From: a virus
IMG/VR virus record: IMGVR_UViG_3300033049_000066
Coordinates: 124,001 to 188,000 of that record
Length of the DNA: 64,000 bases
Reading direction: 5' to 3' (one strand)
This document shows positions 1-64,000 of this stretch, piece after piece. Under the pieces are notes generated by a model. That model was not told where the DNA came from. It ran no database searches and saw only the letters and a program-made list of their open reading frames with translations. Position numbers and translations under genes: made by a program. How positions within the stretch are numbered: the first letter of the stretch is position 1; every line of letters starts with the position of its first letter.

Positions 1-1
1 A

Positions 2-151
2 TTTGGCAAGTCCTTTAAGGTACGTGGCAAAACATTCACTATTGTTCGCATTAATCCAAAAGCAAAAGTTGGCGGTTACCCAATTATCGCTAAAAACGCA
101 AATGGCACATCTTATAAGTTTCCAGCATCATCAGCTATAGAGGCAGTATAA
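2..151 (+). CDS. Hypothetical protein, C-terminal fragment
   Basis: An open frame enters from the left edge and ends with TAA at 149-151, leaving 49 residues. The tail reads like a small beta-rich domain with alternating basic and hydrophobic residues (K-V-R-G-K-T-F-T-I-V-R). The next gene begins one base after the stop, so the two are probably co-transcribed. I recognise no family. Confidence 0.6.
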   Translation, partial: FGKSFKVRGKTFTIVRINPKAKVGGYPIIAKNANGTSYKFPASSAIEAV

Positions 152-152
152 C

Positions 153-581
153 ATGAAAGCGTACACTACACTTATCGCAAACGCCCTTTATTGTAACGAG
201 GAACGTGCTATTAACGTCGAGCGTTATATAAACGAAGGTAATATGATAAATTGGGCAGACGCAAGCGCCCAACTAATAAACACGATCGCTCGTGCTGTAA
301 ATGAAAAACTAATACGTGAGGTGGTCGCTCGCCCAGCAAGGAAAACAGCAACCACTTCGGCGCCATCGGCTGCGAGGAAGGCTAAAGCCGCGCCGAAAGC
401 CGCTAAGAAAGCGACAAAAACAGGCACGAAAATCGCACACGCTATGATAATTTACAAAGAAATGTTCGTAGATGGTACGCAGTGTAGTCGTCAGGACGTG
501 ATTAGCGCACTAACAAACAGCATGGGCATTTCGCGCCAGCAAGCTGCTGGCTATTACCAGACCTGCAAGAAGAGAGTATAA
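153..581 (+). CDS. Hypothetical protein with Lys/Ala-rich linker
   Basis: This 142-residue protein has a helical N-terminal part, a strongly basic alanine-lysine stretch at about residues 61-93 resembling histone-tail-like linkers, and a C-terminal part with several Gln, Cys and Arg residues that could be a small helical domain. The basic linker suggests nucleic-acid binding, but that is inference. Its stop overlaps the ATG of the following glycosylase gene (TAATG), so the two are translationally coupled. Confidence 0.7.
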   Translation: MKAYTTLIANALYCNEERAINVERYINEGNMINWADASAQLINTIARAVNEKLIREVVARPARKTATTSAPSAARKAKAAPKAAKKATKTGTKIAHAMIIYKEMFVDGTQCSRQDVISALTNSMGISRQQAAGYYQTCKKRV

Positions 582-1408
582 TGTTAAATAAAACAATAGC
601 AAAAACGCTTACAGCACGTTACACTCTGCCTAATCGTACATTTGGACTTGGTACTAGCAAGGCAACCAGCAACGAGTGTCGCTTCCGCAGGTTAGTCACG
701 AACATAATCGTTGGTGGCTCACTCGAGGAAAATGCACTAGCCGCCCAAGGAGATATATTTGAAAAATACAATGATTGCGAAGCGATTGCCGATGCAAGGC
801 TTGGCATACTCACAGCAATTTTACAAGCAAATGGTATAAGATTTGCGAAGCGTAAGGCAGAGTACCTTATACAAACTGCTATAAACATTATGCATCAGCA
901 CAAGGGACAAGTTCCGGACACTCGAGCGGCACTAGAGCGATTCCGTGGCGTTGGTCGACATGTTGCTAGCATCGTCTTAGCACTTGGATTTGGTCAAAAT
1001 CACTTCGCGGTTGATTTGCATGTAAAGCGGGTTGCGTATCGGTTAGGATTGGTGGGCAAAAAAGACTCAGAACGTGTAATTGAGAAGAAGCTTACCGAAG
1101 GGGTTGCTCCTGAGGATTGGGCAAAATACTCACGCGCATTTGTTGACTTCGGTAAAGAATTTTGTACAAAGACTCCAAATTGTAACAAATGCTTTCTGAA
1201 AAAGAAATGCGAAAAAGTCCAAGAACCCATTGCTACCGCTAAGAGTTCGGCGCAAGCAGTTAAAATTGGTGATGGCGTTTATAAAATTGTAGCAGGCAGT
1301 TCAGCAATTCCGTACAATGTTACAGTTAAACAAGGTGCAGTCTCGTGTAATTGCAAAGGCTACAGATTCCGTAGAACCTGCTCGCATCTTGCAGAAATTT
1401 CGCAATAA
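581..1408 (+). CDS. Endonuclease III-like DNA glycosylase fused to a SWIM zinc finger
   Basis: This 275-residue protein matches the HhH-GPD superfamily. The helix-hairpin-helix is FRGVGRHVAS (residues 121-130), the catalytic aspartate is D145 in AVDLHV, and the iron-sulfur loop is C195-x5-C201-x2-C204-x5-C210. The lysine that gives E. coli Nth its lyase activity (GVGRKTA) is His127 here, so the enzyme may be a monofunctional glycosylase like MutY. After a linker comes a SWIM-type zinc motif, C256-x-C258 and C267-x-H269, which is not part of normal Nth. It probably repairs or edits modified bases in phage or host DNA. The start overlaps the upstream stop. Confidence 0.88.
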   Translation: MLNKTIAKTLTARYTLPNRTFGLGTSKATSNECRFRRLVTNIIVGGSLEENALAAQGDIFEKYNDCEAIADARLGILTAILQANGIRFAKRKAEYLIQTAINIMHQHKGQVPDTRAALERFRGVGRHVASIVLALGFGQNHFAVDLHVKRVAYRLGLVGKKDSERVIEKKLTEGVAPEDWAKYSRAFVDFGKEFCTKTPNCNKCFLKKKCEKVQEPIATAKSSAQAVKIGDGVYKIVAGSSAIPYNVTVKQGAVSCNCKGYRFRRTCSHLAEISQ

Positions 1409-1412
1409 TAGG

Positions 1413-1441
1413 TTGACACATAACACAAGTTCGTCTATAAT
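1413..1441 (+). promoter_or_regulatory. Sigma70-type promoter
   Basis: TTGACA and TATAAT are separated by 17 nt. The promoter lies between the glycosylase stop and the SWIM gene at 1471, leaving a leader of about 20 nt. Confidence 0.8.
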
Positions 1442-1470
1442 ACTATTATACAATACAGGATACAAGCACA

Positions 1471-1869
1471 ATGTCAACACCTAATCCAGAAATTGGGACA
1501 GTGATCACGCTTACAACTCGGTATTCGAACGAATACATGTTTGCGGATTCACAGTACAATGACACTACCTACGAAAATGTAACTGTATTGAGCCCAGAAC
1601 CATGGATGAAATCAGATCAAATAAAGATATCAAGTTGTACTGATCGGATGCCGTTCCGGGTTATTGCTATGAAAAATATTCATTCAATAGACAATACAGT
1701 AATTGAGTCATTTGTTTCCAGCATTAGAGAAATTCTAGTACAGGGTTCAAAAGATAATCAGTACACGGTTGTCGTAGATAACAGCATAGCAATATCATGT
1801 ACATGCCCAGGATACACATTCCGAGGTAAGTGTAAACATTTAACCGCAGCTGAACTAGAAGTAGCATGA
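1471..1869 (+). CDS. SWIM zinc-finger protein
   Basis: This 132-residue protein ends in a clear SWIM motif, C110-x-C112 followed by C121-x-H123, almost the same as the C-terminus of the glycosylase just upstream (both read C-x-C-x-G-Y-x-F-R). The first 100 residues are unrecognised. SWIM fingers bind DNA or protein. Having two in adjacent genes suggests domain duplication or a shared partner. A promoter lies directly upstream. Confidence 0.75.
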   Translation: MSTPNPEIGTVITLTTRYSNEYMFADSQYNDTTYENVTVLSPEPWMKSDQIKISSCTDRMPFRVIAMKNIHSIDNTVIESFVSSIREILVQGSKDNQYTVVVDNSIAISCTCPGYTFRGKCKHLTAAELEVA

Positions 1870-2069
1870 ATTCAGAGATTATCACAAAATGCAAGACTTT
1901 AGAAGCTCAAGTAATTATGTGTACCTTAAAAGGATTGAACACGAAAGCCATGTTATTACGCGGCATAATACAAGCTATTAAATATACACCCAAGAACGCA
2001 ACAGTAAACGCAACAGTAAACACAACAGTAAACCACCAGAGGAACTACAATGGATACAATAAATCATAA
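1866..2069 (+). CDS. Small hypothetical protein
   Basis: This 67-residue ORF is coupled to the SWIM gene by an ATGA overlap. Its C-terminus contains a short Asn-Ala-Thr-Val repeat encoded by a near-perfect DNA repeat at about 1998-2030. It overlaps the next gene by 20 bases. No family is recognised. Confidence 0.55.
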   Translation: MNSEIITKCKTLEAQVIMCTLKGLNTKAMLLRGIIQAIKYTPKNATVNATVNTTVNHQRNYNGYNKS

Positions 2070-2277
2070 GCTTGTTAATCACGTAACGCGACTTGAGGCG
2101 ATCGCATTTTGTCAAACAAATCGCGATAAATTCATTGAATTAGCTGGTGATGCCAAGGACGGATTATTGGAATTTAACGAATTAATTAACTTACTCGAAA
2201 ATGGTGAAATCACAGCTAAAGACTTGCCAGAATACTGTATGAGTGATCAAGAGCTTTCTGACAACGAAAGCTCTTGA
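2050..2277 (+). CDS. Small acidic hypothetical protein
   Basis: This 75-residue acidic, helical protein starts inside the end of the upstream gene. Its last codons form one arm of a perfect hairpin at 2249-2275, so the end of the gene doubles as a terminator-like structure. No family is recognised. Confidence 0.6.
   Translation: MDTINHKLVNHVTRLEAIAFCQTNRDKFIELAGDAKDGLLEFNELINLLENGEITAKDLPEYCMSDQELSDNESS
2249..2275 (+). terminator. Hairpin at operon end
   Basis: A perfect 10-bp inverted repeat (AAGAGCTTTC) with a 7-nt loop covers the last codons of the preceding gene. There is no U-tract, so it may act in processing or 3'-end protection rather than as a true intrinsic terminator. Confidence 0.45.
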
Positions 2278-2326
2278 ACTAATGTATAAGTACAATTGCT
2301 AGTCAACTAAGTTCAACGAGAATAAA

Positions 2327-2506
2327 ATGAGAAAGTTAGTGAATGGATTAATACCGGCATTTACAGATTGCCCGTACAGGAAAGAGTGTGGCACTTATGG
2401 TAAGGAATTTTGTTTTCAAACTGGCATTAAGCACAAAACATCATATTCCTGTGGCATGGCCCGGGCATTTGATATATCCGAAAATCACAAACCTAAAACA
2501 AAATGA
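2327..2506 (+). CDS. Small Cys-containing protein
   Basis: This 59-residue ORF encodes four cysteines in D-C-P-Y-R-K-E-C ... F-C ... S-C-G-M, a likely zinc site. Its stop overlaps the next ATG (ATGA), which supports expression. Confidence 0.6.
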   Translation: MRKLVNGLIPAFTDCPYRKECGTYGKEFCFQTGIKHKTSYSCGMARAFDISENHKPKTK

Positions 2507-2829
2507 CACTAATGACATTGAATTCAAGGTACGTAGCAGATATAAGTTATTGGTTTTGGTATCGAGAATCATGGACAGCGATATTAACAGTAGTGGCGGA
2601 AATTTACGCCGAAACGTGGGATGATCCACCAGCAATTTGGAAGCTCAGAACTTGGTTTGAGCTTCTGTTGGTACCATTACTAGCAATCATCTTGATTTTA
2701 TTTGCAGGTGCGCCTATCTGCAAAAGAAACGCTATTCGGGCTGCTAAAGATCAACACGAGCTCCCAGTATACAACAAAAAGAATATTGAATATTTTACAA
2801 TGTTAAATCATCTATACGGAGTAGAATGA
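2503..2829 (+). CDS. Small membrane protein
   Basis: This 108-residue protein has one strongly hydrophobic segment at about residues 53-72 (LLLVPLLAIILILFAGAPIC), preceded by an aromatic-rich N-terminal part. It is coupled by ATGA overlaps on both sides. The function is unknown. Confidence 0.6.
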   Translation: MTLMTLNSRYVADISYWFWYRESWTAILTVVAEIYAETWDDPPAIWKLRTWFELLLVPLLAIILILFAGAPICKRNAIRAAKDQHELPVYNKKNIEYFTMLNHLYGVE

Positions 2830-3224
2830 TGACAGATACCATCCGAGTTGACCTCAGAACAAGAGGTTTCTTTGAAACATTTAACTATTATCCAGTAGGT
2901 ACTGAGGATCAAATTGAGCTTTACAACTTTTTCATTAAGGGTTGGGAACCGGGCAGTTTTCACCGTTCTATGTTCGCAAATGATTTATCTGGTGCGGCGT
3001 CACACTCACACGTCGGCAACTGCTGGGAAAATATCATGGCAGTTATGAAGTGGCTTAAGGCTTATGTGCCAGCTCAATATTGGGGCAATTCTGCTGCGAT
3101 CGATAATTGGCGACTCATTGGCAATGAAGCCCGGAAAAGAGTTTGCATTGATTTGGGCTGGGTATTAACAGACAAAGAGCTTGCCTGGGCAATGCTCAAC
3201 GAAAAGAAAGTGAATTATGATTAA
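2826..3224 (+). CDS. Hypothetical protein
   Basis: This 132-residue soluble protein is rich in Trp and aromatic residues (GNCWENIM, AMLNEKK) and is probably globular and alpha-rich. It is coupled to its neighbours by short overlaps. I do not recognise a family. Confidence 0.65.
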   Translation: MMTDTIRVDLRTRGFFETFNYYPVGTEDQIELYNFFIKGWEPGSFHRSMFANDLSGAASHSHVGNCWENIMAVMKWLKAYVPAQYWGNSAAIDNWRLIGNEARKRVCIDLGWVLTDKELAWAMLNEKKVNYD

Positions 3225-3390
3225 ATACGGAAAATCAGAAATGGGCAATTTTACACACGTTCGTGGTGGCGGATTTTATTATTTTTCAATACCAACTCCA
3301 GCGGCGATGCCAGTTCTACCAAAACCATCAGCAAAGTTAGCGTGGACTAAATTAAACAACAGCAGCTGGGAAAAAAAGAGGGGACGGTGA
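3217..3390 (+). CDS. Small hypothetical protein
   Basis: This 57-residue ORF is rich in glycine, aromatics and proline (GGGFYYFS, PTPAAMPVLPKP). It overlaps the upstream stop by eight bases and the downstream GTG start, consistent with coupled translation. The function is unknown. Confidence 0.5.
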   Translation: MIKYGKSEMGNFTHVRGGGFYYFSIPTPAAMPVLPKPSAKLAWTKLNNSSWEKKRGR

Positions 3391-3575
3391 TTATATTAAT
3401 TGTGTACGTGTTTGTTGGATTATTAATAGGCAATGCTGTATTCATTTATTCTATTTGGAATAAAGTACCCGGGGTTCTTGGATTTACTCTCCAGTGGTTG
3501 GCATGCGTCGGGCTAGGATTATTGTGGTTACCGGTCTGTAGCTATATTTTATATAATAGCAGTTGGAAAATTTAA
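3387..3575 (+). CDS. Small two-span membrane protein
   Basis: This 62-residue protein starts at a GTG that overlaps the preceding stop. It has two hydrophobic helices (about residues 2-22 and 29-55) and could be an inner-membrane accessory protein. No family is recognised. Confidence 0.55.
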   Translation: MIILIVYVFVGLLIGNAVFIYSIWNKVPGVLGFTLQWLACVGLGLLWLPVCSYILYNSSWKI

Positions 3576-3644
3576 AATTTAACAAAGATAGATATATACA
3601 ATTGTAAGGATTGTTAGGTATTGCCTAATCTGTAGTAAGCATTT

Positions 3645-3812
3645 ATGGAACAAGTAATGATTCACAAATTTAAACCGTCTTCAGAAAAAAATGAAAAGAA
3701 AATTGAACTCCGATTTAGCCAGAGAAAATTAATAACAGTTATTAACTACCCAGATGCAGACCCAAGAGATCGCATAGCTGATGAATATGAAGAAGATGAA
3801 CAAATTGAATAA
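3645..3812 (+). CDS. Small charged protein
   Basis: This 55-residue ORF has a basic first half and a very acidic tail (DEYEEDEQIE). The ribosome binding site is weak. It is kept because it fills the gap between two genes on the same strand and has a phage-like charged composition. Confidence 0.4.
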   Translation: MEQVMIHKFKPSSEKNEKKIELRFSQRKLITVINYPDADPRDRIADEYEEDEQIE

Positions 3813-3836
3813 ATATAGCTAACAAAGGAATTAAAT

Positions 3837-4628
3837 ATGAGATCAACAGAATTTATAAACGAAGGCGTCGATAGAAATATCGCGGATGTTAAAGAAAATC
3901 ATCCGGACGTATATGCACTACTAAGTAAAATACTTGGATCTACGACGCTTGAAAAAAGTACTGTTAGCTCGTTTGACGCTGCTGGCGCGCACCAAGTCTT
4001 GGTACAAATTAAACCGTCAGCAGGACTAATTAATGCAGAGGCCGGATTCTATTCCGCTGGGATCGAATACGAAATAAAAATTGGGCCGGCGTCGCAAGGT
4101 GGGCTGAAATTACTTTCAGGATCCAACGGAGACATGAGCTGGACGGTAAAAGACAGTGGCCGAATCGGCAATTTTACACAGACCTGGCAGTTTAGTATAG
4201 CGAAAACCAACACCAACGAAGAGCTGGTTAGCGCACAGTCGGTTTTCGCTTCAAACGCTTCAAATATACTAGGACAAGAAGGCATTACGTTTTACGAAAA
4301 ACCTAGCTATTGGTCGGACTTAGAACGCAAAGCACTTAGCAATGACGCATTAAGAACTGCCGAATTTGCACTTGAAGAGGAAGGCATTGAGTTAAAAGAA
4401 TACGATGCGTTTGAAATATTTGCGATTAATCCTAATCGCAAATCTTCGTATGTTAGAGGACCGTTGCAGTCCGTAGAAAATATGCCGCAAGAAAAAGTGT
4501 TTGTAATACATAATTTGCCGTACAGCGACGAGGAACCTTCAGTCACGTCCGACCCCAAGGTGGGAACATTCTTAGTTGATGCACACGGCGCACATAGTTA
4601 TATTAGATCGTGGATTTTAATAAAATGA
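3837..4628 (+). CDS. Predicted capsid-targeted internal protein
   Basis: This 263-residue protein begins MRSTEFINEG, matching the T4 internal-protein capsid-targeting sequence (MKTYQEFIAEA) that the prohead protease cleaves after the Glu. The rest, predicted beta-rich up to about residue 130 and then helical, matches nothing I recognise. The family rule implies the protein is packaged in the head, trimmed after residue 9 and injected with the DNA. That is inference from the N-terminus, which several unrelated proteins in this window share. Confidence 0.7.
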   Translation: MRSTEFINEGVDRNIADVKENHPDVYALLSKILGSTTLEKSTVSSFDAAGAHQVLVQIKPSAGLINAEAGFYSAGIEYEIKIGPASQGGLKLLSGSNGDMSWTVKDSGRIGNFTQTWQFSIAKTNTNEELVSAQSVFASNASNILGQEGITFYEKPSYWSDLERKALSNDALRTAEFALEEEGIELKEYDAFEIFAINPNRKSSYVRGPLQSVENMPQEKVFVIHNLPYSDEEPSVTSDPKVGTFLVDAHGAHSYIRSWILIK

Positions 4629-4726
4629 AAAAAATTATTGCTAGGCTGCTAACACTGCCGGGCAGCTTAGTTAGATTGCTAACAGTTAAGATGAAACGAT
4701 GGTTCATCACTAAATATTTTAAATAA
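4625..4726 (+). CDS. Small basic amphipathic peptide
   Basis: This 33-residue ORF with an ATGA overlap encodes a cationic, leucine-rich peptide (MKKIIARLLTLPGSLVRLL...). It looks membrane-active or amphipathic. Expression is uncertain. Confidence 0.4.
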   Translation: MKKIIARLLTLPGSLVRLLTVKMKRWFITKYFK

Positions 4727-4736
4727 CGAGACACAA

Positions 4737-4793
4737 ATGAGATCAACAGAATATTTAATGATTTTATTAAAACGGGAGAACAATGATGGCTAA
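4737..4793 (+). CDS. Mini-ORF with capsid-targeting start
   Basis: An 18-codon ORF begins MRSTEYLMIL, identical in its first five codons to the internal-protein gene at 3837, then stops inside the start of the next gene. It may be a decayed remnant of a duplicated capsid-targeting gene or a leader peptide coupled to the ArfA-like ORF. Confidence 0.35.
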   Translation: MRSTEYLMILLKRENNDG

Positions 4794-5022
4794 GCAGAGA
4801 CGGATTAAGAATCCGGTGGCAAGATGTATGACGCAAGTTACCCAGGCCACAACGCACAAGGATAAGAAAAATGATTATAAACGTAAATCAAAACATGCAA
4901 AAAGGTCGCAAGACCTTTTTCATTATGTATTTAATCTTGTTTCTTCGTTACCCAACTTCGACCAGTCTTTAAGTACCAATCAATCATCTTACCGGCCAGT
5001 CCAAACAATGCCGGAATTGTAA
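4783..5022 (+). CDS. ArfA-like ribosome-rescue factor, candidate; non-stop ORF
   Basis: The ORF starts at tandem ATGs (4783 or 4786) after GGGAG. Its first 43 residues are very basic and contain a K-x-K-x3-Y-x-R-K-x-K-H-x2-R stretch. That closely resembles the ribosome-binding tail of ArfA (K-G-K-G-S-Y-x-R-K-G-K-H-x2-R), which recruits RF2 to ribosomes stalled without a stop codon. A perfect intrinsic terminator (4899-4920) lies in frame at codons 39-46, before any stop codon, so terminated transcripts encode about 46 residues with no stop. In E. coli and relatives, arfA mRNAs are likewise truncated inside the ORF and tagged by tmRNA. The frame past the terminator is antisense to the holin gene and is probably not translated. 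It could instead be another small basic phage protein. Confidence 0.55.
   Translation: MMAKQRRIKNPVARCMTQVTQATTHKDKKNDYKRKSKHAKRSQDLFHYVFNLVSSLPNFDQSLSTNQSSYRPVQTMPEL
4899..4920 (+). terminator. Bidirectional intrinsic terminator with GCAA loop
   Basis: AAAAAGGTC and GACCTTTTT form a symmetric stem with a GNRA-type GCAA loop, so both strands read as terminators. It lies between the plus-strand ArfA-like ORF, which has not yet reached a stop codon, and the minus-strand lysis cassette. Confidence 0.85.
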
Positions 5023-5203
5023 CACCAGCAAATGCACTTACTTCTACAGATCGTTCAATAGCAGGTAAACTCATGTACCATGCTGAAATATCATATATAT
5101 AAAAACCTGTAAACCACAAAACTGCGATCAATATGCTACGTGGTATAATTCTATACGCATCAAGCAATTCGGCCCCGTTTAGCCACCCTTCTTTATTTTC
5201 CAT
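4931..5203 (-). CDS. Holin-like membrane protein
   Basis: The start at 5203 (MENKEGWLNG) is chosen because GGGAG lies seven bases upstream; an ATG 18 bases earlier lacks this. The 90-residue protein has two hydrophobic helices (about residues 23-43 and 56-76) and ends in a charged tail after DWYLKTGRSW, a layout common in small phage holins. It is the last gene of a minus-strand cassette with both spanins, which supports a role in timed membrane permeabilisation. The family assignment rests on topology and context. Confidence 0.6.
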   Translation of the reverse strand: MENKEGWLNGAELLDAYRIIPRSILIAVLWFTGFYIYDISAWYMSLPAIERSVEVSAFAGVTIPALFGLAGKMIDWYLKTGRSWVTKKQD

Positions 5204-5246
5204 GTTATCTCCCATAAACATTGTAACAATATTTATATGAAAGAAA

Positions 5247-5642
5247 TTATTTTATAACTTCGAGGTCACTATCTCGTTTTTCAACAGCAATATAATAGGT
5301 TTTATACGCTTTAATCACGGCATTAAGTTGCTTAATTAGTACCTGCTGATCGCTAATATTAAGTGATAATAATTCATAATCATCACCTGCGAGCCCAATA
5401 ATTGCAACTGGTTTACCTTGCTTGTGTAACTGGGCGAAGACTTGATTAACGTTATCTGCAGTTACAACGATCCATTTTAACTCACGATGCACGTACCGAT
5501 CAGGTTCGGGAAGGACAAGTGGAATACGTTCCACTGGTTCAGTTTTCACTAACAAATCACGTGTCCAGCTGCATCCAGACAGCATCATTATGATTAATAG
5601 TACAGAAAATAGGTTAGTAAATAGGTTAGTAAATAGTTTCAT
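5247..5642 (-). CDS. Outer-membrane spanin lipoprotein (Rz1-like)
   Basis: The start at 5642 is chosen because its ATG overlaps the stop of the inner spanin (ATGA). It gives a classic lipoprotein signal MKLFTNLFTNLF...LIIMMLSGC with lipobox LSGC. The mature part is about 107 residues of periplasmic protein. With the adjacent inner-membrane partner it should bridge and fuse the inner and outer membranes at lysis. The signal contains a 12-bp tandem duplication (FTNL twice). A Gram-negative host is implied. Confidence 0.75.
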   Translation of the reverse strand: MKLFTNLFTNLFSVLLIIMMLSGCSWTRDLLVKTEPVERIPLVLPEPDRYVHRELKWIVVTADNVNQVFAQLHKQGKPVAIIGLAGDDYELLSLNISDQQVLIKQLNAVIKAYKTYYIAVEKRDSDLEVIK

Positions 5643-6118
5643 AGCTTTGGTTTGTAGTTCGGGTTCGCGATGTTCGGACAACTAGAATTTGTTTGACTTT
5701 TCTTAGTCGCAGTTAATTCTTTAGCTGTTAGCTCAGAACCGCTCAATATTTCAAAACATCGTCCGACATCAGAGGTGCCCTTGTTGACAATTTTAGTGAT
5801 AAGTCCAGGCTTGTTCTCTGCGAGGTATGCGAGATCGTGCTTTGCTAATTTTGTACGGAGCGCGTTATTTTCTGATCTAGCATTTCTGAACTGCTTACTC
5901 ACTAGTAGTACCTGCCGACCGCTACGCACAGCATCTTTCTCCATTGTCGAGATGGTCGCTTTTTGTAGCGTGACAGCAGTGCCAAGGCGAGAATTATTAT
6001 CCCTGAGCGTCTTGATTTCATCTTGTGACCAGCTATAGTACCAATACGCGCCGCCGGCAGCAGAGAATAGAAATATAGCGAGCACACCGTATATATATAA
6101 TTTTGCAGATCCAATCAT
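5639..6118 (-). CDS. Inner-membrane spanin (Rz-like)
   Basis: This 159-residue protein has one N-terminal signal-anchor helix (about residues 7-27), then a heptad-rich coiled coil (about 30-100) and a periplasmic tail with two cysteines. Topology, length and overlap with a lipoprotein gene match two-component spanins. It is the first gene of the minus-strand lysis cassette. Confidence 0.75.
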   Translation of the reverse strand: MIGSAKLYIYGVLAIFLFSAAGGAYWYYSWSQDEIKTLRDNNSRLGTAVTLQKATISTMEKDAVRSGRQVLLVSKQFRNARSENNALRTKLAKHDLAYLAENKPGLITKIVNKGTSDVGRCFEILSGSELTAKELTATKKSQTNSSCPNIANPNYKPKL

Positions 6119-6139
6119 AATATTATTTAGCCTATCTAA

Positions 6140-6168
6140 TAGACACGATGCAATAAATATGCTATAAT
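6140..6168 (+). promoter_or_regulatory. Sigma70-type promoter (TAGACA)
   Basis: TAGACA, 17 nt, TATAAT. It starts a transcript with about 270 nt before the next ORF. Confidence 0.75.
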
Positions 6169-6174
6169 ATATGT

Positions 6175-6445
6175 CTTCATAAATATTCTAAGTATTGTTA
6201 AACTCGGCGCCAGTTACTTGTAGGCGTACCAACTAACGAGGTGGGGTGGTTATCCAAAACCGTACAATACGAATATAGTGCTATTAAATCTGCCGCCACA
6301 AAGACTAACATCCTCTTAGCGGATGGCGTTCAACCAAGCGGATCACGGGTGGTATCCGGTTAGTTTATTATTTAACATTTGCCATATAGCACTTAGAGTC
6401 AACTGCGTCGCAGTTGACTCGACTTAATAACAGTAGGACAGTACA
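6175..6445 (+). ncRNA. Structured leader or small RNA, unknown class
   Basis: No ORF is visible, but the stretch is transcribed from a good promoter and is rich in potential hairpins: CATCC/GGATG around 6310-6328, CGGAT/ATCCG around 6339-6360, and a perfect 11-bp stem with a 3-nt loop at 6396-6420. The GC content is higher than the flanks. It could be a 5' leader with a regulatory element for the 6446 gene or a free RNA ending at the last hairpin. I do not recognise a riboswitch class. Confidence 0.45.
6396..6420 (+). terminator. Perfect 11-bp hairpin
   Basis: GAGTCAACTGC and GCAGTTGACTC flank a 3-nt loop. There is no U-tract, so this may be the 3' boundary of a small RNA or an attenuator before the 6446 gene. 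Confidence 0.45.
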
Positions 6446-6670
6446 ATGAGAATAATAAATAAAATTAAGAAATTGTTAACTCGTAAGAAAAGTGCCGAAG
6501 CCTTAAAAATGTGGGAGGGCCTCTGTGCCGCTCCAACCGAACCTTCCAAATCACTGGACATTGACGTGGGGCATTATATGTCCTTGCAAACGCAACGTGA
6601 AAAAGATCAGTACTTCATTGATTTAAACAGACGGCGTAGCAAGGGATATGAATATGAAAAATTGCCATAA
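6446..6670 (+). CDS. Hypothetical protein
   Basis: This 74-residue protein has a basic N-terminus (MRIINKIKKLLTRKK) and a charged C-terminal half. It follows the long leader described upstream. No family is recognised. Confidence 0.6.
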   Translation: MRIINKIKKLLTRKKSAEALKMWEGLCAAPTEPSKSLDIDVGHYMSLQTQREKDQYFIDLNRRRSKGYEYEKLP

Positions 6671-6678
6671 ATACAAAT

Positions 6679-7098
6679 ATGAGAGCACAAGAATTTATTA
6701 AAGAAGTACAATCACAAGGTGAGATTCGAGGCCTTGAGGCCGAGTTAGACAATATGTTTAAGACCCTCGGGCTGGATGTTGAGTTCACATCACACTTTGT
6801 TGAAAGATTACTAGGGCGTGAGAAGCAAGTCACTTACAATGAAATACTAGCTGCGTTCGCCAAGTTAAAAAAGAAATATAAAAGACAGCTTCTTAAAGCT
6901 AAAAAAATAGACATGGGCCCGGCCGCACTACAAGATCTTGACAGTGACTTAAACGTTTTATTTGCGATACAACCAGACAAAAAGAACAATGAGTACGACC
7001 TAGTCAACATCACGGTCAAGCGTAAGGATCCTGAGAAATTTCACACAGACACACCAAGTGGCAACGCGACACCATTTAAAGTTGGATCAAAGAAATGA
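6679..7098 (+). CDS. Predicted capsid-targeted protein, RelE/HigB-like core
   Basis: This 139-residue protein starts with the capsid-targeting sequence MRAQEFIKEV. After it come VEFTSHFVERLLGRE and, near the C-terminus, DSDLNVLFAIQPDKKNNEYD and LVNITVKRKDPEKFHTDTP. This is a pattern I associate with a family of small T4-like phage proteins with a toxin-like fold, but the family call is tentative. It overlaps the next capsid-targeted gene by 4 bp, so the two are co-expressed and probably co-packaged. Confidence 0.65.
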   Translation: MRAQEFIKEVQSQGEIRGLEAELDNMFKTLGLDVEFTSHFVERLLGREKQVTYNEILAAFAKLKKKYKRQLLKAKKIDMGPAALQDLDSDLNVLFAIQPDKKNNEYDLVNITVKRKDPEKFHTDTPSGNATPFKVGSKK

Positions 7099-8057
7099 GA
7101 GCACAAGAATTTATTAAAGAAGGTGGCTGGTCATCTGTCACAACACAAGGCACAATTATCACACCACAAACGATTGCTAATAGCATTTCAGTAATGAAAT
7201 CATTTCAGGATTCATTTAATGAACTGTTGGCTAGTCAAGATATTCCACCAATTAAGATTGGTAATCCGGTCGGAAGTGGCACTTACTATAAACGTGACTT
7301 AGCTCAAAACCCAGACAAAGAGTACGGTGATATTGATGTTCAATTCATTCTGCCTCGCATAGAAGGAAAATCTACTAACCAAGCACAGCAGATGTATTTT
7401 AATGCTGTGAAAGAGTTCTGTCGACAAAATGCGAATTTCGAAACAGATAACGGAATGAACGTAATCTTCCAAATCGGTGATGATTTTATTCAAGTTGATC
7501 TCGTTGCGATATTTGACGATCGCTTGGAATTTACAAAGGCACTGGCGCCCGAACACGGTACAAAAGGCGTCTTGAGCGGTAGCTTGTATTCTGCGTTAGG
7601 GCAGGCTCTCGACATTAGTATAAGTGATGCTGGAATTCAAGGCAAAACTATAGATGATAAACTTGTAAGCTACCGTAAATCCAAGGGCACAACGCTCAAC
7701 ACAATCTCAACTGATCATCAAAATTGGGCGATGGATATCGCTAAATTCATGGGTGCGAAGACCGCATCCCCGCTGCTTAAAAAGTACCCTGGCATGAAGG
7801 ATGAGGTTCGCATAGCAGATATTGTCAAATCTGTCAAGGGAATTGCGCAGACATTAGCACAGAATCATATTTTGCCAGTGCCGTACTGGGACGCAGAAGA
7901 GCTGATACAAACAGTCCGTGATATTTATGTACAGAAAATCAACGCTGTGATCAACTCCTCCAAGTTCAACAAGGCTGAAGGCGCGGCAGTAGCAAAGGCC
8001 GCTAAGATCAAAGATATGCTAGCTACACGCAGCGCAGAAATCGCCAGCCTTTTCTAG
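7095..8057 (+). CDS. Capsid-targeted nucleotidyltransferase
   Basis: This 320-residue protein starts MRAQEFIKEG, the same capsid-targeting tag as its neighbour. The following domain has polymerase-beta-type nucleotidyltransferase hallmarks: G60-S61, D79-I-D81 (EYGDIDVQFILP) and a third acidic residue, D135, in FIQVDLV. The order and spacing resemble CD-NTase and poly(A)-polymerase-type enzymes. If packaged, it would be injected with the DNA and act in the first minutes of infection, perhaps modifying a nucleotide, RNA or protein. The substrate cannot be read from sequence. Confidence 0.75.
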   Translation: MRAQEFIKEGGWSSVTTQGTIITPQTIANSISVMKSFQDSFNELLASQDIPPIKIGNPVGSGTYYKRDLAQNPDKEYGDIDVQFILPRIEGKSTNQAQQMYFNAVKEFCRQNANFETDNGMNVIFQIGDDFIQVDLVAIFDDRLEFTKALAPEHGTKGVLSGSLYSALGQALDISISDAGIQGKTIDDKLVSYRKSKGTTLNTISTDHQNWAMDIAKFMGAKTASPLLKKYPGMKDEVRIADIVKSVKGIAQTLAQNHILPVPYWDAEELIQTVRDIYVQKINAVINSSKFNKAEGAAVAKAAKIKDMLATRSAEIASLF

Positions 8058-8167
8058 TCACATTGCGCGATTTAAACCGCTTACAGACGCTTACAGCGCG
8101 TCAAATTCTCACGTAACCTATTGATTAAACTAAATTGTAAGTCATTGATTCTTGGGTAAAATAGAAG

Positions 8168-8196
8168 TTGACCTTTTGGGCTAAATGTTATATAAT
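8168..8196 (+). promoter_or_regulatory. Repeat-type promoter cassette
   Basis: TTGACC, 17 nt, TATAAT, followed by the family leader AACAGTT and an A-rich stretch, and preceded by AAGTCATTGATT. It drives the HREDGPA-repeat gene at 8226. Confidence 0.85.
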
Positions 8197-8225
8197 ATAT
8201 AACAGTTCGGAAACGAGCAACAATT

Positions 8226-8546
8226 ATGAATACAGTACAAAACACATTCGATCGCTTGAAGTACGACATCCAAGAAGATGATTATGGCAGCCGATATTGG
8301 TACATAAATGGTGAATTGCACAGAGAAGATGGGCCTGCTATTGAATTCGCAAATGGTGCTAAGTGGTGGTACAGAAATGGCAAATTACACAGAGAAGATG
8401 GCCCAGCAATTGAGTTTGCGGATGGCTCCAGGGCCTGGTACAGGCATGGCATAAGACACAGAGATGATGGACCGGCTGTTGAATATTCAGATGGCGAAAC
8501 ATACTGGTACATACACGGTGAGGGTCGCGGTGAGGAGGGACCTTAG
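8226..8546 (+). CDS. HREDGPA-repeat protein, truncated member
   Basis: This 106-residue protein has the family N-terminus (MNTVQNTFDRLKYDIQ) and three repeats of about 23 residues of the form W-Y-x-N-G-x-x-H-R-(E/D)-D-G-P-A-(I/V)-E. It ends abruptly after GEGRGEEGP, inside what should be a fourth repeat, so it looks like a shortened paralogue. The repeat resembles MORN-type WYxNG repeats. It is one of twelve family members in this window, and the function is unknown. Confidence 0.8.
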   Translation: MNTVQNTFDRLKYDIQEDDYGSRYWYINGELHREDGPAIEFANGAKWWYRNGKLHREDGPAIEFADGSRAWYRHGIRHRDDGPAVEYSDGETYWYIHGEGRGEEGP

Positions 8547-8584
8547 ATATTTACTAAGTCATTGATTCTTGGGTAAAATAGAGG

Positions 8585-8613
8585 TTGACCTTTGGCGCTA
8601 TATGTCATATAAT
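8585..8613 (+). promoter_or_regulatory. Repeat-type promoter cassette
   Basis: TTGACC, 17 nt, TATAAT with the AAGTCATTGATT upstream element and the ACAGTTAGATAACAAGCAAA leader. It drives the small secreted-protein gene at 8660. Confidence 0.85.
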
Positions 8614-8659
8614 ATATATAACAGTTAGATAACAAGCAAACAAACAATCAGGTGGTATT

Positions 8660-8863
8660 ATGAACAAATTGTTATTAATCGGGTTAGGCACTACGTTGTT
8701 AATTGGATGGAGTGACTGGGCAGTATCAGCACCGTTAATTGACCAGCATCCACTTGAGCTTATTTCTGAAGAAGAATGTGCTGAGCGACGAGCCGAGCGT
8801 GATCGTATGCAGGCACACGAAAAACAAGAATCAGTTGCGTTTTTTAAGAGATGGGAAATATAA
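8660..8863 (+). CDS. Small exported protein
   Basis: This 67-residue protein has a probable signal peptide (MNKLLLIGLGTTLLIGWSDWAVSA, cleavage after SA) and a short charged mature part. It has its own promoter cassette, like a moron gene. The function is unknown. Confidence 0.6.
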   Translation: MNKLLLIGLGTTLLIGWSDWAVSAPLIDQHPLELISEEECAERRAERDRMQAHEKQESVAFFKRWEI

Positions 8864-8866
8864 AGG

Positions 8867-8895
8867 TAGACATCCTGCTCGTAGTCCTGTATAAT
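8867..8895 (+). promoter_or_regulatory. Sigma70-type promoter (TAGACA)
   Basis: TAGACA, 17 nt, TATAAT just after the preceding stop. It places the start of the next gene at 8923 rather than at an in-frame ATG upstream of the transcription start. Confidence 0.75.
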
Positions 8896-8922
8896 ATAAT
8901 ATTATCAGTTTACGGAATTAAA

Positions 8923-9171
8923 ATGAGTTATTATTTTGAAATATTGGACGCAGGTGCTCGCTATTTTTCATTACCGGCGGGATATTATGTAAGTAATACT
9001 AAACGAATGGGCGGCCGACAACAACATTTAACACAAGCAGCTAACAGAATTTGGGAACAACAAGAAGCTGGTGTACGTTACGTAAAGAATCGAGCAGGTC
9101 CGTCTAAGGACGTTGATATGAAAGAATTTATGTGGATTGCATTACGTGCGGTGGAGATCGATAAATTATGA
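8923..9171 (+). CDS. Hypothetical protein
   Basis: This 82-residue soluble protein starts MSYYFEILDAGARYFSLPAG. A longer frame back to 8851 would overlap the upstream gene and begin before the promoter, so this ATG is preferred. It overlaps the next gene by 4 bp. No family is recognised. Confidence 0.6.
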   Translation: MSYYFEILDAGARYFSLPAGYYVSNTKRMGGRQQHLTQAANRIWEQQEAGVRYVKNRAGPSKDVDMKEFMWIALRAVEIDKL

Positions 9172-9344
9172 AAAAATTTCTATTTAACCTCGGCCTTATC
9201 CTTGGTGTGATTTATATAATACTACTTGGTCTGCTTGTGGGTTTAAATGGCCAAAGTTATAACTTCAACGACACAAATTTACTAATTAACGATGGCAGAT
9301 TCCATTTTTCAGAACCAACTAACAATTCGGAGATAAACAAATGA
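9168..9344 (+). CDS. Small single-span membrane protein
   Basis: This 58-residue ORF has one hydrophobic helix (about residues 5-26) and a polar Asn-rich tail. It is ATGA-coupled on both sides. Confidence 0.55.
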   Translation: MKKFLFNLGLILGVIYIILLGLLVGLNGQSYNFNDTNLLINDGRFHFSEPTNNSEINK

Positions 9345-9844
9345 GAGCATATTTTTTCGGAAACATGTACCTGTCTAGCATTCAGCAAGGACTGCAATCG
9401 GCACACGTCGTGGGTGATATGGCTGCGAAGTACCGCCCTAATCAATTTGGATCCACTGACCAATCTAAAATATTTTATGACTGGGCAGAGCACCACAAGA
9501 CGATAATTTTGCTGGATGCTGGCTACGGTGAAGCGATACATGATCTTCATGAATTTTTCAAGCTAGGTGAGAACGATCTGTATCCATATGCTATGTTCAA
9601 TGAAAGTGATGCGGCACTAGATGGCGCAGCTACATGCGTTGGCATAGTGCTAACAGACCGTATGGTAGAAGGTCTGGTAGCTTGGAGAAAGGTAAGAAAT
9701 CGTCCGAAATCACCGCGTACTGCACTTGACCGGCTTGTTCAGGAAGCAGACGGAATCCTTGTAATCGACAAGATAGAAACTCAGTACACTAAATGGGAAA
9801 TTGAGCTCATGTCTCGAATAAGTAAATTTGGGCTGGCACGATAA
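9341..9844 (+). CDS. Hypothetical protein, possibly peptidyl-tRNA-hydrolase-2-like
   Basis: This 167-residue protein begins MRAYFFGNMYLSSIQQGLQS followed by AHVVGDMAAKY, then WAEHHKTIILLDAGYGEAIH. The QxxHA-type helix followed by a lysine-bearing strand recalls the Pth2 fold, but the match is weak and the key residues are uncertain. A tRNA-linked role would suit the phage's tRNA load. This is inference only. Confidence 0.5.
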   Translation: MRAYFFGNMYLSSIQQGLQSAHVVGDMAAKYRPNQFGSTDQSKIFYDWAEHHKTIILLDAGYGEAIHDLHEFFKLGENDLYPYAMFNESDAALDGAATCVGIVLTDRMVEGLVAWRKVRNRPKSPRTALDRLVQEADGILVIDKIETQYTKWEIELMSRISKFGLAR

Positions 9845-10092
9845 TGCTTACATACACCACAAGCGACGGCACAGTGTTTATTTATAATTCGGATCTTTCG
9901 GAGGTGCTAATAAACGTATCCAACGACGATATCGAAGATATTAGTTACTTAACAGATGCAACAACCGCAGAACCAGTAAGCCAAGTTACCGTGTCGGGCC
10001 CAGCCCTATGCGAATTTATTGCGAATCATTTTCGTAATACAATAATTAATGATTTAGAAAACATAGACCTCGGTCAACTTTTTAAAGGATGA
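9844..10092 (+). CDS. Small acidic hypothetical protein
   Basis: This 82-residue acidic protein is coupled by a TAATG overlap to the upstream gene. No family is recognised. Confidence 0.55.
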   Translation: MLTYTTSDGTVFIYNSDLSEVLINVSNDDIEDISYLTDATTAEPVSQVTVSGPALCEFIANHFRNTIINDLENIDLGQLFKG

Positions 10093-10095
10093 ATC

Positions 10096-10152
10096 ATGCG
10101 TAAGATAACTTTTGCAATATTACCAACGAGGGCAGGCGGCCAACGCTACTAA
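10096..10152 (+). CDS. Possible leader peptide
   Basis: An 18-codon basic ORF fills the gap between two genes and ends just before a strong ribosome binding site (AAAGGAGAAGG). It may be a leader peptide or chance. Confidence 0.2.
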   Translation: MRKITFAILPTRAGGQRY

Positions 10153-10163
10153 AGGAGAAGGAA

Positions 10164-10319
10164 ATGAGAACACCAGAAGAACAAAAACAGTGGGCAATGA
10201 TTGATTCTGTAGTACGGCCCTTGTCAAGTCGCATTGATCATCTTGAAAAAGAGGTGCGGCGCTTGAAGTCTGAACAGCAATCAACAAAAAGTGAGATAGC
10301 ACGGTTACGTCGAAGATGA
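10164..10319 (+). CDS. Small coiled-coil protein
   Basis: This 51-residue protein follows a near-perfect Shine-Dalgarno sequence. Residues 17-50 form a charged heptad pattern (LSSRIDHLEKEVRRLKSEQQ), a likely dimeric coiled coil. Confidence 0.65.
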   Translation: MRTPEEQKQWAMIDSVVRPLSSRIDHLEKEVRRLKSEQQSTKSEIARLRRR

Positions 10320-10375
10320 TGGGTTACTGTCGAAGCTAAAATGTACAAGTTACAAAATTTAACGAGGATAACACA

Positions 10376-10891
10376 ATGACAAGTCGCGGATATATATTTA
10401 CAGCATGTACGATCGCAATGGTTCTTTACTGGACAACCGGACTGTTCGCAGACGGCATGGTGCCGATAGCAATGATTGCGGCATTTTTATTAATGGATGC
10501 CGCAGGTAGGTTCAGGCAGGAAATGGCAGACGCGGATATCGGGGTCGACAAGGAGGATGAGCTGGATGAGCTCACTGACCGACAGAAGGAATTTAGACGA
10601 CTGCTGAAAGAAGGCAAGGAAAATCAGCAGCTGGAGCAGGCACCTGGTGAGGATGACGAGGCTGTCAGCCTGGCTGATTTTACAGCCACAATCAAAATGA
10701 TCAACCAGGATGGGGTGAGGTCGGTGATCACGATAGAACCTGATGGTGAGATCCGCATCCATGGCCATCCGGAGCCTGAGGTGATTCAGGCCATCAGTCA
10801 GTTAAAATCTACCGTGAAGCAACACGGTGCGATGGCCGTAGCTGAGGAACTAGGTAGACAAATTGACGAAATAAATCGGAGTAACAATTAA
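10376..10891 (+). CDS. Membrane-anchored acidic protein
   Basis: This 171-residue protein has two N-terminal hydrophobic segments (about residues 6-24 and 26-42), then a highly charged, partly coiled cytoplasmic part with D/E-rich linkers, and a C-terminal domain beginning at VRSVITIEPDGEIRIHG. The function is unknown. Its stop overlaps the next ATG. Confidence 0.6.
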   Translation: MTSRGYIFTACTIAMVLYWTTGLFADGMVPIAMIAAFLLMDAAGRFRQEMADADIGVDKEDELDELTDRQKEFRRLLKEGKENQQLEQAPGEDDEAVSLADFTATIKMINQDGVRSVITIEPDGEIRIHGHPEPEVIQAISQLKSTVKQHGAMAVAEELGRQIDEINRSNN

Positions 10892-11064
10892 TGCATTATT
10901 GCCCGTGTTGTCGTAGTAAGCCGGATGAAAAACAACCGGTTCCGAGGGACTTAGGTTACTCAATCAGGTACCGGTGCGGTAGTCAAGTCGTTTATAAAAT
11001 TGAAGGCAAGTACTGGGAATGGGAAACAAAATGCACAGTGGAGCAGGATTCGCATGCAAAATAA
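10891..11064 (+). CDS. Small zinc-ribbon-like protein
   Basis: This 57-residue ORF begins M-H-Y-C-P-C-C-R and has further cysteines (Y-R-C-G, T-K-C-T), a likely zinc ribbon. It is coupled upstream by TAATG. Confidence 0.6.
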   Translation: MHYCPCCRSKPDEKQPVPRDLGYSIRYRCGSQVVYKIEGKYWEWETKCTVEQDSHAK

Positions 11065-11272
11065 TATAGACATAATTTTCTTAGAGGGGCAGATGCGTGC
11101 CGTGAAGAAATTCGCTGTTGAGGCGCTAGGACAAGATTGCACAATTTCGTACTACGATGATCTCAGTTTGCTCGTCAACACCCGGCAGGATCTAGAGGAT
11201 GGTAGTAACTGTATTGGCTTCGATAATCTACTAGATATGATTGAAAAATTAGGAGACCGCAGAAATGATTAA
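11054..11272 (+). CDS. Hypothetical protein
   Basis: The start at 11054 (MQNNIDIIFLEGQMR) is preferred over an in-frame ATG at 11000 because it limits overlap with the zinc-ribbon gene to 11 bases. The 72-residue soluble protein immediately precedes NAD kinase and overlaps it by 8 bases. Confidence 0.55.
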   Translation: MQNNIDIIFLEGQMRAVKKFAVEALGQDCTISYYDDLSLLVNTRQDLEDGSNCIGFDNLLDMIEKLGDRRND

Positions 11273-12086
11273 AAACGTTTTTATCAGGACCCGGCCGGGC
11301 ATCGATCCGAACATCACCGACGGCCTGTTAATTGCCGTCGGTGATTGTATTCGTGAAGCTGGACTGTATATTATCACGCAGAAAGACGAAATAGATGATA
11401 GTACGCTGGTATTATCGCTAGGTGGTGATGGCACGATGATATCGTCGATTTACTTAGCATCAAATCGTGATTCTTATGTTGCTGGTTTTAACTACGGCGA
11501 TCTTGGCTATTTAGTGCCATGCACCGCGTCGTCTACTAACGATTTAATCGCGCAATTAACGGCATTAATAACCGATGTTAATTTTCCGGATTCGACTAAG
11601 TCGACATTTAAAGTAACAAAAGTTCATTTGCCGGTCCTAACCTGGAAGAAAAATCAAGCAATAAATGATTTTTATTTTACACCAGCAGCGAACGGGACAG
11701 CGGCGGATTTTAAAATTGCAATTGGATCGGTTAATGCCGCATTTCATACAAAAAGTTCCGGCATTGTACTTTCGACACCGTTTGGATCAACAGGGCTCGC
11801 GCTTTCTGCGGGTGGACCAATACTAACACCAGACAGCAATGTTTTAGAAATTGTACCATTATTACCGCATACTCTCACCTCGCGCCCGATAATATTCCCG
11901 TACACAGAGAAAGTGGTGATTACATGGGAACGTAAGATTAACATGTTTGCTGATGGTCATCTTATTGATACATTTGGAGATGGCGAGGTTGAGATCAAGT
12001 GCACCCAAGGGAAAATTAACCTCGTGCAGCCAGTCAACTGGAACTTTGTTGAGAATCTCAAAAACAAAATGCGTTGGCATTCGTAG
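11265..12086 (+). CDS. nadK: NAD kinase
   Basis: This 273-residue protein carries the NAD kinase signature G53-G-D-G-T, a conserved N-D motif (AINDFYF) and the nucleotide-binding STPFGSTGLALSAGGP loop. It phosphorylates NAD to NADP using ATP in the cytoplasm. NADP supply supports deoxynucleotide synthesis through thioredoxin. Together with the NadM, NadA and Nampt genes at 46-50 kb it gives the phage several steps of NAD metabolism. The length is typical of bacterial NadK. Confidence 0.92.
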   Translation: MIKNVFIRTRPGIDPNITDGLLIAVGDCIREAGLYIITQKDEIDDSTLVLSLGGDGTMISSIYLASNRDSYVAGFNYGDLGYLVPCTASSTNDLIAQLTALITDVNFPDSTKSTFKVTKVHLPVLTWKKNQAINDFYFTPAANGTAADFKIAIGSVNAAFHTKSSGIVLSTPFGSTGLALSAGGPILTPDSNVLEIVPLLPHTLTSRPIIFPYTEKVVITWERKINMFADGHLIDTFGDGEVEIKCTQGKINLVQPVNWNFVENLKNKMRWHS

Positions 12087-12130
12087 CTAAGTCGTTGATT
12101 AATTCATTTGCAAATAACCGCAATTAGAGG

Positions 12131-12159
12131 TTGACCTTTGGCGTTATATGTCATATAAT
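12131..12159 (+). promoter_or_regulatory. Repeat-type promoter cassette
   Basis: TTGACC, 17 nt, TATAAT with the full upstream AAGTCGTTGATTAATT and GCAATTAGAG elements and an ACAGTTAGAT leader. It drives the membrane-protein gene at 12190. Confidence 0.85.
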
Positions 12160-12189
12160 GTATATAACAGTTAGATATAGAGCAAAATT

Positions 12190-12369
12190 ATGAAACTAGC
12201 ACAATTGTATCGCAAGAATGTGATGAAATACGGACCAATAGTAGCAGGGACCGCTGTAACAATGATCTCTATTTTGTACTTATTTGGTCAATATGACGGT
12301 GATACATTCATCATGCTTATTGCTCTTACAACGATTATCGTTTCAACCGCAATGTTGTTTAACGAGTAA
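12190..12369 (+). CDS. Small two-span membrane protein
   Basis: This 59-residue protein has two hydrophobic helices (about residues 17-34 and 40-56). It is expressed from its own promoter cassette. The function is unknown. Confidence 0.6.
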   Translation: MKLAQLYRKNVMKYGPIVAGTAVTMISILYLFGQYDGDTFIMLIALTTIIVSTAMLFNE

Positions 12370-12392
12370 CTAATTTTTCAACGGAGACTACC

Positions 12393-12701
12393 ATGAAACC
12401 AACCCTTCCAAAAAAACCCTCAGGTGCAGGCGCGATCGCAGCTACCGCAGCAATTTTAATTGTAGCGGGTGTCGCTGCTACAATGATATCATCACTACAG
12501 AACCCAGCATGTGCGACTGAAGTAGCTGATCTTACTGAATACCAGCAACATCGTGCATACGTAAACCGACAGGTTGCGGAGATTTTAACCGAGCAGTGTA
12601 ACCTAGAACTTAAAATGTTCAATGAAAATAATCAGCAAACAAACCCGAAGAATGCCATCTGTAAAGATGCATCCATTGCAATAGAACTTGCACTAAAATA
12701 A
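12393..12701 (+). CDS. Membrane-anchored or exported protein
   Basis: This 102-residue protein has a Pro/Lys-rich start, a hydrophobic Ala-rich helix (about residues 12-32) and a C-terminal part with three cysteines that could form periplasmic disulfides. No family is recognised. Confidence 0.6.
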   Translation: MKPTLPKKPSGAGAIAATAAILIVAGVAATMISSLQNPACATEVADLTEYQQHRAYVNRQVAEILTEQCNLELKMFNENNQQTNPKNAICKDASIAIELALK

Positions 12702-12715
12702 GTACAAAGGAAATT

Positions 12716-12922
12716 ATGACCAACACTACAGCAACAATCACAGTATGTCGCAACACAAAATATCACACTGTAACATCAGAGTTAAGAAGTTATGTGTTGG
12801 TGTTAAACGACACAGAGCAGAAGAAACGAGGCAATATGCGAAAATTGAACGATGCTCTTAGTTGTAAGACCACTATGTCGTGTCAGTGTCCGGCGTGTAG
12901 CACAAGAGGCGAAATATTATGA
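12716..12922 (+). CDS. Small Cys-rich protein
   Basis: This 68-residue protein ends in S-C-Q-C-P-A-C-S, a probable metal-binding motif. It follows AAAGGAAATT and overlaps the next gene by 4 bp. Confidence 0.55.
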   Translation: MTNTTATITVCRNTKYHTVTSELRSYVLVLNDTEQKKRGNMRKLNDALSCKTTMSCQCPACSTRGEIL

Positions 12923-13140
12923 ATTTTACGAACTTCACCATTGAAGAATTGCAACGCTTTGCTGAACATGGGACTGAGGGTGCTCTCGAAGCACTTGGGC
13001 GCCGTGCGATGACATTGACAGTGACAGGTGACGAGATTGAAAGTCCGTGCCAGGTAGAATTGGAACAGTTGCGAGCACAGATAGAGGACGAGATCCCAGA
13101 AGAATGTCCACATTGTGGTGAATATTTAGATTGGGATTGA
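12919..13140 (+). CDS. Small helical protein with C-terminal Cys pair
   Basis: This 73-residue acidic, helical protein ends in EECPHCGEYLDWD, half of a zinc ribbon. It could dimerise through a shared zinc. Its start overlaps the upstream stop. Confidence 0.6.
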   Translation: MNFTNFTIEELQRFAEHGTEGALEALGRRAMTLTVTGDEIESPCQVELEQLRAQIEDEIPEECPHCGEYLDWD

Positions 13141-13142
13141 AC

Positions 13143-13171
13143 TTGACCGCAATGCGTATTCATGCTATAAT
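13143..13171 (+). promoter_or_regulatory. Sigma70-type promoter
   Basis: TTGACC, 17 nt, TATAAT directly after the preceding stop. It drives the nucleotidyltransferase operon at 13192. Confidence 0.75.
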
Positions 13172-13191
13172 AAGCTAAACTAGAGGATGTT

Positions 13192-14190
13192 ATGAAAAAA
13201 ATTGTAAGAATGGTATTTGGTTCCCACATGTACGGATTAGATACGCCGAATTCTGATATGGACTACAAGGGTATTTACTTGCCGGACCTCGACGAGCTAT
13301 TGCTTGGTACGGCAGCGAAGAATATCAGTTTCACCACCGGCGATAACACGTCCAGGAATGGTGCTGAGGACGTCGACGAAGATTGGATGTCGTTGGGCGA
13401 GTTCATGAAGCTTGCGTTGAAGGGTGAGACTGTGGCACTGGATATGCTTCACGTGAATCCTGACTTGGTGAACGTCGAGCTTGATCCTGAATATGGTTAC
13501 ATTTGGACCGAGTTAGTTAAATTACGCCACTTGTTTTACACTAAGAATCTTAAATCTTACATGGGATACGTCAAGAAACAAGCAGCAAAGTACGGCCTCA
13601 AAGGTAGCCGCATTGCGAATATGCGCGAATCTATTAAAGTGCTTGAGCAGTTTAATGTAGAGCTACTGTTATCTGACGTATGGTACGGGCTGCCTGAGAA
13701 TGAATACGCTAAGAAGATTGAGATGCAGACAAAAACCGGCCAGACAAATCATTTCTACGAAGTGAACATGAAAAAGTATCAGGATACAAATTCTGTCGGA
13801 TATGCCCTGGAACGGATTCAAACCGCGCTGGATAGCTACGGTAATCGTGCTCTGCTAGCTGAGAAGAATGAAGGGGTTGATTGGAAAGCAGTCTCCCACG
13901 CTCTCCGTGCTGGATTTCAGTTGCGCGGCATTTTAAAGAGTGGTGGGTTTAGCTATCCACTCAAAGAAACCGAGTACCTCGCAAAAGTTAAGGCAGGTGA
14001 GCTTGATTACAAAACAGAAGTATCAAACGTGCTAGAAGCTGTAATTACGGAAATTGACGAACTTGTGTTAGTATCCGATTTACCGCAGACCGTAGATGTT
14101 AAATTTTGGAATAACTGGCTTTTGTTTGTGTACATGACTGCCCTGGCAGTACCGGACGTTAACAAATTTATGGAGGCACAAGATGAATAA
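13192..14190 (+). CDS. Predicted nucleotidyltransferase (YcgL-type)
   Basis: This 332-residue protein starts with GSHMYGLDTPNSDMDYKGIY, the G-S-x-n-D-x-D signature (G10-S11, D22, D24) of the predicted nucleotidyltransferase family found in many large phages. The C-terminal two thirds are helical. It differs from the capsid-targeted enzyme at 7095 in family and lacks the tag. The substrate is unknown. It overlaps the following HAD gene by 8 bp. Confidence 0.8.
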   Translation: MKKIVRMVFGSHMYGLDTPNSDMDYKGIYLPDLDELLLGTAAKNISFTTGDNTSRNGAEDVDEDWMSLGEFMKLALKGETVALDMLHVNPDLVNVELDPEYGYIWTELVKLRHLFYTKNLKSYMGYVKKQAAKYGLKGSRIANMRESIKVLEQFNVELLLSDVWYGLPENEYAKKIEMQTKTGQTNHFYEVNMKKYQDTNSVGYALERIQTALDSYGNRALLAEKNEGVDWKAVSHALRAGFQLRGILKSGGFSYPLKETEYLAKVKAGELDYKTEVSNVLEAVITEIDELVLVSDLPQTVDVKFWNNWLLFVYMTALAVPDVNKFMEAQDE

Positions 14191-14674
14191 AATATACTTC
14201 GACTTAGATGGCGTTCTAGCAAACTTTGAAAAGGCGGTGGTGGAGACTGTGAAAATTCACTACTGGGATCGTAAGACAGACAAGTACTGGCACATCTTAG
14301 ACAAGGTGCCCGGCCTGTACGCTGGTCTCGAGCTTTTGCCATCGTCACTCGCTATGTTTAATTTAGTGCTAGACAAGCACGGCCCGGGAGTTGTAGAAGT
14401 GCTCACCGGGCTGCCCAAACCCACTGGATTCCTTAGCACTGCTGCTAATGACAAGAAAAATTGGGTTCACGCAATGGTCAACGCAAACGTACAGACCAAC
14501 GTCACAAACGGAGGTCGTTACAAGTACAAATATCTTGAGGAGAACCCAGGCGCGCTTTTAATTGACGATTACGATCGAAATATTAAATTATGGATTGAGC
14601 ATGGTGGCATTGGCATACTGCATACCGACCCGGCTTCGACCATTGAAAAACTAAAATTATTAAAACTATTATGA
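14183..14674 (+). CDS. HAD-family 5'(3')-deoxyribonucleotidase-like phosphatase
   Basis: This 163-residue protein has HAD motif I, FDLDGVLANF (nucleophile D8, acid D10), motif II around VLTGLPKP, and the C-terminal acidic motif LLIDDYDRNI. The size and motif I match phage-encoded 5'(3')-deoxyribonucleotidases that trim dNMP pools. It is coupled to the genes on both sides by overlaps. Confidence 0.8.
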   Translation: MNKIYFDLDGVLANFEKAVVETVKIHYWDRKTDKYWHILDKVPGLYAGLELLPSSLAMFNLVLDKHGPGVVEVLTGLPKPTGFLSTAANDKKNWVHAMVNANVQTNVTNGGRYKYKYLEENPGALLIDDYDRNIKLWIEHGGIGILHTDPASTIEKLKLLKLL

Positions 14675-14973
14675 TAATTAAATTATTTAAGAAAATTTTT
14701 GTTGATGTTACGTATCAAGTTATTGAGCAAAAAACCAAGCCCCAAGCATCATTTACACCACAGCACAGGAAGGGACTTGGCGCATGGCAGAATGTTGTAG
14801 TAGACGGATATCTTACAATACCTGAAAGATTCTATACACTTGAAGAGGCAAACAAATTTTTATTTAAATTTCAACAGAAGAAAGCAAAAGTGATGGAACC
14901 AGTAGAAATAGCGCATCCATTTGATGCTGTTTTTTATAAACTCAGCAATACTAAAACGAAAAAGGATAGATAA
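14671..14973 (+). CDS. Hypothetical protein
   Basis: This 100-residue basic protein shares a 4-base overlap with the HAD gene. It has a predicted beta-alpha layout with YQVIEQKTKPQ near the start. No family is recognised. Confidence 0.55.
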   Translation: MIIKLFKKIFVDVTYQVIEQKTKPQASFTPQHRKGLGAWQNVVVDGYLTIPERFYTLEEANKFLFKFQQKKAKVMEPVEIAHPFDAVFYKLSNTKTKKDR

Positions 14974-14974
14974 T

Positions 14975-15247
14975 ATGAAAATGTTTAGAGATATAGACGA
15001 GAATCAATATTGGCTAACGGTGTGGAGTCTATTGGCGGCAGTTTTTATAACCTTCGTGACGATGATCGCCATTAGTGCATATACCGAAGATCGCATGAAA
15101 CACGACTTAGTTGCGAAGGGACACGATCCGATCGCACTTGCTTGTTTATTCAATTCCGACATATCAAGTGTAGCAGGTCCGTGTCTGTTACTTTCGCAAG
15201 CCATTGCAAAATCAATCGAAGCAGAGATGCAAAATGATACTAAGTAA
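14975..15247 (+). CDS. Single-span membrane protein
   Basis: The start at 14975 (MKMFRDIDENQYW) is chosen because it follows the upstream stop. The 90-residue protein has one helix (about residues 13-33) and a periplasmic part with two cysteines. Confidence 0.6.
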   Translation: MKMFRDIDENQYWLTVWSLLAAVFITFVTMIAISAYTEDRMKHDLVAKGHDPIALACLFNSDISSVAGPCLLLSQAIAKSIEAEMQNDTK

Positions 15248-15494
15248 AACGAATACCCCAAGACAATTTATGCCGATATGGTATGTGAGTGTTTTTAATT
15301 TAGTAATCATGCTTATAAATGTGACATTGTGGCATTTTAGTGGTAGTACAATCTCACTGGTGGTTGGCATATTTGCGCTCACTGCTGCGATAACTGGATT
15401 AATGATAATAAAACATAATGCGCGGAAAATGATATGGGCGGCGCTAGCGAATACTGATGGCAATGCTGCTGTGAAGTGGGAGAACGATAAATGA
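15234..15494 (+). CDS. Two-span membrane protein
   Basis: The start at 15234 (MILSKTNTPRQF) gives 86 residues with two hydrophobic helices separated by a short Ser/Gly loop. It overlaps the neighbours at both ends. The function is unknown. Confidence 0.6.
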   Translation: MILSKTNTPRQFMPIWYVSVFNLVIMLINVTLWHFSGSTISLVVGIFALTAAITGLMIIKHNARKMIWAALANTDGNAAVKWENDK

Positions 15495-15604
15495 TTATAT
15501 TATTTATTGTGCTGGCGGTGATAACGGTGGTTGCGTTCACAGTCGGCTTGATCCGGCATCGTAGAAGGTTGCGAATTTTATGCGGCGAGGACGAACCCAA
15601 ATGA
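15491..15604 (+). CDS. Very small membrane protein
   Basis: This 37-residue ORF with one N-terminal helix and a basic R-rich tail has ATGA overlaps on both sides. Confidence 0.45.
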   Translation: MIILFIVLAVITVVAFTVGLIRHRRRLRILCGEDEPK

Positions 15605-15867
15605 CAGCTGACGGAATACTTGAACGCATTGAAAAATTAAAAGAAATGTGCGATGTGCAATGCACTGATGGCACTTGGAATCACGACGCTTATTTACACG
15701 GGATGGCTAACGGAATAATTTTTGCTTTATCTGTACTAACTGATGATGATGATCCAGACTTTTTAACGCTAACTGGAATTTACCTAAATGACTACAAAAT
15801 GGTTGACAAATTTAATAATTCATGTATAATAGTAAATAAGAGTAGAGATGACAATGAAACAGATTAA
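15601..15867 (+). CDS. Hypothetical protein
   Basis: The start at 15601 (MTADGILERIEKL) follows an ATGA overlap and gives 88 residues with a helical start and an acidic DDDDPDF loop. Its last codons contain the promoter for the next gene. No family is recognised. Confidence 0.6.
   Translation: MTADGILERIEKLKEMCDVQCTDGTWNHDAYLHGMANGIIFALSVLTDDDDPDFLTLTGIYLNDYKMVDKFNNSCIIVNKSRDDNETD
15803..15830 (+). promoter_or_regulatory. Sigma70-type promoter inside a gene end
   Basis: TTGACA, 16 nt, TATAAT, embedded in the 3' end of the preceding ORF. It drives the zinc-binding protein at 15848. Confidence 0.7.
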
Positions 15868-16336
15868 AATTTCAATCCCAGAAAAACGTGATCTACAGCG
15901 TTGGCGGGACATTGTGTGGTTTAAAATCAGTGGTGGATTTTCCTGTGATTGCGGAACTAAATCACAATTTAGTCATGCAAAATTTGAATCTTCAATATAC
16001 AATAAACGATTTATGTTTATGAATAACACCAAAAATGTATGCCCAGCTTGTACGCAAAAAGAATTTAACAAGAAAGCAACACTTGTATTCGATGAAAGTA
16101 ATTGCAAATGTGATTGGTGCGACGAAACAAAATCAACAATGTCAATGCCAAGACCCAAACATGTTAAAAGTGTAGTACACTTTGGCAGCAACTGGTGGAA
16201 TGGTCATCACATCTGCCAAGATTGTTTCAATCTTGCAATTGAAGGCCGAGGCCCAATACATAGCTCACGGACCAAGTACATAGACAAAGTCGAGTACAAT
16301 TTAAATGAATTAGGATTATGGATTAAAATGAAATGA
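15848..16336 (+). CDS. Multi-zinc-site protein
   Basis: This 162-residue protein has three Cys pairs or clusters (C-D-C-G, C-P-A-C, C-K-C-D-W-C-D) and a late H-H-I-C-Q-D-C, suggesting two treble-clef or HNH-like zinc sites. The H-H-x-C near the end resembles degenerate HNH endonucleases, but the catalytic pattern is not convincing. Confidence 0.6.
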   Translation: MTMKQIKISIPEKRDLQRWRDIVWFKISGGFSCDCGTKSQFSHAKFESSIYNKRFMFMNNTKNVCPACTQKEFNKKATLVFDESNCKCDWCDETKSTMSMPRPKHVKSVVHFGSNWWNGHHICQDCFNLAIEGRGPIHSSRTKYIDKVEYNLNELGLWIKMK

Positions 16337-16929
16337 GTCAATCAATAATATTCGTGGATGTGGATGGGCCACTTCTTCCTCGGAAAATGCACATGTTCCA
16401 TCAGAATCGGAAAACCGGCAAGGAGAACCATCCACAGTTTGATGAATTTGGAATCCGGGCGTTCAATCTGTGGGCAAAATACAGCCAGGCGAAAATTGTG
16501 CTCAGCACCGCGTGGTCGTGGGCGTACAGCACAGACGAACTTAAAGAAATTATGCTCGCGAATGGGCTCGGCTTTGATTACCATACTGAGATTTTAACCC
16601 CGAAGAAACAGACCAGCTCTCGGTCGAATGAAATTGTGTGGTGGCTACACGACAATGCCGAGCACGGTGATAAATTTATTGCGGTTGACGATGATACTAG
16701 CTGTCAGGATATTGCTGAGCTGCTAGAAAGTAATATCCGCCCTAGTCCGGCCAAAGGAGCATGGATACAGGTTGATTACGACAATGGTATGAGCTGGGAT
16801 AACTTTTTGGATGGTTGTGAAGTTCTTGGCATTGACTTGGATGAAATATACGAAAAAGAGTTTGGCATTAAGAAGCCTACTGAGAAGCAGAAAGCATTGA
16901 GGCACACCTACTTGGAATCATTGATATGA
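16333..16929 (+). CDS. HAD-family hydrolase, RNA-repair-type HAD
   Basis: This 198-residue protein has motif I, FVDVDGPLLP (D8, D10), motif II, VLSTAWSW, and an acidic motif, FIAVDDDTSC. The V-D-G-x-L motif and S-T-A-W-x-W match HAD domains seen in RNA-repair polypeptides and in phage stand-alone proteins. It may remove phosphates from cleaved RNA ends alongside the RNA ligase at 62295. That pairing is inference. Confidence 0.65.
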   Translation: MSQSIIFVDVDGPLLPRKMHMFHQNRKTGKENHPQFDEFGIRAFNLWAKYSQAKIVLSTAWSWAYSTDELKEIMLANGLGFDYHTEILTPKKQTSSRSNEIVWWLHDNAEHGDKFIAVDDDTSCQDIAELLESNIRPSPAKGAWIQVDYDNGMSWDNFLDGCEVLGIDLDEIYEKEFGIKKPTEKQKALRHTYLESLI

Positions 16930-17696
16930 AAATACTGCCATACGGCTGGGAAATAAGACGTTGGATTACAAAAAAGCTATTTCCTGATCATCCGGCAGCC
17001 GCTTCCTTAGAGGAATGGGCTGCCCGGCATAAGAAAGATCGCGAAGATCACCCATTTCGGTACTGGATAGATAATGAATTTGTAGGATTCTTTACGCTAA
17101 ATGCGATGCGACTAAGCGATGTTAAATACTGGTTCTTGTACAGACTTCATCCCCAGCACATGCATCATTTGGTTAACACCGGATTAGATTATGGATATTA
17201 TGATAACGACACTATCATATTACATGCAAATTTTAATATTTTAAAGAGATTTGTTGAGATTGAGAAGTCGCACTTACAGCACGTTTTCAATAATGAGCCG
17301 AGCAGTACACCCGCAAGTGCCGGATTAAAATATCTAGACTGGGAATGTGGGCTGCGGTACAGTGAAACAGATGGGCTAGACGCAGATGACATTCGCATTG
17401 GCGAGTTAACACAGCAAGCAATAAATGCTCAAGAAATTAAAGAATTGTACATTTGGTGGACTGAAATTAGACCAAATCGACCGAATCCGTACCTGCTTGG
17501 CGAAGAACGTGAGTCTATAGATATTGTCAGTGATAACAGAAGCGTCATGGAAATAATGGCAGATCGCACACCGGAACAAAAAGAAACATCGCAGAAGCTT
17601 TTTGAAAAACAAGAGCAATTAAAAGACTTACAACACAACGAAGATACTGATATGCTTTGCAGACTTGTTCGTATACGGAAAGCAATGTGGGCATAA
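16926..17696 (+). CDS. Hypothetical protein
   Basis: This 256-residue protein is rich in Trp and His, with a C-terminal coiled coil (about residues 205-240). It is ATGA-coupled to the HAD gene. A conserved-looking YLDWECGLRYSETDGLDADD stretch sits mid-protein. I cannot name a family. Confidence 0.65.
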   Translation: MKILPYGWEIRRWITKKLFPDHPAAASLEEWAARHKKDREDHPFRYWIDNEFVGFFTLNAMRLSDVKYWFLYRLHPQHMHHLVNTGLDYGYYDNDTIILHANFNILKRFVEIEKSHLQHVFNNEPSSTPASAGLKYLDWECGLRYSETDGLDADDIRIGELTQQAINAQEIKELYIWWTEIRPNRPNPYLLGEERESIDIVSDNRSVMEIMADRTPEQKETSQKLFEKQEQLKDLQHNEDTDMLCRLVRIRKAMWA

Positions 17697-17882
17697 GTTA
17701 TTTTTGGTTTCCGCACTAATTGGATAAATAAAACAAACGCTATTACAGTAATATCGAGTTGACAATAGAAAAAATGAAGTTACAATAACCAACTGTATAT
17801 AGTAGTAAGGCAACGCTGTTTTAGCGAATTGCGTTACAAAACAACAAGTTAACATTATTTCACGGAAATGTGCAATTAGAGG

Positions 17883-17911
17883 TTGACATTACTTGTAAAT
17901 GATTATATAAT
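17883..17911 (+). promoter_or_regulatory. Sigma70-type promoter
   Basis: TTGACA, 17 nt, TATAAT. The first of a tandem pair about 88 bp apart. Confidence 0.75.
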
Positions 17912-17970
17912 GTATGCAAGTTAAATAAAAGACGTTTACAAATTAATTTTAAATTAACTGTAAATAGAGG

Positions 17971-17999
17971 TTGACAGCGCTTACAAATCATTATATAAT
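17971..17999 (+). promoter_or_regulatory. Sigma70-type promoter
   Basis: TTGACA, 17 nt, TATAAT. The second of the tandem pair; the leader to the 18027 ORF is about 20 nt. Confidence 0.75.
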
Positions 18000-18026
18000 G
18001 TATGTAAGTTAAAACAGAGATACAAA

Positions 18027-18185
18027 ATGAGACAATTACATCTAATACAATTTAAACAATCGATAGCACTCATGCTAGGATGTATCTCACCCATTACGTC
18101 TTGGACACCGAGTTTCACATTAGCCACAGAGGCGAATAATGAACGAGGTTATGATGCTAACAGGGTTCTTGGAGCAAGTATGTAG
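18027..18185 (+). CDS. Small possibly exported protein
   Basis: This 52-residue ORF lies between a strong promoter and an intrinsic terminator, which makes expression likely. Residues 12-33 are hydrophobic with one cysteine (ALMLGCISPITSW), possibly a signal or anchor. Confidence 0.5.
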   Translation: MRQLHLIQFKQSIALMLGCISPITSWTPSFTLATEANNERGYDANRVLGASM

Positions 18186-18213
18186 AAATTTAACATACTA
18201 AAAGTTTTACAAG

Positions 18214-18246
18214 AACCCACAAACCGAAAGGAACGTGGGTTTTTTT
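18214..18246 (+). terminator. Intrinsic terminator
   Basis: AACCCAC and GTGGGTT form a stem with a 14-nt loop, followed by a run of T. It separates the small ORF from the tRNA cluster. Confidence 0.8.
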
Positions 18247-18267
18247 ATGAAATAAGTAAAAAAGAGG

Positions 18268-18296
18268 TTGACTTTAACTGTTATATGTCATATAAT
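18268..18296 (+). promoter_or_regulatory. tRNA-cluster promoter 1, palindromic
   Basis: TTGACT, 17 nt, TATAAT. The -10 is centred in a perfect inverted repeat (AACTGTTATAT and ATATAACAGTT, 18277-18308), a possible operator. It is the first of three nearly identical copies of about 75 bp. Confidence 0.85.
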
Positions 18297-18359
18297 GTAT
18301 ATAACAGTTAGGAAACAAGCAAAAGATACAGATTAATTGTAAAATAAGTAAAAAAGAGG

Positions 18360-18388
18360 TTGACTTTAACTGTTATATGTCATATAAT
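18360..18388 (+). promoter_or_regulatory. tRNA-cluster promoter 2, palindromic
   Basis: An almost exact copy of the promoter at 18268, including the inverted repeat over the -10. It lies directly before the oversized tRNA-like RNA at 18442. Confidence 0.85.
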
Positions 18389-18441
18389 GTATATAACAGT
18401 TAGGAAACAAGCAAAAGATATTAGAAGTTAGGACTGTTTTT

Positions 18442-18559
18442 TATAATGTAGCTCAATGGTAGAGCTAGTGCAGATAGGTAATGTGGATTCTAGATTAAGC
18501 ATTATTGATAAACACGATCCGTACAACGGATGATCCTTGTTCGAATCAAGGCATTATAA
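18442..18559 (+). ncRNA. Oversized tRNA-like RNA
   Basis: A perfect acceptor-like stem (TATAATG and CATTATA), a normal D-arm (GCTC...GAGC) and a normal T-arm (CCTTG-TTCGAAT-CAAGG) are present. However, 69 nt instead of about 22 separate the D- and T-arms. That insert can form AGTGC/GCATT and an ATCCG/CGGAT hairpin. No anticodon can be assigned with confidence. It may be a tRNA with an intron-like insertion or a tRNA-derived regulatory RNA. Confidence 0.55.
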
Positions 18560-18613
18560 AAAACAAGCTTAGCAGTTAGATAAAGATTAATTGTAAAATA
18601 AATGAAAAAGAGG

Positions 18614-18642
18614 TTGACTTTAACTGTTATATGTCATATAAT
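18614..18642 (+). promoter_or_regulatory. tRNA-cluster promoter 3, palindromic
   Basis: The third near-identical copy, with TTGACT, 17 nt, TATAAT and the same inverted repeat. It precedes the unexplained RNA stretch and tRNA-Glu. Confidence 0.85.
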
Positions 18643-18673
18643 GTATATAACAGTTAGGAAACAAGCAAAAGAT

Positions 18674-18922
18674 TTTCAAAGACGGTATATAATTTAAGAG
18701 CAAGCGGTGTAAATCCCCCTCACTTTATATAGCAACTCCGCCTAGAGATAAACACTAGATAAGCGGCCAGGCACGTGGGTATGAGGCTTAACAGTCATCC
18801 ACTAGAAAGGAACACAGGGTTGGTTTGTGAATACATAGCAAACCTCTTCATCCTGAATTGTTTTTGAAATAAAAAGAAGTAACTGAACGGCCCGGTTACA
18901 AATAATAGGCCTAACAAATTTT
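18674..18922 (+). ncRNA. Transcribed stretch with hairpins, unexplained
   Basis: There is no ORF. Visible pairings include GTGG-ATGA/TCAT-CCAC at about 18775-18802, GGTTTG/CAAACC at 18822-18844 and GTAAC/GTTAC at 18879-18899. It lies between a tRNA-cluster promoter and tRNA-Glu, so it is transcribed. I see no canonical tRNA in it. Confidence 0.35.
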
Positions 18923-18996
18923 ATCCCGGTAGTTTAATGGTAGAACACCAGGCTTTCAACTTGGTAACAGGGGATCGATACCCCTTCGGGATACCA
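18923..18996 (+). tRNA. tRNA-Glu (TTC)
   Basis: This is a full cloverleaf with anticodon loop CTTTCAA, T-arm AGGGG-ATCGATA-CCCCT, discriminator A and an encoded CCA. Confidence 0.9.
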
Positions 18997-19168
18997 AACA
19001 GTTGGACATACACATATTAGTCCCCGGGGAGAACTCGGCAAGACTTTATGTGCTTAACCGACACTGTTAGGAAGAATCTTCCTAACAGTTTAATTCGCTT
19101 TACTCAGTAAAGCACAAAGAACGGAAGCATCGGACATTACGTGCCGTGTAAGTCTTAACGAATTTTAA
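18997..19168 (+). other. Spacer with two hairpins
   Basis: There is no gene. A perfect 11-bp hairpin (CTGTTAGGAAG, 3-nt loop) lies at 19064-19088 followed by TTTAATT, a weak terminator or processing signal. A second perfect hairpin (GCTTTAC-TCA-GTAAAGC) follows at about 19098-19114. Confidence 0.5.
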
Positions 19169-19242
19169 CAGGGTGTGGGAAACCGGTAATCCGTGTGTCT
19201 TGGACACTCAAGAAGCGAGTTCGACTCTCGCCACCCTGACCA
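19169..19242 (+). tRNA. tRNA-Pro (TGG)
   Basis: Acceptor CAGGGTG/CACCCTG, anticodon loop CTTGGAC, T-arm GCGAG-TTCGACT-CTCGC and encoded ACCA. One T-T mismatch sits in the anticodon stem. Confidence 0.88.
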
Positions 19243-19250
19243 ATTTAAAA

Positions 19251-19316
19251 GTGTACTTAAAGTGTACTTAAAGTGTACTTAAAGTGTACTTAAAGTGTAC
19301 TTAAAGTGTACTTTTA
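19251..19316 (+). repeat. Tandem repeat, 11-bp unit x6
   Basis: Six copies of GTGTACTTAAA at exact 11-bp spacing (19251, 19262, 19273, 19284, 19295, 19306). The last copy is the left arm of the long inverted repeat around the RNA at 19304. Confidence 0.9.
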
Positions 19317-19456
19317 AGGATGTTGTACCGCAGCTTCTAGCTGCAACGTTAGATGTCATAATGCGATTAGTCATTGCGTGAACCCGCCTAACGACGCGAA
19401 CGGAGATCGACTCCCGTTTTTGATGAAATTGCAAACGCATCCTTAAAAGTACATTT
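19304..19456 (+). ncRNA. tRNA-like RNA in an extended stem
   Basis: A 19-bp inverted repeat (19304-19322 with 19438-19456) extends what would be the acceptor stem. Inside are a GCAGCT/AGCTGC hairpin, a CGTTAG/CTAACG stem and a T-arm-like CGGAG-ATCGA-CTCCCG. No anticodon arm of normal size is present. This is the same design as the tRNA-His and tRNA-Asn extended stems. Confidence 0.5.
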
Positions 19457-19465
19457 ATTAAATAT

Positions 19466-19551
19466 AGAAGTGTAGGAAAATTGGTAACCCCGGTAGGCTT
19501 TGAACCTGCTTTCTTCGGATATTGAGAGTTCGAGTCTCTCCACTTCTGCCA
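19466..19551 (+). tRNA. tRNA, anticodon TTG (Gln), long variable arm
   Basis: Acceptor AGAAGTG/CACTTCT, discriminator G, CCA encoded. The anticodon arm GTAGG-CTTTGAA-CCTGC gives TTG. The variable region is 14 nt, which is class II and unusual for Gln. A degenerate relative lies at 22715. Confidence 0.7.
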
Positions 19552-19565
19552 ATTTAAAAAAATAC

Positions 19566-19651
19566 GCTGTCGCGGTGAAGTTGGAGAGTCACGCAAGATT
19601 GTAAACCTTGTCCCTATGGGTGAGTAGGTTCGATTCCTACAGGCAGCACCA
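19566..19651 (+). tRNA. tRNA-Tyr (GTA)
   Basis: This is a class II tRNA with loop TTGTAAA, variable hairpin CCCTATGGG, T-arm GTAGG-TTCGATT-CCTAC and encoded CCA. Confidence 0.88.
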
Positions 19652-19656
19652 AATTT

Positions 19657-19730
19657 GGCTTATTAGTATAGTGGCAGTACCACACGTTGTCTGCGTGAGA
19701 GCAGGAGTTCGATTCTCCTATAAGCCGCCA
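19657..19730 (+). tRNA. tRNA-Asp (GTC)
   Basis: Acceptor GGCTTAT/ATAAGCC, loop TTGTCTG, T-arm AGGAG-TTCGATT-CTCCT, discriminator G and CCA encoded. Confidence 0.9.
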
Positions 19731-19818
19731 AAAATGGATAATATAATTAATGAATAATTCATTAATTATATTGTCAAGTCGATACTTAGACCTGATCAGT
19801 CTTTGTACAGGCTAACCA
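19731..19818 (+). ncRNA. Duplicated hairpin RNA element, copy 1
   Basis: A long AT-rich hairpin (AATATAATTAATGAA pairing with TTCATTAATTATATT) is followed by a conserved tail. The tail forms TTAG-a-CCTG/CAGG-CTAA and ends in ACCA like a mature tRNA. It lies between two tRNAs and is repeated immediately downstream. Confidence 0.6.
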
Positions 19819-19931
19819 AAAATGGATAATATAATTAATGAAGATCACCGCCCATGAGGGGCTGGCACGAATTCATTGTTATATTGTCAAGTCGGTAATT
19901 AGACCTGATCAGTCTTTGTACAGGCTAACCA
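19819..19931 (+). ncRNA. Duplicated hairpin RNA element, copy 2
   Basis: This has the same start and same 3' tail as copy 1, but a 29-nt G/C-richer loop replaces the short loop of the first hairpin. The stem and ACCA end are conserved while the loop differs, which suggests the structure matters. Confidence 0.6.
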
Positions 19932-19937
19932 AATTAC

Positions 19938-20013
19938 GCGGGATTGATGTTTAACGGCAGCATGGGAGTTTTCCAAACTTTTCGTATCGGTTCGAATCCG
20001 ATATCCCGCTCCA
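19938..20013 (+). tRNA. tRNA-Gly (TCC)
   Basis: Acceptor GCGGGAT/ATCCCGC, anticodon loop TTTCCAA, T-arm ATCGG-TTCGAAT-CCGAT and TCCA encoded. Confidence 0.9.
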
Positions 20014-20019
20014 AATTAA

Positions 20020-20221
20020 AAGTATACGGTGTATATTATTACGTATACTTAAACAAATCGAAGGTGAAGGTTGAGAAATTGACTAAGTAACAACCCTGAA
20101 CTTTGGTAAAGATGGATAAAAGTGCCGGTCATTTCCTCCATCCAAGTCCCTGAGGCGTAGACCTCTACATAACGGTAGGTCAATACTGTTGCGGACTTGT
20201 CAATGGCCTCAAATTTAAAAG
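20020..20221 (+). ncRNA. Structured non-tRNA RNA
   Basis: There is no ORF. It contains AAGTATACG/CGTATACTT (about 20022-20053), GATGGA/TCCATC (20110-20145) and an outer CAAGTCC/GGACTTG stem (about 20144-20199) enclosing GACCT/AGGTC. It lies between tRNA-Gly and tRNA-Asn. No known class is recognised. Confidence 0.45.
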
Positions 20222-20320
20222 AGTAAGCAGAGCTCCAGGTTAACGTTCAATGGTGAGACGTGCTCGACTGTTAATCGAGAGGAGACTGAATCGTTCTCAG
20301 TACCTGGAGCTCTGCTTATT
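20222..20320 (+). tRNA. tRNA-Asn (GTT) in an extended 19-bp stem
   Basis: The body at 20234-20309 has acceptor TCCAGGT/ACCTGGA, anticodon arm CTCGA-CTGTTAA-TCGAG (GTT) and a T-arm ACTGA/TCAGT with the atypical loop ATCGTTC. CCA is not encoded; instead the acceptor stem continues outward for 12 more base pairs. The 3' arm overlaps, antisense, the end of the HNH gene. Confidence 0.7.
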
Positions 20321-21091
20321 ATTATATTCATCAACTGAATTCTTTAGCGTTTCGTACGATATCGAACAGTTAGTTTTCTTTTGATTATTTTTGGTCCAGG
20401 ACATTAATTCACAATTTAGCGGGTGTTTTATATAATAAGGGTCGTATCCGTTACGGATTGCAGTATTTACAGAAACCTTATGATCTCGAGTAATTCCTGA
20501 TGTATTTGAATACGACCACATTCCGTGTTCTTTAAGTATGCTGTTGTATTGCTCAAACAATTCCGGATAATTAGATAATGAAAACGTAAACGCATATCTG
20601 TTTCGATTATTTCGTTTATATAGATATGCGTGGTCGTTACAATATTTTTGTTTAATTCGTGAAATAAATTTTTCATTACAATGAGCACACTTTGTTAACC
20701 AAATTTTTGAATATGGCGAAGTTACTTTAGGCTTCTTTACTTTAGGCTTCTTTACTTTAGGCTTTGCTGGGTATTTTTCTTTAAGTGTTTTGGACAATTT
20801 TTTATAATGTTCGGTATCTCGTGCAAGATTATTGCATGTAGCTGAACAACTCCTTGAGCAAAATTTATTATGTCGCTGGATATACGGTAACGCAATCTCG
20901 CAGTGTCTACAGGCATTAGGATTTTCGCTGTATTTAAAAAGAACTATCTTATGATTTTTGCGGATGGCGCTTAATGTAGATTTTGCGTTATTAATCTTGT
21001 GTTGGTGATAGCCGGACTTATGCACTTTATTATGAGCTGATAATCCATATACTGATTTAAATTCTTTATCGCATGTTTTACATTTATACAT
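20297..21091 (-). CDS. HNH homing endonuclease with C2H2 finger
   Basis: The ATG at 21091 (MYKCKTCDKEFKSVYGLSAH) is preferred; a TTG-started extension to 21139 is possible. It has an N-terminal C2H2 finger (C-x2-C-x12-H-x4-H), a second Cys-rich finger, a K-P-K-V repeat linker, and a C-terminal HNH core TRDHKVSV...NCELMSWTKNNQKK, typical of phage free-standing homing endonucleases. It sits convergently in the tRNA cluster and its last codons overlap tRNA-Asn. Confidence 0.85.
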   Translation of the reverse strand: MYKCKTCDKEFKSVYGLSAHNKVHKSGYHQHKINNAKSTLSAIRKNHKIVLFKYSENPNACRHCEIALPYIQRHNKFCSRSCSATCNNLARDTEHYKKLSKTLKEKYPAKPKVKKPKVKKPKVTSPYSKIWLTKCAHCNEKFISRIKQKYCNDHAYLYKRNNRNRYAFTFSLSNYPELFEQYNSILKEHGMWSYSNTSGITRDHKVSVNTAIRNGYDPYYIKHPLNCELMSWTKNNQKKTNCSISYETLKNSVDEYNNKQSSRY

Positions 21092-21158
21092 GTAACTATT
21101 TATAATATTTTGAGGTTCCGTTAAACTTTCAGGAGCCAAATTACATATAAATACAGTT

Positions 21159-21506
21159 ATGAAAATATTATTATCGATATTGCTGCTGCTAATTTCTTTA
21201 AGTAGTCAAGCAGAGCCGGGATGGAAAGTATTCGCAGAATTCTTCCTTCTAGACAGAGCCGAAGTATATTGTGGCAAAATCAAGGGTGACCGAGACATAA
21301 CTAAAATATTTACAAATAGGAAAAAAATAGCACTATCGGAAGTTGTCGACTCTGGCACATACTGGTGTGGAGTAACATACAATATGTCTGCAATTGGTGT
21401 GCCATTTGAGAGCAACCCAACCGAGCTAGAGCCAGTGCTAATGACAGTCGGACAGGGTGCAGAAATATTGGTATCGTCACCGAAACCCCCTAGTAATATA
21501 CAATAA
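21159..21506 (+). CDS. Exported protein
   Basis: This 115-residue protein has a clear signal peptide (MKILLSILLLLISLSSQAEP, cleavage near QA-E) and two cysteines in the mature part. Its function is unknown. It lies alone within the tRNA cluster. Confidence 0.65.
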   Translation: MKILLSILLLLISLSSQAEPGWKVFAEFFLLDRAEVYCGKIKGDRDITKIFTNRKKIALSEVVDSGTYWCGVTYNMSAIGVPFESNPTELEPVLMTVGQGAEILVSSPKPPSNIQ

Positions 21507-21515
21507 TCAAATTAT

Positions 21516-21704
21516 GTCGTGTGCCATTGGAACGATTTCTGGTAAATGATACGATGCAGTGGTAATTGACCGAAACAGGTTGGCTTGGTCGCTAACAATG
21601 TCGAGATAGGAAACTGTAACTGAAGCACTATTCCTAACCAGTTGATGTGCGGATAACGTATTATTTACCAGAGAGATTGAGCTGATGGATAACACACGGC
21701 GCCA
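21516..21704 (+). ncRNA. CCA-ended structured RNA, 189 nt, unknown class
   Basis: A 7-bp terminal stem (GTCGTGT/ACACGGC) followed by GCCA mimics a tRNA acceptor. A second 13-bp stem (GGTAAATGATACG with CGTATTATTTACC, one wobble) closes the interior, which holds GACC/GGTC and TAGGAA/TTCCTA hairpins. No T-loop or anticodon arm is evident, and there is no convincing ORF. It lies between an exported-protein gene and tRNA-Ala. Confidence 0.55.
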
Positions 21705-21850
21705 AATTAATGTTGAAGATACTGATATGCTCTGACCATTTGCGTTATCATACAGAATATGTCTTCATAAACTTGAGCATGGTAACTAGGACAGAGCCTA
21801 GGGCGGCCACAGATAGCACGTGGAAGGCGTCGGCGGGGAAACATGCATCC
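21705..21850 (+). other. Spacer with hairpins
   Basis: There is no gene. ATGCTC/GAGCAT (about 21727-21781) and CTAGG/CCTAG (21787-21801) can pair. Possibly another RNA or a long pre-tRNA leader. Confidence 0.35.
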
Positions 21851-21921
21851 GGGGGCATAGTATAACGGGATTACGGGGCGTTTGCAACGCTTTGATCGGA
21901 GTTCGATTCTCCGTGCCTCCA
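21851..21921 (+). tRNA. tRNA-Ala (TGC)
   Basis: Acceptor GGGGGCA/TGCCTCC, loop TTTGCAA, T-arm CGGAG-TTCGATT-CTCCG. CCA is not encoded. Confidence 0.9.
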
Positions 21922-21929
21922 CAAATTTT

Positions 21930-22004
21930 AGGCCTGTAGTTCCAATCTGGTAGAACGGCGGATTCCAAACTCGCATGTTGGGGGTTCAAATCCCTCCGGG
22001 CCTG
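21930..22004 (+). tRNA. tRNA-Trp (CCA)
   Basis: Acceptor AGGCCTG/CGGGCCT, loop TTCCAAA, T-arm GGGGG-TTCAAAT-CCCTC, discriminator G. The 3' CCA is not encoded. Confidence 0.88.
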
Positions 22005-22045
22005 CACAAGAGTCTACATCAAGACTCGAACTGATAAATAAAAGT

Positions 22046-22723
22046 ATGAAAACATATTATACAATTTATCAAGTTACAAACCAAGTAAACGGCAAAACCT
22101 ATATAGGAGCACATAAGACCAAAAACTTGAATGATGGCTACATGGGGTCAGGTAAATACGTAAACCGTGCTATATCAAAGCACGGGATAGATAAATTCAC
22201 AAAAGAAATACTCTTTATATTTAATAGCGCAGCTGAGATGTACGAAAAAGAAGGTGAGCTAGTTAACGAAGAATTTATTACAGAAGCTAATACATATAAC
22301 TTAAAAATTGGCGGATTTGGCGGATTTGACTACATTAATCAAAACCCAGAAATGCAAAATAACAGAACACCCGAAAGTATCTCCAAGGGCGGCCAGACGA
22401 CATGGACCAAACACAAAAAACAAATAAAAACACGCCTTAAAGAAAATAACAAAAATTTATGGAAGTTTCACTACAGCAAAATGAAAGAGCTTTCTAAAAT
22501 CGGAGTAGCAGCAATGAGCTCCCCGGCCGCCGTGGCTAAGAAAAAACAAACATTTGCGAAAATATCGCACCAGCAAGGGATTCGCAATTCGCAATTCGGA
22601 ACGATGTGGATTACCGATGGTATTGTAAACAAAAAGATTAAAAAAACTACCCCAATGCCAACCGGGTTTCGTAAAGGTAGAGTATTAAAACCACACCAAA
22701 CTAAAAGAATTATTGAGAAGTAG
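22046..22723 (+). CDS. GIY-YIG homing endonuclease
   Basis: This 225-residue protein has the GIY-YIG core (YYTIYQVTNQVNGKTYIGAH, then R and E further on), followed by a DNA-binding region with SKGGQTTW- and QFGTMWITDG-type modules seen in Seg-like endonucleases. It is inserted in the tRNA cluster and its last codons overlap the following tRNA-like sequence. Confidence 0.88.
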   Translation: MKTYYTIYQVTNQVNGKTYIGAHKTKNLNDGYMGSGKYVNRAISKHGIDKFTKEILFIFNSAAEMYEKEGELVNEEFITEANTYNLKIGGFGGFDYINQNPEMQNNRTPESISKGGQTTWTKHKKQIKTRLKENNKNLWKFHYSKMKELSKIGVAAMSSPAAVAKKKQTFAKISHQQGIRNSQFGTMWITDGIVNKKIKKTTPMPTGFRKGRVLKPHQTKRIIEK

Positions 22724-22795
22724 GAAAGTTGATAACCCCAGCGGGCTTTGAATCCACCGCCTAACAGCTCTGAGCGTTCGACTCGCTCCTTCTCA
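22715..22795 (+). tRNA. Degenerate tRNA, TTG-type
   Basis: It resembles the tRNA at 19466 (shared D-arm and CTTTGAA loop) with acceptor GAGAAG/CTTCTC, T-arm GAGCG-TTCGACT-CGCTC and a long variable region. The anticodon stem is irregular and the 3' end is ATCA. Its 5' end overlaps the end of the GIY-YIG gene. It may be a pseudo-tRNA. Confidence 0.5.
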
Positions 22796-22811
22796 TCAAA
22801 GGCAGAGCATA

Positions 22812-22896
22812 GCCCCGGTGGCGGAATTGGTAGACGCGCTGGTTTTAGAAACCAGTACCGAAAGGTGTGCGGGTTCGAGTCCCGCCCAGGGCACCA
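22812..22896 (+). tRNA. tRNA-Leu (TAG)
   Basis: This is a class II tRNA with the typical Leu D-arm TGGCGGAATTGGTAGACGCG, anticodon arm CTGGT-TTTAGAA-ACCAG, T-arm GCGGG-TTCGAGT-CCCGC and ACCA encoded. Confidence 0.93.
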
Positions 22897-22945
22897 GACA
22901 ACGTTCTTATTGTGGATAAATAGTAATACACAATGAGGAAGTATT

Positions 22946-23212
22946 ATGATAGAAGCAGCAACATTTTTATTTTTCGGCGCAGGCATGTTCTTTTTAGGAC
23001 TAATGTGCTTTCCATTCGTTATGTTTTTACGTGCTCGCCGGGATGATTCCTGGGACGATTCAAACATGACAAATATCTTTAGACTGATCGCACATATTTC
23101 AGCGCATCCATCAGATTTTGGAAAAATGCAATACAAAGATGGCACGAAACCATTTTGGTATCTTAGCAAGGACGAACTGTCCGAAATAGTAAAAACTAGA
23201 CCACCCAAATAA
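22946..23212 (+). CDS. Small membrane protein
   Basis: This 88-residue protein has a long hydrophobic N-terminal region (residues 4-29) and a soluble tail ending in KTRPPK. It sits between tRNA genes. The function is unknown. Confidence 0.6.
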   Translation: MIEAATFLFFGAGMFFLGLMCFPFVMFLRARRDDSWDDSNMTNIFRLIAHISAHPSDFGKMQYKDGTKPFWYLSKDELSEIVKTRPPK

Positions 23213-23220
23213 ATTAATAT

Positions 23221-23295
23221 GCCCCCTAAGCATTGATGGCGATGCAGTGGTTTTGTAATCCGCAGAGGTCAGTTCAAGTCTGGCAGGGGGCTCCA
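23221..23295 (+). tRNA. tRNA-Thr (TGT)
   Basis: Acceptor GCCCCCT/AGGGGGC, loop TTTGTAA, T-arm GTCAG-TTCAAGT-CTGGC and TCCA encoded. Confidence 0.9.
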
Positions 23296-23344
23296 AATAA
23301 AATATAATCAATAACCTGTAAATCAATAACCGATAAATATACGT

Positions 23345-23677
23345 ATGTGGTCTTTTATAAAATTAGGTGGGTGGGTTGTGATCTGGAGTGTTCTCTGGAT
23401 TTTTTTATTACCGTTCCGGAAGGGCAGGCACAATTGCTTAACATGGGCAGTTGAAAGATGGGACACTGAAGGCGGGTATTTAGTTATTCGGTGGTGCCGG
23501 TCAAACAACCAGCAGTGGTTAAAATGGCCACACTTCCTCTGGATGGACGAAAAAGAATATAAACGTGTGGAACATCTTATTCCGCATCCCGAAGACGCAA
23601 AGAAGCACACGTTACCTCGACCTTGGTTTGACGGTAGACACGCAAAGGCCGATCCAAAAGGTCAAAACGAAAACTAA
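23345..23677 (+). CDS. Small membrane protein
   Basis: This 110-residue protein has one N-terminal helix (about residues 8-25) and a Trp-rich soluble tail (RWCRSNNQQWLKWPHFLW). It lies between tRNA-Thr and tRNA-Ser. The function is unknown. Confidence 0.6.
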   Translation: MWSFIKLGGWVVIWSVLWIFLLPFRKGRHNCLTWAVERWDTEGGYLVIRWCRSNNQQWLKWPHFLWMDEKEYKRVEHLIPHPEDAKKHTLPRPWFDGRHAKADPKGQNEN

Positions 23678-23695
23678 ACAAATACGGAAGATTGA

Positions 23696-23772
23696 CAGAG
23701 TGGTAATGTGCCCGGTTGCTAACCGGCGGCTGTGGAAACGCAACGGAGGTTCAATTCCTCCATCTTCCGCCA
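23696..23772 (+). tRNA. tRNA-Ser (GCT)
   Basis: Acceptor GGAAGAT/ATCTTCC, anticodon loop TTGCTAA, a long variable region, T-arm GGAGG-TTCAATT-CCTCC, discriminator G and CCA encoded. Confidence 0.9.
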
Positions 23773-23780
23773 AAAATAAT

Positions 23781-23874
23781 GGAGAGGTGACAGAGTCTGG
23801 CTTATTGTTGCAGTCTTGAAAACTGCCGGTCGCAGTAGTGTGGCCCGTGGGTTCAAATCCCACCCTCTTCGCCA
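23781..23874 (+). tRNA. tRNA-Ser (TGA)
   Basis: This class II tRNA has anticodon arm GCAGT-CTTGAAA-ACTGC, a long variable arm, T-arm GTGGG-TTCAAAT-CCCAC, discriminator G and CCA encoded. Confidence 0.92.
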
Positions 23875-23879
23875 AAAAT

Positions 23880-23963
23880 CCTGCCGAACCCAAACGGCTC
23901 GGGAGCGTCCTGATAAGGCGTCGGTGAAAATCGCAGTTGGTTCAACTCCAACCGGCAGGACCA
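23880..23963 (+). tRNA. tRNA, anticodon GAT (Ile), class II variable arm
   Basis: Acceptor CCTGCCG/CGGCAGG, discriminator A, CCA encoded. The anticodon arm GCGTC-CTGATAA-GGCGT gives GAT. The variable arm is a true hairpin, CGGT-GAAA-ATCG, unexpected for tRNA-Ile. Confidence 0.65.
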
Positions 23964-23969
23964 AATAAT

Positions 23970-24046
23970 GCACTTATAGCTCAGCCTGGTAGAGCGGATG
24001 ATTGAAGATCTTCGCGTCAGTGGTTCAAATCCACTTTTGTGCACCA
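23970..24046 (+). tRNA. tRNA-Phe (GAA)
   Basis: Anticodon loop TTGAAGA, T-arm AGTGG-TTCAAAT-CCACT and ACCA encoded. Two T-T mismatches lie in the acceptor stem. Confidence 0.85.
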
Positions 24047-24059
24047 GTTTACAAATAGT

Positions 24060-24129
24060 GATGCCGTAGCTCAGTTTGGGAGAGCTCCTGCAATGTAGGG
24101 TGTCGTTGGTTCAAATCCAACTAGCATCG
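24060..24129 (+). tRNA. tRNA, anticodon uncertain
   Basis: The D-arm GCTC...GAGC and T-arm GTTGG-TTCAAAT-CCAAC are good, and the acceptor is partly mismatched. The anticodon loop GCAATGT lacks U33 if the stem is TCCT/AGGG, so the isotype cannot be assigned. CCA is not encoded. Confidence 0.55.
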
Positions 24130-24241
24130 CGAGGCGAGGAAAAATGGATGGCAGTCTTAAATACTTGTCGAGAATCCCTTATCATTTGGCTCTGTCAGGT
24201 TGAATGGTTGGGGTAACTTATTTTAACTGATAAATAACTGT

Positions 24242-24634
24242 ATGAAAAGTGCAGAATTTATAGTAGAAGGTACAGAAATCGTTGTAGGCGATCAAGTCGT
24301 TGCGAAGCGTTCCGCTCGTGGTGGGGACTTGGGTCCAGCGATACACATGGCAGTGACAAAGGATGAGTGGGATCGTGTCAAAGGTCAACGTGCAAATACA
24401 GATATTCAATCCTACGATATTGCTACAGCTGAAACGATTGTCAATGACATGGTAAAGCAAGGTGGTGAGATCATATGGAAATCAGCAGCAGAATATAATG
24501 CTGATGCACGTGAACTTGAAAATCACAGATTTAGAAACAATGCTGATGTCCAAAGTGGATTTGCCGCAGCAATCAACAGCACACGTGATAACGCCAGCGC
24601 AACCGCAAAAGCGTCACTATCACGAATTAAATAA
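24242..24634 (+). CDS. Predicted capsid-targeted internal protein
   Basis: This 130-residue protein starts MKSAEFIVEG, the capsid-targeting pattern shared with genes at 3837, 6679 and 7095. The remainder is charged and helical. It is placed alone within the tRNA cluster. It should be processed after E9 by the prohead protease if the tag is functional. Confidence 0.65.
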   Translation: MKSAEFIVEGTEIVVGDQVVAKRSARGGDLGPAIHMAVTKDEWDRVKGQRANTDIQSYDIATAETIVNDMVKQGGEIIWKSAAEYNADARELENHRFRNNADVQSGFAAAINSTRDNASATAKASLSRIK

Positions 24635-24641
24635 CAAATAT

Positions 24642-24728
24642 AGCGAAGTATACAAGCAGTCAAAGTACTGAGTCTCATAAGCTCAGCCCGAACGGGTTCG
24701 CAGGTGCAAATCCTGTCCTTCGCCTCCA
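24642..24728 (+). tRNA. tRNA, anticodon CAT, class II variable arm
   Basis: Anticodon arm TGAGT-CTCATAA-GCTCA, variable hairpin CCC-GAAC-GGG and T-arm GCAGG-TGCAAAT-CCTGT. Position 1 (A) does not pair with position 72 (C), a feature reminiscent of initiator tRNA, though the anticodon stem lacks the three G-C pairs. It ends in TCCA. Confidence 0.6.
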
Positions 24729-24736
24729 AACAATAT

Positions 24737-24812
24737 GGTCCTTTAGCATAATTGGTAGTGCTGCCAACTCATAATTGGTAAAGTGTTGGATCGTAGCCAA
24801 CAAGGACCACCA
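24737..24812 (+). tRNA. tRNA-Met (CAT)
   Basis: Acceptor GGTCCTT/AAGGACC, anticodon arm GCCAA-CTCATAA-TTGGT and ACCA encoded. A CAT anticodon could also be Ile2 after lysidine modification. Confidence 0.85.
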
Positions 24813-24818
24813 AGTAAT

Positions 24819-24894
24819 GCCCTCGTAAGTCAACTGGATAACGGCTGGTTTTCTACACCTCGCAATGGGAGTTCGAATCTCTCCTTGGGCGCCA
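24819..24894 (+). tRNA. tRNA-Arg (TCT)
   Basis: Loop TTTCTAC, T-arm GGGAG-TTCGAAT-CTCTC and GCCA encoded. The anticodon stem has only three strong pairs. Confidence 0.8.
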
Positions 24895-24970
24895 AAGAAA
24901 ATAAAGAAAACAGAATTAAACTTGTATTTAGAGAATGGCTGGATACAAGGACGAACTATTAAAACTTAAT

Positions 24971-25045
24971 GCCCTGTCCGGCGGATAATCGGTGGCGAGT
25001 CTTCGAAACTTGCTTACAGTGGTTCAACTCCACTACAGGGCGCCA
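24971..25045 (+). tRNA. tRNA-Arg (TCG)
   Basis: Acceptor GCCCTGT/ACAGGGC, anticodon arm CGAGT-CTTCGAA-ACTTG, T-arm AGTGG-TTCAACT-CCACT and GCCA encoded. Confidence 0.82.
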
Positions 25046-25061
25046 AATAATGACGTTAGTA

Positions 25062-25919
25062 CTAAGGGTTGATTTCTGGCGGCAGGGGTGCTGATATGAT
25101 TGCGGTAGGCACATAACTTCCAACCCCAACATAATTGTTTCCATGTGAATCTTTGTTTGTTGGGCGAGTGCTAGTAACAATCACGTCGTCTACATACGAA
25201 TTTTGTGTTTGGGGTGACCCTCTCGGAGTATCTGGAGTATCGTTCCAGTAAGTATAAATGTATAATGAATTAGCGTAATCTGTAGCTGCTCTAAAAGTTA
25301 CACGATTAGTAATGTCTTTCATCAGCTTACCGTTTTTCCACACTCGAACGCGACCAGTGCCACCGTTATCAACAGATTTTGTACCGAACTTAATATACAT
25401 CTCATAGGTTTCCCAGACGCCTAGTTTTATGACGTCGGAAGATGTTCCGAACTTAGTCCATCCTAAATCGGCTCTACTTGAACCTTCGTAAATAAATTGA
25501 AATGGTGGTACGCTACCTTTACGGTTAATATACCAATCATCATATCCGCCATTTGACCCGTCTTGCCTAAAAGTTTTAATGCGTAAGAATTTTAATCGAG
25601 TGCTTGCATTATAATCGAAACCAATCGGAAAGTAGTTTCGCATTCTTACCCATATCTCGTCGCCATTTTTTAATGTGCTAGGGAATTTAATAATACCGCC
25701 CCATTCACCAAATCCTCTGGATCCTTTGGCGATCCTAAGTTTGCATGATTTACTTTGACTAGCGGCAGCGGCACTACTAACAACTGACCTAGTTGAGCTC
25801 CAGCCTGCGCATTTTTCACCATTTGATTGAGAGTCAAAAGATTGATTTATAGTCCACGCATTTGCGGTACTTGCTAGCAAACTTGTAATTAATATTATTA
25901 TTTTAAAATAGGTTATCAT
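25062..25919 (-). CDS. Secreted jelly-roll protein, polysaccharide-lyase-like
   Basis: This 285-residue protein has a signal peptide ending in STANA-W. The mature part has features of concanavalin-like jelly rolls: GFGEWGGIIKFPSTLKNGDE, IWVRMRNYFPIGF, WETYEMYIKFG, RVRVWKNGKL and SYVDDVIVTS. It is paralogous to 34310-35128 (same order of GFGxWGG, W-x-Y-EMY and VDD-x-I motifs). It may bind or cut host exopolysaccharide. No catalytic residues are certain. Confidence 0.7.
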   Translation of the reverse strand: MITYFKIIILITSLLASTANAWTINQSFDSQSNGEKCAGWSSTRSVVSSAAAASQSKSCKLRIAKGSRGFGEWGGIIKFPSTLKNGDEIWVRMRNYFPIGFDYNASTRLKFLRIKTFRQDGSNGGYDDWYINRKGSVPPFQFIYEGSSRADLGWTKFGTSSDVIKLGVWETYEMYIKFGTKSVDNGGTGRVRVWKNGKLMKDITNRVTFRAATDYANSLYIYTYWNDTPDTPRGSPQTQNSYVDDVIVTSTRPTNKDSHGNNYVGVGSYVPTAIISAPLPPEINP

Positions 25920-25974
25920 ATTAGTATTTATTAGAGAATTTTTTATTAATGATTACACAACCATAAATAAATAT

Positions 25975-26346
25975 ATGAAATACATACACGGAACCATATA
26001 CGGAATAATACCAATACCAGTTTTTTATGTTGATGATTTAGACTGGGCAGCTGGTAGATCATACGGATTTTTCATCCGTATTAAAAAAGATTACAAAGAT
26101 GATCGCGGGCTGCTCGAACACGAACTACAGCATTGTCGACAATTTTACAGAACACTAATGCTACATCCACTTCTGTACAAGTTCTCTAAAACATACCGTT
26201 ACAATTCAGAACTTGAATGTTACAGAGTACAGCTATCGTTTTCGCAAAATAAAAATCGATCAGCAAAACATTTTGTAAAATACATAACAACTTGGTATAA
26301 GTTAGACGTGTTGCCCGGCAAGGCACTGAGTGATCTTTTAGATTAG
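25975..26346 (+). CDS. Predicted zinc metallopeptidase-like protein
   Basis: This 123-residue protein has an H49-E-L-x-H53 motif in LLEHELQHCRQFYR and a downstream glutamate in NSELECYRVQ that could be the third ligand. It is compact, as in minimal gluzincin-type phage proteins. The substrate is unknown. Confidence 0.6.
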   Translation: MKYIHGTIYGIIPIPVFYVDDLDWAAGRSYGFFIRIKKDYKDDRGLLEHELQHCRQFYRTLMLHPLLYKFSKTYRYNSELECYRVQLSFSQNKNRSAKHFVKYITTWYKLDVLPGKALSDLLD

Positions 26347-26350
26347 TGCT

Positions 26351-26429
26351 GCCCTTGTATCCCCTCGGCCTCCTAAGCTGGTGAAAGGTAACTGGACACA
26401 TGCCGGTTCGACTCCGGCCAAGGGCACCA
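26351..26429 (+). tRNA. tRNA-Arg (CCT), apparently lacking a D-arm
   Basis: Acceptor GCCCTTG/CAAGGGC, anticodon arm TCGGC-CTCCTAA-GCTGG, T-arm GCCGG-TTCGACT-CCGGC and ACCA encoded. Only 7 nt join acceptor and anticodon stem, while 20 nt lie in the variable region. An alternative fold cannot be excluded. Confidence 0.6.
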
Positions 26430-26441
26430 ATTTAAAACCAG

Positions 26442-26516
26442 ACTAGCGTAACTCAGAGGCAGAGTAGGGGTGTTACATACCTCAAGTCGGGATTTCGAAA
26501 TTCCCCGCTAGTACCA
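26442..26516 (+). tRNA. tRNA-Val (TAC)
   Basis: Acceptor ACTAGCG/CGCTAGT, anticodon arm GGGGT-GTTACAT-ACCTC, T-arm GGGAT-TTCGAAA-TTCCC and ACCA encoded. Confidence 0.9.
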
Positions 26517-26520
26517 ATTT

Positions 26521-26573
26521 AATAACGTAGCTCAGCTGCTGAAAACAGCAATATAGATACGTATCCAAATTAC
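26521..26573 (+). pseudogene. tRNA 5'-half remnant
   Basis: AACGTAGCTCAGCTGCTG resembles the start of a tRNA (position 8 to the D-arm), but no matching T-arm or acceptor follows before the next promoter. Confidence 0.35.
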
Positions 26574-26602
26574 TAGACATCATTTGTATTATACTGTATA
26601 AT
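26574..26602 (+). promoter_or_regulatory. Sigma70-type promoter (TAGACA)
   Basis: TAGACA, 17 nt, TATAAT. It fixes the start of the following gene at 26632 rather than at the ATG at 26605, which would lie at the transcription start. Confidence 0.75.
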
Positions 26603-26631
26603 GCATGCTTACATTAACAAAGGAAAACACA

Positions 26632-26847
26632 ATGTCAAAAAATAACAAAGTAACTAAAATTGCCGGGATCTTGCATACACAGAAAGTGGCATCGGCGTTT
26701 CGTGTTGGTAGTCGTAAGCTAGGAAAATCAGCACATGCTATGTCTAGCGATGCGCTATTATCTGTATTAGCAGACAAATCACAAAGCAAATTTCACAAAA
26801 GTGCGGCGGATGTCCTTAGTCTGCGTGGTGTAGATTTAACAGCATAA
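26632..26847 (+). CDS. Small basic protein
   Basis: This 71-residue protein (MSKNNKVTKIAGILHTQKVA...) follows AAAGGAAAAC. Basic and serine-rich with a C-terminal helix. No family is recognised. Confidence 0.6.
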   Translation: MSKNNKVTKIAGILHTQKVASAFRVGSRKLGKSAHAMSSDALLSVLADKSQSKFHKSAADVLSLRGVDLTA

Positions 26848-26854
26848 CCAGAAT

Positions 26855-26929
26855 GGGATCGTAACTCAAGCGGCAGAGCCCCGACTCTTAATCGGCGAGA
26901 TGTGATTTCAATTATCACCGGTCCCACCA
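26855..26929 (+). tRNA. tRNA-Lys (CTT)
   Basis: Acceptor GGGATCG/CGGTCCC, loop CTCTTAA in CCGA/TCGG, T-arm GTGAT-TTCAATT-ATCAC and ACCA encoded. Confidence 0.88.
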
Positions 26930-26944
26930 AATTTAATATAATAA

Positions 26945-27020
26945 GGGTTGCTAACTCAATTGGCAGAGTACTCGGCTTTTAACCGAGAAGTTCCCGGATC
27001 GTTGCCGGGGCAACCCGCCA
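26945..27020 (+). tRNA. tRNA-Lys (TTT)
   Basis: Acceptor GGGTTGC/GCAACCC, anticodon arm CTCGG-CTTTTAA-CCGAG and GCCA encoded. Confidence 0.92.
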
Positions 27021-27025
27021 AATAT

Positions 27026-27185
27026 AGGTGTATGGCGGAATTAGCAGACGCTAAGTTATACGCAATCTTACTAGACGAGCCGCAATATTAAATTTGGTAC
27101 TGCCTACTGAATTTTATTATTGTGAATGGATACAAGGGCAGCAAAACATGCTCGTCGTGCAGGTGCAACTCCTGCTACACCTACC
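27026..27185 (+). ncRNA. tRNA-Leu-like RNA with hugely expanded variable arm
   Basis: The 5' part has a Leu-type D-arm (TGGCGGAATTAGCAGACGC) and the 3' part a T-arm GCAGG-TGCAACT-CCTGC. Between them, GACGAGC and GCTCGTC form a 7-bp stem enclosing about 64 nt with an inner CTGCC/GGCAG. The total is about 160 nt instead of 85. The anticodon is unclear, and the acceptor pairs only approximately. Confidence 0.5.
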
Positions 27186-27198
27186 TAATTTAGAATAG

Positions 27199-27219
27199 TG
27201 CCCCGGACCGGGGCACTAA
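27199..27219 (+). terminator. Bidirectional GC-rich terminator
   Basis: AGTGCCCC and GGGGCACT form an 8-bp stem with a 5-nt loop, flanked by A/T on both sides. It separates the plus-strand tRNA genes from the minus-strand gene at 27221. Confidence 0.75.
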
Positions 27220-27220
27220 A

Positions 27221-28333
27221 TTACTCGAACGTAATAATTATATCGTTAATGATGTAGCCGCCTGTTTTCGTGTGCTTAAAGAGCAGCGTATTATCGCCAT
27301 CCTTCCAGTACGAAGATGGAACAGTAAATGATAGTGAGACTGTCTTAGCATCATGTACTGCGCCGCCTTCAATGCCGAACAATATAATAGCTGGGTTGCC
27401 GTTAATAATTAATTCACCTTCGTCCTTAAAGTCCGGGTCGGTTACATTTAATGTAATAATACTATTTGAAGTAGTACTTGGTTTGCTAACCGCAAATGTT
27501 ATTGTAGCTTCCTCAGGAGCTGTCGCTGATAAACTAACTGGCAATACACCGCTGTTGTCGATTACAATTGTTTCATCTACCTCAAACGTTACAGCTACAT
27601 TGTAAATTTTATAACCAGCTGTCTTTGTATGTTTGAAAAGCAATGTGTTATCGCCATCCTTCCAATATGCTGCTGGTGTAGCAAACGATATATTAACTCG
27701 CTTAGCATCATGTACTGCGCCGCCTTCGGAGCCGAACAATATAATAGCTGGGTTGCCGTTAATAATTAATTCACCTTCATCGATGAAATCTGGATCGTAA
27801 ACATCAAGCACCATTATTCCACTTATGGCGTTACTTGGCTTATTGACCGCAAGCGTTATTGTAAATTCTTGCGGCGCAGTACCTTCTAAATCAGCAAGTA
27901 CACCAGGTACTGTTGGTACAGTTGGTACAGTTGGTACACCAAACGTAAATGTTGGCTTAGATGGTTTTGATGTGTTAATAGTTGATCGCTGTATTTCATT
28001 ACTATATCGAGATACTCTATTTTGAGTATCAGTCGTTGTCATCACGAAATAATAATTTGTGGAAAACGGCAAATCAAGTGTTGCGGTTACGTCAGTATTT
28101 GACGAAATCCAAACCTTATCGTTATACACACCAGAAGTAGTTCCGTAATGTATAGAGTATCCTTTTATTTCACTTAGCGGAAGTGATTCCCAGGTGCTAC
28201 AGTTGCTGGCAGACGCACCCTTAGGTGCCGCACAGGCGTCTCGCTCAGTTGGAATTTCCCATTTTAAAGTAAAGGGGGTTGCACTAACGCTAACGGACAC
28301 TAATAAGAGAAGTAGGGCTAAAAAGTTTTTCAT
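27221..28333 (-). CDS. Secreted multidomain protein: FN3 plus duplicated beta-domain
   Basis: This 370-residue protein has a signal peptide (MKNFLALLLLLVSVSVSA), a fibronectin-III-like domain (about residues 22-115; GYSIHYGTTSG, YFVMTTTDTQ), a VPT-repeat linker, and two near-identical domains of about 100 residues (shared DEGELIINGNPAIILFG and YWKDGDNTLLFKHTKT). It is probably an extracellular carbohydrate-binding or adhesive protein. Part of a minus-strand unit with the FN3-like gene and amidase. Confidence 0.75.
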   Translation of the reverse strand: MKNFLALLLLLVSVSVSATPFTLKWEIPTERDACAAPKGASASNCSTWESLPLSEIKGYSIHYGTTSGVYNDKVWISSNTDVTATLDLPFSTNYYFVMTTTDTQNRVSRYSNEIQRSTINTSKPSKPTFTFGVPTVPTVPTVPGVLADLEGTAPQEFTITLAVNKPSNAISGIMVLDVYDPDFIDEGELIINGNPAIILFGSEGGAVHDAKRVNISFATPAAYWKDGDNTLLFKHTKTAGYKIYNVAVTFEVDETIVIDNSGVLPVSLSATAPEEATITFAVSKPSTTSNSIITLNVTDPDFKDEGELIINGNPAIILFGIEGGAVHDAKTVSLSFTVPSSYWKDGDNTLLFKHTKTGGYIINDIIITFE

Positions 28334-28388
28334 TTAAATACCCCCTTAAACCATGAAAGAAGAGCGTTTATCCTTTCAAGGAGTCTTA

Positions 28389-28718
28389 TTAGCTCGCTGT
28401 AAAATTTACAGGTATGCTCGGTTCGACAGCTATAACAAATTCTAATTGCGCCCAGTCACTAGTAATACCGTTAATGTCAACTTCGCGCACACCAGCTGTC
28501 CAGTTACCAGCTTCAATTGGATTAGCCAGATCGGATATTGGTGCTACAAAAGATTGACTATTGGATATAACACCCATGATTATATTAAAATCGCTATCAG
28601 GAGCGCCAGTTGGCTTAATTGCTAAATCATAGCCTTTACGCTGTGAAGCGTCATATGTGCTTGAGTCAACGCGAGTTGTTGCGCCGTCCCAGGTAAATTC
28701 AGTTGGATTGATTATCAT
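28389..28718 (-). CDS. FN3-like small protein
   Basis: This 109-residue protein has a beta-sandwich pattern (YDLAIKPTGAP, GNWTAGVREVDINGITSDWA) typical of fibronectin-III-type modules on phage virion proteins. It has no signal peptide, so it may be a virion decoration or tail-associated protein. Confidence 0.6.
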   Translation of the reverse strand: MIINPTEFTWDGATTRVDSSTYDASQRKGYDLAIKPTGAPDSDFNIIMGVISNSQSFVAPISDLANPIEAGNWTAGVREVDINGITSDWAQLEFVIAVEPSIPVNFTAS

Positions 28719-28761
28719 TTTATTTTCCTATGTGATGTAACTATTTATCGTCTCTTACAAA

Positions 28762-29349
28762 TTACCAGGGAATTAATGATATTAATTTGTTAATGAAAGA
28801 TTTTTTAGTAGTCTTCATTGCTCTGTAACGTTCCCAGTCAAACAGTTTGCCGGGGTCTGTTTTACGCCTTGGTGACACATGATCGTGCCCGGCGATGTTC
28901 GCGACTGGGAATTTGTAAGTACGAAGTAATTCTTCGGTTAGTTCAATAAGTGCATCGTACTGCGCATCAGTATAGCCGCTTTCTTGGGTGGCAATCAGCT
29001 CGATGCCAAGCATCCAATTATTGCAATTGTCGTACCCGAGCCAGCGTGAACGACCAGCATGCCAGGCCTTCATCGGCAGTGGAACAAGATCGTAAACTGT
29101 ACCGTCTCGAGATATCATGTAGTGCGCAGATGCGTACATGCGATTAGGCAAATCTTTCATCTTAAACCACTTGCGATCTTTTTCCGGACGGTTTAAATCC
29201 TTAAATAATTGAATACATTTTTCAGGGTTAAATGGTTCGTCCGGAAACTGATACTTGCCACTGAAATAGTGAATTACAATGCCGTTAACTACTTTCATCT
29301 TAGATGAACTATAGCAATAATCTGGAAGCTTTTCGATAACTTTTTTCAT
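28762..29349 (-). CDS. N-acetylmuramoyl-L-alanine amidase (endolysin)
   Basis: This 195-residue protein is of Amidase_2/AmpD type. Likely zinc ligands are in VIHYFS, and the C-terminal GHDHVSPRRKTDPGKLFDW carries the second ligand set. The middle part has YMISRDGTVYDLVP. It has no signal peptide, so it needs the holin at 4931 to reach the cell wall. It should cut the amide bond between MurNAc and the stem peptide. Confidence 0.92.
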   Translation of the reverse strand: MKKVIEKLPDYCYSSSKMKVVNGIVIHYFSGKYQFPDEPFNPEKCIQLFKDLNRPEKDRKWFKMKDLPNRMYASAHYMISRDGTVYDLVPLPMKAWHAGRSRWLGYDNCNNWMLGIELIATQESGYTDAQYDALIELTEELLRTYKFPVANIAGHDHVSPRRKTDPGKLFDWERYRAMKTTKKSFINKLISLIPW

Positions 29350-29378
29350 TTTTGGACTCCTATCGAGTATTTATTAGG

Positions 29379-29407
29379 TTGACAAACAGGCAGGAAAATT
29401 ATATAAT
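29379..29407 (+). promoter_or_regulatory. Sigma70-type promoter for a leaderless mRNA
   Basis: TTGACA, 17 nt, TATAAT. Only six bases separate the -10 box from the ATG at 29414, so transcription should start at the A of the start codon. Confidence 0.8.
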
Positions 29408-29413
29408 ATATAG

Positions 29414-29887
29414 ATGATAAATCAAATTACAGGTAATTTATTTTCAGTAAAAGAAGGCTACATTATACACGGGTGCAACGCACAAGGTGTAATGGGTGCT
29501 GGGGTCGGGAGGACTATGAAATTCACATACCCGGGCGCATACAACATATATAAAAATTACATCAACAAAGCACGTGAATTAGGTGTATCCCCACTGGGAT
29601 CAAATACATATTATGCCATGAACAAATTAGTTATTATTAACGCTGTGACACAAGAATACTACGGAAATGACGGAAAGCAATACACCGATTATGATGCTGT
29701 TCGTGCTTGTTTTTATGATATAAATGCAGAAATTTTGCGATCACAAGAAATATTTGATAATATTCCCCGAGTGCTTAACTTTCCGATGATTGGATGTGGC
29801 TTTGGTGGTGGCAACTGGGAAGTTATAGAAGCTATCATAGAAAAAGAAATTAATAATAGTTTTGAAATGGTCTTATGGACTTTATAG
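29414..29887 (+). CDS. Macro-domain protein (ADP-ribose binding or hydrolysing)
   Basis: This 157-residue protein is essentially one macro domain. It starts MINQITGNLFSVKEGYIIHG, has CNAQGVMGAGVG as the ADP-ribose loop, VIINAVTQEYYG, and GCGFGGGNWE as the phosphate-binding loop. The layout is that of ADP-ribose-1''-phosphatase and de-ADP-ribosylating phage members. It could remove ADP-ribose signals or recycle tRNA-splicing or NAD-derived products. Its mRNA appears leaderless. Confidence 0.88.
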   Translation: MINQITGNLFSVKEGYIIHGCNAQGVMGAGVGRTMKFTYPGAYNIYKNYINKARELGVSPLGSNTYYAMNKLVIINAVTQEYYGNDGKQYTDYDAVRACFYDINAEILRSQEIFDNIPRVLNFPMIGCGFGGGNWEVIEAIIEKEINNSFEMVLWTL

Positions 29888-29898
29888 ATACTGAATAA

Positions 29899-29985
29899 CC
29901 CTCGGTGATGAAATTGGTAAACATAGAAGATTTAAAATCTTCCGCCTGAACAGGCTTGCGGGTTCAACTCCCGCCTGAGGGACCA
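29899..29985 (+). tRNA. tRNA-Leu (TAA)
   Basis: A class II tRNA with anticodon arm GAAGA-TTTAAAA-TCTTC, variable hairpin GCCTGAACAGGC, T-arm GCGGG-TTCAACT-CCCGC and ACCA encoded. Confidence 0.92.
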
Positions 29986-29991
29986 AACAAT

Positions 29992-30088
29992 CCAAAGATT
30001 ACGCCGATTCTCCGCGGAACGGTGAATGGATGCCTCGCTTAGGCGCAGGCTGTGAATAACGTTGGTTTGACTCCAACTCTTTGGGCCA
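29992..30088 (+). ncRNA. Atypical CCA-ended tRNA-like RNA
   Basis: Acceptor CCAAAGA/TCTTTGG, GCCA end and T-arm GTTGG-TTTGACT-CCAAC are good. The remaining 60 nt form GCC/GGC hairpins without a standard anticodon loop (TCGCTTA lacks U33). Confidence 0.5.
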
Positions 30089-30094
30089 ATTTAA

Positions 30095-30234
30095 AAGTGT
30101 ACTTAGGGGTGGTTGAATGTGCAAAGGGGCGACTTTAGCTTAATGGTAAAGCCCTCGGTTGTGATCCGAAAAGATGCGAGTTCGAATCTTCGTAGGTCGC
30201 CCCTTTGCGCATTCAACCACCCCTAAGTACATTT
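30095..30234 (+). repeat. 41-bp inverted repeat enclosing tRNA-His
   Basis: Arms at 30095-30135 and 30194-30234 are complementary over 41 positions with only wobble-compatible differences. The tRNA acceptor stem forms the innermost part, so the precursor would be a tRNA on a stem of about 41 bp. Confidence 0.9.
30128..30201 (+). tRNA. tRNA-His (GTG)
   Basis: An 8-bp acceptor (GGCGACTT/AGGTCGCC, as expected for tRNA-His with G-1), anticodon arm CTCGG-TTGTGAT-CCGAA and a slightly irregular T-arm around GTTCGAATC. CCA is not encoded. Confidence 0.8.
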
Positions 30235-30262
30235 ACGTTACAACACATGATAAATACTTACT

Positions 30263-30484
30263 ATGAAAGCAAATGAAATTATGCACGAAAGAACTAGTAA
30301 CCGCATTAAGGTACAAATGCACGAATACGGACCTATTGGTAATCGAAAATATTCATTAGTGGATATGCGAACTCGTAAGACACGAGCTACATCGTTCAAC
30401 GGACAGTTTGAGGCGAAAGCATACGCAAACAAAAGGAATTGGTTTATTAGCCCCGTTAATATAATCGAACCCGTTTCCAATTAA
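30263..30484 (+). CDS. Small basic protein, possible capsid-targeted
   Basis: This 73-residue basic protein begins MKANEIMHER, a looser version of the capsid-targeting pattern. The rest (KYSLVDMRTRKTRATSFNGQ) looks like a small DNA-binding fold, as expected for an internal head protein. Confidence 0.5.
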   Translation: MKANEIMHERTSNRIKVQMHEYGPIGNRKYSLVDMRTRKTRATSFNGQFEAKAYANKRNWFISPVNIIEPVSN

Positions 30485-30502
30485 TCAAGTTAACCTAAAT
30501 AC

Positions 30503-30531
30503 TAGACATTAGTCCTAAACGATAGTATAAT
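30503..30531 (+). promoter_or_regulatory. Sigma70-type promoter (TAGACA)
   Basis: TAGACA, 17 nt, TATAAT upstream of the AAA+ ATPase gene. Confidence 0.75.
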
Positions 30532-30574
30532 TGTACAAAGAATCATATACAATTTAACACTAACCAGGACCTCT

Positions 30575-31735
30575 ATGAAAACAAAATTCATGATCGGCGG
30601 TGATACCGTACACGTATTCAATATGAACGAAGAACTAGCGTTGGATAAACTCCCGCCACGGATCTACACCGTCCGGTTTGACCCACTACAGGGCTTTCAT
30701 CTTGGCATCACAAAAGATAAGCTTGACTTGCCTAGTAAGATTTACGGTGAGACTCCAATGCGTGTACAAAAGTGTATAGATACATATACCGATCGTACTG
30801 CATCTACCGGCATTTTATTAACCGGTGATAAAGGTACAGGCAAAACATTATTGATGTCGTTGCTTGCAAATGAAATAATTAGCAAATTAAAATTGCCAGT
30901 AATACTCATTAAAGAGGCATACGAAGGTGGTGCGTTTACAAACTTCATTGAATCCATTGGCGAATGCGCTCTTGTGTTTGACGAATTCGGGAAAATGTAT
31001 TGTCCAAATTCGAGACGCAACGAGAATGATATACCTCAAACCTCATTATTATCATTAATGGATGGGGTTGACAAAACCAAGCGTATGTTTATTTTGACTG
31101 AAAACAGCGAGCTGGACATCAACGACTTCATGCTAAATCGTCCGAGTCGCATCTACTATCACTTCAAGTACAACAAGCTTGACGAAGGCAGCGTCATCGG
31201 CTACTGCGAGGATTATAAGGTCGGCACCGAGGAGATAAGAGATATCGTAGATCTTGCTCGGCGCTCACAGGTTTTTAGCTTCGATATGCTCCAGACTATC
31301 GTCGAGGAGCACCAGCGTTACGGTACGTCAATAGGCGAGGTTGCGGAAGATTTAAATATCGACACGCGCGAAGAACAGGGCGATATGATTGAGGTGCTAA
31401 AAATACTCGAGCGTGGCACGAAAAATGAGCGTGAGATCTATGGCACGCCGTACGTCACAAAACCTAACAGTAGCTACACGTACATCAACATCAAGGATAA
31501 TAAAATTGAAAGTTCTGAGGTTGAGATGCCAACTGCAACGGCAGTGGATAGCACTGATAGCAGCGAAGATAGCCCTGTATGCGCAAGCGAGGAAAATAAC
31601 TATCGCTCCGAGTACGTCGAGGCGAAGAACTTAGCTTACGAAAAAGATGGGCAGCTGGTTTACGAAACAGAAAAATTCACCTTCATCGCAAAAGATATGC
31701 CCAAGCTTCAAACAAATTATTTGAAATTTTTCTAG
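30575..31735 (+). CDS. AAA+ ATPase
   Basis: This 386-residue protein has Walker A GDKGTGKT (about residues 84-91), Walker B ALVFDEFG (about 130-137), sensor-1-like RMFILTENS and an arginine-containing NRPSRI. An acidic, Ser/Thr-rich linker follows the core and the C-terminus ends in a hydrophobic YLKFF motif. Stand-alone AAA+ proteins of this type occur in large phages, with roles in remodelling replication or host complexes. The partner is unknown. Confidence 0.85.
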   Translation: MKTKFMIGGDTVHVFNMNEELALDKLPPRIYTVRFDPLQGFHLGITKDKLDLPSKIYGETPMRVQKCIDTYTDRTASTGILLTGDKGTGKTLLMSLLANEIISKLKLPVILIKEAYEGGAFTNFIESIGECALVFDEFGKMYCPNSRRNENDIPQTSLLSLMDGVDKTKRMFILTENSELDINDFMLNRPSRIYYHFKYNKLDEGSVIGYCEDYKVGTEEIRDIVDLARRSQVFSFDMLQTIVEEHQRYGTSIGEVAEDLNIDTREEQGDMIEVLKILERGTKNEREIYGTPYVTKPNSSYTYINIKDNKIESSEVEMPTATAVDSTDSSEDSPVCASEENNYRSEYVEAKNLAYEKDGQLVYETEKFTFIAKDMPKLQTNYLKFF

Positions 31736-31744
31736 GTAAACGAA

Positions 31745-32137
31745 ATGCGCACTAAATTATTAATTCTTGTAACTTTAACAGCACCACTATTTTTAATTGA
31801 CTGGTCGGCCAAGGAGAAGAGTTCCGGTGGTGAGGTCGACGCACTTTACTGGCACGGAGGGAGTCGCTACACCGTGAAGGACGACAATGGGGGCCTGATC
31901 ACAAGCAGAACGATACCGCCCTGGGGTAGTCCACACAACGGCAATGTCATTGTGTACAGTGATCTTGCTCCGGGAGAAAAAACTTGGTATCTCTGTGAGT
32001 GGGATTGGAGTTGGATGTACGGCACGATGGGTGGGGATGCGAATTGTGAAATTCACATTCACGGACTAGATGATATCATCCCCGGTAATTGGGATCATGG
32101 CAAATTTGGCAGAGGGTCAATCACACGCATAGAATAA
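31745..32137 (+). CDS. Exported protein
   Basis: This 130-residue protein has an N-terminal hydrophobic signal or anchor (MRTKLLILVTLTAPLFLIDW) and a Gly/Trp-rich mature part with two cysteines (LCEWDWSW, ANCEIHIHG). No family is recognised. Confidence 0.6.
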   Translation: MRTKLLILVTLTAPLFLIDWSAKEKSSGGEVDALYWHGGSRYTVKDDNGGLITSRTIPPWGSPHNGNVIVYSDLAPGEKTWYLCEWDWSWMYGTMGGDANCEIHIHGLDDIIPGNWDHGKFGRGSITRIE

Positions 32138-32157
32138 AATATCGCCAAAAAGAATAC

Positions 32158-32233
32158 AGTGACATAGCTCAATTGGCAGAGCACGAAGCTCATAACTTCG
32201 AAGACGCAGGATCGTTGCCTGCTGTCACTACCA
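32158..32233 (+). tRNA. tRNA-Met (CAT)
   Basis: Acceptor AGTGACA/TGTCACT, anticodon arm CGAAG-CTCATAA-CTTCG and ACCA encoded. Confidence 0.88.
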
Positions 32234-32270
32234 GACACTGAACAAATAGCAGTTAACTGCAGGAGGTAAC

Positions 32271-32747
32271 ATGTTCACCGTAGATGAAAAAACAGAAATA
32301 GTACAGTACTTAAAAGATATGCCCGCGAATTCCTCAGTGTATATCGGTTCTGACTCCGTGAAATACAAACGCAAGGGGTTATGGTACGCTCGGTACAACG
32401 TAGCATTCATTGTCCACATTGCATCAAAGCACGGTGGTAAGATTTTTCACACTACATCTGTCGAACGTGATTACGATCCTAAGAAGGAAAAGCCTCGTAT
32501 GCGACTAATGACCGAAGTATACAAAGCCGTAGGTGTTTACATGGAATTCGCGGAGGTACTTGAAGATTTACCTGTCGAAATCCACATCGATGTTAATTCA
32601 GATGAGAAGCACAACTCCAGCATCGTGCTGCGAGAAGCACTTGGCTACATCAAAGGAATGACCGGACTAGATGGAGTGCCTAAGCCAGATGCCTGGGCCG
32701 CATCGACGGTTAGTGATTACGGTGCCAGAGGGAAATTTACACACTAA
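32271..32747 (+). CDS. RNase H-like protein (YkuK/DUF458 type)
   Basis: This 158-residue protein has YIGSDSVKYKRKG, a strand-loop with the first catalytic-type aspartate, then FIVHIASKHGGKIF and EIHIDVNSDEKHNSS with further acidic residues, matching the RNase H-like YkuK group. It is probably a nuclease or ribonuclease; the target is unknown. A strong Shine-Dalgarno (AGGAGG) precedes it. Confidence 0.75.
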   Translation: MFTVDEKTEIVQYLKDMPANSSVYIGSDSVKYKRKGLWYARYNVAFIVHIASKHGGKIFHTTSVERDYDPKKEKPRMRLMTEVYKAVGVYMEFAEVLEDLPVEIHIDVNSDEKHNSSIVLREALGYIKGMTGLDGVPKPDAWAASTVSDYGARGKFTH

Positions 32748-32776
32748 GGATTCAATCGCGCAAGGATGCGCATTTT

Positions 32777-32852
32777 GCCGTCGTAGCTCAGTTGGTAGAG
32801 CGCAGACCTGGTACGTCTGAGGTCATCGGTTCAACCCCGATCGTCGGCTCCA
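32777..32852 (+). tRNA. tRNA-Thr (GGT)
   Basis: Anticodon arm CAGAC-CTGGTAC-GTCTG, T-arm ATCGG-TTCAACC-CCGAT and TCCA encoded. Confidence 0.92.
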
Positions 32853-32859
32853 ATTTTAG

Positions 32860-33876
32860 ATGCATTATAATGCTCGTATGATAAATACCGTTATGCCAAG
32901 ACATAAAAAAATCGCGCAAAGACATGCGAAAATTCTTAATATACAGAATCCCGCAACAGGGAAATTTGAGTTAGATAAAATTAAAACAAAATACGATAGA
33001 ATCCTTAAATACTCATTTGCGGAAATATATATTATAGACGCTGGAACTATGAAGTTCACCGAAGTCAGCGCAAACGCACTGCGGAACCTCGGCTACACGC
33101 TGGCGGAGATGCAGAAGATGAAGGCTGGTGACGTCGCACCTCAGCTTTCTGCCGGGCAATGTAACAAGATTTTTGTTGCGTTGAACAGTGGGGAAAATGA
33201 GGTCGCGAAGATGAAAACAGTTATTTTGCGCAAAGATGGATCAGAGTACAAAGTTAATCTTCGCGTACAGTACGCGAGTGGTGAAGACCCAGTGTACATC
33301 ATAATGGCGTCGGACATCACAGAACGTGACAGGTACGAAGCTGAGTTAAAAGCCCTTGCCTTCCGAGACCCCGGCACAGATTTGTACAATAGACGGTACT
33401 TCTTAGAACACCTTAGGGGAACGATAAACCATGCTAACAGAATGCACTCTCCTATTGGATTAATTTTAATCGACATGGATGATTTTAGTAAGGTCAATAA
33501 CAATTACGGACACATCGCTGGTGACAAGGTAATCTCAGATTTTGCAAATAAGATATGCGATGTATTTTCAAGGAAGACAGACGTCGTAGCAAGATACGGT
33601 GGGGATGAATTTGTAGTGCTGTGTATCGACAATTCCGCTGAAACATTAATCGCAAAATGTAACCAGCTTATAGCTCGACTAAACAAAGCATTGTACTACG
33701 ACGGTCACACAATTGTCCAAACCGCAAGCATAGGCATTTGCCACTACAACGCGAATGCTATAACAATCTCAACTGAGGATCTTATTAACGGTGCTGACAT
33801 TGCTATGTACAAGGCCAAGGCAGCTGGTAAAAATCAAGTCAAAATATGTAACAACGACGACCTCAATGAGGATTAA
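32860..33876 (+). CDS. Diguanylate cyclase with PAS sensor domain
   Basis: This 338-residue protein has a PAS domain (about residues 45-155, ending in the typical MASDITERDRYE linker) and a GGDEF domain (about 165-330). The active site is R-Y-G247-G-D-E-F251, with metal-binding D205. A canonical allosteric I-site R238-x-x-D241 lies exactly five residues upstream of GGDEF. It should make cyclic di-GMP from two GTP, with product inhibition. There is no signal or membrane anchor, so it acts in the cytoplasm. An alternative start is 32878. Confidence 0.92.
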   Translation: MHYNARMINTVMPRHKKIAQRHAKILNIQNPATGKFELDKIKTKYDRILKYSFAEIYIIDAGTMKFTEVSANALRNLGYTLAEMQKMKAGDVAPQLSAGQCNKIFVALNSGENEVAKMKTVILRKDGSEYKVNLRVQYASGEDPVYIIMASDITERDRYEAELKALAFRDPGTDLYNRRYFLEHLRGTINHANRMHSPIGLILIDMDDFSKVNNNYGHIAGDKVISDFANKICDVFSRKTDVVARYGGDEFVVLCIDNSAETLIAKCNQLIARLNKALYYDGHTIVQTASIGICHYNANAITISTEDLINGADIAMYKAKAAGKNQVKICNNDDLNED

Positions 33877-33877
33877 T

Positions 33878-33957
33878 GGCAATAATATTTAGGAATTACT
33901 ATTTGAAGCTAAAGTAGGTTATCACGGACAAGGGTGCAAATCCCTTCATTTCCACCA
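33878..33957 (+). ncRNA. ssrA: Permuted tmRNA, acceptor piece
   Basis: This is the 3' part of a tmRNA placed upstream of its 5' part. It contains the conserved GTAGG...CGGAC segment, T-arm AAGGG-TGCAAAT-CCCTT, acceptor strand CATTTCC (33947-33953), discriminator A and encoded CCA (33955-33957). CATTTCC pairs with GGGGATG at 33986-33992. TACTATTT (33897-33904) pairs with GGATAGTA (34025-34032), giving helix P2. The 28-nt segment 33958-33985 would be excised. Confidence 0.85.
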
Positions 33958-33985
33958 AAAGCATCTTTTTACAAGGGTTCTTTTG

Positions 33986-34210
33986 GGGGATGATTTCAGA
34001 TTCGACGTGGGACTGAGGATAAGTGGATAGTACGGCAACGCAGAAGTCGTGACACTTGAAGAAGCAAACTTAAAATAATCGCAAACGATTCATTTTACAC
34101 TGAGGAATTAATGGCTGCGTAAAGCGCCACCCTCTGAGGTTGAAACAGCCTTATAACCAGCTTGTTAGTCGTGCCCTATTGACGAATGAACACAATGTAG
34201 GGGACGCGAT
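33986..34210 (+). ncRNA. ssrA: Permuted tmRNA, coding piece
   Basis: It starts with the acceptor 5' strand and the conserved GATTCGAC. The tag frame begins after AATAATC at 34081 and encodes ANDSFYTEELMAA, ending with TAA at 34120-34122. A pseudoknot-like region follows that is recognisably tmRNA (GAGGTTGAA...AGCTTGTTAGTCGTG), then a CCCTA/TAGGG hairpin. The tag ends in a protease-type AA. In trans-translation, the tmRNA rescues ribosomes stalled on non-stop mRNA and tags the product for proteolysis. The exact 3' end is uncertain. Confidence 0.88.
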
Positions 34211-34216
34211 ACTTTT

Positions 34217-34290
34217 GACTCTATAGCATAATGGCAGTGCGAGGGATTGCAAATCCTTAGATCCCGATTCGACTTCGGGTAGAGTCTCCA
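34217..34290 (+). tRNA. tRNA-Cys (GCA)
   Basis: Acceptor GACTCTA/TAGAGTC, anticodon arm AGGGA-TTGCAAA-TCCTT, T-arm CCCGA-TTCGACT-TCGGG and TCCA encoded. It lies 6 nt after the tmRNA coding piece. Confidence 0.92.
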
Positions 34291-34309
34291 TTAATCTAGG
34301 AAAAATATT

Positions 34310-35128
34310 ATGAAATATGTTATCTTTTTTACACTACTATTACTCGCGGCGCCAGCACAAGCATGGGTTGTTAACGCAAATTTTGAAAACGGCAATATAG
34401 GGAGCAAAGCCAAAGGATCCGATGGATTCAATAGTTCATTTTCAAATACAAAATACACGAATGCGGTAGTACATAGTGGAAGACAGGCTGCTGTCACCTC
34501 AATAAAACAAGGTGAATACGGATTTGGTAAATGGGGTGGCTTAATAAGATTACCGGCGACCCTTGGTGAGGGTAAGCAAGTATGGTTTCGTGCGTGGATT
34601 TATTACCCGGCCGGATTTAGTTTTACTAACAATGGCATTGGGGTAAAAACATTACGGTTACATACAAAATCATCTACTGGAAGCAATGATGGCTACTTCG
34701 ATGTGCTAACTAATAAAAATGGACTCACTGTTGGGATCGAGCAAACGAGCAAAATATTTATAAAAAATAACCCAAATTGGAGAGATGTGAGCTCCGGAAT
34801 TTCAACTGGTGTATGGTATGCCTACGAAATGTATGTAAAACTTTCGTCAGTGCCAGGCAAGGGAATATACAGAGTTTGGCTAAATGGAAAGTTATTACTT
34901 AATGATACAAAAACACCGACTCTGAAATCAGCAGGGTCCAAGGCAGACTTTATATATATTTGGTCTTATTTCAATGGTAGTTCACCTAAGGATCAAAAAG
35001 CGTACGTTGACGACATTATTATTACCAATGAAGTCCCGGGCGGCCGCGATGCACAAGGAAATAGATTTATTGGTATTGGTACTCAAACATGGACTGCTAG
35101 ACCAAAACCCCCAACACCTAACGAATAA
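34310..35128 (+). CDS. Secreted jelly-roll protein, polysaccharide-lyase-like
   Basis: This 272-residue protein has a signal peptide (MKYVIFFTLLLLAAPAQA-W). The mature part is GYGFGKWGGLIRLPATLGEG-type, with WFRAWIYYPAGF, WYAYEMYVKLS, YRVWLNGKLLL and AYVDDIIITN, in the same order as its paralogue at 25062-25919. It is possibly an exopolysaccharide-active enzyme or lectin released by infected cells. Confidence 0.7.
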   Translation: MKYVIFFTLLLLAAPAQAWVVNANFENGNIGSKAKGSDGFNSSFSNTKYTNAVVHSGRQAAVTSIKQGEYGFGKWGGLIRLPATLGEGKQVWFRAWIYYPAGFSFTNNGIGVKTLRLHTKSSTGSNDGYFDVLTNKNGLTVGIEQTSKIFIKNNPNWRDVSSGISTGVWYAYEMYVKLSSVPGKGIYRVWLNGKLLLNDTKTPTLKSAGSKADFIYIWSYFNGSSPKDQKAYVDDIIITNEVPGGRDAQGNRFIGIGTQTWTARPKPPTPNE

Positions 35129-35139
35129 TTTCGCAGTAT

Positions 35140-35607
35140 TTAACGAGCGATGGTTATGTGTATTCCAACAACGGGGTTACCAGCTGTGACATTTTTGTGC
35201 TGGACGAATGAAATCTGTGGTGGCTGCCGGTCGCCGTATCCGTCCGGGGTCGGCATCGCTGTGTAGGTGATAGTCTGCGCATCTTCATCGCGCTTCAGCT
35301 TGGTAATACTCTTACGCGCACCATCTTGAAAGAATCCGTACAGCGCACCAATCACATCTTTTTGCACTGCTCCTGCTTCTGCAGGATCAGGGCCATTGAA
35401 GTACAGCCCGGTGTCAAGAAAGGTGTTTTTAACTTCCCAACTATCTCCCTTAGCGTACTTCGCAATAATATTGCTAAGCAGCTTCTTCACAGTCCATGCT
35501 TGCGATCTGTCCATCGTGCCAGTTTGAATCGCGTATCGAAGTTTTTCAACGTCCGACTTAGTAGGTGCTTTTTTCTTTGGTGCTTCTGTAATTTCTTTGA
35601 ATCTCAT
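35140..35607 (-). CDS. Hypothetical protein, possible capsid-targeted
   Basis: This 155-residue basic protein begins MRFKEITEAPKKKAPTK, a shortened capsid-targeting pattern (E-I-T-E then A). The rest is alpha-beta with FVQHKNVTAGNPVVGIHITI at the end. The function is unknown. Confidence 0.55.
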   Translation of the reverse strand: MRFKEITEAPKKKAPTKSDVEKLRYAIQTGTMDRSQAWTVKKLLSNIIAKYAKGDSWEVKNTFLDTGLYFNGPDPAEAGAVQKDVIGALYGFFQDGARKSITKLKRDEDAQTITYTAMPTPDGYGDRQPPQISFVQHKNVTAGNPVVGIHITIAR

Positions 35608-35629
35608 AATACTATTTATCTAAATAGAA

Positions 35630-36202
35630 TTAAGGAATCATTGATTTTGTTAAATTGTTAATGAACTTACGGGCGCTTACTAACTCAGATATGTTAATCT
35701 TTGCTAAGTCTACGATAGTTACTCTGCCGCTGAACGGCATTAGAAATTCATCAACGGACGGTACTTTCATAATATGCCCTTTTCCAATTTCTTCTATAAT
35801 TTTCTTCGCATTCCGGACAACAATTTCTAGTTGTAATACTGCAATAACAAAACCGTGCCATGGTGATTCATAAGTGGCAACCTTGCGAGAGATCTTGGGT
35901 GTGAAACCAGTGCGGAGATTTTTGCCTAGCATTACGTTGTACATAAGATAGTGCGGCGCATGAAGCCAGCTTTCTGTTTTTCTGTGAGCACCATCTGGGA
36001 TGGTGTAATGATGCTTAGTTATGTTCTTGTATCCTTTGTCCTCAAATCGAGCTTTTTCTTCGCCAGTGAATCCGCAGTAAGACCAATTACATTGTCTGTG
36101 GTCGCAAACTATTCTAATAGATTTACATTCTTCTGCGTTCGATGCTGATTTCCATGCGGAAATAAATTTGGTGTGTTCTTCTTTTGAATTAAATTGTGAC
36201 AT
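35630..36202 (-). CDS. Hypothetical protein
   Basis: This 190-residue protein has CDHRQCNWSYCGFTGEE near residues 33-49, a possible zinc site, and a helical C-terminus. It is preceded by a strong ribosome binding site (AAAGGAGAA) and a 5'-leader hairpin (GATGTCGTTA/TAACGACATC at 36224-36255). Confidence 0.6.
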   Translation of the reverse strand: MSQFNSKEEHTKFISAWKSASNAEECKSIRIVCDHRQCNWSYCGFTGEEKARFEDKGYKNITKHHYTIPDGAHRKTESWLHAPHYLMYNVMLGKNLRTGFTPKISRKVATYESPWHGFVIAVLQLEIVVRNAKKIIEEIGKGHIMKVPSVDEFLMPFSGRVTIVDLAKINISELVSARKFINNLTKSMIP

Positions 36203-36349
36203 AATGTTCTCCTTTAAGTTAGTGATGTCGTTAATATTTTGGGGATAACGACATCCTCTAAGGAGGACGAATTATTGTGTGGTGTAGTTAGTGCTGAAGT
36301 TTCATACTTTTATTTATCTGTGATCAGGTACGATAATATATTTCTCAGC

Positions 36350-36568
36350 CTAAACCCAGGGTCGGCCCGGTGTTAAATCGCCGGAGTTATTATCATTATC
36401 TACTAAATCACCAGGATTATTAGTATTGCCGTAAGTTGTTGGCAATTGGGTAACGTCAAGCGTGTCTCGGGCATTGCCGTCGGTTGTTCGGTCAGCGGCT
36501 GCTAGCGCTAATTTTGCGGCCTGTCTATCTTTTTTAAGTGGTAATGTTGATATGCCATTTGCTGCCAT
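36350..36568 (-). CDS. Small virion-type protein
   Basis: The start at 36568 (MAANGISTLPLKKDRQAAKL) follows AAGGAACAAAGGAAC; the longer frame upstream is not supported. The 72-residue protein with an N-terminal ISTLPxKxxRQxAKL motif and a Gly-Arg-Pro-Trp end resembles a small protein common in myoviruses and thought to be structural. Confidence 0.55.
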   Translation of the reverse strand: MAANGISTLPLKKDRQAAKLALAAADRTTDGNARDTLDVTQLPTTYGNTNNPGDLVDNDNNSGDLTPGRPWV

Positions 36569-36605
36569 AATTTTGTTCCTTTGTTCCTTATATTTATCAA
36601 ATCGG

Positions 36606-36634
36606 TTGACAGGTGCATGCAAATTTCGTATAAT
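36606..36634 (+). promoter_or_regulatory. Sigma70-type promoter for a leaderless mRNA
   Basis: TTGACA, 17 nt, TATAAT, then six bases, then ATG at 36641. This is the same geometry as the macro-domain gene. Confidence 0.8.
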
Positions 36635-36640
36635 ATACAC

Positions 36641-36862
36641 ATGATCGAATATCAATCTCGAGGCGAACGCACATGGTACAAGCTGAACGACTGGCAACTA
36701 ATATCTCTCAGTGACATTAACCGATTTACGTTCAAATTTCATGGAAAACTAGTTGATGAACGAAAATATTTAAATGCGTATATCGAAAAAGAAATCATAC
36801 ATGCTAAACTTAGCGGTATGAAAATATCAAAGCGCATTTCCAGCGGCAGATACAGACAATGA
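36641..36862 (+). CDS. Small basic protein
   Basis: The start at 36641 is set by the promoter, giving 73 residues (MIEYQSRGERTWYKLNDWQL). It is coupled by a 4-bp overlap to the nuclease gene and may be its partner. Confidence 0.6.
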   Translation: MIEYQSRGERTWYKLNDWQLISLSDINRFTFKFHGKLVDERKYLNAYIEKEIIHAKLSGMKISKRISSGRYRQ

Positions 36863-37437
36863 AAATCGACATTAGCAGGCTAAACAAAACAAACGGTGGG
36901 CGGGATTTTTCGTACAATGATCGCGCTGAAGATGCTATAAGTAATGCCGTGTGTTATTACTATGATTTACAATCTAACGGTGGAACAACCGGGTTTAATC
37001 CCGGCTATGACAAGCTCATAAATCGTACAAAAGTTGAAATTAAAATTTCAACTGCTGCAGGCGTTTTCATAGAAATCGCTAAAGGTGATGGTACGCCAGC
37101 GGGCATTTTTACGTCTGAGGCCGATGTGTACTTAACCGTGAATCCTGGGTTTGATAAGCAGGTGTCTTGTATGAAAGTTCGGCTGTGGCACAAAAAATTA
37201 CTGGAACATTGGGCTCGTGGCATGTTGGAAAAGCAGCCCGACAAGCTCAAGCAGTACGCAAAAAGTAACCTCGGGCCTGGATCTGCTGGGTTCGTGCTAG
37301 AATTTAACGCAGTTGAAGATCTATACATACTAGGATTTAACTACGTGCTGGGGAATAAGCAAATTGTATTCAATACCCATGATATTCTTCCGCCTGGGCA
37401 ATTTGCGTTAAATAGTATCGGAAATTTTATAAAATAA
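36859..37437 (+). CDS. PD-(D/E)XK-type nuclease, predicted
   Basis: This 192-residue protein contains KVEIKIS, then GVFIEIAKGDGTPAGIFTSE followed by ADVYLTV. It matches the pattern E-x-K ... F-I-E-x ... G-x-P-x-G-I-x-(T/S)-x-A-D-x-Y of a phage endonuclease group with the PD-(D/E)XK fold. It may degrade host DNA or process recombination intermediates. Confidence 0.6.
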   Translation: MKIDISRLNKTNGGRDFSYNDRAEDAISNAVCYYYDLQSNGGTTGFNPGYDKLINRTKVEIKISTAAGVFIEIAKGDGTPAGIFTSEADVYLTVNPGFDKQVSCMKVRLWHKKLLEHWARGMLEKQPDKLKQYAKSNLGPGSAGFVLEFNAVEDLYILGFNYVLGNKQIVFNTHDILPPGQFALNSIGNFIK

Positions 37438-37703
37438 TATAAGTCATTGATTTAATTAGAGTTATAGCATTTATTATTATAGACTAATATATTGGTAAGT
37501 TATTGATTTATATAAGAATAGTGGTTTTTAACTTACTTTAAATTTTTAAATGCGTGTACTGGTACGTTAAACCTCATAAAACCGCCTTATTTTGCGATAT
37601 TTAAATTAATTTATAAGTCATTGATTATTAGCTAAATTAGAGGTTGACCTTTGGCGCTACTTGTCATATAATGTATATAACAGTTAGATAAAGAGCAAAG
37701 GTT
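37438..37703 (+). repeat. Intergenic repeat leader, copy A
   Basis: There is no gene. It shares blocks with 60155-60384: AAGTCATTGATT-type elements, ATATTGGTAAGT, TATATAAGAATAGTGGTTTT, an AAAACCGCC stretch and the terminal promoter. The two loci, both ahead of HREDGPA genes, are diverged copies of one upstream region. Confidence 0.7.
37644..37672 (+). promoter_or_regulatory. Repeat-type promoter cassette
   Basis: TTGACC, 17 nt, TATAAT and the leader ACAGTTAGATAAAGAGCAAA, before the HREDGPA gene at 37704. Confidence 0.85.
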
Positions 37704-37928
37704 ATGAATGATAGCACTTACGAAACTAGAATAGATTATGACGGTAACAAGCGATGGTACGTAAATGGAAAATTACACCGGGAAGATGGCCCAGCTATTG
37801 AACTTAAAAACGGTAGCAAGTACTGGTACAGAAACGACAAATTGCACCGGGAAGATGGCCCAGCTATTGAGTTCGCGAACGGTAGTAAGCACTGGTACTT
37901 AAACGGAATAAAAGTTGAGGAGTTCTAG
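37704..37928 (+). CDS. HREDGPA-repeat protein, short
   Basis: This 74-residue member has two full repeats and ends HWYLNGIKVEEF, the same C-terminus as the next gene. It starts MNDSTYETRIDYDGNKRWY, a variant N-terminus shared only with 38040. Confidence 0.8.
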   Translation: MNDSTYETRIDYDGNKRWYVNGKLHREDGPAIELKNGSKYWYRNDKLHREDGPAIEFANGSKHWYLNGIKVEEF

Positions 37929-37971
37929 TAAGTCATTGATTAATTGATTTACAAATAGCCGCAATTAGAGG

Positions 37972-38000
37972 TTGACATCTTGGGCTACTTGTCTTATAAT
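37972..38000 (+). promoter_or_regulatory. Repeat-type promoter cassette
   Basis: TTGACA, 17 nt, TATAAT with the full upstream and leader elements, driving 38040. Confidence 0.85.
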
Positions 38001-38039
38001 GTATATAACAGTTAGATAAAGAGCAAAGGAACAAAGATT

Positions 38040-38471
38040 ATGAATGATAGCACTTACGAAACTAGAATAGATCGTGTCGGTAACAAGCGATGGTACAACA
38101 ATGGCAAATTACATAGAGAAGATGGCCCAGCCGTTGAACTCGCAGACGGTGACAATCACTGGTACGTAAACGGTAAAATACATAGAGAAGATGGGCCAGC
38201 TATTGAGTTCGCAAATGGTGACAAATTTTGGTACATAAATGATAAATTACATAGAGAAGATGGGCCAGCTATCGAGTACGCAAATGGTAACAAGCGGTGG
38301 TACATAAATGGTAAATTACACCGAGAAGATGGGCCGGCTATTGTATTTGCAAACGGTAGTAAGCACTGGTACTTAAACGGCAAAAGACACAGAGATAACG
38401 CACCGGCTATTGAATTTGCGGATGGCGATAAGGCGTGGTACTTAGACGGAATAAAAGTTGAGGAGTTCTAG
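38040..38471 (+). CDS. HREDGPA-repeat protein
   Basis: This 143-residue protein has five repeats of 23 residues (69 bp). It is nearly identical at both ends to 37704, so the shorter gene probably arose by loss of repeat units. The last repeat has HRDNAPA, a diverged core. Confidence 0.82.
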   Translation: MNDSTYETRIDRVGNKRWYNNGKLHREDGPAVELADGDNHWYVNGKIHREDGPAIEFANGDKFWYINDKLHREDGPAIEYANGNKRWYINGKLHREDGPAIVFANGSKHWYLNGKRHRDNAPAIEFADGDKAWYLDGIKVEEF

Positions 38472-38514
38472 TAAGTCATTGATTAATTGATTTACAAATA
38501 GCCGCAATTAGAGG

Positions 38515-38543
38515 TTGACCTTTGGCGCTATATGTCTTATAAT
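38515..38543 (+). promoter_or_regulatory. Repeat-type promoter cassette
   Basis: TTGACC, 17 nt, TATAAT with the family leader, driving the gene at 38574. Confidence 0.85.
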
Positions 38544-38573
38544 GTATATAACAGTTAGATAAAGAGCAAAATT

Positions 38574-38768
38574 ATGAATGACTTTCAGTATTACGCTGCA
38601 ATATTCGCAGCCAGTGTATTTTTAATTGCGCGACTACATACATTTTATGTACGTCGCTCCGGTATAAAAAAGACGGCTGCTATTAAAAATCGTGTTCGTC
38701 GCTATGCGACATCTCGTGTGAAAGTTTCTGCTTGGGATAAGCCTGAATTTCGTCGGAGCATAAGATAG
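38574..38768 (+). CDS. Small membrane-anchored basic protein
   Basis: This 64-residue protein has one N-terminal helix (residues 5-24) and a very basic tail. It is coupled to the following GTG-started gene. Confidence 0.6.
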   Translation: MNDFQYYAAIFAASVFLIARLHTFYVRRSGIKKTAAIKNRVRRYATSRVKVSAWDKPEFRRSIR

Positions 38769-38980
38769 TGAAGATTACAAATAACAAAGATTTAGAGCTA
38801 GCAACTGCACGGTTTGAAAAAATAGTTAATTCTATAATGCTAGATAAAGGTACCTACACAATCAACGAATTAGACAAGCTGTTAGCTGAAGTAGCGTCTA
38901 TCGAAGAACAGATTACAAAATTTAAATCAAGTAAAGTGAAGGCAACCGTACGAATGTCAGGTGTGGTCCGTGGTGAGTAA
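38768..38980 (+). CDS. Small helical protein
   Basis: This 70-residue GTG-started protein overlaps the upstream stop by one base. It is predicted coiled coil over residues 30-55. Confidence 0.55.
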   Translation: MKITNNKDLELATARFEKIVNSIMLDKGTYTINELDKLLAEVASIEEQITKFKSSKVKATVRMSGVVRGE

Positions 38981-39443
38981 GATTGATTTTCTCGGACGAA
39001 CATTACGCTGTGGGGATTACGTATCCGGCGGACTTTCAATGCATGAATTAACTAGCGTGTTTCAAGTTCGCGGATTTACTACTACAAAATGCAAAATTGC
39101 ACCGTTAGAGAATGAAAAATTAGTTCGAATGAAAAATAGCAACGATCTAATTAAACTAGACGAACAAGACGTATTACATTTGTTAAATCAGGTTTGTACT
39201 GACTTACTCGGCCAAGAACTTTTGATTGGTGATTATGTGTACGGTGGAAGAATTGGGATGGTACTACACCCGGTTATATTTGAGATAATAGGATTTTCTT
39301 CATATAAAGTGAAATTAAAACCAGTAATTTGTAGCCGTCCCGGAACCGCAGTGGACGTATTAGACGTAAGAGAAGGGTCATCCTTAATTAAGGTAGATCC
39401 AACATTAGTTACATTCAAATGTTTAACCAGGAGCAATGCATGA
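38973..39443 (+). CDS. Hypothetical protein with repeated domain
   Basis: The GTG at 38973 is preferred (8-base overlap). The protein of about 156 residues contains two similar halves: LGRTLRCGDYVSGG...F and LGQELLIGDYVYGGR...F, each followed by an I-K-x-D segment. This is an internal duplication of a small beta-barrel-like module. Confidence 0.6.
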   Translation: MSKIDFLGRTLRCGDYVSGGLSMHELTSVFQVRGFTTTKCKIAPLENEKLVRMKNSNDLIKLDEQDVLHLLNQVCTDLLGQELLIGDYVYGGRIGMVLHPVIFEIIGFSSYKVKLKPVICSRPGTAVDVLDVREGSSLIKVDPTLVTFKCLTRSNA

Positions 39444-39553
39444 TTAAATTTAAATTACAAGCACTAGTAGAAGGATTAAAATCAGCACTTATTACGTACA
39501 GCGCGATCATTAGTGGCGCGTGGGCGATAACACAATTTACTGGCAATGGCTAA
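39440..39553 (+). CDS. Very small membrane protein
   Basis: This 37-residue ORF with ATGA coupling at its start and TAATG at its end has a hydrophobic C-terminal half (ALITYSAIISGAWAITQF). Confidence 0.45.
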   Translation: MIKFKLQALVEGLKSALITYSAIISGAWAITQFTGNG

Positions 39554-39759
39554 TGATATCCGTGACGTTTAACGCCAAAACCGCAAACTCGCGTCGTATC
39601 CAGAATTTGGTTAAGCAGTACGGCGGGTGGTTTGACGCGAACCCAATGGCAATAAGCAGGGATACTAAAAAATCACAATTTCGCATATCATTTAATAATG
39701 CAGCGCAATACAAACAATTTTCAGTACGTTCTCATTTATTGGAGCAACCATTTATATGA
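39553..39759 (+). CDS. Small basic protein
   Basis: The start at 39553 (MISVTFNAKTANSRR) follows TAATG coupling and gives 68 residues. Basic and beta-rich. No family is recognised. Confidence 0.55.
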   Translation: MISVTFNAKTANSRRIQNLVKQYGGWFDANPMAISRDTKKSQFRISFNNAAQYKQFSVRSHLLEQPFI

Positions 39760-40106
39760 AATTTAGCATTTTAATGTCGTTTGAAACTACGGCAGCAAGT
39801 GGCGGTGAACCGCGCAGACTCATTGATATAGAAGGTGACCTGTCATCTGTAAAAACTTACATCCGTCTAGCGAACTCGCAGGATTTCAAGTGGGGTGCGG
39901 TAACTAGGATCGATTCCGGCTTGAAATCTGGCGATGTGGATCGCTGGCTCATTAAGAAATATACCCCCGCAACTACACTAAGGTTACATATTTTCTCGTA
40001 TCATAACGCGATATCGGAGTCCATCGGAGATGCAATAATGACATGTTATGATACGCAAATTGGCACGTGGAAAGCGAAGAAACTACTAGGTGCTGACGAA
40101 TTTTAA
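39756..40106 (+). CDS. Hypothetical protein
   Basis: This 116-residue protein is coupled by a 4-bp overlap to the gene upstream. It has an alpha-beta layout (RRLIDIEGDLSSVKTYIRLA). No family is recognised. Confidence 0.6.
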   Translation: MKFSILMSFETTAASGGEPRRLIDIEGDLSSVKTYIRLANSQDFKWGAVTRIDSGLKSGDVDRWLIKKYTPATTLRLHIFSYHNAISESIGDAIMTCYDTQIGTWKAKKLLGADEF

Positions 40107-40109
40107 ACA

Positions 40110-40460
40110 ATGGAGATTACTGTGAACGAAAACCCAATAAAATCTAAAGGACAGGCAGACACTGCTGCTGCTTACATCGAGTACCTATCTGAACGGATGA
40201 GCGACGATTACATCAGTGACAAGGAACTAGATGATACCTTTAACCGCATGATTGCTGTATCGCACGACCTTGCTGCGTTTTACGCAAGCCACGACTGGGT
40301 GGCTGATGCCGGGCTGGAAGATGAGGGCTACGGAACTCCTGTAGCGCCATATAGCCCGCCTTATCTCGTTGTAGATAATGTTGTAATACTAGACTCCGAT
40401 GATTTAACTGAGTGGCGCAGAAACAACTTTAGCATCGTTAAATCCGACATAGCGGCTTAG
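40110..40460 (+). CDS. Acidic hypothetical protein
   Basis: This 116-residue acidic protein lies directly before the QueC-like gene in the same operon. The function is unknown. Confidence 0.6.
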   Translation: MEITVNENPIKSKGQADTAAAYIEYLSERMSDDYISDKELDDTFNRMIAVSHDLAAFYASHDWVADAGLEDEGYGTPVAPYSPPYLVVDNVVILDSDDLTEWRRNNFSIVKSDIAA

Positions 40461-40462
40461 AA

Positions 40463-41158
40463 ATGACTACAGAAGAAACAGTTGAAAAACGCCCGCTGGT
40501 ACTTTGGTCCGGTGGATTTGATAGTACCGCGCTGGTGATATCGTTATTACACGATGGTGATATTGATGTTCTGTATGTTAGTCTTGATAATAACTCAGCG
40601 CCGCAAAAGTATGAGAAAAAAGCAATTAAAAAACTAAAACGTATTATTGTGAATGCGAAGCTGAAAGGTAGTATAATAAATGAACACGCATTCGGATATG
40701 GTTATATTGACGTGCGCGACAATATGTATTCGCAGCCGGCGCTATGGGTACATGCAGCGGCGTTTGTAGCAGACAGTGAAATTCACAGTACTGTAGAAAT
40801 TGCGTACATCAAACACGATGATGCCTGGCATTTTAAAACTGAGATACAAGATGCGTATGCAGCACTAACAAAATTGATTTGCTTTGGTATTACCGTGCCG
40901 CTAAGCTTTCCGTTTGAATGGCGCACAAAAGCATCTTTGCTTGAGGACCTGCAGGATGTTTCGCAATGTGATAAAATTCTAAAAGCTGTGCGATATTGTG
41001 AGGGAAGAGAGGCCGCTCCGTGTGGCGAATGCGCTTCGTGTAAGCGTCACATAAGCGAGCTACATACTGCCCCTCGGCTAATTAGTGTTGACATGACCAA
41101 CGAGGTCGTATCACGTCAAGAGACAGAAAATTTAAAGGAGACAGAAAATGTCAAATGA
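40463..41158 (+). CDS. QueC-like PP-loop ATPase
   Basis: This 231-residue protein has the PP-loop SGGFDST (residues 16-22) and a C-terminal zinc site C-E-G-R-E-x2-P-C-G-E-C-x2-C (about 182-197), both hallmarks of 7-cyano-7-deazaguanine synthase. QueC converts CDG to preQ0 for queuosine or for deazaguanine DNA modification. No QueD, QueE, FolE or transglycosylase gene is visible here, so partners would lie elsewhere or come from the host. The middle part diverges from housekeeping QueC. Confidence 0.75.
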   Translation: MTTEETVEKRPLVLWSGGFDSTALVISLLHDGDIDVLYVSLDNNSAPQKYEKKAIKKLKRIIVNAKLKGSIINEHAFGYGYIDVRDNMYSQPALWVHAAAFVADSEIHSTVEIAYIKHDDAWHFKTEIQDAYAALTKLICFGITVPLSFPFEWRTKASLLEDLQDVSQCDKILKAVRYCEGREAAPCGECASCKRHISELHTAPRLISVDMTNEVVSRQETENLKETENVK

Positions 41159-41501
41159 TGCAAATGAATACCGGTACTTATTTTTAGTACGCCAGCGATT
41201 TGGTGAGGTGCCAACTGTTGATTCGTTCTATCAACTACAACTCCCAGCTGGCCTCACAGGTGATCAGGCTAAAGTTATGACTGTTTTAAACGCAGATTTT
41301 TGCAAGGAAGAGCTAACAGCAGACACGCAAACATTGTTCGGCATGGATCTACGGTTAAGGGCTAACTCCGATATGTTCAACAGTGTCTGCTTAGTACGCA
41401 CAACCTCAGAGATTGACGCGGATGATCTCGACATAATCATTGCTAATAAGCACAGTGAGGGTGAATTGCTAGACTTTTTGGACGAATCGGCAATAAAATA
41501 G
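41148..41501 (+). CDS. Hypothetical protein
   Basis: This 117-residue acidic protein overlaps the end of the QueC-like gene by 11 bases. No family is recognised. Confidence 0.6.
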   Translation: MSNDANEYRYLFLVRQRFGEVPTVDSFYQLQLPAGLTGDQAKVMTVLNADFCKEELTADTQTLFGMDLRLRANSDMFNSVCLVRTTSEIDADDLDIIIANKHSEGELLDFLDESAIK

Positions 41502-41502
41502 G

Positions 41503-41530
41503 TTGACAGATTCGCAGAAGAGCGTATAAT
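41503..41530 (+). promoter_or_regulatory. Sigma70-type promoter
   Basis: TTGACA, 16 nt, TATAAT. It drives a leader of about 235 nt and the TerD-like gene. Confidence 0.8.
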
Positions 41531-41536
41531 ATATAC

Positions 41537-41770
41537 ACATAGGCTATGCAGGACGGGAGTTGTGCCCGTAACTAGTTCCTTCTAACTTAAACTTGAAGTT
41601 GGCTTGCTGAGGTTTCGGCCTCCGCGGTCAACATGCGCAAACACGCAACTACCTGCAATTACCTATACTTAACAATTGAATTTGCGGCTATAAAAAGACT
41701 TCCTTCTAACTTAACTTGAAATTAAACTTAGTCTTTTAACTTTCCGCACTTATTTTAACAGAGGCGCTAC
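41537..41770 (+). promoter_or_regulatory. Long structured 5' leader
   Basis: ATAGG...TGCAGG near 41541 can pair with CCTGCA...CCTAT near 41670, closing a domain with ACGGG/CCCGT and GAGG/CCTC hairpins. Two direct copies of CCTTCTAACTTA(A)ACTTGAA occur (about 41579 and 41702). This suggests leader-level control of the large downstream gene. No known riboswitch is recognised. Confidence 0.5.
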
Positions 41771-43837
41771 ATGGAACAGAAAATCGCAATTAAACTCGCT
41801 GGTGGAATTATCCTTCCGCTTAACAAGCGTAAAGAAGATATTGGGTACAGTTTATCTTTCATTTCTAATTTAATGGCACACGGTTATATGCCAGATAAAA
41901 AATTATCAAATGCACTCAGCGAACTTTCTGTTACAGACATAACGTCTTTGTCCGAAGCCGTCATGCCGGTCCTTAAGGAACTGGTGGGCGCAAATGTTGT
42001 TCACAAACCCATGTATCCAAATTTTCCTAAGCAGGTAATGGAGGCTGACGCTGCTGAATTATTCCGGGTAGCGCAGGCACACTATTTCACAAAAGGTAAG
42101 TGGATGCCCGAGTTTCACCTAAATGACAGACCTCTGGCCTACGAAAATGTAAACTTCAAGACTCTTAGCATAGTAGATGGTCATGACATGGACCAAGTGT
42201 TTACTAATATCTTACAAAGTGCAGATTCAATTTCAGAATTTAACAAATCTGTGCTGGCGTGGTTTATCGCAAATCGCACATTCGTCATCCCCGAGAAAAT
42301 TCCCTTCAAGGAAAATGTTTGCGTAGTTGCAGGACTGCTACTTGACGCTGATATGTGGAACAGCACTCTCGTAAAAGATACGACTGATATCCTGCGAATT
42401 GTGACGTTCATCAACGGTGGGGATATTTCTCTCGCTGAGAACACGAAATTTAAGTCTCTGCCGAGACGCGTGAGAAAATTGCTAATTCTGGATTTGGAGC
42501 GTGTGGCGCGAGAGGAAGATTTTGCCCGGCACAGTAACAAGTGGATAAAATTATTTCACAATCTTCACGTTGGTGACTATTCTTCGTCGCTCTACCAGAT
42601 TGCGAAAAAATTGCGAGAGAATAAGAAAATTACAACGTTCAATGGTCGACTTGAAGCTCTGCTATCTATCCCGGATGTGAAAGATTGCATCACTTTGCTA
42701 CAGCAGCGCCCAGGGATTTTCGCGAGGAAAATACTCGAGCTTATCTCCAAGGACCCAACAGATAAGAAGGGCATTGTCGACGCATTCTCGAGCGTGGTGG
42801 ACGATGTGCCGGCACGAAATTTGACGCAACTCCTGGGCGCGGTGAAGGTCCGTGGGGGCGTGGTACAGAAGAGGGTCGTCTTTCCAAAAGGCCTAGTACA
42901 GCATGCCTACGTTCTACGCAACGAATTAGCGCGGTTGAATCCAGCTGTGCGTACACATCTCAATGATGTAGTGACCGCATCGCTTAAAAAACGTTTTAGC
43001 GGCTTGGACGCGCTCGGCAAGGTTTATATTGACCCTGCTTTGTACGAATGCCCGCTGCCTGTTGGAATGCGGTCAGCAAGTGAAGGCTTGCGAGAAGTTG
43101 CGCGAGGCACACGCATGCCTATTGGCAACAAGGGGACGTTGCGTCTTTTTGTGTACTGGAAGGGTGAGGACATTGATTTGTCGGCTACGTTCCATGACGA
43201 AAATTTTAATCAGGTTTACACTGTCTCGTACTCCAATCTTAATGCGCGCCATTTTGACGCGGTACACAGTGGCGATATCGTCAGCGCACCAAACGGTGCT
43301 AGTGAGTTCGTAGACGTAGACATTCAGTCGGTGCTTGATGCTGCATACGATATACGATACGTAGCAATGCACGTAATGGTCTTTACTGGGCCAGCTTTCA
43401 AAGAGCACGATGTTTGCTTTGCTGGATGGATGACGCGTGATAAAACTAACAGCAATGCTATATATCATCCTAAGACTGTGGAACAAAAGATTGATATTCG
43501 TGGGGCGACTAAAAATGTTATTCCTGTGATTTTTGACCTTAAGAAACGTAAGGCAATTTGGACTGACATCAGCACGAACGGTAAGGGCTTCAGCACAGAC
43601 GGTAACAAGACACCGAGCGGAAACAATGTCGAAAACAATAAAGCTACAATCGAAGATATGGTCGAAGCTTTTACAAGTCTCGACAATAAAATTACGCTCG
43701 GGGAACTATTTGAAATGCACGGACAGGCACGTGGCAACCTTGTCACCGACCGCAAGGATGCGGACTTTATTTTTGCGATGGACGACGCCGATGTGACGCC
43801 GTATGATATTATCGACATCAACGCTAATTTTTTATAA
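41771..43837 (+). CDS. Large protein with C-terminal TerD-like domain
   Basis: At 688 residues this is the largest protein in the window. Residues of about 435-610 match the TerD/tellurium-stress fold: TLRLFVYWKGEDIDLSATFH, VSYSN, HSGDIVSAPNGASEFVDVDI, MHVMVFTGPAF, CFAGWMTRD and a late AIWTDI. The N-terminal 420 residues are mostly helical and unrecognised. TerD domains bind calcium and appear in stress and phage-resistance contexts. A long leader precedes the gene. Confidence 0.65.
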   Translation: MEQKIAIKLAGGIILPLNKRKEDIGYSLSFISNLMAHGYMPDKKLSNALSELSVTDITSLSEAVMPVLKELVGANVVHKPMYPNFPKQVMEADAAELFRVAQAHYFTKGKWMPEFHLNDRPLAYENVNFKTLSIVDGHDMDQVFTNILQSADSISEFNKSVLAWFIANRTFVIPEKIPFKENVCVVAGLLLDADMWNSTLVKDTTDILRIVTFINGGDISLAENTKFKSLPRRVRKLLILDLERVAREEDFARHSNKWIKLFHNLHVGDYSSSLYQIAKKLRENKKITTFNGRLEALLSIPDVKDCITLLQQRPGIFARKILELISKDPTDKKGIVDAFSSVVDDVPARNLTQLLGAVKVRGGVVQKRVVFPKGLVQHAYVLRNELARLNPAVRTHLNDVVTASLKKRFSGLDALGKVYIDPALYECPLPVGMRSASEGLREVARGTRMPIGNKGTLRLFVYWKGEDIDLSATFHDENFNQVYTVSYSNLNARHFDAVHSGDIVSAPNGASEFVDVDIQSVLDAAYDIRYVAMHVMVFTGPAFKEHDVCFAGWMTRDKTNSNAIYHPKTVEQKIDIRGATKNVIPVIFDLKKRKAIWTDISTNGKGFSTDGNKTPSGNNVENNKATIEDMVEAFTSLDNKITLGELFEMHGQARGNLVTDRKDADFIFAMDDADVTPYDIIDINANFL

Positions 43838-43855
43838 TGCTAACTGGAGTAAATT

Positions 43856-44053
43856 ATGCCTAAAACAATTGTTATCTTTGCGGTCGTTGGCGCGTTTTAT
43901 GTGGGTACGCTAGTAGCGGATGGAATCCAACTAGTCAGTCAACATTACGAAATTCAATCTCTGCCGGTGCCAGCTCCCAAGGACGAAGATCGTTGCAGGG
44001 GTCAAATCAAACGCACTGTCTCATCCTTGCTAACACAGGAGATGCCTGCGTGA
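43856..44053 (+). CDS. Small exported or membrane protein
   Basis: This 65-residue protein has an N-terminal hydrophobic segment (residues 4-24). It ends with a stop overlapping the GTG of the next ORF. Confidence 0.55.
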   Translation: MPKTIVIFAVVGAFYVGTLVADGIQLVSQHYEIQSLPVPAPKDEDRCRGQIKRTVSSLLTQEMPA

Positions 44054-44196
44054 CGCACAAAGGCAGTTGGCAGCGGCCGACGCAGGTCACCAAGGATGAG
44101 CGGGATCTACGACACGATATTACATTCTGCAAGGACGAGAAAGAGAAGCGGGCTCTGATAAGAAAACTCAAGAAGCTTGAGAAGTCTCGGCTGTGA
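44050..44196 (+). CDS. Small basic protein
   Basis: The GTG start at 44050 overlaps the upstream stop and gives 48 residues, very basic and helical (EKRALIRKLKKLEKSRL). The frame extends upstream, but that part overlaps another gene. Confidence 0.5.
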   Translation: MTHKGSWQRPTQVTKDERDLRHDITFCKDEKEKRALIRKLKKLEKSRL

Positions 44197-44399
44197 AAAT
44201 TTACAGATGGTTGCTTGGGGGTATTTGGTATCGTGCTCAGAATTTGTACGGTCGCTACCCCGAGTGGATTCGTCCTTACGATCGCGACGAGCGACACGAG
44301 GTGTATGGCCGGGAAGAATATCCGTACAGGATTTGGACTTCAAAACGTACAAGTACCGAGAACCCTGAATACGTCATTCAATTACTAAAGCAAATATAA
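44193..44399 (+). CDS. Small Tyr/Trp-rich protein
   Basis: A GTG start overlaps the upstream stop. The 68 residues are rich in Arg, Tyr and Trp. Its end touches the next ATG. Confidence 0.55.
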   Translation: MKIYRWLLGGIWYRAQNLYGRYPEWIRPYDRDERHEVYGREEYPYRIWTSKRTSTENPEYVIQLLKQI

Positions 44400-44791
44400 T
44401 GCCTGCGCAGAAACCTATGACCAAGCGTATGAAAGAGATGATGGAATCTCTATGGGCTCGTGGTGACATCCGTGCTGACCAGCTCGACAAAAATGTGCTA
44501 AAAAAGTTAATAAAGGCTGGTCAAGTTAAGCGAATACAAAGCACAAGAATCGGCCCTGGCATAAGAAGTTCGGTTACAATGATTGTTGCATTAGTCCAGG
44601 CACCAATACAAAATGAAACTAACACTGGTGGTCCTTACGCTAAGCGCAAGGCGCAGCTAGATTCTTCCGGATTGCCGTACAGAGGCAAGACGTGGGGTAA
44701 GATACGACTAGACCTGCCGCGTCAGGCGCGTGAGAAAGAAATATCCGATAAAAAGAAAATGTGGGCAAAACTTAAACGGTACCGCGCATGA
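44399..44791 (+). CDS. Basic hypothetical protein
   Basis: This 130-residue, highly basic protein has a helical N-terminal half that may be a small nucleic-acid-binding domain. Its end overlaps the HREDGPA gene at 44788. Confidence 0.6.
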   Translation: MPAQKPMTKRMKEMMESLWARGDIRADQLDKNVLKKLIKAGQVKRIQSTRIGPGIRSSVTMIVALVQAPIQNETNTGGPYAKRKAQLDSSGLPYRGKTWGKIRLDLPRQAREKEISDKKKMWAKLKRYRA

Positions 44792-45099
44792 GTACAGCAC
44801 AAGACACATTCAATCGATTAAAAACGAAAATTGTCGTAGATAACGAGGGCAATAAACACTGGTACGTCAATGGGCTATTGCATCGGGAAGATGGCCCGGC
44901 TGTTGAGTACGCAAATGGTGACAAATTTTGGTACAAGAATGACAAGATGCACCGTGAGAATGCCCCGGCTGTTGTCCGTACAAATGGTGACAAGTTTTGG
45001 TACCAGAATGGCAAATTGCACCGAGTGGGCGGTGCGGCCGTTGAATTTGCAGAGGGTGATGCCGGTTGGTACGAAAATGGTGAAAGGATATGGAAATGA
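44788..45099 (+). CDS. HREDGPA-repeat protein
   Basis: The first of four tandem members linked by ATGA overlaps. It has 103 residues, N-terminus MSTAQDTFNRLKTKIVVDNE, and three repeats of which two have diverged cores (HRENAPA, HRVGGAA). Confidence 0.8.
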   Translation: MSTAQDTFNRLKTKIVVDNEGNKHWYVNGLLHREDGPAVEYANGDKFWYKNDKMHRENAPAVVRTNGDKFWYQNGKLHRVGGAAVEFAEGDAGWYENGERIWK

Positions 45100-45476
45100 G
45101 TACAGCACAAGACACATTCAATCGATTAAAGTACGACATTCAAATACATGCTGATGGCACTAAAATTTGGTACAAGCATGGCGAAAGACATAGAACAGAT
45201 GGGCCAGCCGTTGAACAGCTAAATGGTGACAAATTTTGGTACAAAGATGGCAAAAGACACAGAACAGATGGGCCAGCGATTGAATACGCGGATGGTGATA
45301 AAAAATGGTATCAGCATGGCAGATTACATAGAGATGACGGTCCAGCCGTTGAACACGCCGACGGCACCAAAATTTGGTACAAGAATGGTAAAAAACACAG
45401 AGATGATGGGCCTGCTATTGAATATCCAAATTGTGACAAATTTTGGTACATAAATGGCGAGCTAATAGACAAATGA
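45096..45476 (+). CDS. HREDGPA-repeat protein
   Basis: The second tandem member. The start at 45096 overlaps the previous stop. About 126 residues with four repeats. Confidence 0.8.
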   Translation: MSTAQDTFNRLKYDIQIHADGTKIWYKHGERHRTDGPAVEQLNGDKFWYKDGKRHRTDGPAIEYADGDKKWYQHGRLHRDDGPAVEHADGTKIWYKNGKKHRDDGPAIEYPNCDKFWYINGELIDK

Positions 45477-45991
45477 ATACTGCACAAGACATATTTGATC
45501 GCCTGAAGTACGACATCCAAATAGATGCCTGTGGTGACAAATTTTGGTACCAAAACGGTAAAAGACATAGAGATGACGGGCCAGCTATCGAGTACGCAGA
45601 TAGCAGCAAAGAGTGGTACAAGCATGGCGAAAGACATAGAACAGATGGACCAGCCGTTGAACAGCTAAATGGCGAGCGACATTGGTACAAGGATGGCAAA
45701 AGACATAGAGAAGATGGCCCCGCATTTGTATCAACAAATGGCACCAAGCACTGGTACAAGCATGGCAAATTACACCGAGAAGATGGGCCATCAATTGAGC
45801 TAGCAAATGGCGACCAACATTGGTACATAAATGGCAAAAGACACAGAGAAGATGGACCAGCTATTGAACAGGTAAATGGCGACCGAAGTTGGTACCAAAA
45901 TGGTGAAAGACATAGAGAAGATGGCCCGGCAATTGAATACTCAGATGGCACCAAGCACTGGTACTTAAATGGTGAAAGAATATACAAATGA
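45473..45991 (+). CDS. HREDGPA-repeat protein
   Basis: The third tandem member. The start at 45473 (MNTAQDIFDRLKYDIQ) follows an ATGA overlap. About 172 residues with six repeats. Confidence 0.8.
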   Translation: MNTAQDIFDRLKYDIQIDACGDKFWYQNGKRHRDDGPAIEYADSSKEWYKHGERHRTDGPAVEQLNGERHWYKDGKRHREDGPAFVSTNGTKHWYKHGKLHREDGPSIELANGDQHWYINGKRHREDGPAIEQVNGDRSWYQNGERHREDGPAIEYSDGTKHWYLNGERIYK

Positions 45992-46368
45992 ATACAGCAC
46001 AAGACACATGGGATTGCTTAAAATACGACATCCAAATAGATGCCTGTGGTGACAAATTTTGGTACCAAAATGGTGAAAGACATAGAGATGATGGGCCAGC
46101 TATCGAGTACGCAGATAGCAGCAAAGAGTGGTACATAAATGGGCTATCGCACAGAGATGATGGACCAGCTATTGAGTACGCGGATGGTGACAAGTTTTGG
46201 TACATAAATGGTAAAAGACATAGAGAAGATGGGCCAGCTGTTGAGCTAGCAAATGGCGGCCGAAGTTGGTTCGTTAATGGTGAATTACATAGAGAAGATG
46301 GACCAGCTGTTGAACTAGCAAATGGCGACCGAAGTTGGTACATAAATGGTAAAAGAATATATAAATAG
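45988..46368 (+). CDS. HREDGPA-repeat protein
   Basis: The fourth tandem member, with four repeats. Its first 150 bases are almost identical to those of the third member, a sign of recent duplication or gene conversion. Confidence 0.8.
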   Translation: MNTAQDTWDCLKYDIQIDACGDKFWYQNGERHRDDGPAIEYADSSKEWYINGLSHRDDGPAIEYADGDKFWYINGKRHREDGPAVELANGGRSWFVNGELHREDGPAVELANGDRSWYINGKRIYK

Positions 46369-46371
46369 AGG

Positions 46372-46400
46372 TTGACAGTATAGGTAAATACTGTTATAAT
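46372..46400 (+). promoter_or_regulatory. NAD-operon promoter
   Basis: TTGACA, 17 nt, TATAAT immediately after the HREDGPA cluster. It drives nadM-Nudix and probably the genes to 50464. Confidence 0.8.
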
Positions 46401-46428
46401 AAGTACATAAACATCAATTAGGGAGCCT

Positions 46429-47508
46429 ATGCAGATGATGAAAAAACAATACGATTTAGTCGTTTATATCGGCAGATTTCAACCAAGACACAACGGCCAC
46501 CGCGAAACAGAGCGGATAGCGTCGACATTAGCAGATAATGTGCTAATACTAATCGGGTCCGCAAATGGGCCTCGCACTACACGAAACCCCTGGACATACA
46601 AAGAACGTGCTGCTGAAATCCGCGAGGATTCCGAAGTCATGAATCTCATGATCGACGGATTAGATGATTACACGTACAATAATAACAAGTGGGTACAGCA
46701 AGTTGGTGAGAAAGTTCAACGTGCGATCGACAAGGTTATTGAAATTGATTTATACACTTCTTCACCGGATTCGCTCAGCAAAGGTGACACCGTTAACGTC
46801 GCAATTGTAGGGCATGATAAAGATCACACTAGTGATTATCTAAACAATTTCCCCCAGTGGGATTACATCGAAGTTCCAGCATATCCTTCAAGCACTGATA
46901 GAATTGATTCCACTAAAATTAGACAGCTAATGTTCAGTGGACAATTGTCATTTATTGACGGGGTGGTTCCGGGCAGTCAAGTCCGTGATTTTACAAAGTC
47001 CAAGGAATTTGCAGGATTACTTGACGAATGGAACTACATCGCAGAATATAAAAAAGCTGCTAGCGCCGCACCGTACGAAACGATCTACACAACCGTAGAC
47101 GCTGTCGTTGAACAAAGTGGGCACGTTCTGCTCGTTCAACGAGGCAGTTTCCCCGGCAAAGGCTTGTGGGCAATGCCCGGTGGATTTATTAATCCCAAGG
47201 AAAGAATTGTAGATGGCATTATTCGTGAACTACGTGAAGAAACAAAACTTAAAGTACCCGAGAAAGTACTGCGAGGATCAATCACGCACCGAGACGTTTT
47301 TGACGATGTCGAGCGTTCGACACGTGGGCGCACAATTACTCACACTGCGTTAATCCAATTAGATAATGCATCCTCATTACCAAAAGTGAAAGGAAGTGAC
47401 GATGCGATGAATGCCAAGTGGTTCTCACTTGCAGAGTTTGAAACAATGAAAAATATCATGTTCGAAGATCACTATTCGATTATAAAAAATATGCTGAGTA
47501 GAGCATAA
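46429..47508 (+). CDS. nadM: Bifunctional NMN adenylyltransferase / Nudix hydrolase
   Basis: This 359-residue protein has an N-terminal nucleotidylyltransferase domain (GRFQPRHNGH, the HxGH motif; late SSTDRIDSTKIR for the ISSTxxR motif) and a C-terminal Nudix domain (GGFINPKERIVDGIIRELRE followed by ET). The arrangement is that of NadM-Nudix enzymes, which join NMN and ATP to make NAD and hydrolyse ADP-ribose. With the Nampt at 48787 it completes nicotinamide to NMN to NAD. The start may be at the second or third Met. Confidence 0.93.
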   Translation: MQMMKKQYDLVVYIGRFQPRHNGHRETERIASTLADNVLILIGSANGPRTTRNPWTYKERAAEIREDSEVMNLMIDGLDDYTYNNNKWVQQVGEKVQRAIDKVIEIDLYTSSPDSLSKGDTVNVAIVGHDKDHTSDYLNNFPQWDYIEVPAYPSSTDRIDSTKIRQLMFSGQLSFIDGVVPGSQVRDFTKSKEFAGLLDEWNYIAEYKKAASAAPYETIYTTVDAVVEQSGHVLLVQRGSFPGKGLWAMPGGFINPKERIVDGIIRELREETKLKVPEKVLRGSITHRDVFDDVERSTRGRTITHTALIQLDNASSLPKVKGSDDAMNAKWFSLAEFETMKNIMFEDHYSIIKNMLSRA

Positions 47509-47538
47509 ACTATTGCGCGGAGTGCGCAGGAGAAAAGT

Positions 47539-47853
47539 ATGAAAATTATAGCAACCACAACCGAGAAGAACTTTTTAGTAGAAGCTACTGAATCTGAACT
47601 TATGACATTAGTTGGTCTCTCAAATACTAATAATGCACGGTCACAAGATTTTAAACATAGTCGGTTACGAGTTAATGGCGAAATTGATGTTAGTAAATTC
47701 GCCAAGACCGCATCTTATGTTCGGAGGATGGATGAGCAGAATTTACAAAGAATTAAGGAGTTTCTAACGGGCGCCATCGATAATATCGATGAGGCTACTG
47801 ACACTGTAAACAAAATAAACTTATTTGACATGTTAGGTGATGAAGATGAATAG
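47539..47853 (+). CDS. Hypothetical protein in NAD operon
   Basis: This 104-residue acidic protein has a helical C-terminus. It lies between nadM and nadA and overlaps nadA, so co-regulation is clear but its role is unknown. Confidence 0.6.
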   Translation: MKIIATTTEKNFLVEATESELMTLVGLSNTNNARSQDFKHSRLRVNGEIDVSKFAKTASYVRRMDEQNLQRIKEFLTGAIDNIDEATDTVNKINLFDMLGDEDE

Positions 47854-48769
47854 CCTACTACTCGCTCACTGGTACGCACCAGAGGCGGTGAAAGAAATGG
47901 CCGACTACGTTGGTGACAGTCTCGGACTGATACAAGAAGCGCAAAGGATCAACCCTGAGAGGCTAGTATTTGCTGGGGTGAAGTTCATGGGAGAAACAGC
48001 GAAGGTTATGCTCCCTGATACTACTGTCGTTATGCCGGATATCAACGCAACGTGTTCTCTTGTTACGCAAACTAACATAGAGGATTTATATGCCTGGGAT
48101 TCCGCAAATCGAGAGACCGCTAAGAAAAATGGGCGGGACGTTACTCACATTATGTACATAAACAGTTCTGTTGATATGAAGGCAGTTGCTGACATTATTG
48201 TTACATCAGCAAATGTAAATGCGGTGGTTGAGGATGAGATCGCCAAGGGCAATAAAGTCATTTTTAGCCCTGACAAAAACATGGGCAAATACATCAACCA
48301 AGAATTTAATTATGATATGACCGTGTTCTCGTCAGTTTGCGAAGTTCACGACGCATTTAACATTAACCAGCTTAACGAAGATATGGGTGGGTGGACGGAT
48401 GGTAGCAAATTCTTAGTGGCACATCCTGAGAGTCCAATTGAGGTATTAAACAAAGCTGATTTTGTAGGCAGTACTAACAAAATGCTACAGTGGATTATTG
48501 ATTTCCCGTACAAGGTAGGCACGATTTGGGTAGCGACTGAAGCCGGACTCTTGTTTGATATGAAAAAGGCGCGGCCCGGGCTTGACATTAGGCCGGTATC
48601 CGCGTATAATGGATGTATGTGCAATGAATGTCCTTATATGAAATTAAACACCATAGACGCGGTACAGCAAGCAATAAATGGTGCCAGCGGTACTGTTATT
48701 GATTATTTAACAGATGAGCAATTGGAAGCGGCACGTAAACCAATTGAACGTATGTTAATTCTTAACTAA
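47840..48769 (+). CDS. nadA: Quinolinate synthase
   Basis: This protein of about 309 residues matches NadA throughout: LAHWYAPEAVKEMADYVGDS, GVKFMGETAKVMLPD, CSLVTQ, MYINSSVDMKA, VCEVHDAF, VAHPESPIEVL, ADFVGST and CNECPYMKLNTID. The three cysteines that hold the 4Fe-4S cluster are all present. The enzyme condenses iminoaspartate and DHAP to quinolinate, the de novo NAD precursor. NadB and NadC are not in the window and would come from the host. Phage-encoded NadA is unusual. Confidence 0.93.
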   Translation: MKMNSLLLAHWYAPEAVKEMADYVGDSLGLIQEAQRINPERLVFAGVKFMGETAKVMLPDTTVVMPDINATCSLVTQTNIEDLYAWDSANRETAKKNGRDVTHIMYINSSVDMKAVADIIVTSANVNAVVEDEIAKGNKVIFSPDKNMGKYINQEFNYDMTVFSSVCEVHDAFNINQLNEDMGGWTDGSKFLVAHPESPIEVLNKADFVGSTNKMLQWIIDFPYKVGTIWVATEAGLLFDMKKARPGLDIRPVSAYNGCMCNECPYMKLNTIDAVQQAINGASGTVIDYLTDEQLEAARKPIERMLILN

Positions 48770-48786
48770 AATAGAGGAGCTCTATT

Positions 48787-50253
48787 ATGAACAAAATACA
48801 AAACATGTTCGCACCACAAGCGAACGACATAGCATACACAGAAGATAAGAAATTAAACATTAGCTTGATATGCAGAATTGACAGCTATAAATTTTCGCAT
48901 CCGTTTGCCTATCCGAACGATATAAACATTGATGGGATGACCTCATACGGTGAGACCCGCGTGTCACCAAAAGATACAATCGTTCCATTTGGTATGCAAA
49001 TGCTTCTTAAGCGTTATCTTACTCAGACAATTACAATGGCTGACATTGACGCGGCTGAGGATTTTAGCACCGCACATTTCGGCAGGACACTGTTTGATCG
49101 CAGTGCGTGGGAAAAAGTTGTCCGTGAATACGCTGGCAAGCTCCCGCTGATAATCAGAGCGGTTCCGGAAGGAACAGTCATGAATGGTAGCCAGCCCATC
49201 TACTCAGTTACAGTGCTAGACAGAGATTTGTTCTGGATGAGTGCCGGCTTTGAAACGCTCATCCAACGCGCGATTTGGTACCCGACGACGATTGCCACGA
49301 TGGATTACATCGTGCGCAATGAGATGGAAGCGTTCTACGATAAGACAGGGGCTGACAAATCTTTGCTCCCGTTCGCCCTGCATGATTTTGGAGGACGTGG
49401 GGTGAGCAGTGCGGAAACCGCCGAGATTGGTGGCGCCGCGCATCTTGTTAATTTTCTAGGCAGTGACACGGTCGAGGGCGTTCTTGCTGCGAATTTCTAC
49501 TACAAGGAAGAAATGAGCGGGTTCAGCGTGTACGCTACGGAGCATGCCATACAGTGTTCCTTCGGTAGCGGGACAGATGACGCGCTACGCTATCTTAGAC
49601 GACAGCTACGCAATGCCCCGCCGGGTTCCGTCGTAAGCATTGTTATTGACGGTTACGACGTGTATCGTGAAGCAAATCTACTATGCACCGTGATGAAGGA
49701 TGAGATTATCGCCAGCAAGGCAAAGGTCGTGTTCCGGCCGGACAGTGGGGACATGATGGAAATTATCCCTCGCTTGCTATTGATGCAATCAGAAGCATTC
49801 GGTACTACAAAAACTGCCGAGGGCTACTTACAAATAAATTATGTCGGGCTCATCCAAGGGGATGGAATTGACAGAGCGATTATTAGCGAGGTCTTGGATT
49901 TAGTTACGTTCTTGGGCTTTGCGGCTGATACGGTGATGTTCGGCAGTGGAGGCGCTTTGCTACAAAAAGTGAATCGTGACACGCTGAAATTCGCACAGAA
50001 GGCCTGCGCTATTCTCGTGGATGGTGAGTGGGTTGGTATCGCAAAAGACCCAATTACCGATCACGGTAAGAAGTCCAAGGAAGGGGTATTGACTCTCGCA
50101 AGAAATATCGAGAGTGGTGAGCTAACGACGGCGCGGTTAGACCAGGGGTCGTTGCCGGCGGGGATGGAAGACGCGATGAAGCTCGTGTACTTCAAAGGGG
50201 ATTTGTTCAATGAAATTACATTCGCAGAGGTCAGAAAAAATGTTATCAAGTAA
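48787..50253 (+). CDS. nadV: Nicotinamide phosphoribosyltransferase
   Basis: This 488-residue protein has Nampt-family length and motifs: DSYKFSHPFAYP at the start, YGETRVSP, FALHDFGGRGVSSAETAEIG, SVVSIVIDGYDVYREA, VVFRPDSGD and FGSGGALLQKVNRDT with late AKDPITDHGKKSKEG. It makes NMN from nicotinamide and PRPP, feeding NadM. Nicotinamide is exactly what NAD-cleaving defences release, so the pair can rebuild NAD. It is preceded by a strong ribosome binding site. Confidence 0.95.
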   Translation: MNKIQNMFAPQANDIAYTEDKKLNISLICRIDSYKFSHPFAYPNDINIDGMTSYGETRVSPKDTIVPFGMQMLLKRYLTQTITMADIDAAEDFSTAHFGRTLFDRSAWEKVVREYAGKLPLIIRAVPEGTVMNGSQPIYSVTVLDRDLFWMSAGFETLIQRAIWYPTTIATMDYIVRNEMEAFYDKTGADKSLLPFALHDFGGRGVSSAETAEIGGAAHLVNFLGSDTVEGVLAANFYYKEEMSGFSVYATEHAIQCSFGSGTDDALRYLRRQLRNAPPGSVVSIVIDGYDVYREANLLCTVMKDEIIASKAKVVFRPDSGDMMEIIPRLLLMQSEAFGTTKTAEGYLQINYVGLIQGDGIDRAIISEVLDLVTFLGFAADTVMFGSGGALLQKVNRDTLKFAQKACAILVDGEWVGIAKDPITDHGKKSKEGVLTLARNIESGELTTARLDQGSLPAGMEDAMKLVYFKGDLFNEITFAEVRKNVIK

Positions 50254-50464
50254 TACACAATATTCAAATTTTGTATCGAAGTCATGCAAGGGTGAGAAAT
50301 GTCACTGCGGGGCTGCCGCATCGCACAAGGTCGCGGAGGAGATTCTCTCGGATGATCCCTTGCTGAATTTTCGACATGAGCTCACTGCGTACGTTTGTCG
50401 GTCGTGCTTCACTAAAATTATGAGCGGGTGGAGAGACCCTGGAACAAACGATGACAAAATATGA
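50240..50464 (+). CDS. Small zinc-binding protein
   Basis: The start at 50240 (MLSSNTQYSNFVSKSCKGEK) overlaps the Nampt end. It has Cys pairs K-C-H-C-G and V-C-R-S-C, a probable zinc ribbon. 74 residues, overlapping the HNH gene. Confidence 0.6.
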   Translation: MLSSNTQYSNFVSKSCKGEKCHCGAAASHKVAEEILSDDPLLNFRHELTAYVCRSCFTKIMSGWRDPGTNDDKI

Positions 50465-50927
50465 CTTTTCAAATGTCTACGAGGATGAGGATGGCTGGTA
50501 TCGCTTTCACATCACCGACCTCAGTGGCACGGAATTTAAAAGTCAAGAATTCTTCACAAGCGCTGACGCACTTAAAGATTTAAAATATGTGCAGGGGTCT
50601 ATCCAAGCTACTGACGAATTTTTGCTAAATTTAAATGATGGATTCTGCCCTATATGTGGGCGAGCAAATGACGGTACTATGTCTGCGCATCATTTAGTTC
50701 CTAAATGTAAGAAGGGCAAGGACACTGTTAGCATCCATCGTGTCTGTCATGATGCGATTCATGCTACCTTCACCGACAAGGAACTTTCTCGAGATTTCAA
50801 CACGGTGGAGAAGCTGCTTGGGGATGCGCGAATACAGAAATTTGTGAGATGGGTAGAGAAGAAAGCTGCGAATTTCACAAATCCTAGCATTATGAGCAAT
50901 AAGAAGAACCCAAATAAACATAAATAA
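50451..50927 (+). CDS. HNH endonuclease
   Basis: This 158-residue protein has a compact HNH core: CPICGRANDGTMSAHHLVPK followed by CKKGKDTVSIHRVCHDAIHA. It is C-terminal to a small beta domain. It may be a free-standing homing endonuclease or a defence-related nuclease. Confidence 0.8.
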   Translation: MTKYDFSNVYEDEDGWYRFHITDLSGTEFKSQEFFTSADALKDLKYVQGSIQATDEFLLNLNDGFCPICGRANDGTMSAHHLVPKCKKGKDTVSIHRVCHDAIHATFTDKELSRDFNTVEKLLGDARIQKFVRWVEKKAANFTNPSIMSNKKNPNKHK

Positions 50928-50931
50928 GAGG

Positions 50932-50960
50932 TTGACTACTTATACAAGATGCTGTATAAT
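50932..50960 (+). promoter_or_regulatory. Sigma70-type promoter
   Basis: TTGACT, 17 nt, TATAAT, followed by a strong CTGGAGGGG ribosome binding site for the lipoprotein at 50998. Confidence 0.8.
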
Positions 50961-50997
50961 GTAATTACATTCTTACACTATCTCCTGGAGGGGAAAA

Positions 50998-51978
50998 ATG
51001 AAATATCTATATCTTTTAATATTTACAATCGCACTGGCTGGTTGTTCGGGTCAGGATGGCACCGGGACACAAGGATTACCCGGAAGAGACGGAACAGATG
51101 CTCCACTACCAGTAGTGGATCTGTGTTTAATTACGCTCCCTGAGAACAATTTGTTGCTTGGCATAGTGACAGAAGATATGACCATCACACTTGCTGATTC
51201 ACCATACAATGCCACTGGGAGTACGTTACGACTTGCGTCATATGTTACCCTTACTATCGAAGCCGGTGTTGAAATATACGGTGGATCTATTCTCGTTGAT
51301 GGCATACTAGAAGTGGCAGGCACAAAAGAACAGCCGGTTATATTTCACGATGCAGAGATTCAAGTTGCAAGCTACGAAGAAGGCACTGCGGAAATTAACA
51401 TCAACTATGCCGTGTTTAACAAAGGGAAGTTACTAACCAAAGAAAAACCTTATTTCAGCAGCTCGATTCGTAATTCTGTGTTTCAGAAAACAGATTCAAT
51501 ATTAATTTATCGGCCACTGTACGATATAACCGTGGAGAGAAACATCTTTCTTAATGCTGGTGGTCTTACGATCGGAACACAATCCGCTATAGTGACTGTT
51601 CGCAATAACTATATGTATAATCCGGTTATCGGCGGAACATCTGTTGGCGGGATTCTAAATGAGTTTGCTTATTCCGGCAGTGTCATTGTTGAATATAACA
51701 GTTTCGTAAATATATCAGAACAAGCGATTGGATATGCCTCCGATGCTGAAGCTGCGAGCATAGCTGCTGATTCCAATTATTGGGGCACGATTGATCCTGA
51801 CACAATCACTGATTTTATACTTGATAGTCAAGACAATGGCACTGATGTTGGTGACGGCGGAACCTACTATGGATTCATAATCGACAGCAATCCATTGATA
51901 GGTCATCATGCGCATACACCAATTCCTGCAGACTTAAACAATGACGGCGTGCCGGATGCTATAAATGCGTGTTTGTAG
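50998..51978 (+). CDS. Surface lipoprotein with beta-helix and Ca-binding tail
   Basis: This 326-residue protein has a lipoprotein signal (MKYLYLLIFTIALAGC), a short collagen-like GxxGxxG stretch (residues 24-33), a right-handed beta-helix region (about 60-250; IRNSVF, VERNIFLNAGG, VRNNYMY, VEYNSFVN) and a C-terminal DLNNDGVPDAIN EF-hand-like motif. It should be anchored in the outer membrane of infected cells. A role in superinfection exclusion or adhesion is possible but not shown. Confidence 0.75.
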   Translation: MKYLYLLIFTIALAGCSGQDGTGTQGLPGRDGTDAPLPVVDLCLITLPENNLLLGIVTEDMTITLADSPYNATGSTLRLASYVTLTIEAGVEIYGGSILVDGILEVAGTKEQPVIFHDAEIQVASYEEGTAEININYAVFNKGKLLTKEKPYFSSSIRNSVFQKTDSILIYRPLYDITVERNIFLNAGGLTIGTQSAIVTVRNNYMYNPVIGGTSVGGILNEFAYSGSVIVEYNSFVNISEQAIGYASDAEAASIAADSNYWGTIDPDTITDFILDSQDNGTDVGDGGTYYGFIIDSNPLIGHHAHTPIPADLNNDGVPDAINACL

Positions 51979-52030
51979 TAGCAACTAGCTAATCCAATCT
52001 AATTATCAAATCGAACTTGGACGTAATACA

Positions 52031-52927
52031 ATGAAATACCTTTATCTTTTAATAGCTGTGATGGCAATCTCATCGTGCAGTGGACCAAACAAGATCACCT
52101 TTACTGATACTGGGCGGTGGAGGTTGGCTGCTGACGCAGAACCAATTGTAGAAACCTTAGTAGGGCACGAGGTTGAAAATACCAAGCCCGAACCGGAAAT
52201 AGTCGAGCCCGAACCGGAAATAGTCGAGCCCGAACCGGAAGATTCAATCTATCTTCTCAATCCGGCGCTTTCACAAACACTAATTTACACAGGGCCGATG
52301 TCCGGCAAGGTAGACTTCGCAGTCGGGTCGCGTACTTTCATAGCGGATCAGATACGGTTTGCTCCAGCGGTGTGGGCTCGGTGTGATGGGGGTGGTTACG
52401 CAAGCGTAGAGGGTGATGAATGTACGCCTCTAGAAAATACTAATACCGCCCGGTGGGGGAAACTCACAAAGCAGATTGCTCCGTACTTAGAATCCGAGGA
52501 TGAGCCAGATGAACACACGCTGTTCACAGAAGCTGATCGCAATGTCATTGAAGTAATTGGTGGTACTCGCTATGGGGTACTGAGCTTAACTGCTGCTATT
52601 ACCAGTGTGCCATCAACACTAGAATCATCGCAGCGCGGGGAGATCTACACATTAAATCATAGCTGGCGGGGTTACCCTTCGTACCTGTCTGTAGAAACAC
52701 AAATTTCCGATGACAATGAATACGCCTGTACTAGAATTTTAATTACAGCACTGGGGTATTTTGCACTAGAGAATGAAATCCCGAGCATTATTGTGGATGA
52801 AATTATATGTGGAAATGAGCGCTATGATCTTGTGTTATCGAATGATTCAGTTGTATGGACTATGTTTTACCCGACATTCTCTATGGAAATTGAGCAAGTA
52901 ATTGCTAGTACTAGAATCGTACAGTAA
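52031..52927 (+). CDS. Lipoprotein with Pro-Glu repeat stalk
   Basis: This 298-residue protein starts MKYLYLLIAVMAISSC, closely similar to the preceding lipoprotein's signal, and has three P-E-P-E-I-V-E repeats (about residues 53-73) as a stalk. The C-terminal domain has four cysteines. It is probably an outer-membrane lipoprotein; no family is recognised. Confidence 0.7.
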   Translation: MKYLYLLIAVMAISSCSGPNKITFTDTGRWRLAADAEPIVETLVGHEVENTKPEPEIVEPEPEIVEPEPEDSIYLLNPALSQTLIYTGPMSGKVDFAVGSRTFIADQIRFAPAVWARCDGGGYASVEGDECTPLENTNTARWGKLTKQIAPYLESEDEPDEHTLFTEADRNVIEVIGGTRYGVLSLTAAITSVPSTLESSQRGEIYTLNHSWRGYPSYLSVETQISDDNEYACTRILITALGYFALENEIPSIIVDEIICGNERYDLVLSNDSVVWTMFYPTFSMEIEQVIASTRIVQ

Positions 52928-52940
52928 CCGCAAATAGAGG

Positions 52941-52969
52941 TTGACTTCCTGAGCTACTTGTCGTATAAT
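52941..52969 (+). promoter_or_regulatory. Repeat-type promoter cassette
   Basis: TTGACT, 17 nt, TATAAT with the ACAGTTAGA leader, driving 53002 and the TusE-like gene. Confidence 0.85.
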
Positions 52970-53001
52970 GTATATAACAGTTAGAGAAAGGAGCAAAGAT
53001 T

Positions 53002-53235
53002 ATGGGAATAACGATAGATCAACAAAATAAACTCGTAACGAAAGCTGAAACAAAGAAAGATGGGTGTTACAGATATGATGGGTTCGCATACCGTGTGCGT
53101 GACTGTGGCGTCACGCACATTGGTGGTAAAGGTGAGATTCTAGCATGTTATGGTAGTTTCAATGTATTCGTATCCAGATATGATTGGCACACAGATCATG
53201 ACAAAGTTGCACAAGACATCCTTCGTAAAATATAG
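53002..53235 (+). CDS. Small hypothetical protein
   Basis: This 77-residue protein has three cysteines and a beta-rich core (YRYDGFAYRVRDCGVTHIGG). No family is recognised. It follows the promoter cassette. Confidence 0.6.
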   Translation: MGITIDQQNKLVTKAETKKDGCYRYDGFAYRVRDCGVTHIGGKGEILACYGSFNVFVSRYDWHTDHDKVAQDILRKI

Positions 53236-53243
53236 GTAAAAAT

Positions 53244-53297
53244 ATGAAATTAACGAAACAAAGAGACATAGGCGATCTTAAGCCATGGCCTTGGTAA
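53244..53297 (+). CDS. Mini-ORF, partial duplicate of next gene start
   Basis: A 17-codon ORF starts MKLTKQRDIG. Its first 20 bases and ribosome-binding context repeat those before the TusE-like start at 53321, so it is a local duplication. Confidence 0.25.
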   Translation: MKLTKQRDIGDLKPWPW

Positions 53298-53320
53298 TTA
53301 ATCAGGAAATAGGTAAAAAT

Positions 53321-53617
53321 ATGAAATTAGCGACGGATGGAGATGGGTTTTTAATTGATCGCACTGACTGGACTGCTGAGGTTATGCTAGAGCTAGCTAA
53401 ACAGAGCGAAATTGAAATAACTGACGACGTACAGGTCCTGGTGACGCAGGTGAGGCAAATGTACGAAGATGATGGCGTGGTACCTGCATTGCGTGTTTTT
53501 AGCAAGGCTACAGGTGGTGATCGCAAAGGAACGCACTTAAATCAGATTTTTGACGGTGGTCCCATGAAAAAACTGGCGAAAATCGCTGGATTGCCCAAGC
53601 CAACTGGCTGCGTGTAA
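53321..53617 (+). CDS. TusE/DsrC-family sulfur carrier
   Basis: The start at 53321 (MKLATDGDGFLIDRTDW) matches the family N-terminus; an upstream in-frame ATG adds 12 residues. The 98-residue protein has the conserved DGFLxDxxDW start, ALRVFSKATGG middle, FDGGPMKKLAKIAGLPKPTGCV end, and the catalytic penultimate cysteine. The second DsrC cysteine is absent, so it resembles TusE, the last carrier in the 2-thiouridine relay for tRNA-Lys, -Glu and -Gln. That fits a phage carrying those tRNAs. Confidence 0.85.
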   Translation: MKLATDGDGFLIDRTDWTAEVMLELAKQSEIEITDDVQVLVTQVRQMYEDDGVVPALRVFSKATGGDRKGTHLNQIFDGGPMKKLAKIAGLPKPTGCV

Positions 53618-53673
53618 AATAGACAAAATACCTTAGATATTTACTAAGTCATTGATTCTTTGTAAATTAGAGG

Positions 53674-53702
53674 TTGACCTTTGGTGTTATATGTCATATA
53701 AT
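53674..53702 (+). promoter_or_regulatory. Repeat-type promoter cassette
   Basis: TTGACC, 17 nt, TATAAT with the AAGTCATTGATT upstream element, driving the run of small genes at 53742 onward. Confidence 0.85.
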
Positions 53703-53741
53703 GTATATAACAATTAGATAACAAGCAATGGAATAAAGATT

Positions 53742-53888
53742 ATGAATAAATCACAAACATTAATAAACGAAATCGCCAATGAAATTGCTGATTTAGTATA
53801 CGAACGCAATACACTAAGCAACGACGAAAGTGAAGTAATTGCACGAGAAATTATCGCGAAAGTATTAAAAACAGTTTTTAATAAATAG
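53742..53888 (+). CDS. Small helical protein
   Basis: This 48-residue, mostly helical, acidic-to-basic protein (MNKSQTLINEIANEIADLVY) is the first gene after the promoter cassette. No family is recognised. Confidence 0.5.
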   Translation: MNKSQTLINEIANEIADLVYERNTLSNDESEVIAREIIAKVLKTVFNK

Positions 53889-53898
53889 GAAGAAGATT

Positions 53899-54075
53899 AT
53901 GCCCAACTCCCAAGATAACGCAGAACGTACCACAAGCAGAGCGGTTTCCAGCTTGCATTTTTGGATGAATTTAGCTGATGATTGTGAAGCTGGTAGCGGT
54001 AGTGAAGCGTACTGCCTAAGAAATGCTCGTATTTGGGCAAAGCAAATTTTTTGTAAGGAGAGCTCCAATGGTTGA
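53899..54075 (+). CDS. Small protein
   Basis: This 58-residue ORF (MPNSQDNAERTTSRAVSSLH) has three cysteines. Its end overlaps the next start by 8 bases. Confidence 0.5.
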   Translation: MPNSQDNAERTTSRAVSSLHFWMNLADDCEAGSGSEAYCLRNARIWAKQIFCKESSNG

Positions 54076-54259
54076 AGTTAAAATTATAGCTGTAAATTTG
54101 CGCACCAATGAAGTGTATACCGATTATTCAATATTTTCTAGTTTTGAAAAAGCTACGGCGTGGGGTGATGCTGCTAACAAAGAGAACCCAGGTTCTGTGC
54201 TTGATGTAGTAGATGAAATCGACTGGAATCACACAGAAGACAAATACGAGTACAAATAA
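54068..54259 (+). CDS. Small protein
   Basis: The start at 54068 (MVEVKIIAVNLRTNEVYTDY) follows AAGGAGAGC and gives 63 residues. A small beta-alpha domain. Confidence 0.6.
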   Translation: MVEVKIIAVNLRTNEVYTDYSIFSSFEKATAWGDAANKENPGSVLDVVDEIDWNHTEDKYEYK

Positions 54260-54706
54260 ATGAAGATGAAATTCACTTATGTAGACGTGACTGGTGAAGG
54301 TTGCGAAGGTTCGCTAAATTTGTTTTTTGGTGATACCTTCATCGCTCTTGTTGACGATGCGAAACTTGCGACTGAAATCAGAAAAGTACACGGCGCCAAA
54401 GCTGCTGAGAAACTAGATTCGTTCAATGAAATTCTGGTTCTGGACCTTGTTGCGAAAACTAGCGACGCATATTCCTATGATCGATACGGTGAAGATGAGT
54501 GGGAAAACATCACCCGTTTACTGGTTAAGAAAGGGCATCCGCGCAAGGAAATTTTAGCTGTATTGCGTTCTAAGCACATGCGGTGGTCAGCCGACGGTCT
54601 TGGTGCGAATGTTCAGGGCTTTATTAGGTACTACAACAGCGACACTATAACTAAAAATAAACCAGCTTGGATGCACAGATTGATGCAACGACTTCGCATA
54701 GCCTAA
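54260..54706 (+). CDS. Hypothetical protein
   Basis: This 148-residue protein begins directly after the upstream stop. The C-terminal half (EDEWENITRLLVKKGHPRKE) looks like a helical DNA- or RNA-binding domain. No family is recognised. Confidence 0.6.
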   Translation: MKMKFTYVDVTGEGCEGSLNLFFGDTFIALVDDAKLATEIRKVHGAKAAEKLDSFNEILVLDLVAKTSDAYSYDRYGEDEWENITRLLVKKGHPRKEILAVLRSKHMRWSADGLGANVQGFIRYYNSDTITKNKPAWMHRLMQRLRIA

Positions 54707-54716
54707 AGAGGTAATT

Positions 54717-54974
54717 ATGGAATTTTTCTTTATCGTAGCAGCAGTAATAATTTTAATCGAAGCTATTGAATTTTATAGCGGCGATCGTAATGCAACTGGT
54801 CAACCCAAAAAGAAATGGTATTATAAGGCTAGCACGAGCGGCCTTAAATTGTACATCGATCACGAAACTGGCGTTCATTATATTAAGGGCGGGTTTTTTG
54901 ATAAAATGCAAGTAAGAATTAACGCAGATGGAACACCGTACATAGCTAAACAAACAACCGAGGACATAACATGA
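54717..54974 (+). CDS. Small membrane-anchored protein
   Basis: This 85-residue protein has one N-terminal helix (residues 2-19) and a soluble tail with a G-V-H-Y-I-K-G beta pattern. It is ATGA-coupled to the next gene. Confidence 0.6.
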   Translation: MEFFFIVAAVIILIEAIEFYSGDRNATGQPKKKWYYKASTSGLKLYIDHETGVHYIKGGFFDKMQVRINADGTPYIAKQTTEDIT

Positions 54975-55261
54975 ACAGAACTTTTGACAGAGAAACACTA
55001 ACAAAAATGCTACACAATGAAATTTTATCAGTTACCTTCACCAAGAAAGACGGCACCGACAGAGTGATGAGATGTACGCTCCAAGCAAGTCTCCTCCCTG
55101 CGGTCGTCGTCAAGGAAGGTGAGGTGAAGAAGACAAAGAAGGTCAACGAGGATGTGCTCGCAGTCTATGATTTAGACAAGAAAGCGTTCCGCTCGTTCCG
55201 CATAGATTCGATCAAGGATGATGGCGTGGTATCTCTCCCGTCGGGCAAATTAAATGGATGA
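54971..55261 (+). CDS. WYL_2/DUF2693-type SH3-barrel protein
   Basis: This 96-residue protein has LLTKMLHN-like start, SVTFTKKDGTDRVMRCTLQA, an inserted charged loop, and VYDLDKKAFRSFRIDSI. It matches the small phage family with KxDGxxRxMxCTL and W/F-R-S-F-R-x-D-S-I motifs. A regulatory or nucleic-acid-binding barrel is likely. Confidence 0.7.
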   Translation: MNRTFDRETLTKMLHNEILSVTFTKKDGTDRVMRCTLQASLLPAVVVKEGEVKKTKKVNEDVLAVYDLDKKAFRSFRIDSIKDDGVVSLPSGKLNG

Positions 55262-55481
55262 TGAACAGGATCGTCAGGATCGGCGTGATGCGATGATTTT
55301 AAAATCTATGTCGACTGTACTAAGGAATGCTCGCGCGATCAATTCCGACACAAGCGGGTACTACGAAGTTGAGAAAAGTCAGGACGAGAAATTACGCAAA
55401 GAATACCCAGCGCTCAATGACGCCTGGGAGAAATACCAAACAGTGCTGGTTATCTGCAAACACGCACACGAGAACAAATGA
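55254..55481 (+). CDS. Small charged protein
   Basis: This 75-residue charged helical protein overlaps the upstream gene by 8 bases and ends just before the metallophosphoesterase start. Confidence 0.55.
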   Translation: MDDEQDRQDRRDAMILKSMSTVLRNARAINSDTSGYYEVEKSQDEKLRKEYPALNDAWEKYQTVLVICKHAHENK

Positions 55482-55482
55482 T

Positions 55483-56058
55483 ATGACACAAGTATACTTT
55501 AATTCAGATTTGCACCTCGGCCATAGAAACGTCATCACGTTCCATGACAATTTTCGTGCCAAGTGCATGGGTGTTGAAACTATCGAGCAGCATGATGAGA
55601 TGATCTTTGACCTCTGGACGGACCGAGTAAGGAAGCGTGACGTTATCTACATATTAGGTGATGTTGGGTACCAGCTCGATCGTCTAACAGCCTTGCCCGG
55701 GCGAAAAATCTTAATGCTCGGCAATCACGATAAATCCCCCGCTAGCGAATATTTAAAAATATTTGACAATATCATTGGCCCAATCAAGTACAAGAAGCAC
55801 TGGCTAAGTCATTTCCCAGTACACGAAAGTGAGCTATGGGGGAAGAAGGTAATTTGTGGTCACACCCATTCAACCGGACTCAATGATGATCGATATATAA
55901 ATGTTTGCGTGGAAATGACCGGTGGGGTGCCAGTAAATTATCAGGATATTGTAAGTGGTAAGTACGTGACTTGGAACCGGGTTAATTATCCATATGGCGT
56001 AGTAGACAACTCAGTTAATCATAACCCGGACGCGAGTAAGGCAGATTCAAGTGACTGA
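55483..56058 (+). CDS. Calcineurin-like metallophosphoesterase
   Basis: The start at 55483 (MTQVYFNSDLHLGHRNVITF) begins exactly at the first metal-binding motif. The following motifs are GD in YILGDVGY, GNHDK, H in LSHFPVH, and GHTH. The 191-residue length fits phage phosphoesterases such as those acting on cyclic nucleotides or 3'-phosphates. The C-terminus overlaps, antisense, a homing endonuclease gene. Confidence 0.85.
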   Translation: MTQVYFNSDLHLGHRNVITFHDNFRAKCMGVETIEQHDEMIFDLWTDRVRKRDVIYILGDVGYQLDRLTALPGRKILMLGNHDKSPASEYLKIFDNIIGPIKYKKHWLSHFPVHESELWGKKVICGHTHSTGLNDDRYINVCVEMTGGVPVNYQDIVSGKYVTWNRVNYPYGVVDNSVNHNPDASKADSSD

Positions 56059-56705
56059 CCACGCGATGCCGTAATATACCCAAATCCTAAATCTCTAAAA
56101 GTTTTACCAACATCAGCCTTGGTAAAATACGGTACTTGCCTAACAGTCCCGATGGTTAAAAAATTCTGGTTATTTTTACAATATTTGTATATAACATTTT
56201 GTGATATTTTATAAGGACATCCGGTCATAATTGCAGACATTGATGTAAAATATCCCCAGGGCGTTTTCCAATATCCATCGAACGACGAATGGGTATTTCC
56301 GGTCAACGCTTTGGATATCTTTTTACGCACTGCCAATCGCTTTGCTGGATTTTGAAGGCCTTTCATTGAAGTATAGTCTCGATTCATATTGTGGTGATTG
56401 TGATATTTTCCACCAGGTGATATATTATACCCATTATTTTTCGTGTTGTATTCGGTTATTAGTAAACGTTCAGCTACGTTAAGATAATCATAATCAAAAG
56501 ACACAAATAAAACTTCATGTATCCAATCATCGCTACCATACTTTTCAATAGCATTATGAAATTTTCCATTCTTCTTAAACGCGGATTTGGCATCTCTACA
56601 ATGTTCGGCAAATCGGACAGTTATTCCTTGCCGAGTAAGTCCAATATACGCTTTTCTAGTAGTTTTACTAGTGTGTTTATAAACTATATATTTAGATTTA
56701 TTCAT
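56019..56705 (-). CDS. GIY-YIG homing endonuclease
   Basis: The start at 56705 (MNKSKYIVYKHTSKTTRKAY) begins at the GIY-YIG core: Y-I-V-Y-K ... Y-I-G-L-T-R with conserved E-H-C and E in NVAERLLI. The C-terminal part has an NPAKRLAVRKKIS-type DNA-binding module. It invades the end of the metallophosphoesterase gene in opposite orientation. Confidence 0.88.
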   Translation of the reverse strand: MNKSKYIVYKHTSKTTRKAYIGLTRQGITVRFAEHCRDAKSAFKKNGKFHNAIEKYGSDDWIHEVLFVSFDYDYLNVAERLLITEYNTKNNGYNISPGGKYHNHHNMNRDYTSMKGLQNPAKRLAVRKKISKALTGNTHSSFDGYWKTPWGYFTSMSAIMTGCPYKISQNVIYKYCKNNQNFLTIGTVRQVPYFTKADVGKTFRDLGFGYITASRGQSLESALLASGL

Positions 56706-56869
56706 AATAATATTTATGACGGGCATACACACTCTGCCAGAATATAGTAATCGAAATAGTAGGCCTAAGTATATAATCGTGTTATAATTAACCTAAGAGT
56801 GGTAAATTCACAACACACGACAAAGTTAATAAGAAATTTGAAGATATTGTCTGGGATTTACCAAAAAGG

Positions 56870-56898
56870 TAGACATTATAATTAAGTAGTGTTATAAT
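56870..56898 (+). promoter_or_regulatory. Sigma70-type promoter (TAGACA)
   Basis: TAGACA, 17 nt, TATAAT upstream of the outer-membrane-like and PEP-CTERM genes. Confidence 0.75.
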
Positions 56899-56924
56899 TT
56901 AATAAATCAAAAAGGAATCAAGTA

Positions 56925-57701
56925 ATGAATAAATTAGCAATCGCAGTATCCGCTGCCTTAGTTCTTAGCACATCACCAGTAATTGCCGGGGATGAGACAA
57001 TTATGTTTGAAATTGGTGTTGGTTTTGGAACATCCATTAAGGTTACAAAAACAAAGGAACAACTTGCGAATAAATTCAATCGGATGTTTTGCTATCACAG
57101 ACCTTCCGACACTCCAATATATGGTGCTGTCCGCTACCGATACGACAATGTCGAAGCACACGTAGGTGGCTGGTTAGTAGGCGCTGACAGTGCGAGATGT
57201 GATCGTGATTCATACGCTGTTGGGGTCGGCTACGTTTTTGACACACAGGATCACAGCGGTGAAGCATCAATTGATGATTTTTACGCTACGTACACCCCCG
57301 GCATTGCGTATACTTGGGGACGAAACAAAGAATTTAATATTCAAGATAATACCAACACCAACTGGCGTCTGAAGGATAACTTTCAATTTTACAATCGCGT
57401 AGCAATCGGCGGTGGCAATGAAAGTACTACGGGTGAGATAGGCATTGTGCGATACGGTAACCCAATTGGTGACTACGAGCGTACAGGCGAAACTTTCGTA
57501 ACGATTAGCGCAGGTTTCCGTGACTATGATGGTACTAGTGGTAGTGGTGCGGGCGCAACGGATCCAGGAGACGACGCTGGAATTATAAACACTATCAACA
57601 TTGTCGATAATACAAATACAGTTGATGGTCCGCTGAGTGAAGTAACAATCAACAATGCCGATGTTGCAGGTCAGGCAAATAACGGCAATTTTGACTTTTA
57701 A
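56925..57701 (+). CDS. Exported outer-membrane-like protein
   Basis: This 258-residue protein has a signal peptide (MNKLAIAVSAALVLSTSPVIA-GD). The mature part alternates aromatic and Gly residues (YGAVRYRYDNVEAHVGGWLV, YAVGVGYVFD, YTPGIAYTWG, FVTISAGFRDYDG), typical of a small beta-barrel, then a Gly/Asp/Asn-rich tail with N-I-V-D-N-T-N-T repeats. It probably inserts in, or is exported to, the outer membrane. It heads the operon with two PEP-CTERM proteins. Confidence 0.65.
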   Translation: MNKLAIAVSAALVLSTSPVIAGDETIMFEIGVGFGTSIKVTKTKEQLANKFNRMFCYHRPSDTPIYGAVRYRYDNVEAHVGGWLVGADSARCDRDSYAVGVGYVFDTQDHSGEASIDDFYATYTPGIAYTWGRNKEFNIQDNTNTNWRLKDNFQFYNRVAIGGGNESTTGEIGIVRYGNPIGDYERTGETFVTISAGFRDYDGTSGSGAGATDPGDDAGIINTINIVDNTNTVDGPLSEVTINNADVAGQANNGNFDF

Positions 57702-57721
57702 GTAATCACCAGGAAATAACC

Positions 57722-58417
57722 ATGAAACAATTAGTATTAGCATTAGCATTGTTCTCTGCTTCTATAAACACAAGTGCAGTAACATTTAACGAAACGACTA
57801 ACGCTCGGCTCGATACCGAGTTTTTAATTAGCGGGGAGATCACTCACGTTGATACCACAACCAATCTCGAATGGTTAGATTTTGGGTCACACGATGGATC
57901 GCACGTTACATTTGGACAGTCTGTCAAAAATGCTCAAGTAAACTACGGTAGCCAGGGGTTTCGTCTTGCGACGGAGACTGAGGTTAGAAATTTATTTACA
58001 TTCTTCTTCACTGATTTTGTAGATAGTGGGAATGGCACAATGACCGTATATGAAGATCCAAGCTTGCGTTCAGTCACTGAGAGAAATAGCTGGTTACTGG
58101 CATTCGGCACTGATACAGTAACCACCGGAACAACGAACAACAACGAAACACTGTTTTCGGCAGGTATGTACAAAGATGACGATGGTACAATACAGTTAGC
58201 TGGGTTTAATCTAACATTGGAACCAACAACCGCACGTACTAAATTCTACAGTACAGAGTTCAATGTAGCAGGCGGATTAGGATCAAATGCTGGATACGAT
58301 AATCTTGGTGTGTTTATGGTGCGTGATTATGCTGTAGTACCAATATCGCCCGCAGTTTGGTTATTCGGATCAGGCTTACTTGGATTAGTAGCAATAGCAA
58401 GACGTCATGAAGCATAA
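57722..58417 (+). CDS. PEP-CTERM-type exosortase substrate
   Basis: This 231-residue protein has a signal peptide (MKQLVLALALFSASINTSA) and a C-terminal sorting signal VPISPAVWLFGSGLLGLVAI followed by ARRHEA, i.e. VP-x-x-P motif, hydrophobic helix and Arg cluster. The body carries T-T-N-L-E-W-L-D and Q-G-F-R-L-A-T-E-x-E-V, found in bacterial PEP-CTERM proteins. Exosortase would cut at the VPxSP motif and release the protein to the surface or matrix. The phage must rely on a host exosortase. Confidence 0.85.
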   Translation: MKQLVLALALFSASINTSAVTFNETTNARLDTEFLISGEITHVDTTTNLEWLDFGSHDGSHVTFGQSVKNAQVNYGSQGFRLATETEVRNLFTFFFTDFVDSGNGTMTVYEDPSLRSVTERNSWLLAFGTDTVTTGTTNNNETLFSAGMYKDDDGTIQLAGFNLTLEPTTARTKFYSTEFNVAGGLGSNAGYDNLGVFMVRDYAVVPISPAVWLFGSGLLGLVAIARRHEA

Positions 58418-58461
58418 TAGAAGTACAAAGATCAACAACCAATAATCAAAGGAAATTAAAA

Positions 58462-59106
58462 ATGAAAAATTCACTAATAGCAATCACAGCAGCAACTCTC
58501 GCAGTATCATCACAGGCCGGTGCGGCTACCCTCGACTTCGTAACGATGGCAGATGGTGCCGAAGGTGCTTTCACTACCCTCTTTGTCCCATCCTCTGTAG
58601 ATCTAAGCGTTACTGCCGGCAGTGGCAGTCCACTAAAAGCACTCGTCTATTTAGATGAAGGTGCCGGTCTTGGGGTGTGTACATCAGTAAATTCCAGTAA
58701 TCAATGTGATCCGAAAGATGGTGACGACATTGCTGGGTTAGATACACTCAGACTAAGTTTTGATACTGAAGTAACTCTTAATAGTGTATCAATGCTAAAC
58801 GGTTATCATCAGTCTGAACTAGGATACCAAACCAGTTCGTACGATGTTTTCACTGCCGACTATTCATTGTCAGTTGATGGCGGAATGGTAAGTACCGGCA
58901 ATCTTGCAGATCTCGTACAACTAAATCTAGTTGGTCGCAATTTTGAATTCGGTGTCGTTGCTGGTGGTGAGGCCGCTTCGCAGCGTTATTATATCTCAGG
59001 ATTAGAGTACAATGAAATATCACAAGTGCCAATTCCAGCCTCTGTTTGGTTGTTCGGGTCTGGATTGCTTGGGGTAATGGCAGTAGCAAGACGTCGTAAA
59101 GCATAA
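58462..59106 (+). CDS. PEP-CTERM-type exosortase substrate
   Basis: This 214-residue protein has a signal peptide (MKNSLIAITAATLAVSSQAGA) and the sorting signal VPIPASVWLFGSGLLGVMAV followed by ARRRKA, nearly identical to its neighbour. The mature domain is beta-rich with a C-x-n-C pair (GVCTSVNSSNQCD). An intrinsic terminator follows, closing a three-gene surface-protein operon. Confidence 0.87.
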   Translation: MKNSLIAITAATLAVSSQAGAATLDFVTMADGAEGAFTTLFVPSSVDLSVTAGSGSPLKALVYLDEGAGLGVCTSVNSSNQCDPKDGDDIAGLDTLRLSFDTEVTLNSVSMLNGYHQSELGYQTSSYDVFTADYSLSVDGGMVSTGNLADLVQLNLVGRNFEFGVVAGGEAASQRYYISGLEYNEISQVPIPASVWLFGSGLLGVMAVARRRKA

Positions 59107-59130
59107 CGGAAAGTACAAAGATCATCAAAC

Positions 59131-59153
59131 AGCACTCTAAGGAGTGCTTTTTT
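59131..59153 (+). terminator. Intrinsic terminator
   Basis: AGCACTC and GAGTGCT form a 7-bp stem with a TAAG loop followed by T6. It ends the PEP-CTERM operon. Confidence 0.88.
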
Positions 59154-59178
59154 ATGGCAAAATAAATGTAATTAGCAT

Positions 59179-59207
59179 TTGACCTTTGGCGCTAGTTGTC
59201 ATATAAT
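59179..59207 (+). promoter_or_regulatory. Repeat-type promoter cassette, diverged
   Basis: TTGACC, 17 nt, TATAAT with a diverged leader, driving the HREDGPA gene at 59244. Confidence 0.8.
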
Positions 59208-59243
59208 ATATATTATAGTTAGTAAAAGGCAAAAGCAACGATT

Positions 59244-59693
59244 ATGAATACAGCACAAAACACATTCAATCTATTAAAGTACGATATTCGTGTTGACAAA
59301 GATGGTAGCACGAGATGGTACATAAATGGCAGATTACACAGAGATGATGGCCCAGCTGTTGAGTTCGCAAGCGGTGGCAGAGCGTGGTACCAAAATGGCA
59401 GAAGACATAGAGATGATGGACCAGCTGTTGAATACGCGAGCAGTGACAAATTTTGGTACAAAGACGGCAAAAGACATAGAGATGATGGGCCAGCTATTGA
59501 ATTCGCAGGCGGCACGAATCATTGGTACAAAGACGGAAAGTTACACAGAGAAGATGGGCCTGCTATTGAACTCGCGATTGGCGCGAATCATTGGTACCAA
59601 AATGGCAAATTACATAGAGAAGATGGCCCGGCGGTTGAATCCGCAGATGGCGAAAAACAGTGGTACTTAAATGGGAAGGAAGTAACCAAATGA
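59244..59693 (+). CDS. HREDGPA-repeat protein
   Basis: This 149-residue member has N-terminus MNTAQNTFNLLKYDIRVDKD and five repeats. It ends WYLNGKEVTK and is ATGA-coupled to the next member. Confidence 0.8.
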   Translation: MNTAQNTFNLLKYDIRVDKDGSTRWYINGRLHRDDGPAVEFASGGRAWYQNGRRHRDDGPAVEYASSDKFWYKDGKRHRDDGPAIEFAGGTNHWYKDGKLHREDGPAIELAIGANHWYQNGKLHREDGPAVESADGEKQWYLNGKEVTK

Positions 59694-60154
59694 GTACAGC
59701 ACAAGCGACCTTTGATGGGTTAAAATCTAGAATAACCGTAGACGATGATGGTGGCGCAAGATGGTACTCCGGGCTAGTATTACACAGAATAGGTGGGCCA
59801 GCAATTGAGCTAGCAAATGGTGGCAGGTACTGGTACATAAATGGTGAATTACACAGAGAAGATGGCCCGGCTATTACGTACGCAAATGGCACAACTCAAT
59901 GGTACCGGCATGGCAGATTACACAGAGAAAATGGTCCAGCTATTGAACGACTAACCGGCAGCAAGCACTGGTACATAAATGGCGTGAGACACAGGGAAGA
60001 TGGCCCGGCCGCTATGTACGAAAGTGGTGATCAATATTGGTACATAAATGGTGAGCTGCACAGAGAAGATGGGCCAGCTATTGAATTCGCGAATAGTGAC
60101 CAATATTGGTACAGAAACGGCAAGATAATAGACAAGCCTTTGGATATTTGCTAA
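59690..60154 (+). CDS. HREDGPA-repeat protein
   Basis: The start at 59690 (MSTAQATFDGLKSRITVDDD) follows an ATGA overlap. About 154 residues with five repeats, the first diverged (HRIGGPA). Confidence 0.8.
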   Translation: MSTAQATFDGLKSRITVDDDGGARWYSGLVLHRIGGPAIELANGGRYWYINGELHREDGPAITYANGTTQWYRHGRLHRENGPAIERLTGSKHWYINGVRHREDGPAAMYESGDQYWYINGELHREDGPAIEFANSDQYWYRNGKIIDKPLDIC

Positions 60155-60384
60155 CTTATTGATTTATATAGGATTCTAGCATTTATTAAAACAGAGTAAT
60201 ATATTGGTAAGTCGTTGAAATATATAAGAATAGTGGTTTTTACCGGCGTTTTTAAACGGCATTCACGTATCAGTACCAGTAAACATATCAAAACCGCCCT
60301 AAAATAATCGCAATTAGAGGTTGACCTTTGGCGCTACTTGTTATATAATGTATGTAACAGTTAGATAAAGAGCAAGGGAAGATT
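60155..60384 (+). repeat. Intergenic repeat leader, copy B
   Basis: There is no gene. It is a diverged copy of 37438-37703, sharing GATTTATATA, ATATTGGTAAGTCGTTGA, TATATAAGAATAGTGG and the terminal promoter cassette. Confidence 0.7.
60321..60349 (+). promoter_or_regulatory. Repeat-type promoter cassette
   Basis: TTGACC, 17 nt, TATAAT with the leader ACAGTTAGATAAAGAGCAA, before the largest HREDGPA gene. Confidence 0.85.
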
Positions 60385-61221
60385 ATGAATCTAGCACAAG
60401 ACACATTCAATCGCTTAAAAACTGAAATTGTAATAGACGAATTTGGCACTAAGTATTGGTACGTCAACAGTGAATTACACAGAGAAGATGGCCCGGCTGT
60501 TGAACATTCGGATGGTAGCAAAGAATGGTACAAATCCAGAAAATTACATAGAGAAAATGGCCCAGCTGTTGAACTTACGGGCGGTGGCAAGTATTGGTAC
60601 TTAGACGGAAAACAACATAGAGATGATGGGCCTGCGGTAGAATTTACAAATGGCGGCAAAGAATGGTACAAACATGGCAAAAGACATAGAAAAGATGGGC
60701 CAGCTATTGAGTACGAGAATGGCTCCAAATTTTGGTACATAAATGATAAATTACATAGAGAAGATGGGCCAGCTATCGAGTACGCAAATGGTAACAAGCG
60801 GTGGTACATAAATGGTAAATTACACCGAGAAGATGGGCCGGCTATTGAACTTAAAAACGGTGGCAAGTACTGGTACATAAATGGAAAATTACACAGAGAA
60901 GATGGGCCAGCTATTGAATACGGGGATGGCACCCAGGCCTGGTACTTAAATGATAAATTACACAGAGATGATGGACCGGCTGTAGAATACGCAGATGGTG
61001 GCAGTGAGTGGTACCAAAATGGCAAAAGACATAGAGATGATGGTCCAGCTGTAGAACATTCAGCCGGTATACACAGAGAAGATGGGCCAGCTATTGAACG
61101 GGCAAATGGTGGCAGGTACTGGTACAAGGATGGCAAAAGACATAGAGAAAATGGACCAGCTATTGAACGGGCAAATGATGAAAAACAGTGGTACTTAAAT
61201 GGAAAGAAAGTAGACAAATGA
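60385..61221 (+). CDS. HREDGPA-repeat protein, largest
   Basis: This 278-residue protein has N-terminus MNLAQDTFNRLKTEIVIDEF and eleven HR-core repeats. One unit near 61065-61075 is missing its first half (HSAGIHREDGPA), which fits unequal recombination between repeats. A stretch near 60745-60835 is identical to part of 38040. Confidence 0.82.
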   Translation: MNLAQDTFNRLKTEIVIDEFGTKYWYVNSELHREDGPAVEHSDGSKEWYKSRKLHRENGPAVELTGGGKYWYLDGKQHRDDGPAVEFTNGGKEWYKHGKRHRKDGPAIEYENGSKFWYINDKLHREDGPAIEYANGNKRWYINGKLHREDGPAIELKNGGKYWYINGKLHREDGPAIEYGDGTQAWYLNDKLHRDDGPAVEYADGGSEWYQNGKRHRDDGPAVEHSAGIHREDGPAIERANGGRYWYKDGKRHRENGPAIERANDEKQWYLNGKKVDK

Positions 61222-61598
61222 ATACCGCACAAGACATATTTGATCGCTTGAAGTACGACATTGTCACTGACAGTGCAGGCAACAAATATTGGTACTTACA
61301 CGGCAAATTACACAGAGATGATGGGCCTGCTATTGAGTACACAAATGGAACCAAGTTCTGGTACAAAAATGGCGAGAGGCACAGAGATGATGGCCCAGCG
61401 ACTATGTACCCAAATGGTGACAAGTTTTGGTACAGAAACAATAAAAGACACAGAGATGATGGCCCAGCTATTGAATACGCAGATGGTAGTAAGGAGTGGT
61501 ACATAGATAACAATTTACACAGAGAAGAGGGGCCTGCTATTGAGTACACAGCTGGCCAAAAAAAGTGGTACACGCATGGAGTAAAGGTAGACAAATGA
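61218..61598 (+). CDS. HREDGPA-repeat protein
   Basis: The start at 61218 (MNTAQDIFDRLKYDIVTDSA) follows an ATGA overlap. About 126 residues with four repeats. Confidence 0.8.
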   Translation: MNTAQDIFDRLKYDIVTDSAGNKYWYLHGKLHRDDGPAIEYTNGTKFWYKNGERHRDDGPATMYPNGDKFWYRNNKRHRDDGPAIEYADGSKEWYIDNNLHREEGPAIEYTAGQKKWYTHGVKVDK

Positions 61599-61744
61599 GT
61601 ACATCACAAGAAACATTCGATCGCTTGAAGTATGACATTCATGTAGACGCAAACGGCAAAAAGGTTTGGTACAAGAATGGCGTACGGCACAGAGAGGATG
61701 ACCTGGCGATTGAAGAAGCAAGTGAACTCGCCAGCAAATCATAG
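61595..61744 (+). CDS. HREDGPA-repeat protein, degenerate
   Basis: A 49-residue member with N-terminus MSTSQETFDRLKYDIHVDAN and only one altered repeat (HREDDLAIEE). It is probably a decaying copy. Confidence 0.6.
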   Translation: MSTSQETFDRLKYDIHVDANGKKVWYKNGVRHREDDLAIEEASELASKS

Positions 61745-61786
61745 TAAAACAGCCCTAAAATAATCTTAAATAACCGCAATTAGAGG

Positions 61787-61815
61787 TTGACCTTTGGGTT
61801 TTTCTGTCGTATAAT
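61787..61815 (+). promoter_or_regulatory. Repeat-type promoter cassette
   Basis: TTGACC, 17 nt, TATAAT with the leader ACAATTAGATAAAGAGCAAA, driving 61847 and the RNA ligase operon. Confidence 0.85.
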
Positions 61816-61846
61816 GTATATAACAATTAGATAAAGAGCAAATATT

Positions 61847-61993
61847 ATGAGTGTAACCGATTTACTAGAACTGCTGCAAGACATGAAAGATGAAGGCAAG
61901 GGAAACGCAACAGTTATGATCCCTAGTCAAACCGGGGGTGAATATTCACCATCGGCTGTCTATGAAAGCGGCGATAACGTAACAATTGATTAA
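61847..61993 (+). CDS. Small acidic protein
   Basis: This 48-residue acidic protein (MSVTDLLELLQDMKDEGKGN) is the first gene after a promoter cassette. No family is recognised. Confidence 0.5.
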   Translation: MSVTDLLELLQDMKDEGKGNATVMIPSQTGGEYSPSAVYESGDNVTID

Positions 61994-62019
61994 TTAAATT
62001 TTTAAAGTTGGAGAACGAC

Positions 62020-62268
62020 ATGAGAGCTTATACTGTTACAACAAAAGAGACTGATGAAGATATTACTGACACAACAGTCGTTGGATTAACTTCGAGCAGA
62101 AAAACTGCGATAAATGCCTGCGAAACTATACTTGCAAAAGTAGATGGTCCGGAGATTATAAAATGGCAGTGTAAAGATAAACATAACGGATATGCTGTTA
62201 AAGGTGGTACGGTTGTATCGTACAGCATGTTTTTTGTTAATCAAATAGAAATGACTGAAGAAGTCTAA
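62020..62268 (+). CDS. Small hypothetical protein
   Basis: The ATG at 62020 (MRAYTVTTKETDEDITDTTV) after TTGGAG is chosen over an upstream TTG. 82 residues, beta-rich. No family is recognised. Confidence 0.6.
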   Translation: MRAYTVTTKETDEDITDTTVVGLTSSRKTAINACETILAKVDGPEIIKWQCKDKHNGYAVKGGTVVSYSMFFVNQIEMTEEV

Positions 62269-62294
62269 TCGCAACAGGACGCCAAGAGGGCACA

Positions 62295-63377
62295 ATGAAA
62301 GATTTATATACGAACTTATTAGCATTATCCGACAATGATGATACTCCATTTTATCATTCAGATCAAGTGCTATCAAATAATGAATTCTATCGAATTTTCA
62401 GTTATCATTTTACTGATCGTGAATCTTGGCTGCTACCGAGTGCGTTGGAATCTCGCGGAATTATGTTCGAAACTACTGCAGATGGTGAGTTCATTCGCAT
62501 CGCGTCACGCCCAATGCACAAGTTTTTCAATCACAATAGTCGGACTTTGCAAGGCGAGGTTGATTTCATCAACTACGGTACGCCAGCTTACGTCATGCAC
62601 AAGGCGGATGGTTCGCTGATTAGCTCGTACTTAAACGCTAATGGGGAGATTTTATTAAAGTCCAAGACTAGCATCGGGTCGGACTATGCGCAGCTCGCGT
62701 TGAAACTTTTGTTTGCTGACACGGCGATGTACGATTTTGTGAAGTGGTGTGAGGCGGATGGCTACACGGTGAATATGGAGTTGGTGTCGCCGGATCCGAA
62801 ATTTCGAATTGTGCTACACTACCCGGAACCGCGGCTGATTGTGCTAAATGTGCGACAGCGTGAGAGTGGTGGGTACATGGATCCAAGGAGCATCCCTAAG
62901 GAATTTTTCACAGGGTCGGCTGACGTCGGCGCTTTGCTCGAGCTTGACACGGTTACGAATTTGGAAGGCTACGTTGTGCTGGATGACAAGGGCAACTGGT
63001 GGAAGGAAAAAGCGGACTGGTACCTCGAGCGGCATCGTGCTAAGGATTTTGTAAACCAGCCTCTCGCTTTCGTCCAGCTGGTGTTGAAGGATGAGGCGGA
63101 TGATATTTTTACGTTGCTCGCGGATCAACCAGAGGTCTTGGCGGAGATGCAGGCGTTACAGCACAGTGTCATTACGGTCGCGAATGGGTATGTAAACACG
63201 GTGACAAAGTACTGGCAGGAAAACAAAGATTTATCACGCAAGGATTACGCAATCAAAGGTAAGGAAAATTTAGACTGGATGGAGTTCATGCTTGCGATGA
63301 AGTACTACTCAGGCACTGAGCCCGACTGGAATGAGTGCCTGCTAAAACAACTTAAGAAAATTAACTGGGATATTTAA
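62295..63377 (+). CDS. rnlA: RNA ligase 1 (T4 Rnl1-like)
   Basis: This 360-residue protein has the nucleotidyl-transfer motif I K103-A-D-G-S-L (T4 Rnl1: K99-E-D-G-S-L), an S-R-G-I-M-F-E upstream motif, E in NMELVSP (motif IIIa/IV region) and K in LEGYVVLDD / WWKEKAD (motif V). T4 Rnl1 repairs host tRNA cut by the PrrC anticodon nuclease. Here it could reseal the many phage or host tRNAs after cleavage by defence nucleases. No PseT-type kinase is visible in the window. Confidence 0.9.
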   Translation: MKDLYTNLLALSDNDDTPFYHSDQVLSNNEFYRIFSYHFTDRESWLLPSALESRGIMFETTADGEFIRIASRPMHKFFNHNSRTLQGEVDFINYGTPAYVMHKADGSLISSYLNANGEILLKSKTSIGSDYAQLALKLLFADTAMYDFVKWCEADGYTVNMELVSPDPKFRIVLHYPEPRLIVLNVRQRESGGYMDPRSIPKEFFTGSADVGALLELDTVTNLEGYVVLDDKGNWWKEKADWYLERHRAKDFVNQPLAFVQLVLKDEADDIFTLLADQPEVLAEMQALQHSVITVANGYVNTVTKYWQENKDLSRKDYAIKGKENLDWMEFMLAMKYYSGTEPDWNECLLKQLKKINWDI

Positions 63378-63383
63378 GAAATT

Positions 63384-64000
63384 ATGAAAATTCATTTAAC
63401 TAGCGACATGCACATCGAGATGGGGCAGTGGCAAAAACCAACAGTGAAGTCTGATGTCGTCATTGCCGCGGGCGATATTGGGCTCGTTAGCAATCTGCCC
63501 TTATTGAAGAAATACTTCGATGATCTTAGAAAAACTACAGATCATATAATCTACGTGTTAGGAAATCACGAATTTTACAATTATGATTATCCAGCGGTGA
63601 TTGACGAGGCTGCGGATTTTGCGAAGGAAGAAGGCATACATTTCTTAGAGGAAAGTATCGGCACCGATAACTTGGTGCTGGATGGCGTTACCTTCTGGGG
63701 TAGCACATTGTGGACGGACCTTAAAGGTGGGGATCGTGACGTCATGCGGCGTGTTGGGTACGGAATGAATGATTTCCGCATTATCACCAATTCTACGAAA
63801 GGTGACGGTTTTCCATTTACCGCCCATGATTCAATTCTTATCAACGAGCGTACGCGCGAGAAAATCAACTGGGATGCTGATGTTGTGATTACGCACCATC
63901 ACCCGTTGCTGCGGTTGCATAAGAATTTTCCGATGAGCGACATTACCTACGGATTTTGTAACACTGGGCTCGAGGATAAGATCCGAGATTCAGATGTAAA
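63384..64000 (+). CDS. Metallophosphoesterase, partial (runs off the right edge)
   Basis: The visible 205 residues start MKIHLTSDMHIEMGQW and contain AAGDIGL, VLGNHEFYNYDY and VITHHHPLL, the calcineurin-like metal-site motifs in order. The C-terminal GHxH motif is beyond the window. It differs in sequence from the metallophosphoesterase at 55483 and directly follows RNA ligase, suggesting a nucleic-acid end-processing role. Confidence 0.85.
   Translation, partial: MKIHLTSDMHIEMGQWQKPTVKSDVVIAAGDIGLVSNLPLLKKYFDDLRKTTDHIIYVLGNHEFYNYDYPAVIDEAADFAKEEGIHFLEESIGTDNLVLDGVTFWGSTLWTDLKGGDRDVMRRVGYGMNDFRIITNSTKGDGFPFTAHDSILINERTREKINWDADVVITHHHPLLRLHKNFPMSDITYGFCNTGLEDKIRDSDV

Follow-up and report, generated by a model that had tools for sequence, protein, structure and literature searches.

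A jumbo tailed phage with a divergent, circularly permuted tmRNA gene in its tRNA array

Just before the last gene of its tRNA array, a jumbo phage carries a stretch in which the two halves of a tmRNA appear in reverse order, which raises the question of whether the virus has a ribosome-rescue RNA of its own and what it would use it for. tmRNA frees stuck ribosomes and tags the unfinished proteins for destruction; the permuted forms are known to be processed into two pieces and charged with alanine, and to enter the ribosome with the help of SmpB, where they serve tagging. The window, i.e., the whole 64,000-nt stretch analysed here, corresponds to positions 124001-188000 of a 293,278-nt IMG/VR virus record, in agreement with the first-pass annotation, which had assigned the gene to a phage.

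The Rfam model RF04321 (tmRNA_permuted, gathering score 47 bits) matches the window at 33897-34122 (+) with 81.7 bits (E 4.4e-14 in the 64-kb search). The alignment spans model positions 1-213, i.e., the model from end to end, and the match was reproduced when the local stretch alone was searched. The locus is thus an ssrA (tmRNA) gene that is complete, circularly permuted and divergent (Table 1). A circularly permuted, two-piece tmRNA had been proposed earlier from the letters alone, with an Infernal search against Rfam named as its check, and both the full-length match and the helices, which lie where they had been drawn, uphold that proposal. Among 399 bacterial genomes of one phylum, that to which a gammaproteobacterial MAG belongs, most permuted tmRNA matches over the cut-off lie at 113-162 bits and a second group lies at about 50-65; other viral permuted genes score 57-147 bits. 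Since 81.7 bits is clearly over the threshold and below most bacterial permuted genes, we regard the gene as real but divergent. ARAGORN called 25 tRNAs over the window and no tmRNA. Pairing of the P2 strands by itself is not beyond chance (119 of 2000 shuffles were equal or better) and an unconstrained two-strand fold of both pieces is unremarkable; neither being exceptional, both were dropped as stand-alone evidence, and the identification therefore rests on the covariance-model score, which is decisive against chance.

Table 1. Features of the permuted tmRNA locus (coordinates of the window)
Feature	Position	Strand	Basis
Permuted tmRNA gene: acceptor half, intervening segment, coding half to tag stop	33897..34122	+	RF04321 extent
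P2 helix, 5' strand TACTATTT	33897..33904	+	8/8 pairs with 34025-34032
T-arm AAGGG-TGCAAAT-CCCTT	33930..33946	+	paired in RF04321 alignment, letters off consensus
Acceptor stem P1, 3' strand CATTTCC	33947..33953	+	7/7 pairs with 33986-33992, including G3:U70
Discriminator A, followed by CCA in the DNA; predicted 3' terminus of acceptor piece	33954..33957	+	sequence ACCA
Intervening segment (28 nt), predicted to be cut out	33958..33985	+	sequence
Acceptor stem P1, 5' strand GGGGATG; coding piece predicted to start here	33986..33992	+	pairing
D-arm-like segment ATTTCAGATTCGAC	33993..34006	+	RF04321 alignment insertion, one base over consensus
P2 helix, 3' strand GGATAGTA	34025..34032	+	8/8 pairs with 33897-33904
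Tag frame ANDSFYTEELMAA, closed by TAA; GCA at 34081 is the resume codon	34081..34122	+	translation
Stable hairpin after tag, likely 3' end of coding piece (inferred)	34168..34209	+	MFE fold of 34122-34212, -23 kcal/mol
tRNA-Cys (gca), array end	34217..34290	+	ARAGORN and Rfam

The anatomy is that of a full two-piece RNA. The acceptor strands pair at every position across the intervening segment, the P2 strands do so at the homologous place, and the tag frame translates to exactly the peptide that the first-pass annotation had given for it. Gaps of 4-126 nt separate the halves in other permuted genes. GGAC (33926-33929) precedes the T-arm, whose stem (33930-33934/33942-33946, AAGGG/CCCTT) keeps its pairing despite non-consensus letters. 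The alanine-identity pair G3:U70 is found here and in 116/116 genes compared, comparators that were chosen by stem pairing, so that percentages at paired positions are not evidence, with G:U not being a selection criterion. An A at position -4 of the resume codon is likewise shared (54/58 viral and 44/46 bacterial genes), and the intact tag frame gives ANDSFYTEELMAA, with a hydrophobic AA end. Where a pseudoknot would be expected before the tag, ordinary folding yields only a four-pair stem, and the RF04321 model itself includes no pseudoknots.

The tag had also been likened to those of Alphaproteobacteria, an affinity that proved weak: apart from a shared ELMAA end, T-loop, D-arm and tag start all differ from the alpha type. 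Among 46 bacterial comparators, mostly of this type, the T-loop reads GGC[G/A]GTA and the tag starts with ANDN in 43 each, and 41 have the D-arm GGATCGAC; the window gene instead has the T-loop TGCAAAT, the D-arm AGATTCGAC and the tag start ANDS, and thus lacks the alpha_tmRNA signature in these three elements. ELMAA ends the window tag and one bacterial tag, ANDNFAEGELMAA (L377); as a whole, the window tag is unlike every bacterial tag compared. The only older Rfam subtype model listed was beta_tmRNA (35.7 bits against a cut-off of 84, tRNA domain only), in an output that hides overlapping lower clan matches, possibly including other subtype models. In a FastTree phylogeny of about 200 nt, a rough tree with a short alignment and poor sampling of Betaproteobacteria and cyanobacteria, the gene pairs with that of the viral contig L264 (support 0.89), and the two sit inside a 17-member viral group (0.98) with no bacterial members. 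This 8.5-kb contig (L264, G427) has two permuted tmRNA matches, at 670-847 and 6623-6873. A DNA pattern of the acceptor half found nothing in GTDB contigs, and the GTDB matches to the tag pattern were rejected as bacterial neighbours, being only two standard one-piece gammaproteobacterial tmRNAs. Judged by these letters, the window tmRNA is probably not alphaproteobacterial in any simple sense. Phages of Alphaproteobacteria can carry alpha-type tmRNAs, as RcXuper and Phosso do.

The gene belongs to a tRNA array (18923-34290) that runs in one direction, and lies near its end: it starts 20 nt past a PAS-GGDEF gene (32860-33876) and stops before tRNA-Cys, a neighbour that had been correctly named at the outset. 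An RlaP-like nucleotidyltransferase and a T4-type RNA ligase 1 are encoded in the window as well. A search of the record for SmpB gave nothing, and Rfam showed no riboswitch at the array. DNA-level relatives were absent among the named phages of the phage collection. The nearest viral contig, G001 (344 kb), shares the array ATPase (63% identity) and ClpX (74%), and its own tRNA array surrounds the same ATPase as the array of the window. No permuted tmRNA scored above the cut-off in the relatives G001-G003 (a 20.9-bit hit in G003, which covers a tRNA-like stretch only, was rejected), nor did any standard tmRNA in the relatives and the named phages.

Several other genes deserve mention in their own right. 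The PAS-GGDEF protein (32860-33876, +) has an intact GGDEF motif (PF00990, 140.8 bits) and is a probable phage diguanylate cyclase, and directly 3' of tRNA-Cys a polysaccharide lyase-like protein is encoded (34310-35128, +; PF14099, 31.2 bits against a cut-off of 29.9). Genes of NAD metabolism at 46429-47508, 48787-50253 and 11265-12086 (all +), encoding a cytidyltransferase-NUDIX protein, a NAMPT-like phosphoribosyltransferase and a NAD kinase-like protein, could possibly replenish NAD against an NAD-depleting defence. A QueC-like protein (40463-41158, +; phrog_1550, weak PF06508) hints at a possible 7-deazaguanine DNA modification. Outside the window, the record has a tRNA with the ochre-suppressor-like anticodon UUA (51 bits; L036:14659-14732, equal to G000:C1:114659-114732); L015:9509-9586 is a further such position, and a relative has one too. 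Because of this anticodon, recoding of TAA was considered as a threat to the stop of the tag and rejected, TAA being the commonest stop of this phage and coding density under table 11 already high; global TAA recoding is not supported.

What would the phage gain from such an RNA? Very probably, we think, this complete permuted ssrA of a jumbo tailed phage serves ordinary trans-translation, with the upkeep of ribosomes as its likely benefit. If the gene is expressed, tRNA-processing enzymes would cut the transcript in two, giving an acceptor piece whose CCA ends at 33957 and a coding piece that begins at 33986; the acceptor stem and P2 would hold the two together. Charged with alanine, the tmRNA would be delivered by EF-Tu and SmpB to ribosomes stalled on broken mRNA; as the record has no detected SmpB, that of the host would be needed. 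ANDSFYTEELMAA would then be added to the product, marking it for Clp-type proteases, and ribosomes would stay usable while infection breaks mRNA and tRNA. We infer this benefit from the neighbours, i.e., the 25 tRNAs, RNA ligase 1 and the RlaP-like nucleotidyltransferase, which all point to the upkeep of translation.

The same RNA might mainly compete with, or replace, the tmRNA of the host by occupying SmpB and stalled ribosomes and by redirecting degradation through its own tag. In E. coli, expression of a tRNA-like tmRNA of phage DS6A, which has no tag frame, inhibits the endogenous tmRNA (PMC11915505), and the difference of the window tag from all bacterial tags compared would fit such a role. 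But the window gene, in contrast to the DS6A form, has both a complete tag frame and the resume signal; this speaks for working trans-translation and makes competition or replacement an unlikely main function.

Who would read the tag is a related question, because the record also encodes, outside the window, both parts of a Clp protease. ClpP (195 aa; G000:C1 ~59795-60382, L384:1462-2049) matches PF00574 with 237.6 bits and NF001368 with 274.3 (cut-off 249), and alignment to a solved ClpP shows its triad Ser99, His124 and Asp173 to be kept. ClpX (382 aa; G000:C1 ~38218-39366, L393:1495-2643) exceeds both equivalog cut-offs and keeps the GYVG and ClpP-docking IGF motifs. A closed pathway, in which the tag of the phage tmRNA is read by the phage ClpX and ClpP, is therefore conceivable; the AA end of the tag would suit it, and tmRNA and ClpX occur together in contig G016 and phage Phosso as well. 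However, SPKSMGQP stands in place of the cellular GGRKHP loop in the phage ClpX, and its pore-2 Thr is replaced by Asn; both positions contact the ssrA tag (PMC7652416). The RKH-loop residues and the pore-2 Thr are also lost in ClpX of G001, whereas Atu_ph07 and G016 keep GGRKN. Moreover, G001 retains ClpX and ClpP with no detected tmRNA, as does Atu_ph07, and the three genes lie far apart in our record. The closed pathway is thus possible but not supported, and we consider it improbable. It is more parsimonious to assign other substrates to the phage ClpXP and the reading of the tag to host proteases. Equally doubtful is a disposal line of the phage in which its own tag is read by, or deliberately hidden from, the loop-altered ClpXP; if true, what happens to a tagged protein during infection would depend on whether a phage or a host protease acts on it. 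In some jumbo phages tmRNA is encoded along with both ClpX and ClpP, and here ClpX has lost known ssrA-reading residues, which makes this a testable question.

Most unlikely is the reading that the gene was acquired from a host and is now decaying or inactive. Its low family score, its patchy presence in relatives and the one inserted base of its D-arm-like segment would fit, but both halves are intact, as are the T-stem, P1, P2, the CCA, the identity pair and the tag frame; the stems are off consensus yet still paired, and eight-base D segments are present in other viral permuted genes as well.

Trans-translation thus remains our preferred reading, and the gene joins a known class. The first-pass annotation had called a permuted tmRNA in a phage striking, which does not hold: two-piece tmRNAs of phages are published and abundant in IMG/VR. 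The phage Melnitz carries a two-piece ssrA, and ARAGORN called 53 two-piece structures among phage genomes (PMC9004378); a tmRNA database holds 79 unique phage sequences (PMC11915505), and huge phages with tmRNAs and SmpB have been described by Al-Shayeb et al. (PMC7162821). Pattern scans of IMG/VR together with the named phages gave at least 70 distinct permuted tmRNA genes built to one plan, the window gene included; a few of the small contigs in this set may be bacterial DNA filed as viral. Nor is the co-occurrence of tmRNA and ClpX in phages new, since ClpX-like genes are common (299 matching phage records) and phage AP-J-162 was published with both (PMC11242549). The phage permuted tmRNA is therefore already known, and the window gene adds a divergent member to it. 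As ARAGORN is blind to this divergent tmRNA, phage counts based on it are probably too low. Unannotated permuted tmRNAs were also seen in XacN1, a phage of the gammaproteobacterium Xanthomonas, in two copies (AP018399.1:37231-37530 and 356026-356325), in RcXuper (OP186293.1:3259-3561) and in RpAliso (OR257569.1:2895-3116).

Compared with known systems, the gene shares with the bacterial permuted tmRNAs (RF04321, which merges RF01849, RF01850 and RF01851; PMC11915505) the order of the halves, P1, the T-arm, the encoded CCA, G3:U70, the resume signal and the AA end of the tag; it differs from most bacterial members in its lower score, in a T-loop, D-arm and tag start that are not of the alpha type, and in being phage-borne. 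The ssrA genes of Melnitz and related marine phages (PMC9004378) are, like ours, complete permuted tmRNAs of tailed phages with an intact tag frame, and for neither is a nearby integrase claimed; that of Melnitz, a phage of OM43, clusters with SAR11 and is associated with a glutamine riboswitch, whereas ours is placed in a large tRNA array. Among giant phages, Phosso, XacN1 and the contig G016 have a permuted tmRNA as well, accompanied by ClpX in Phosso and G016. The tmRNA of Phosso differs from ours in being of the alpha type, with the tag ANDNVSTKVALAA, and ClpX of G016, unlike that of the window phage, keeps the pore-2 Thr along with its GGRKN loop.
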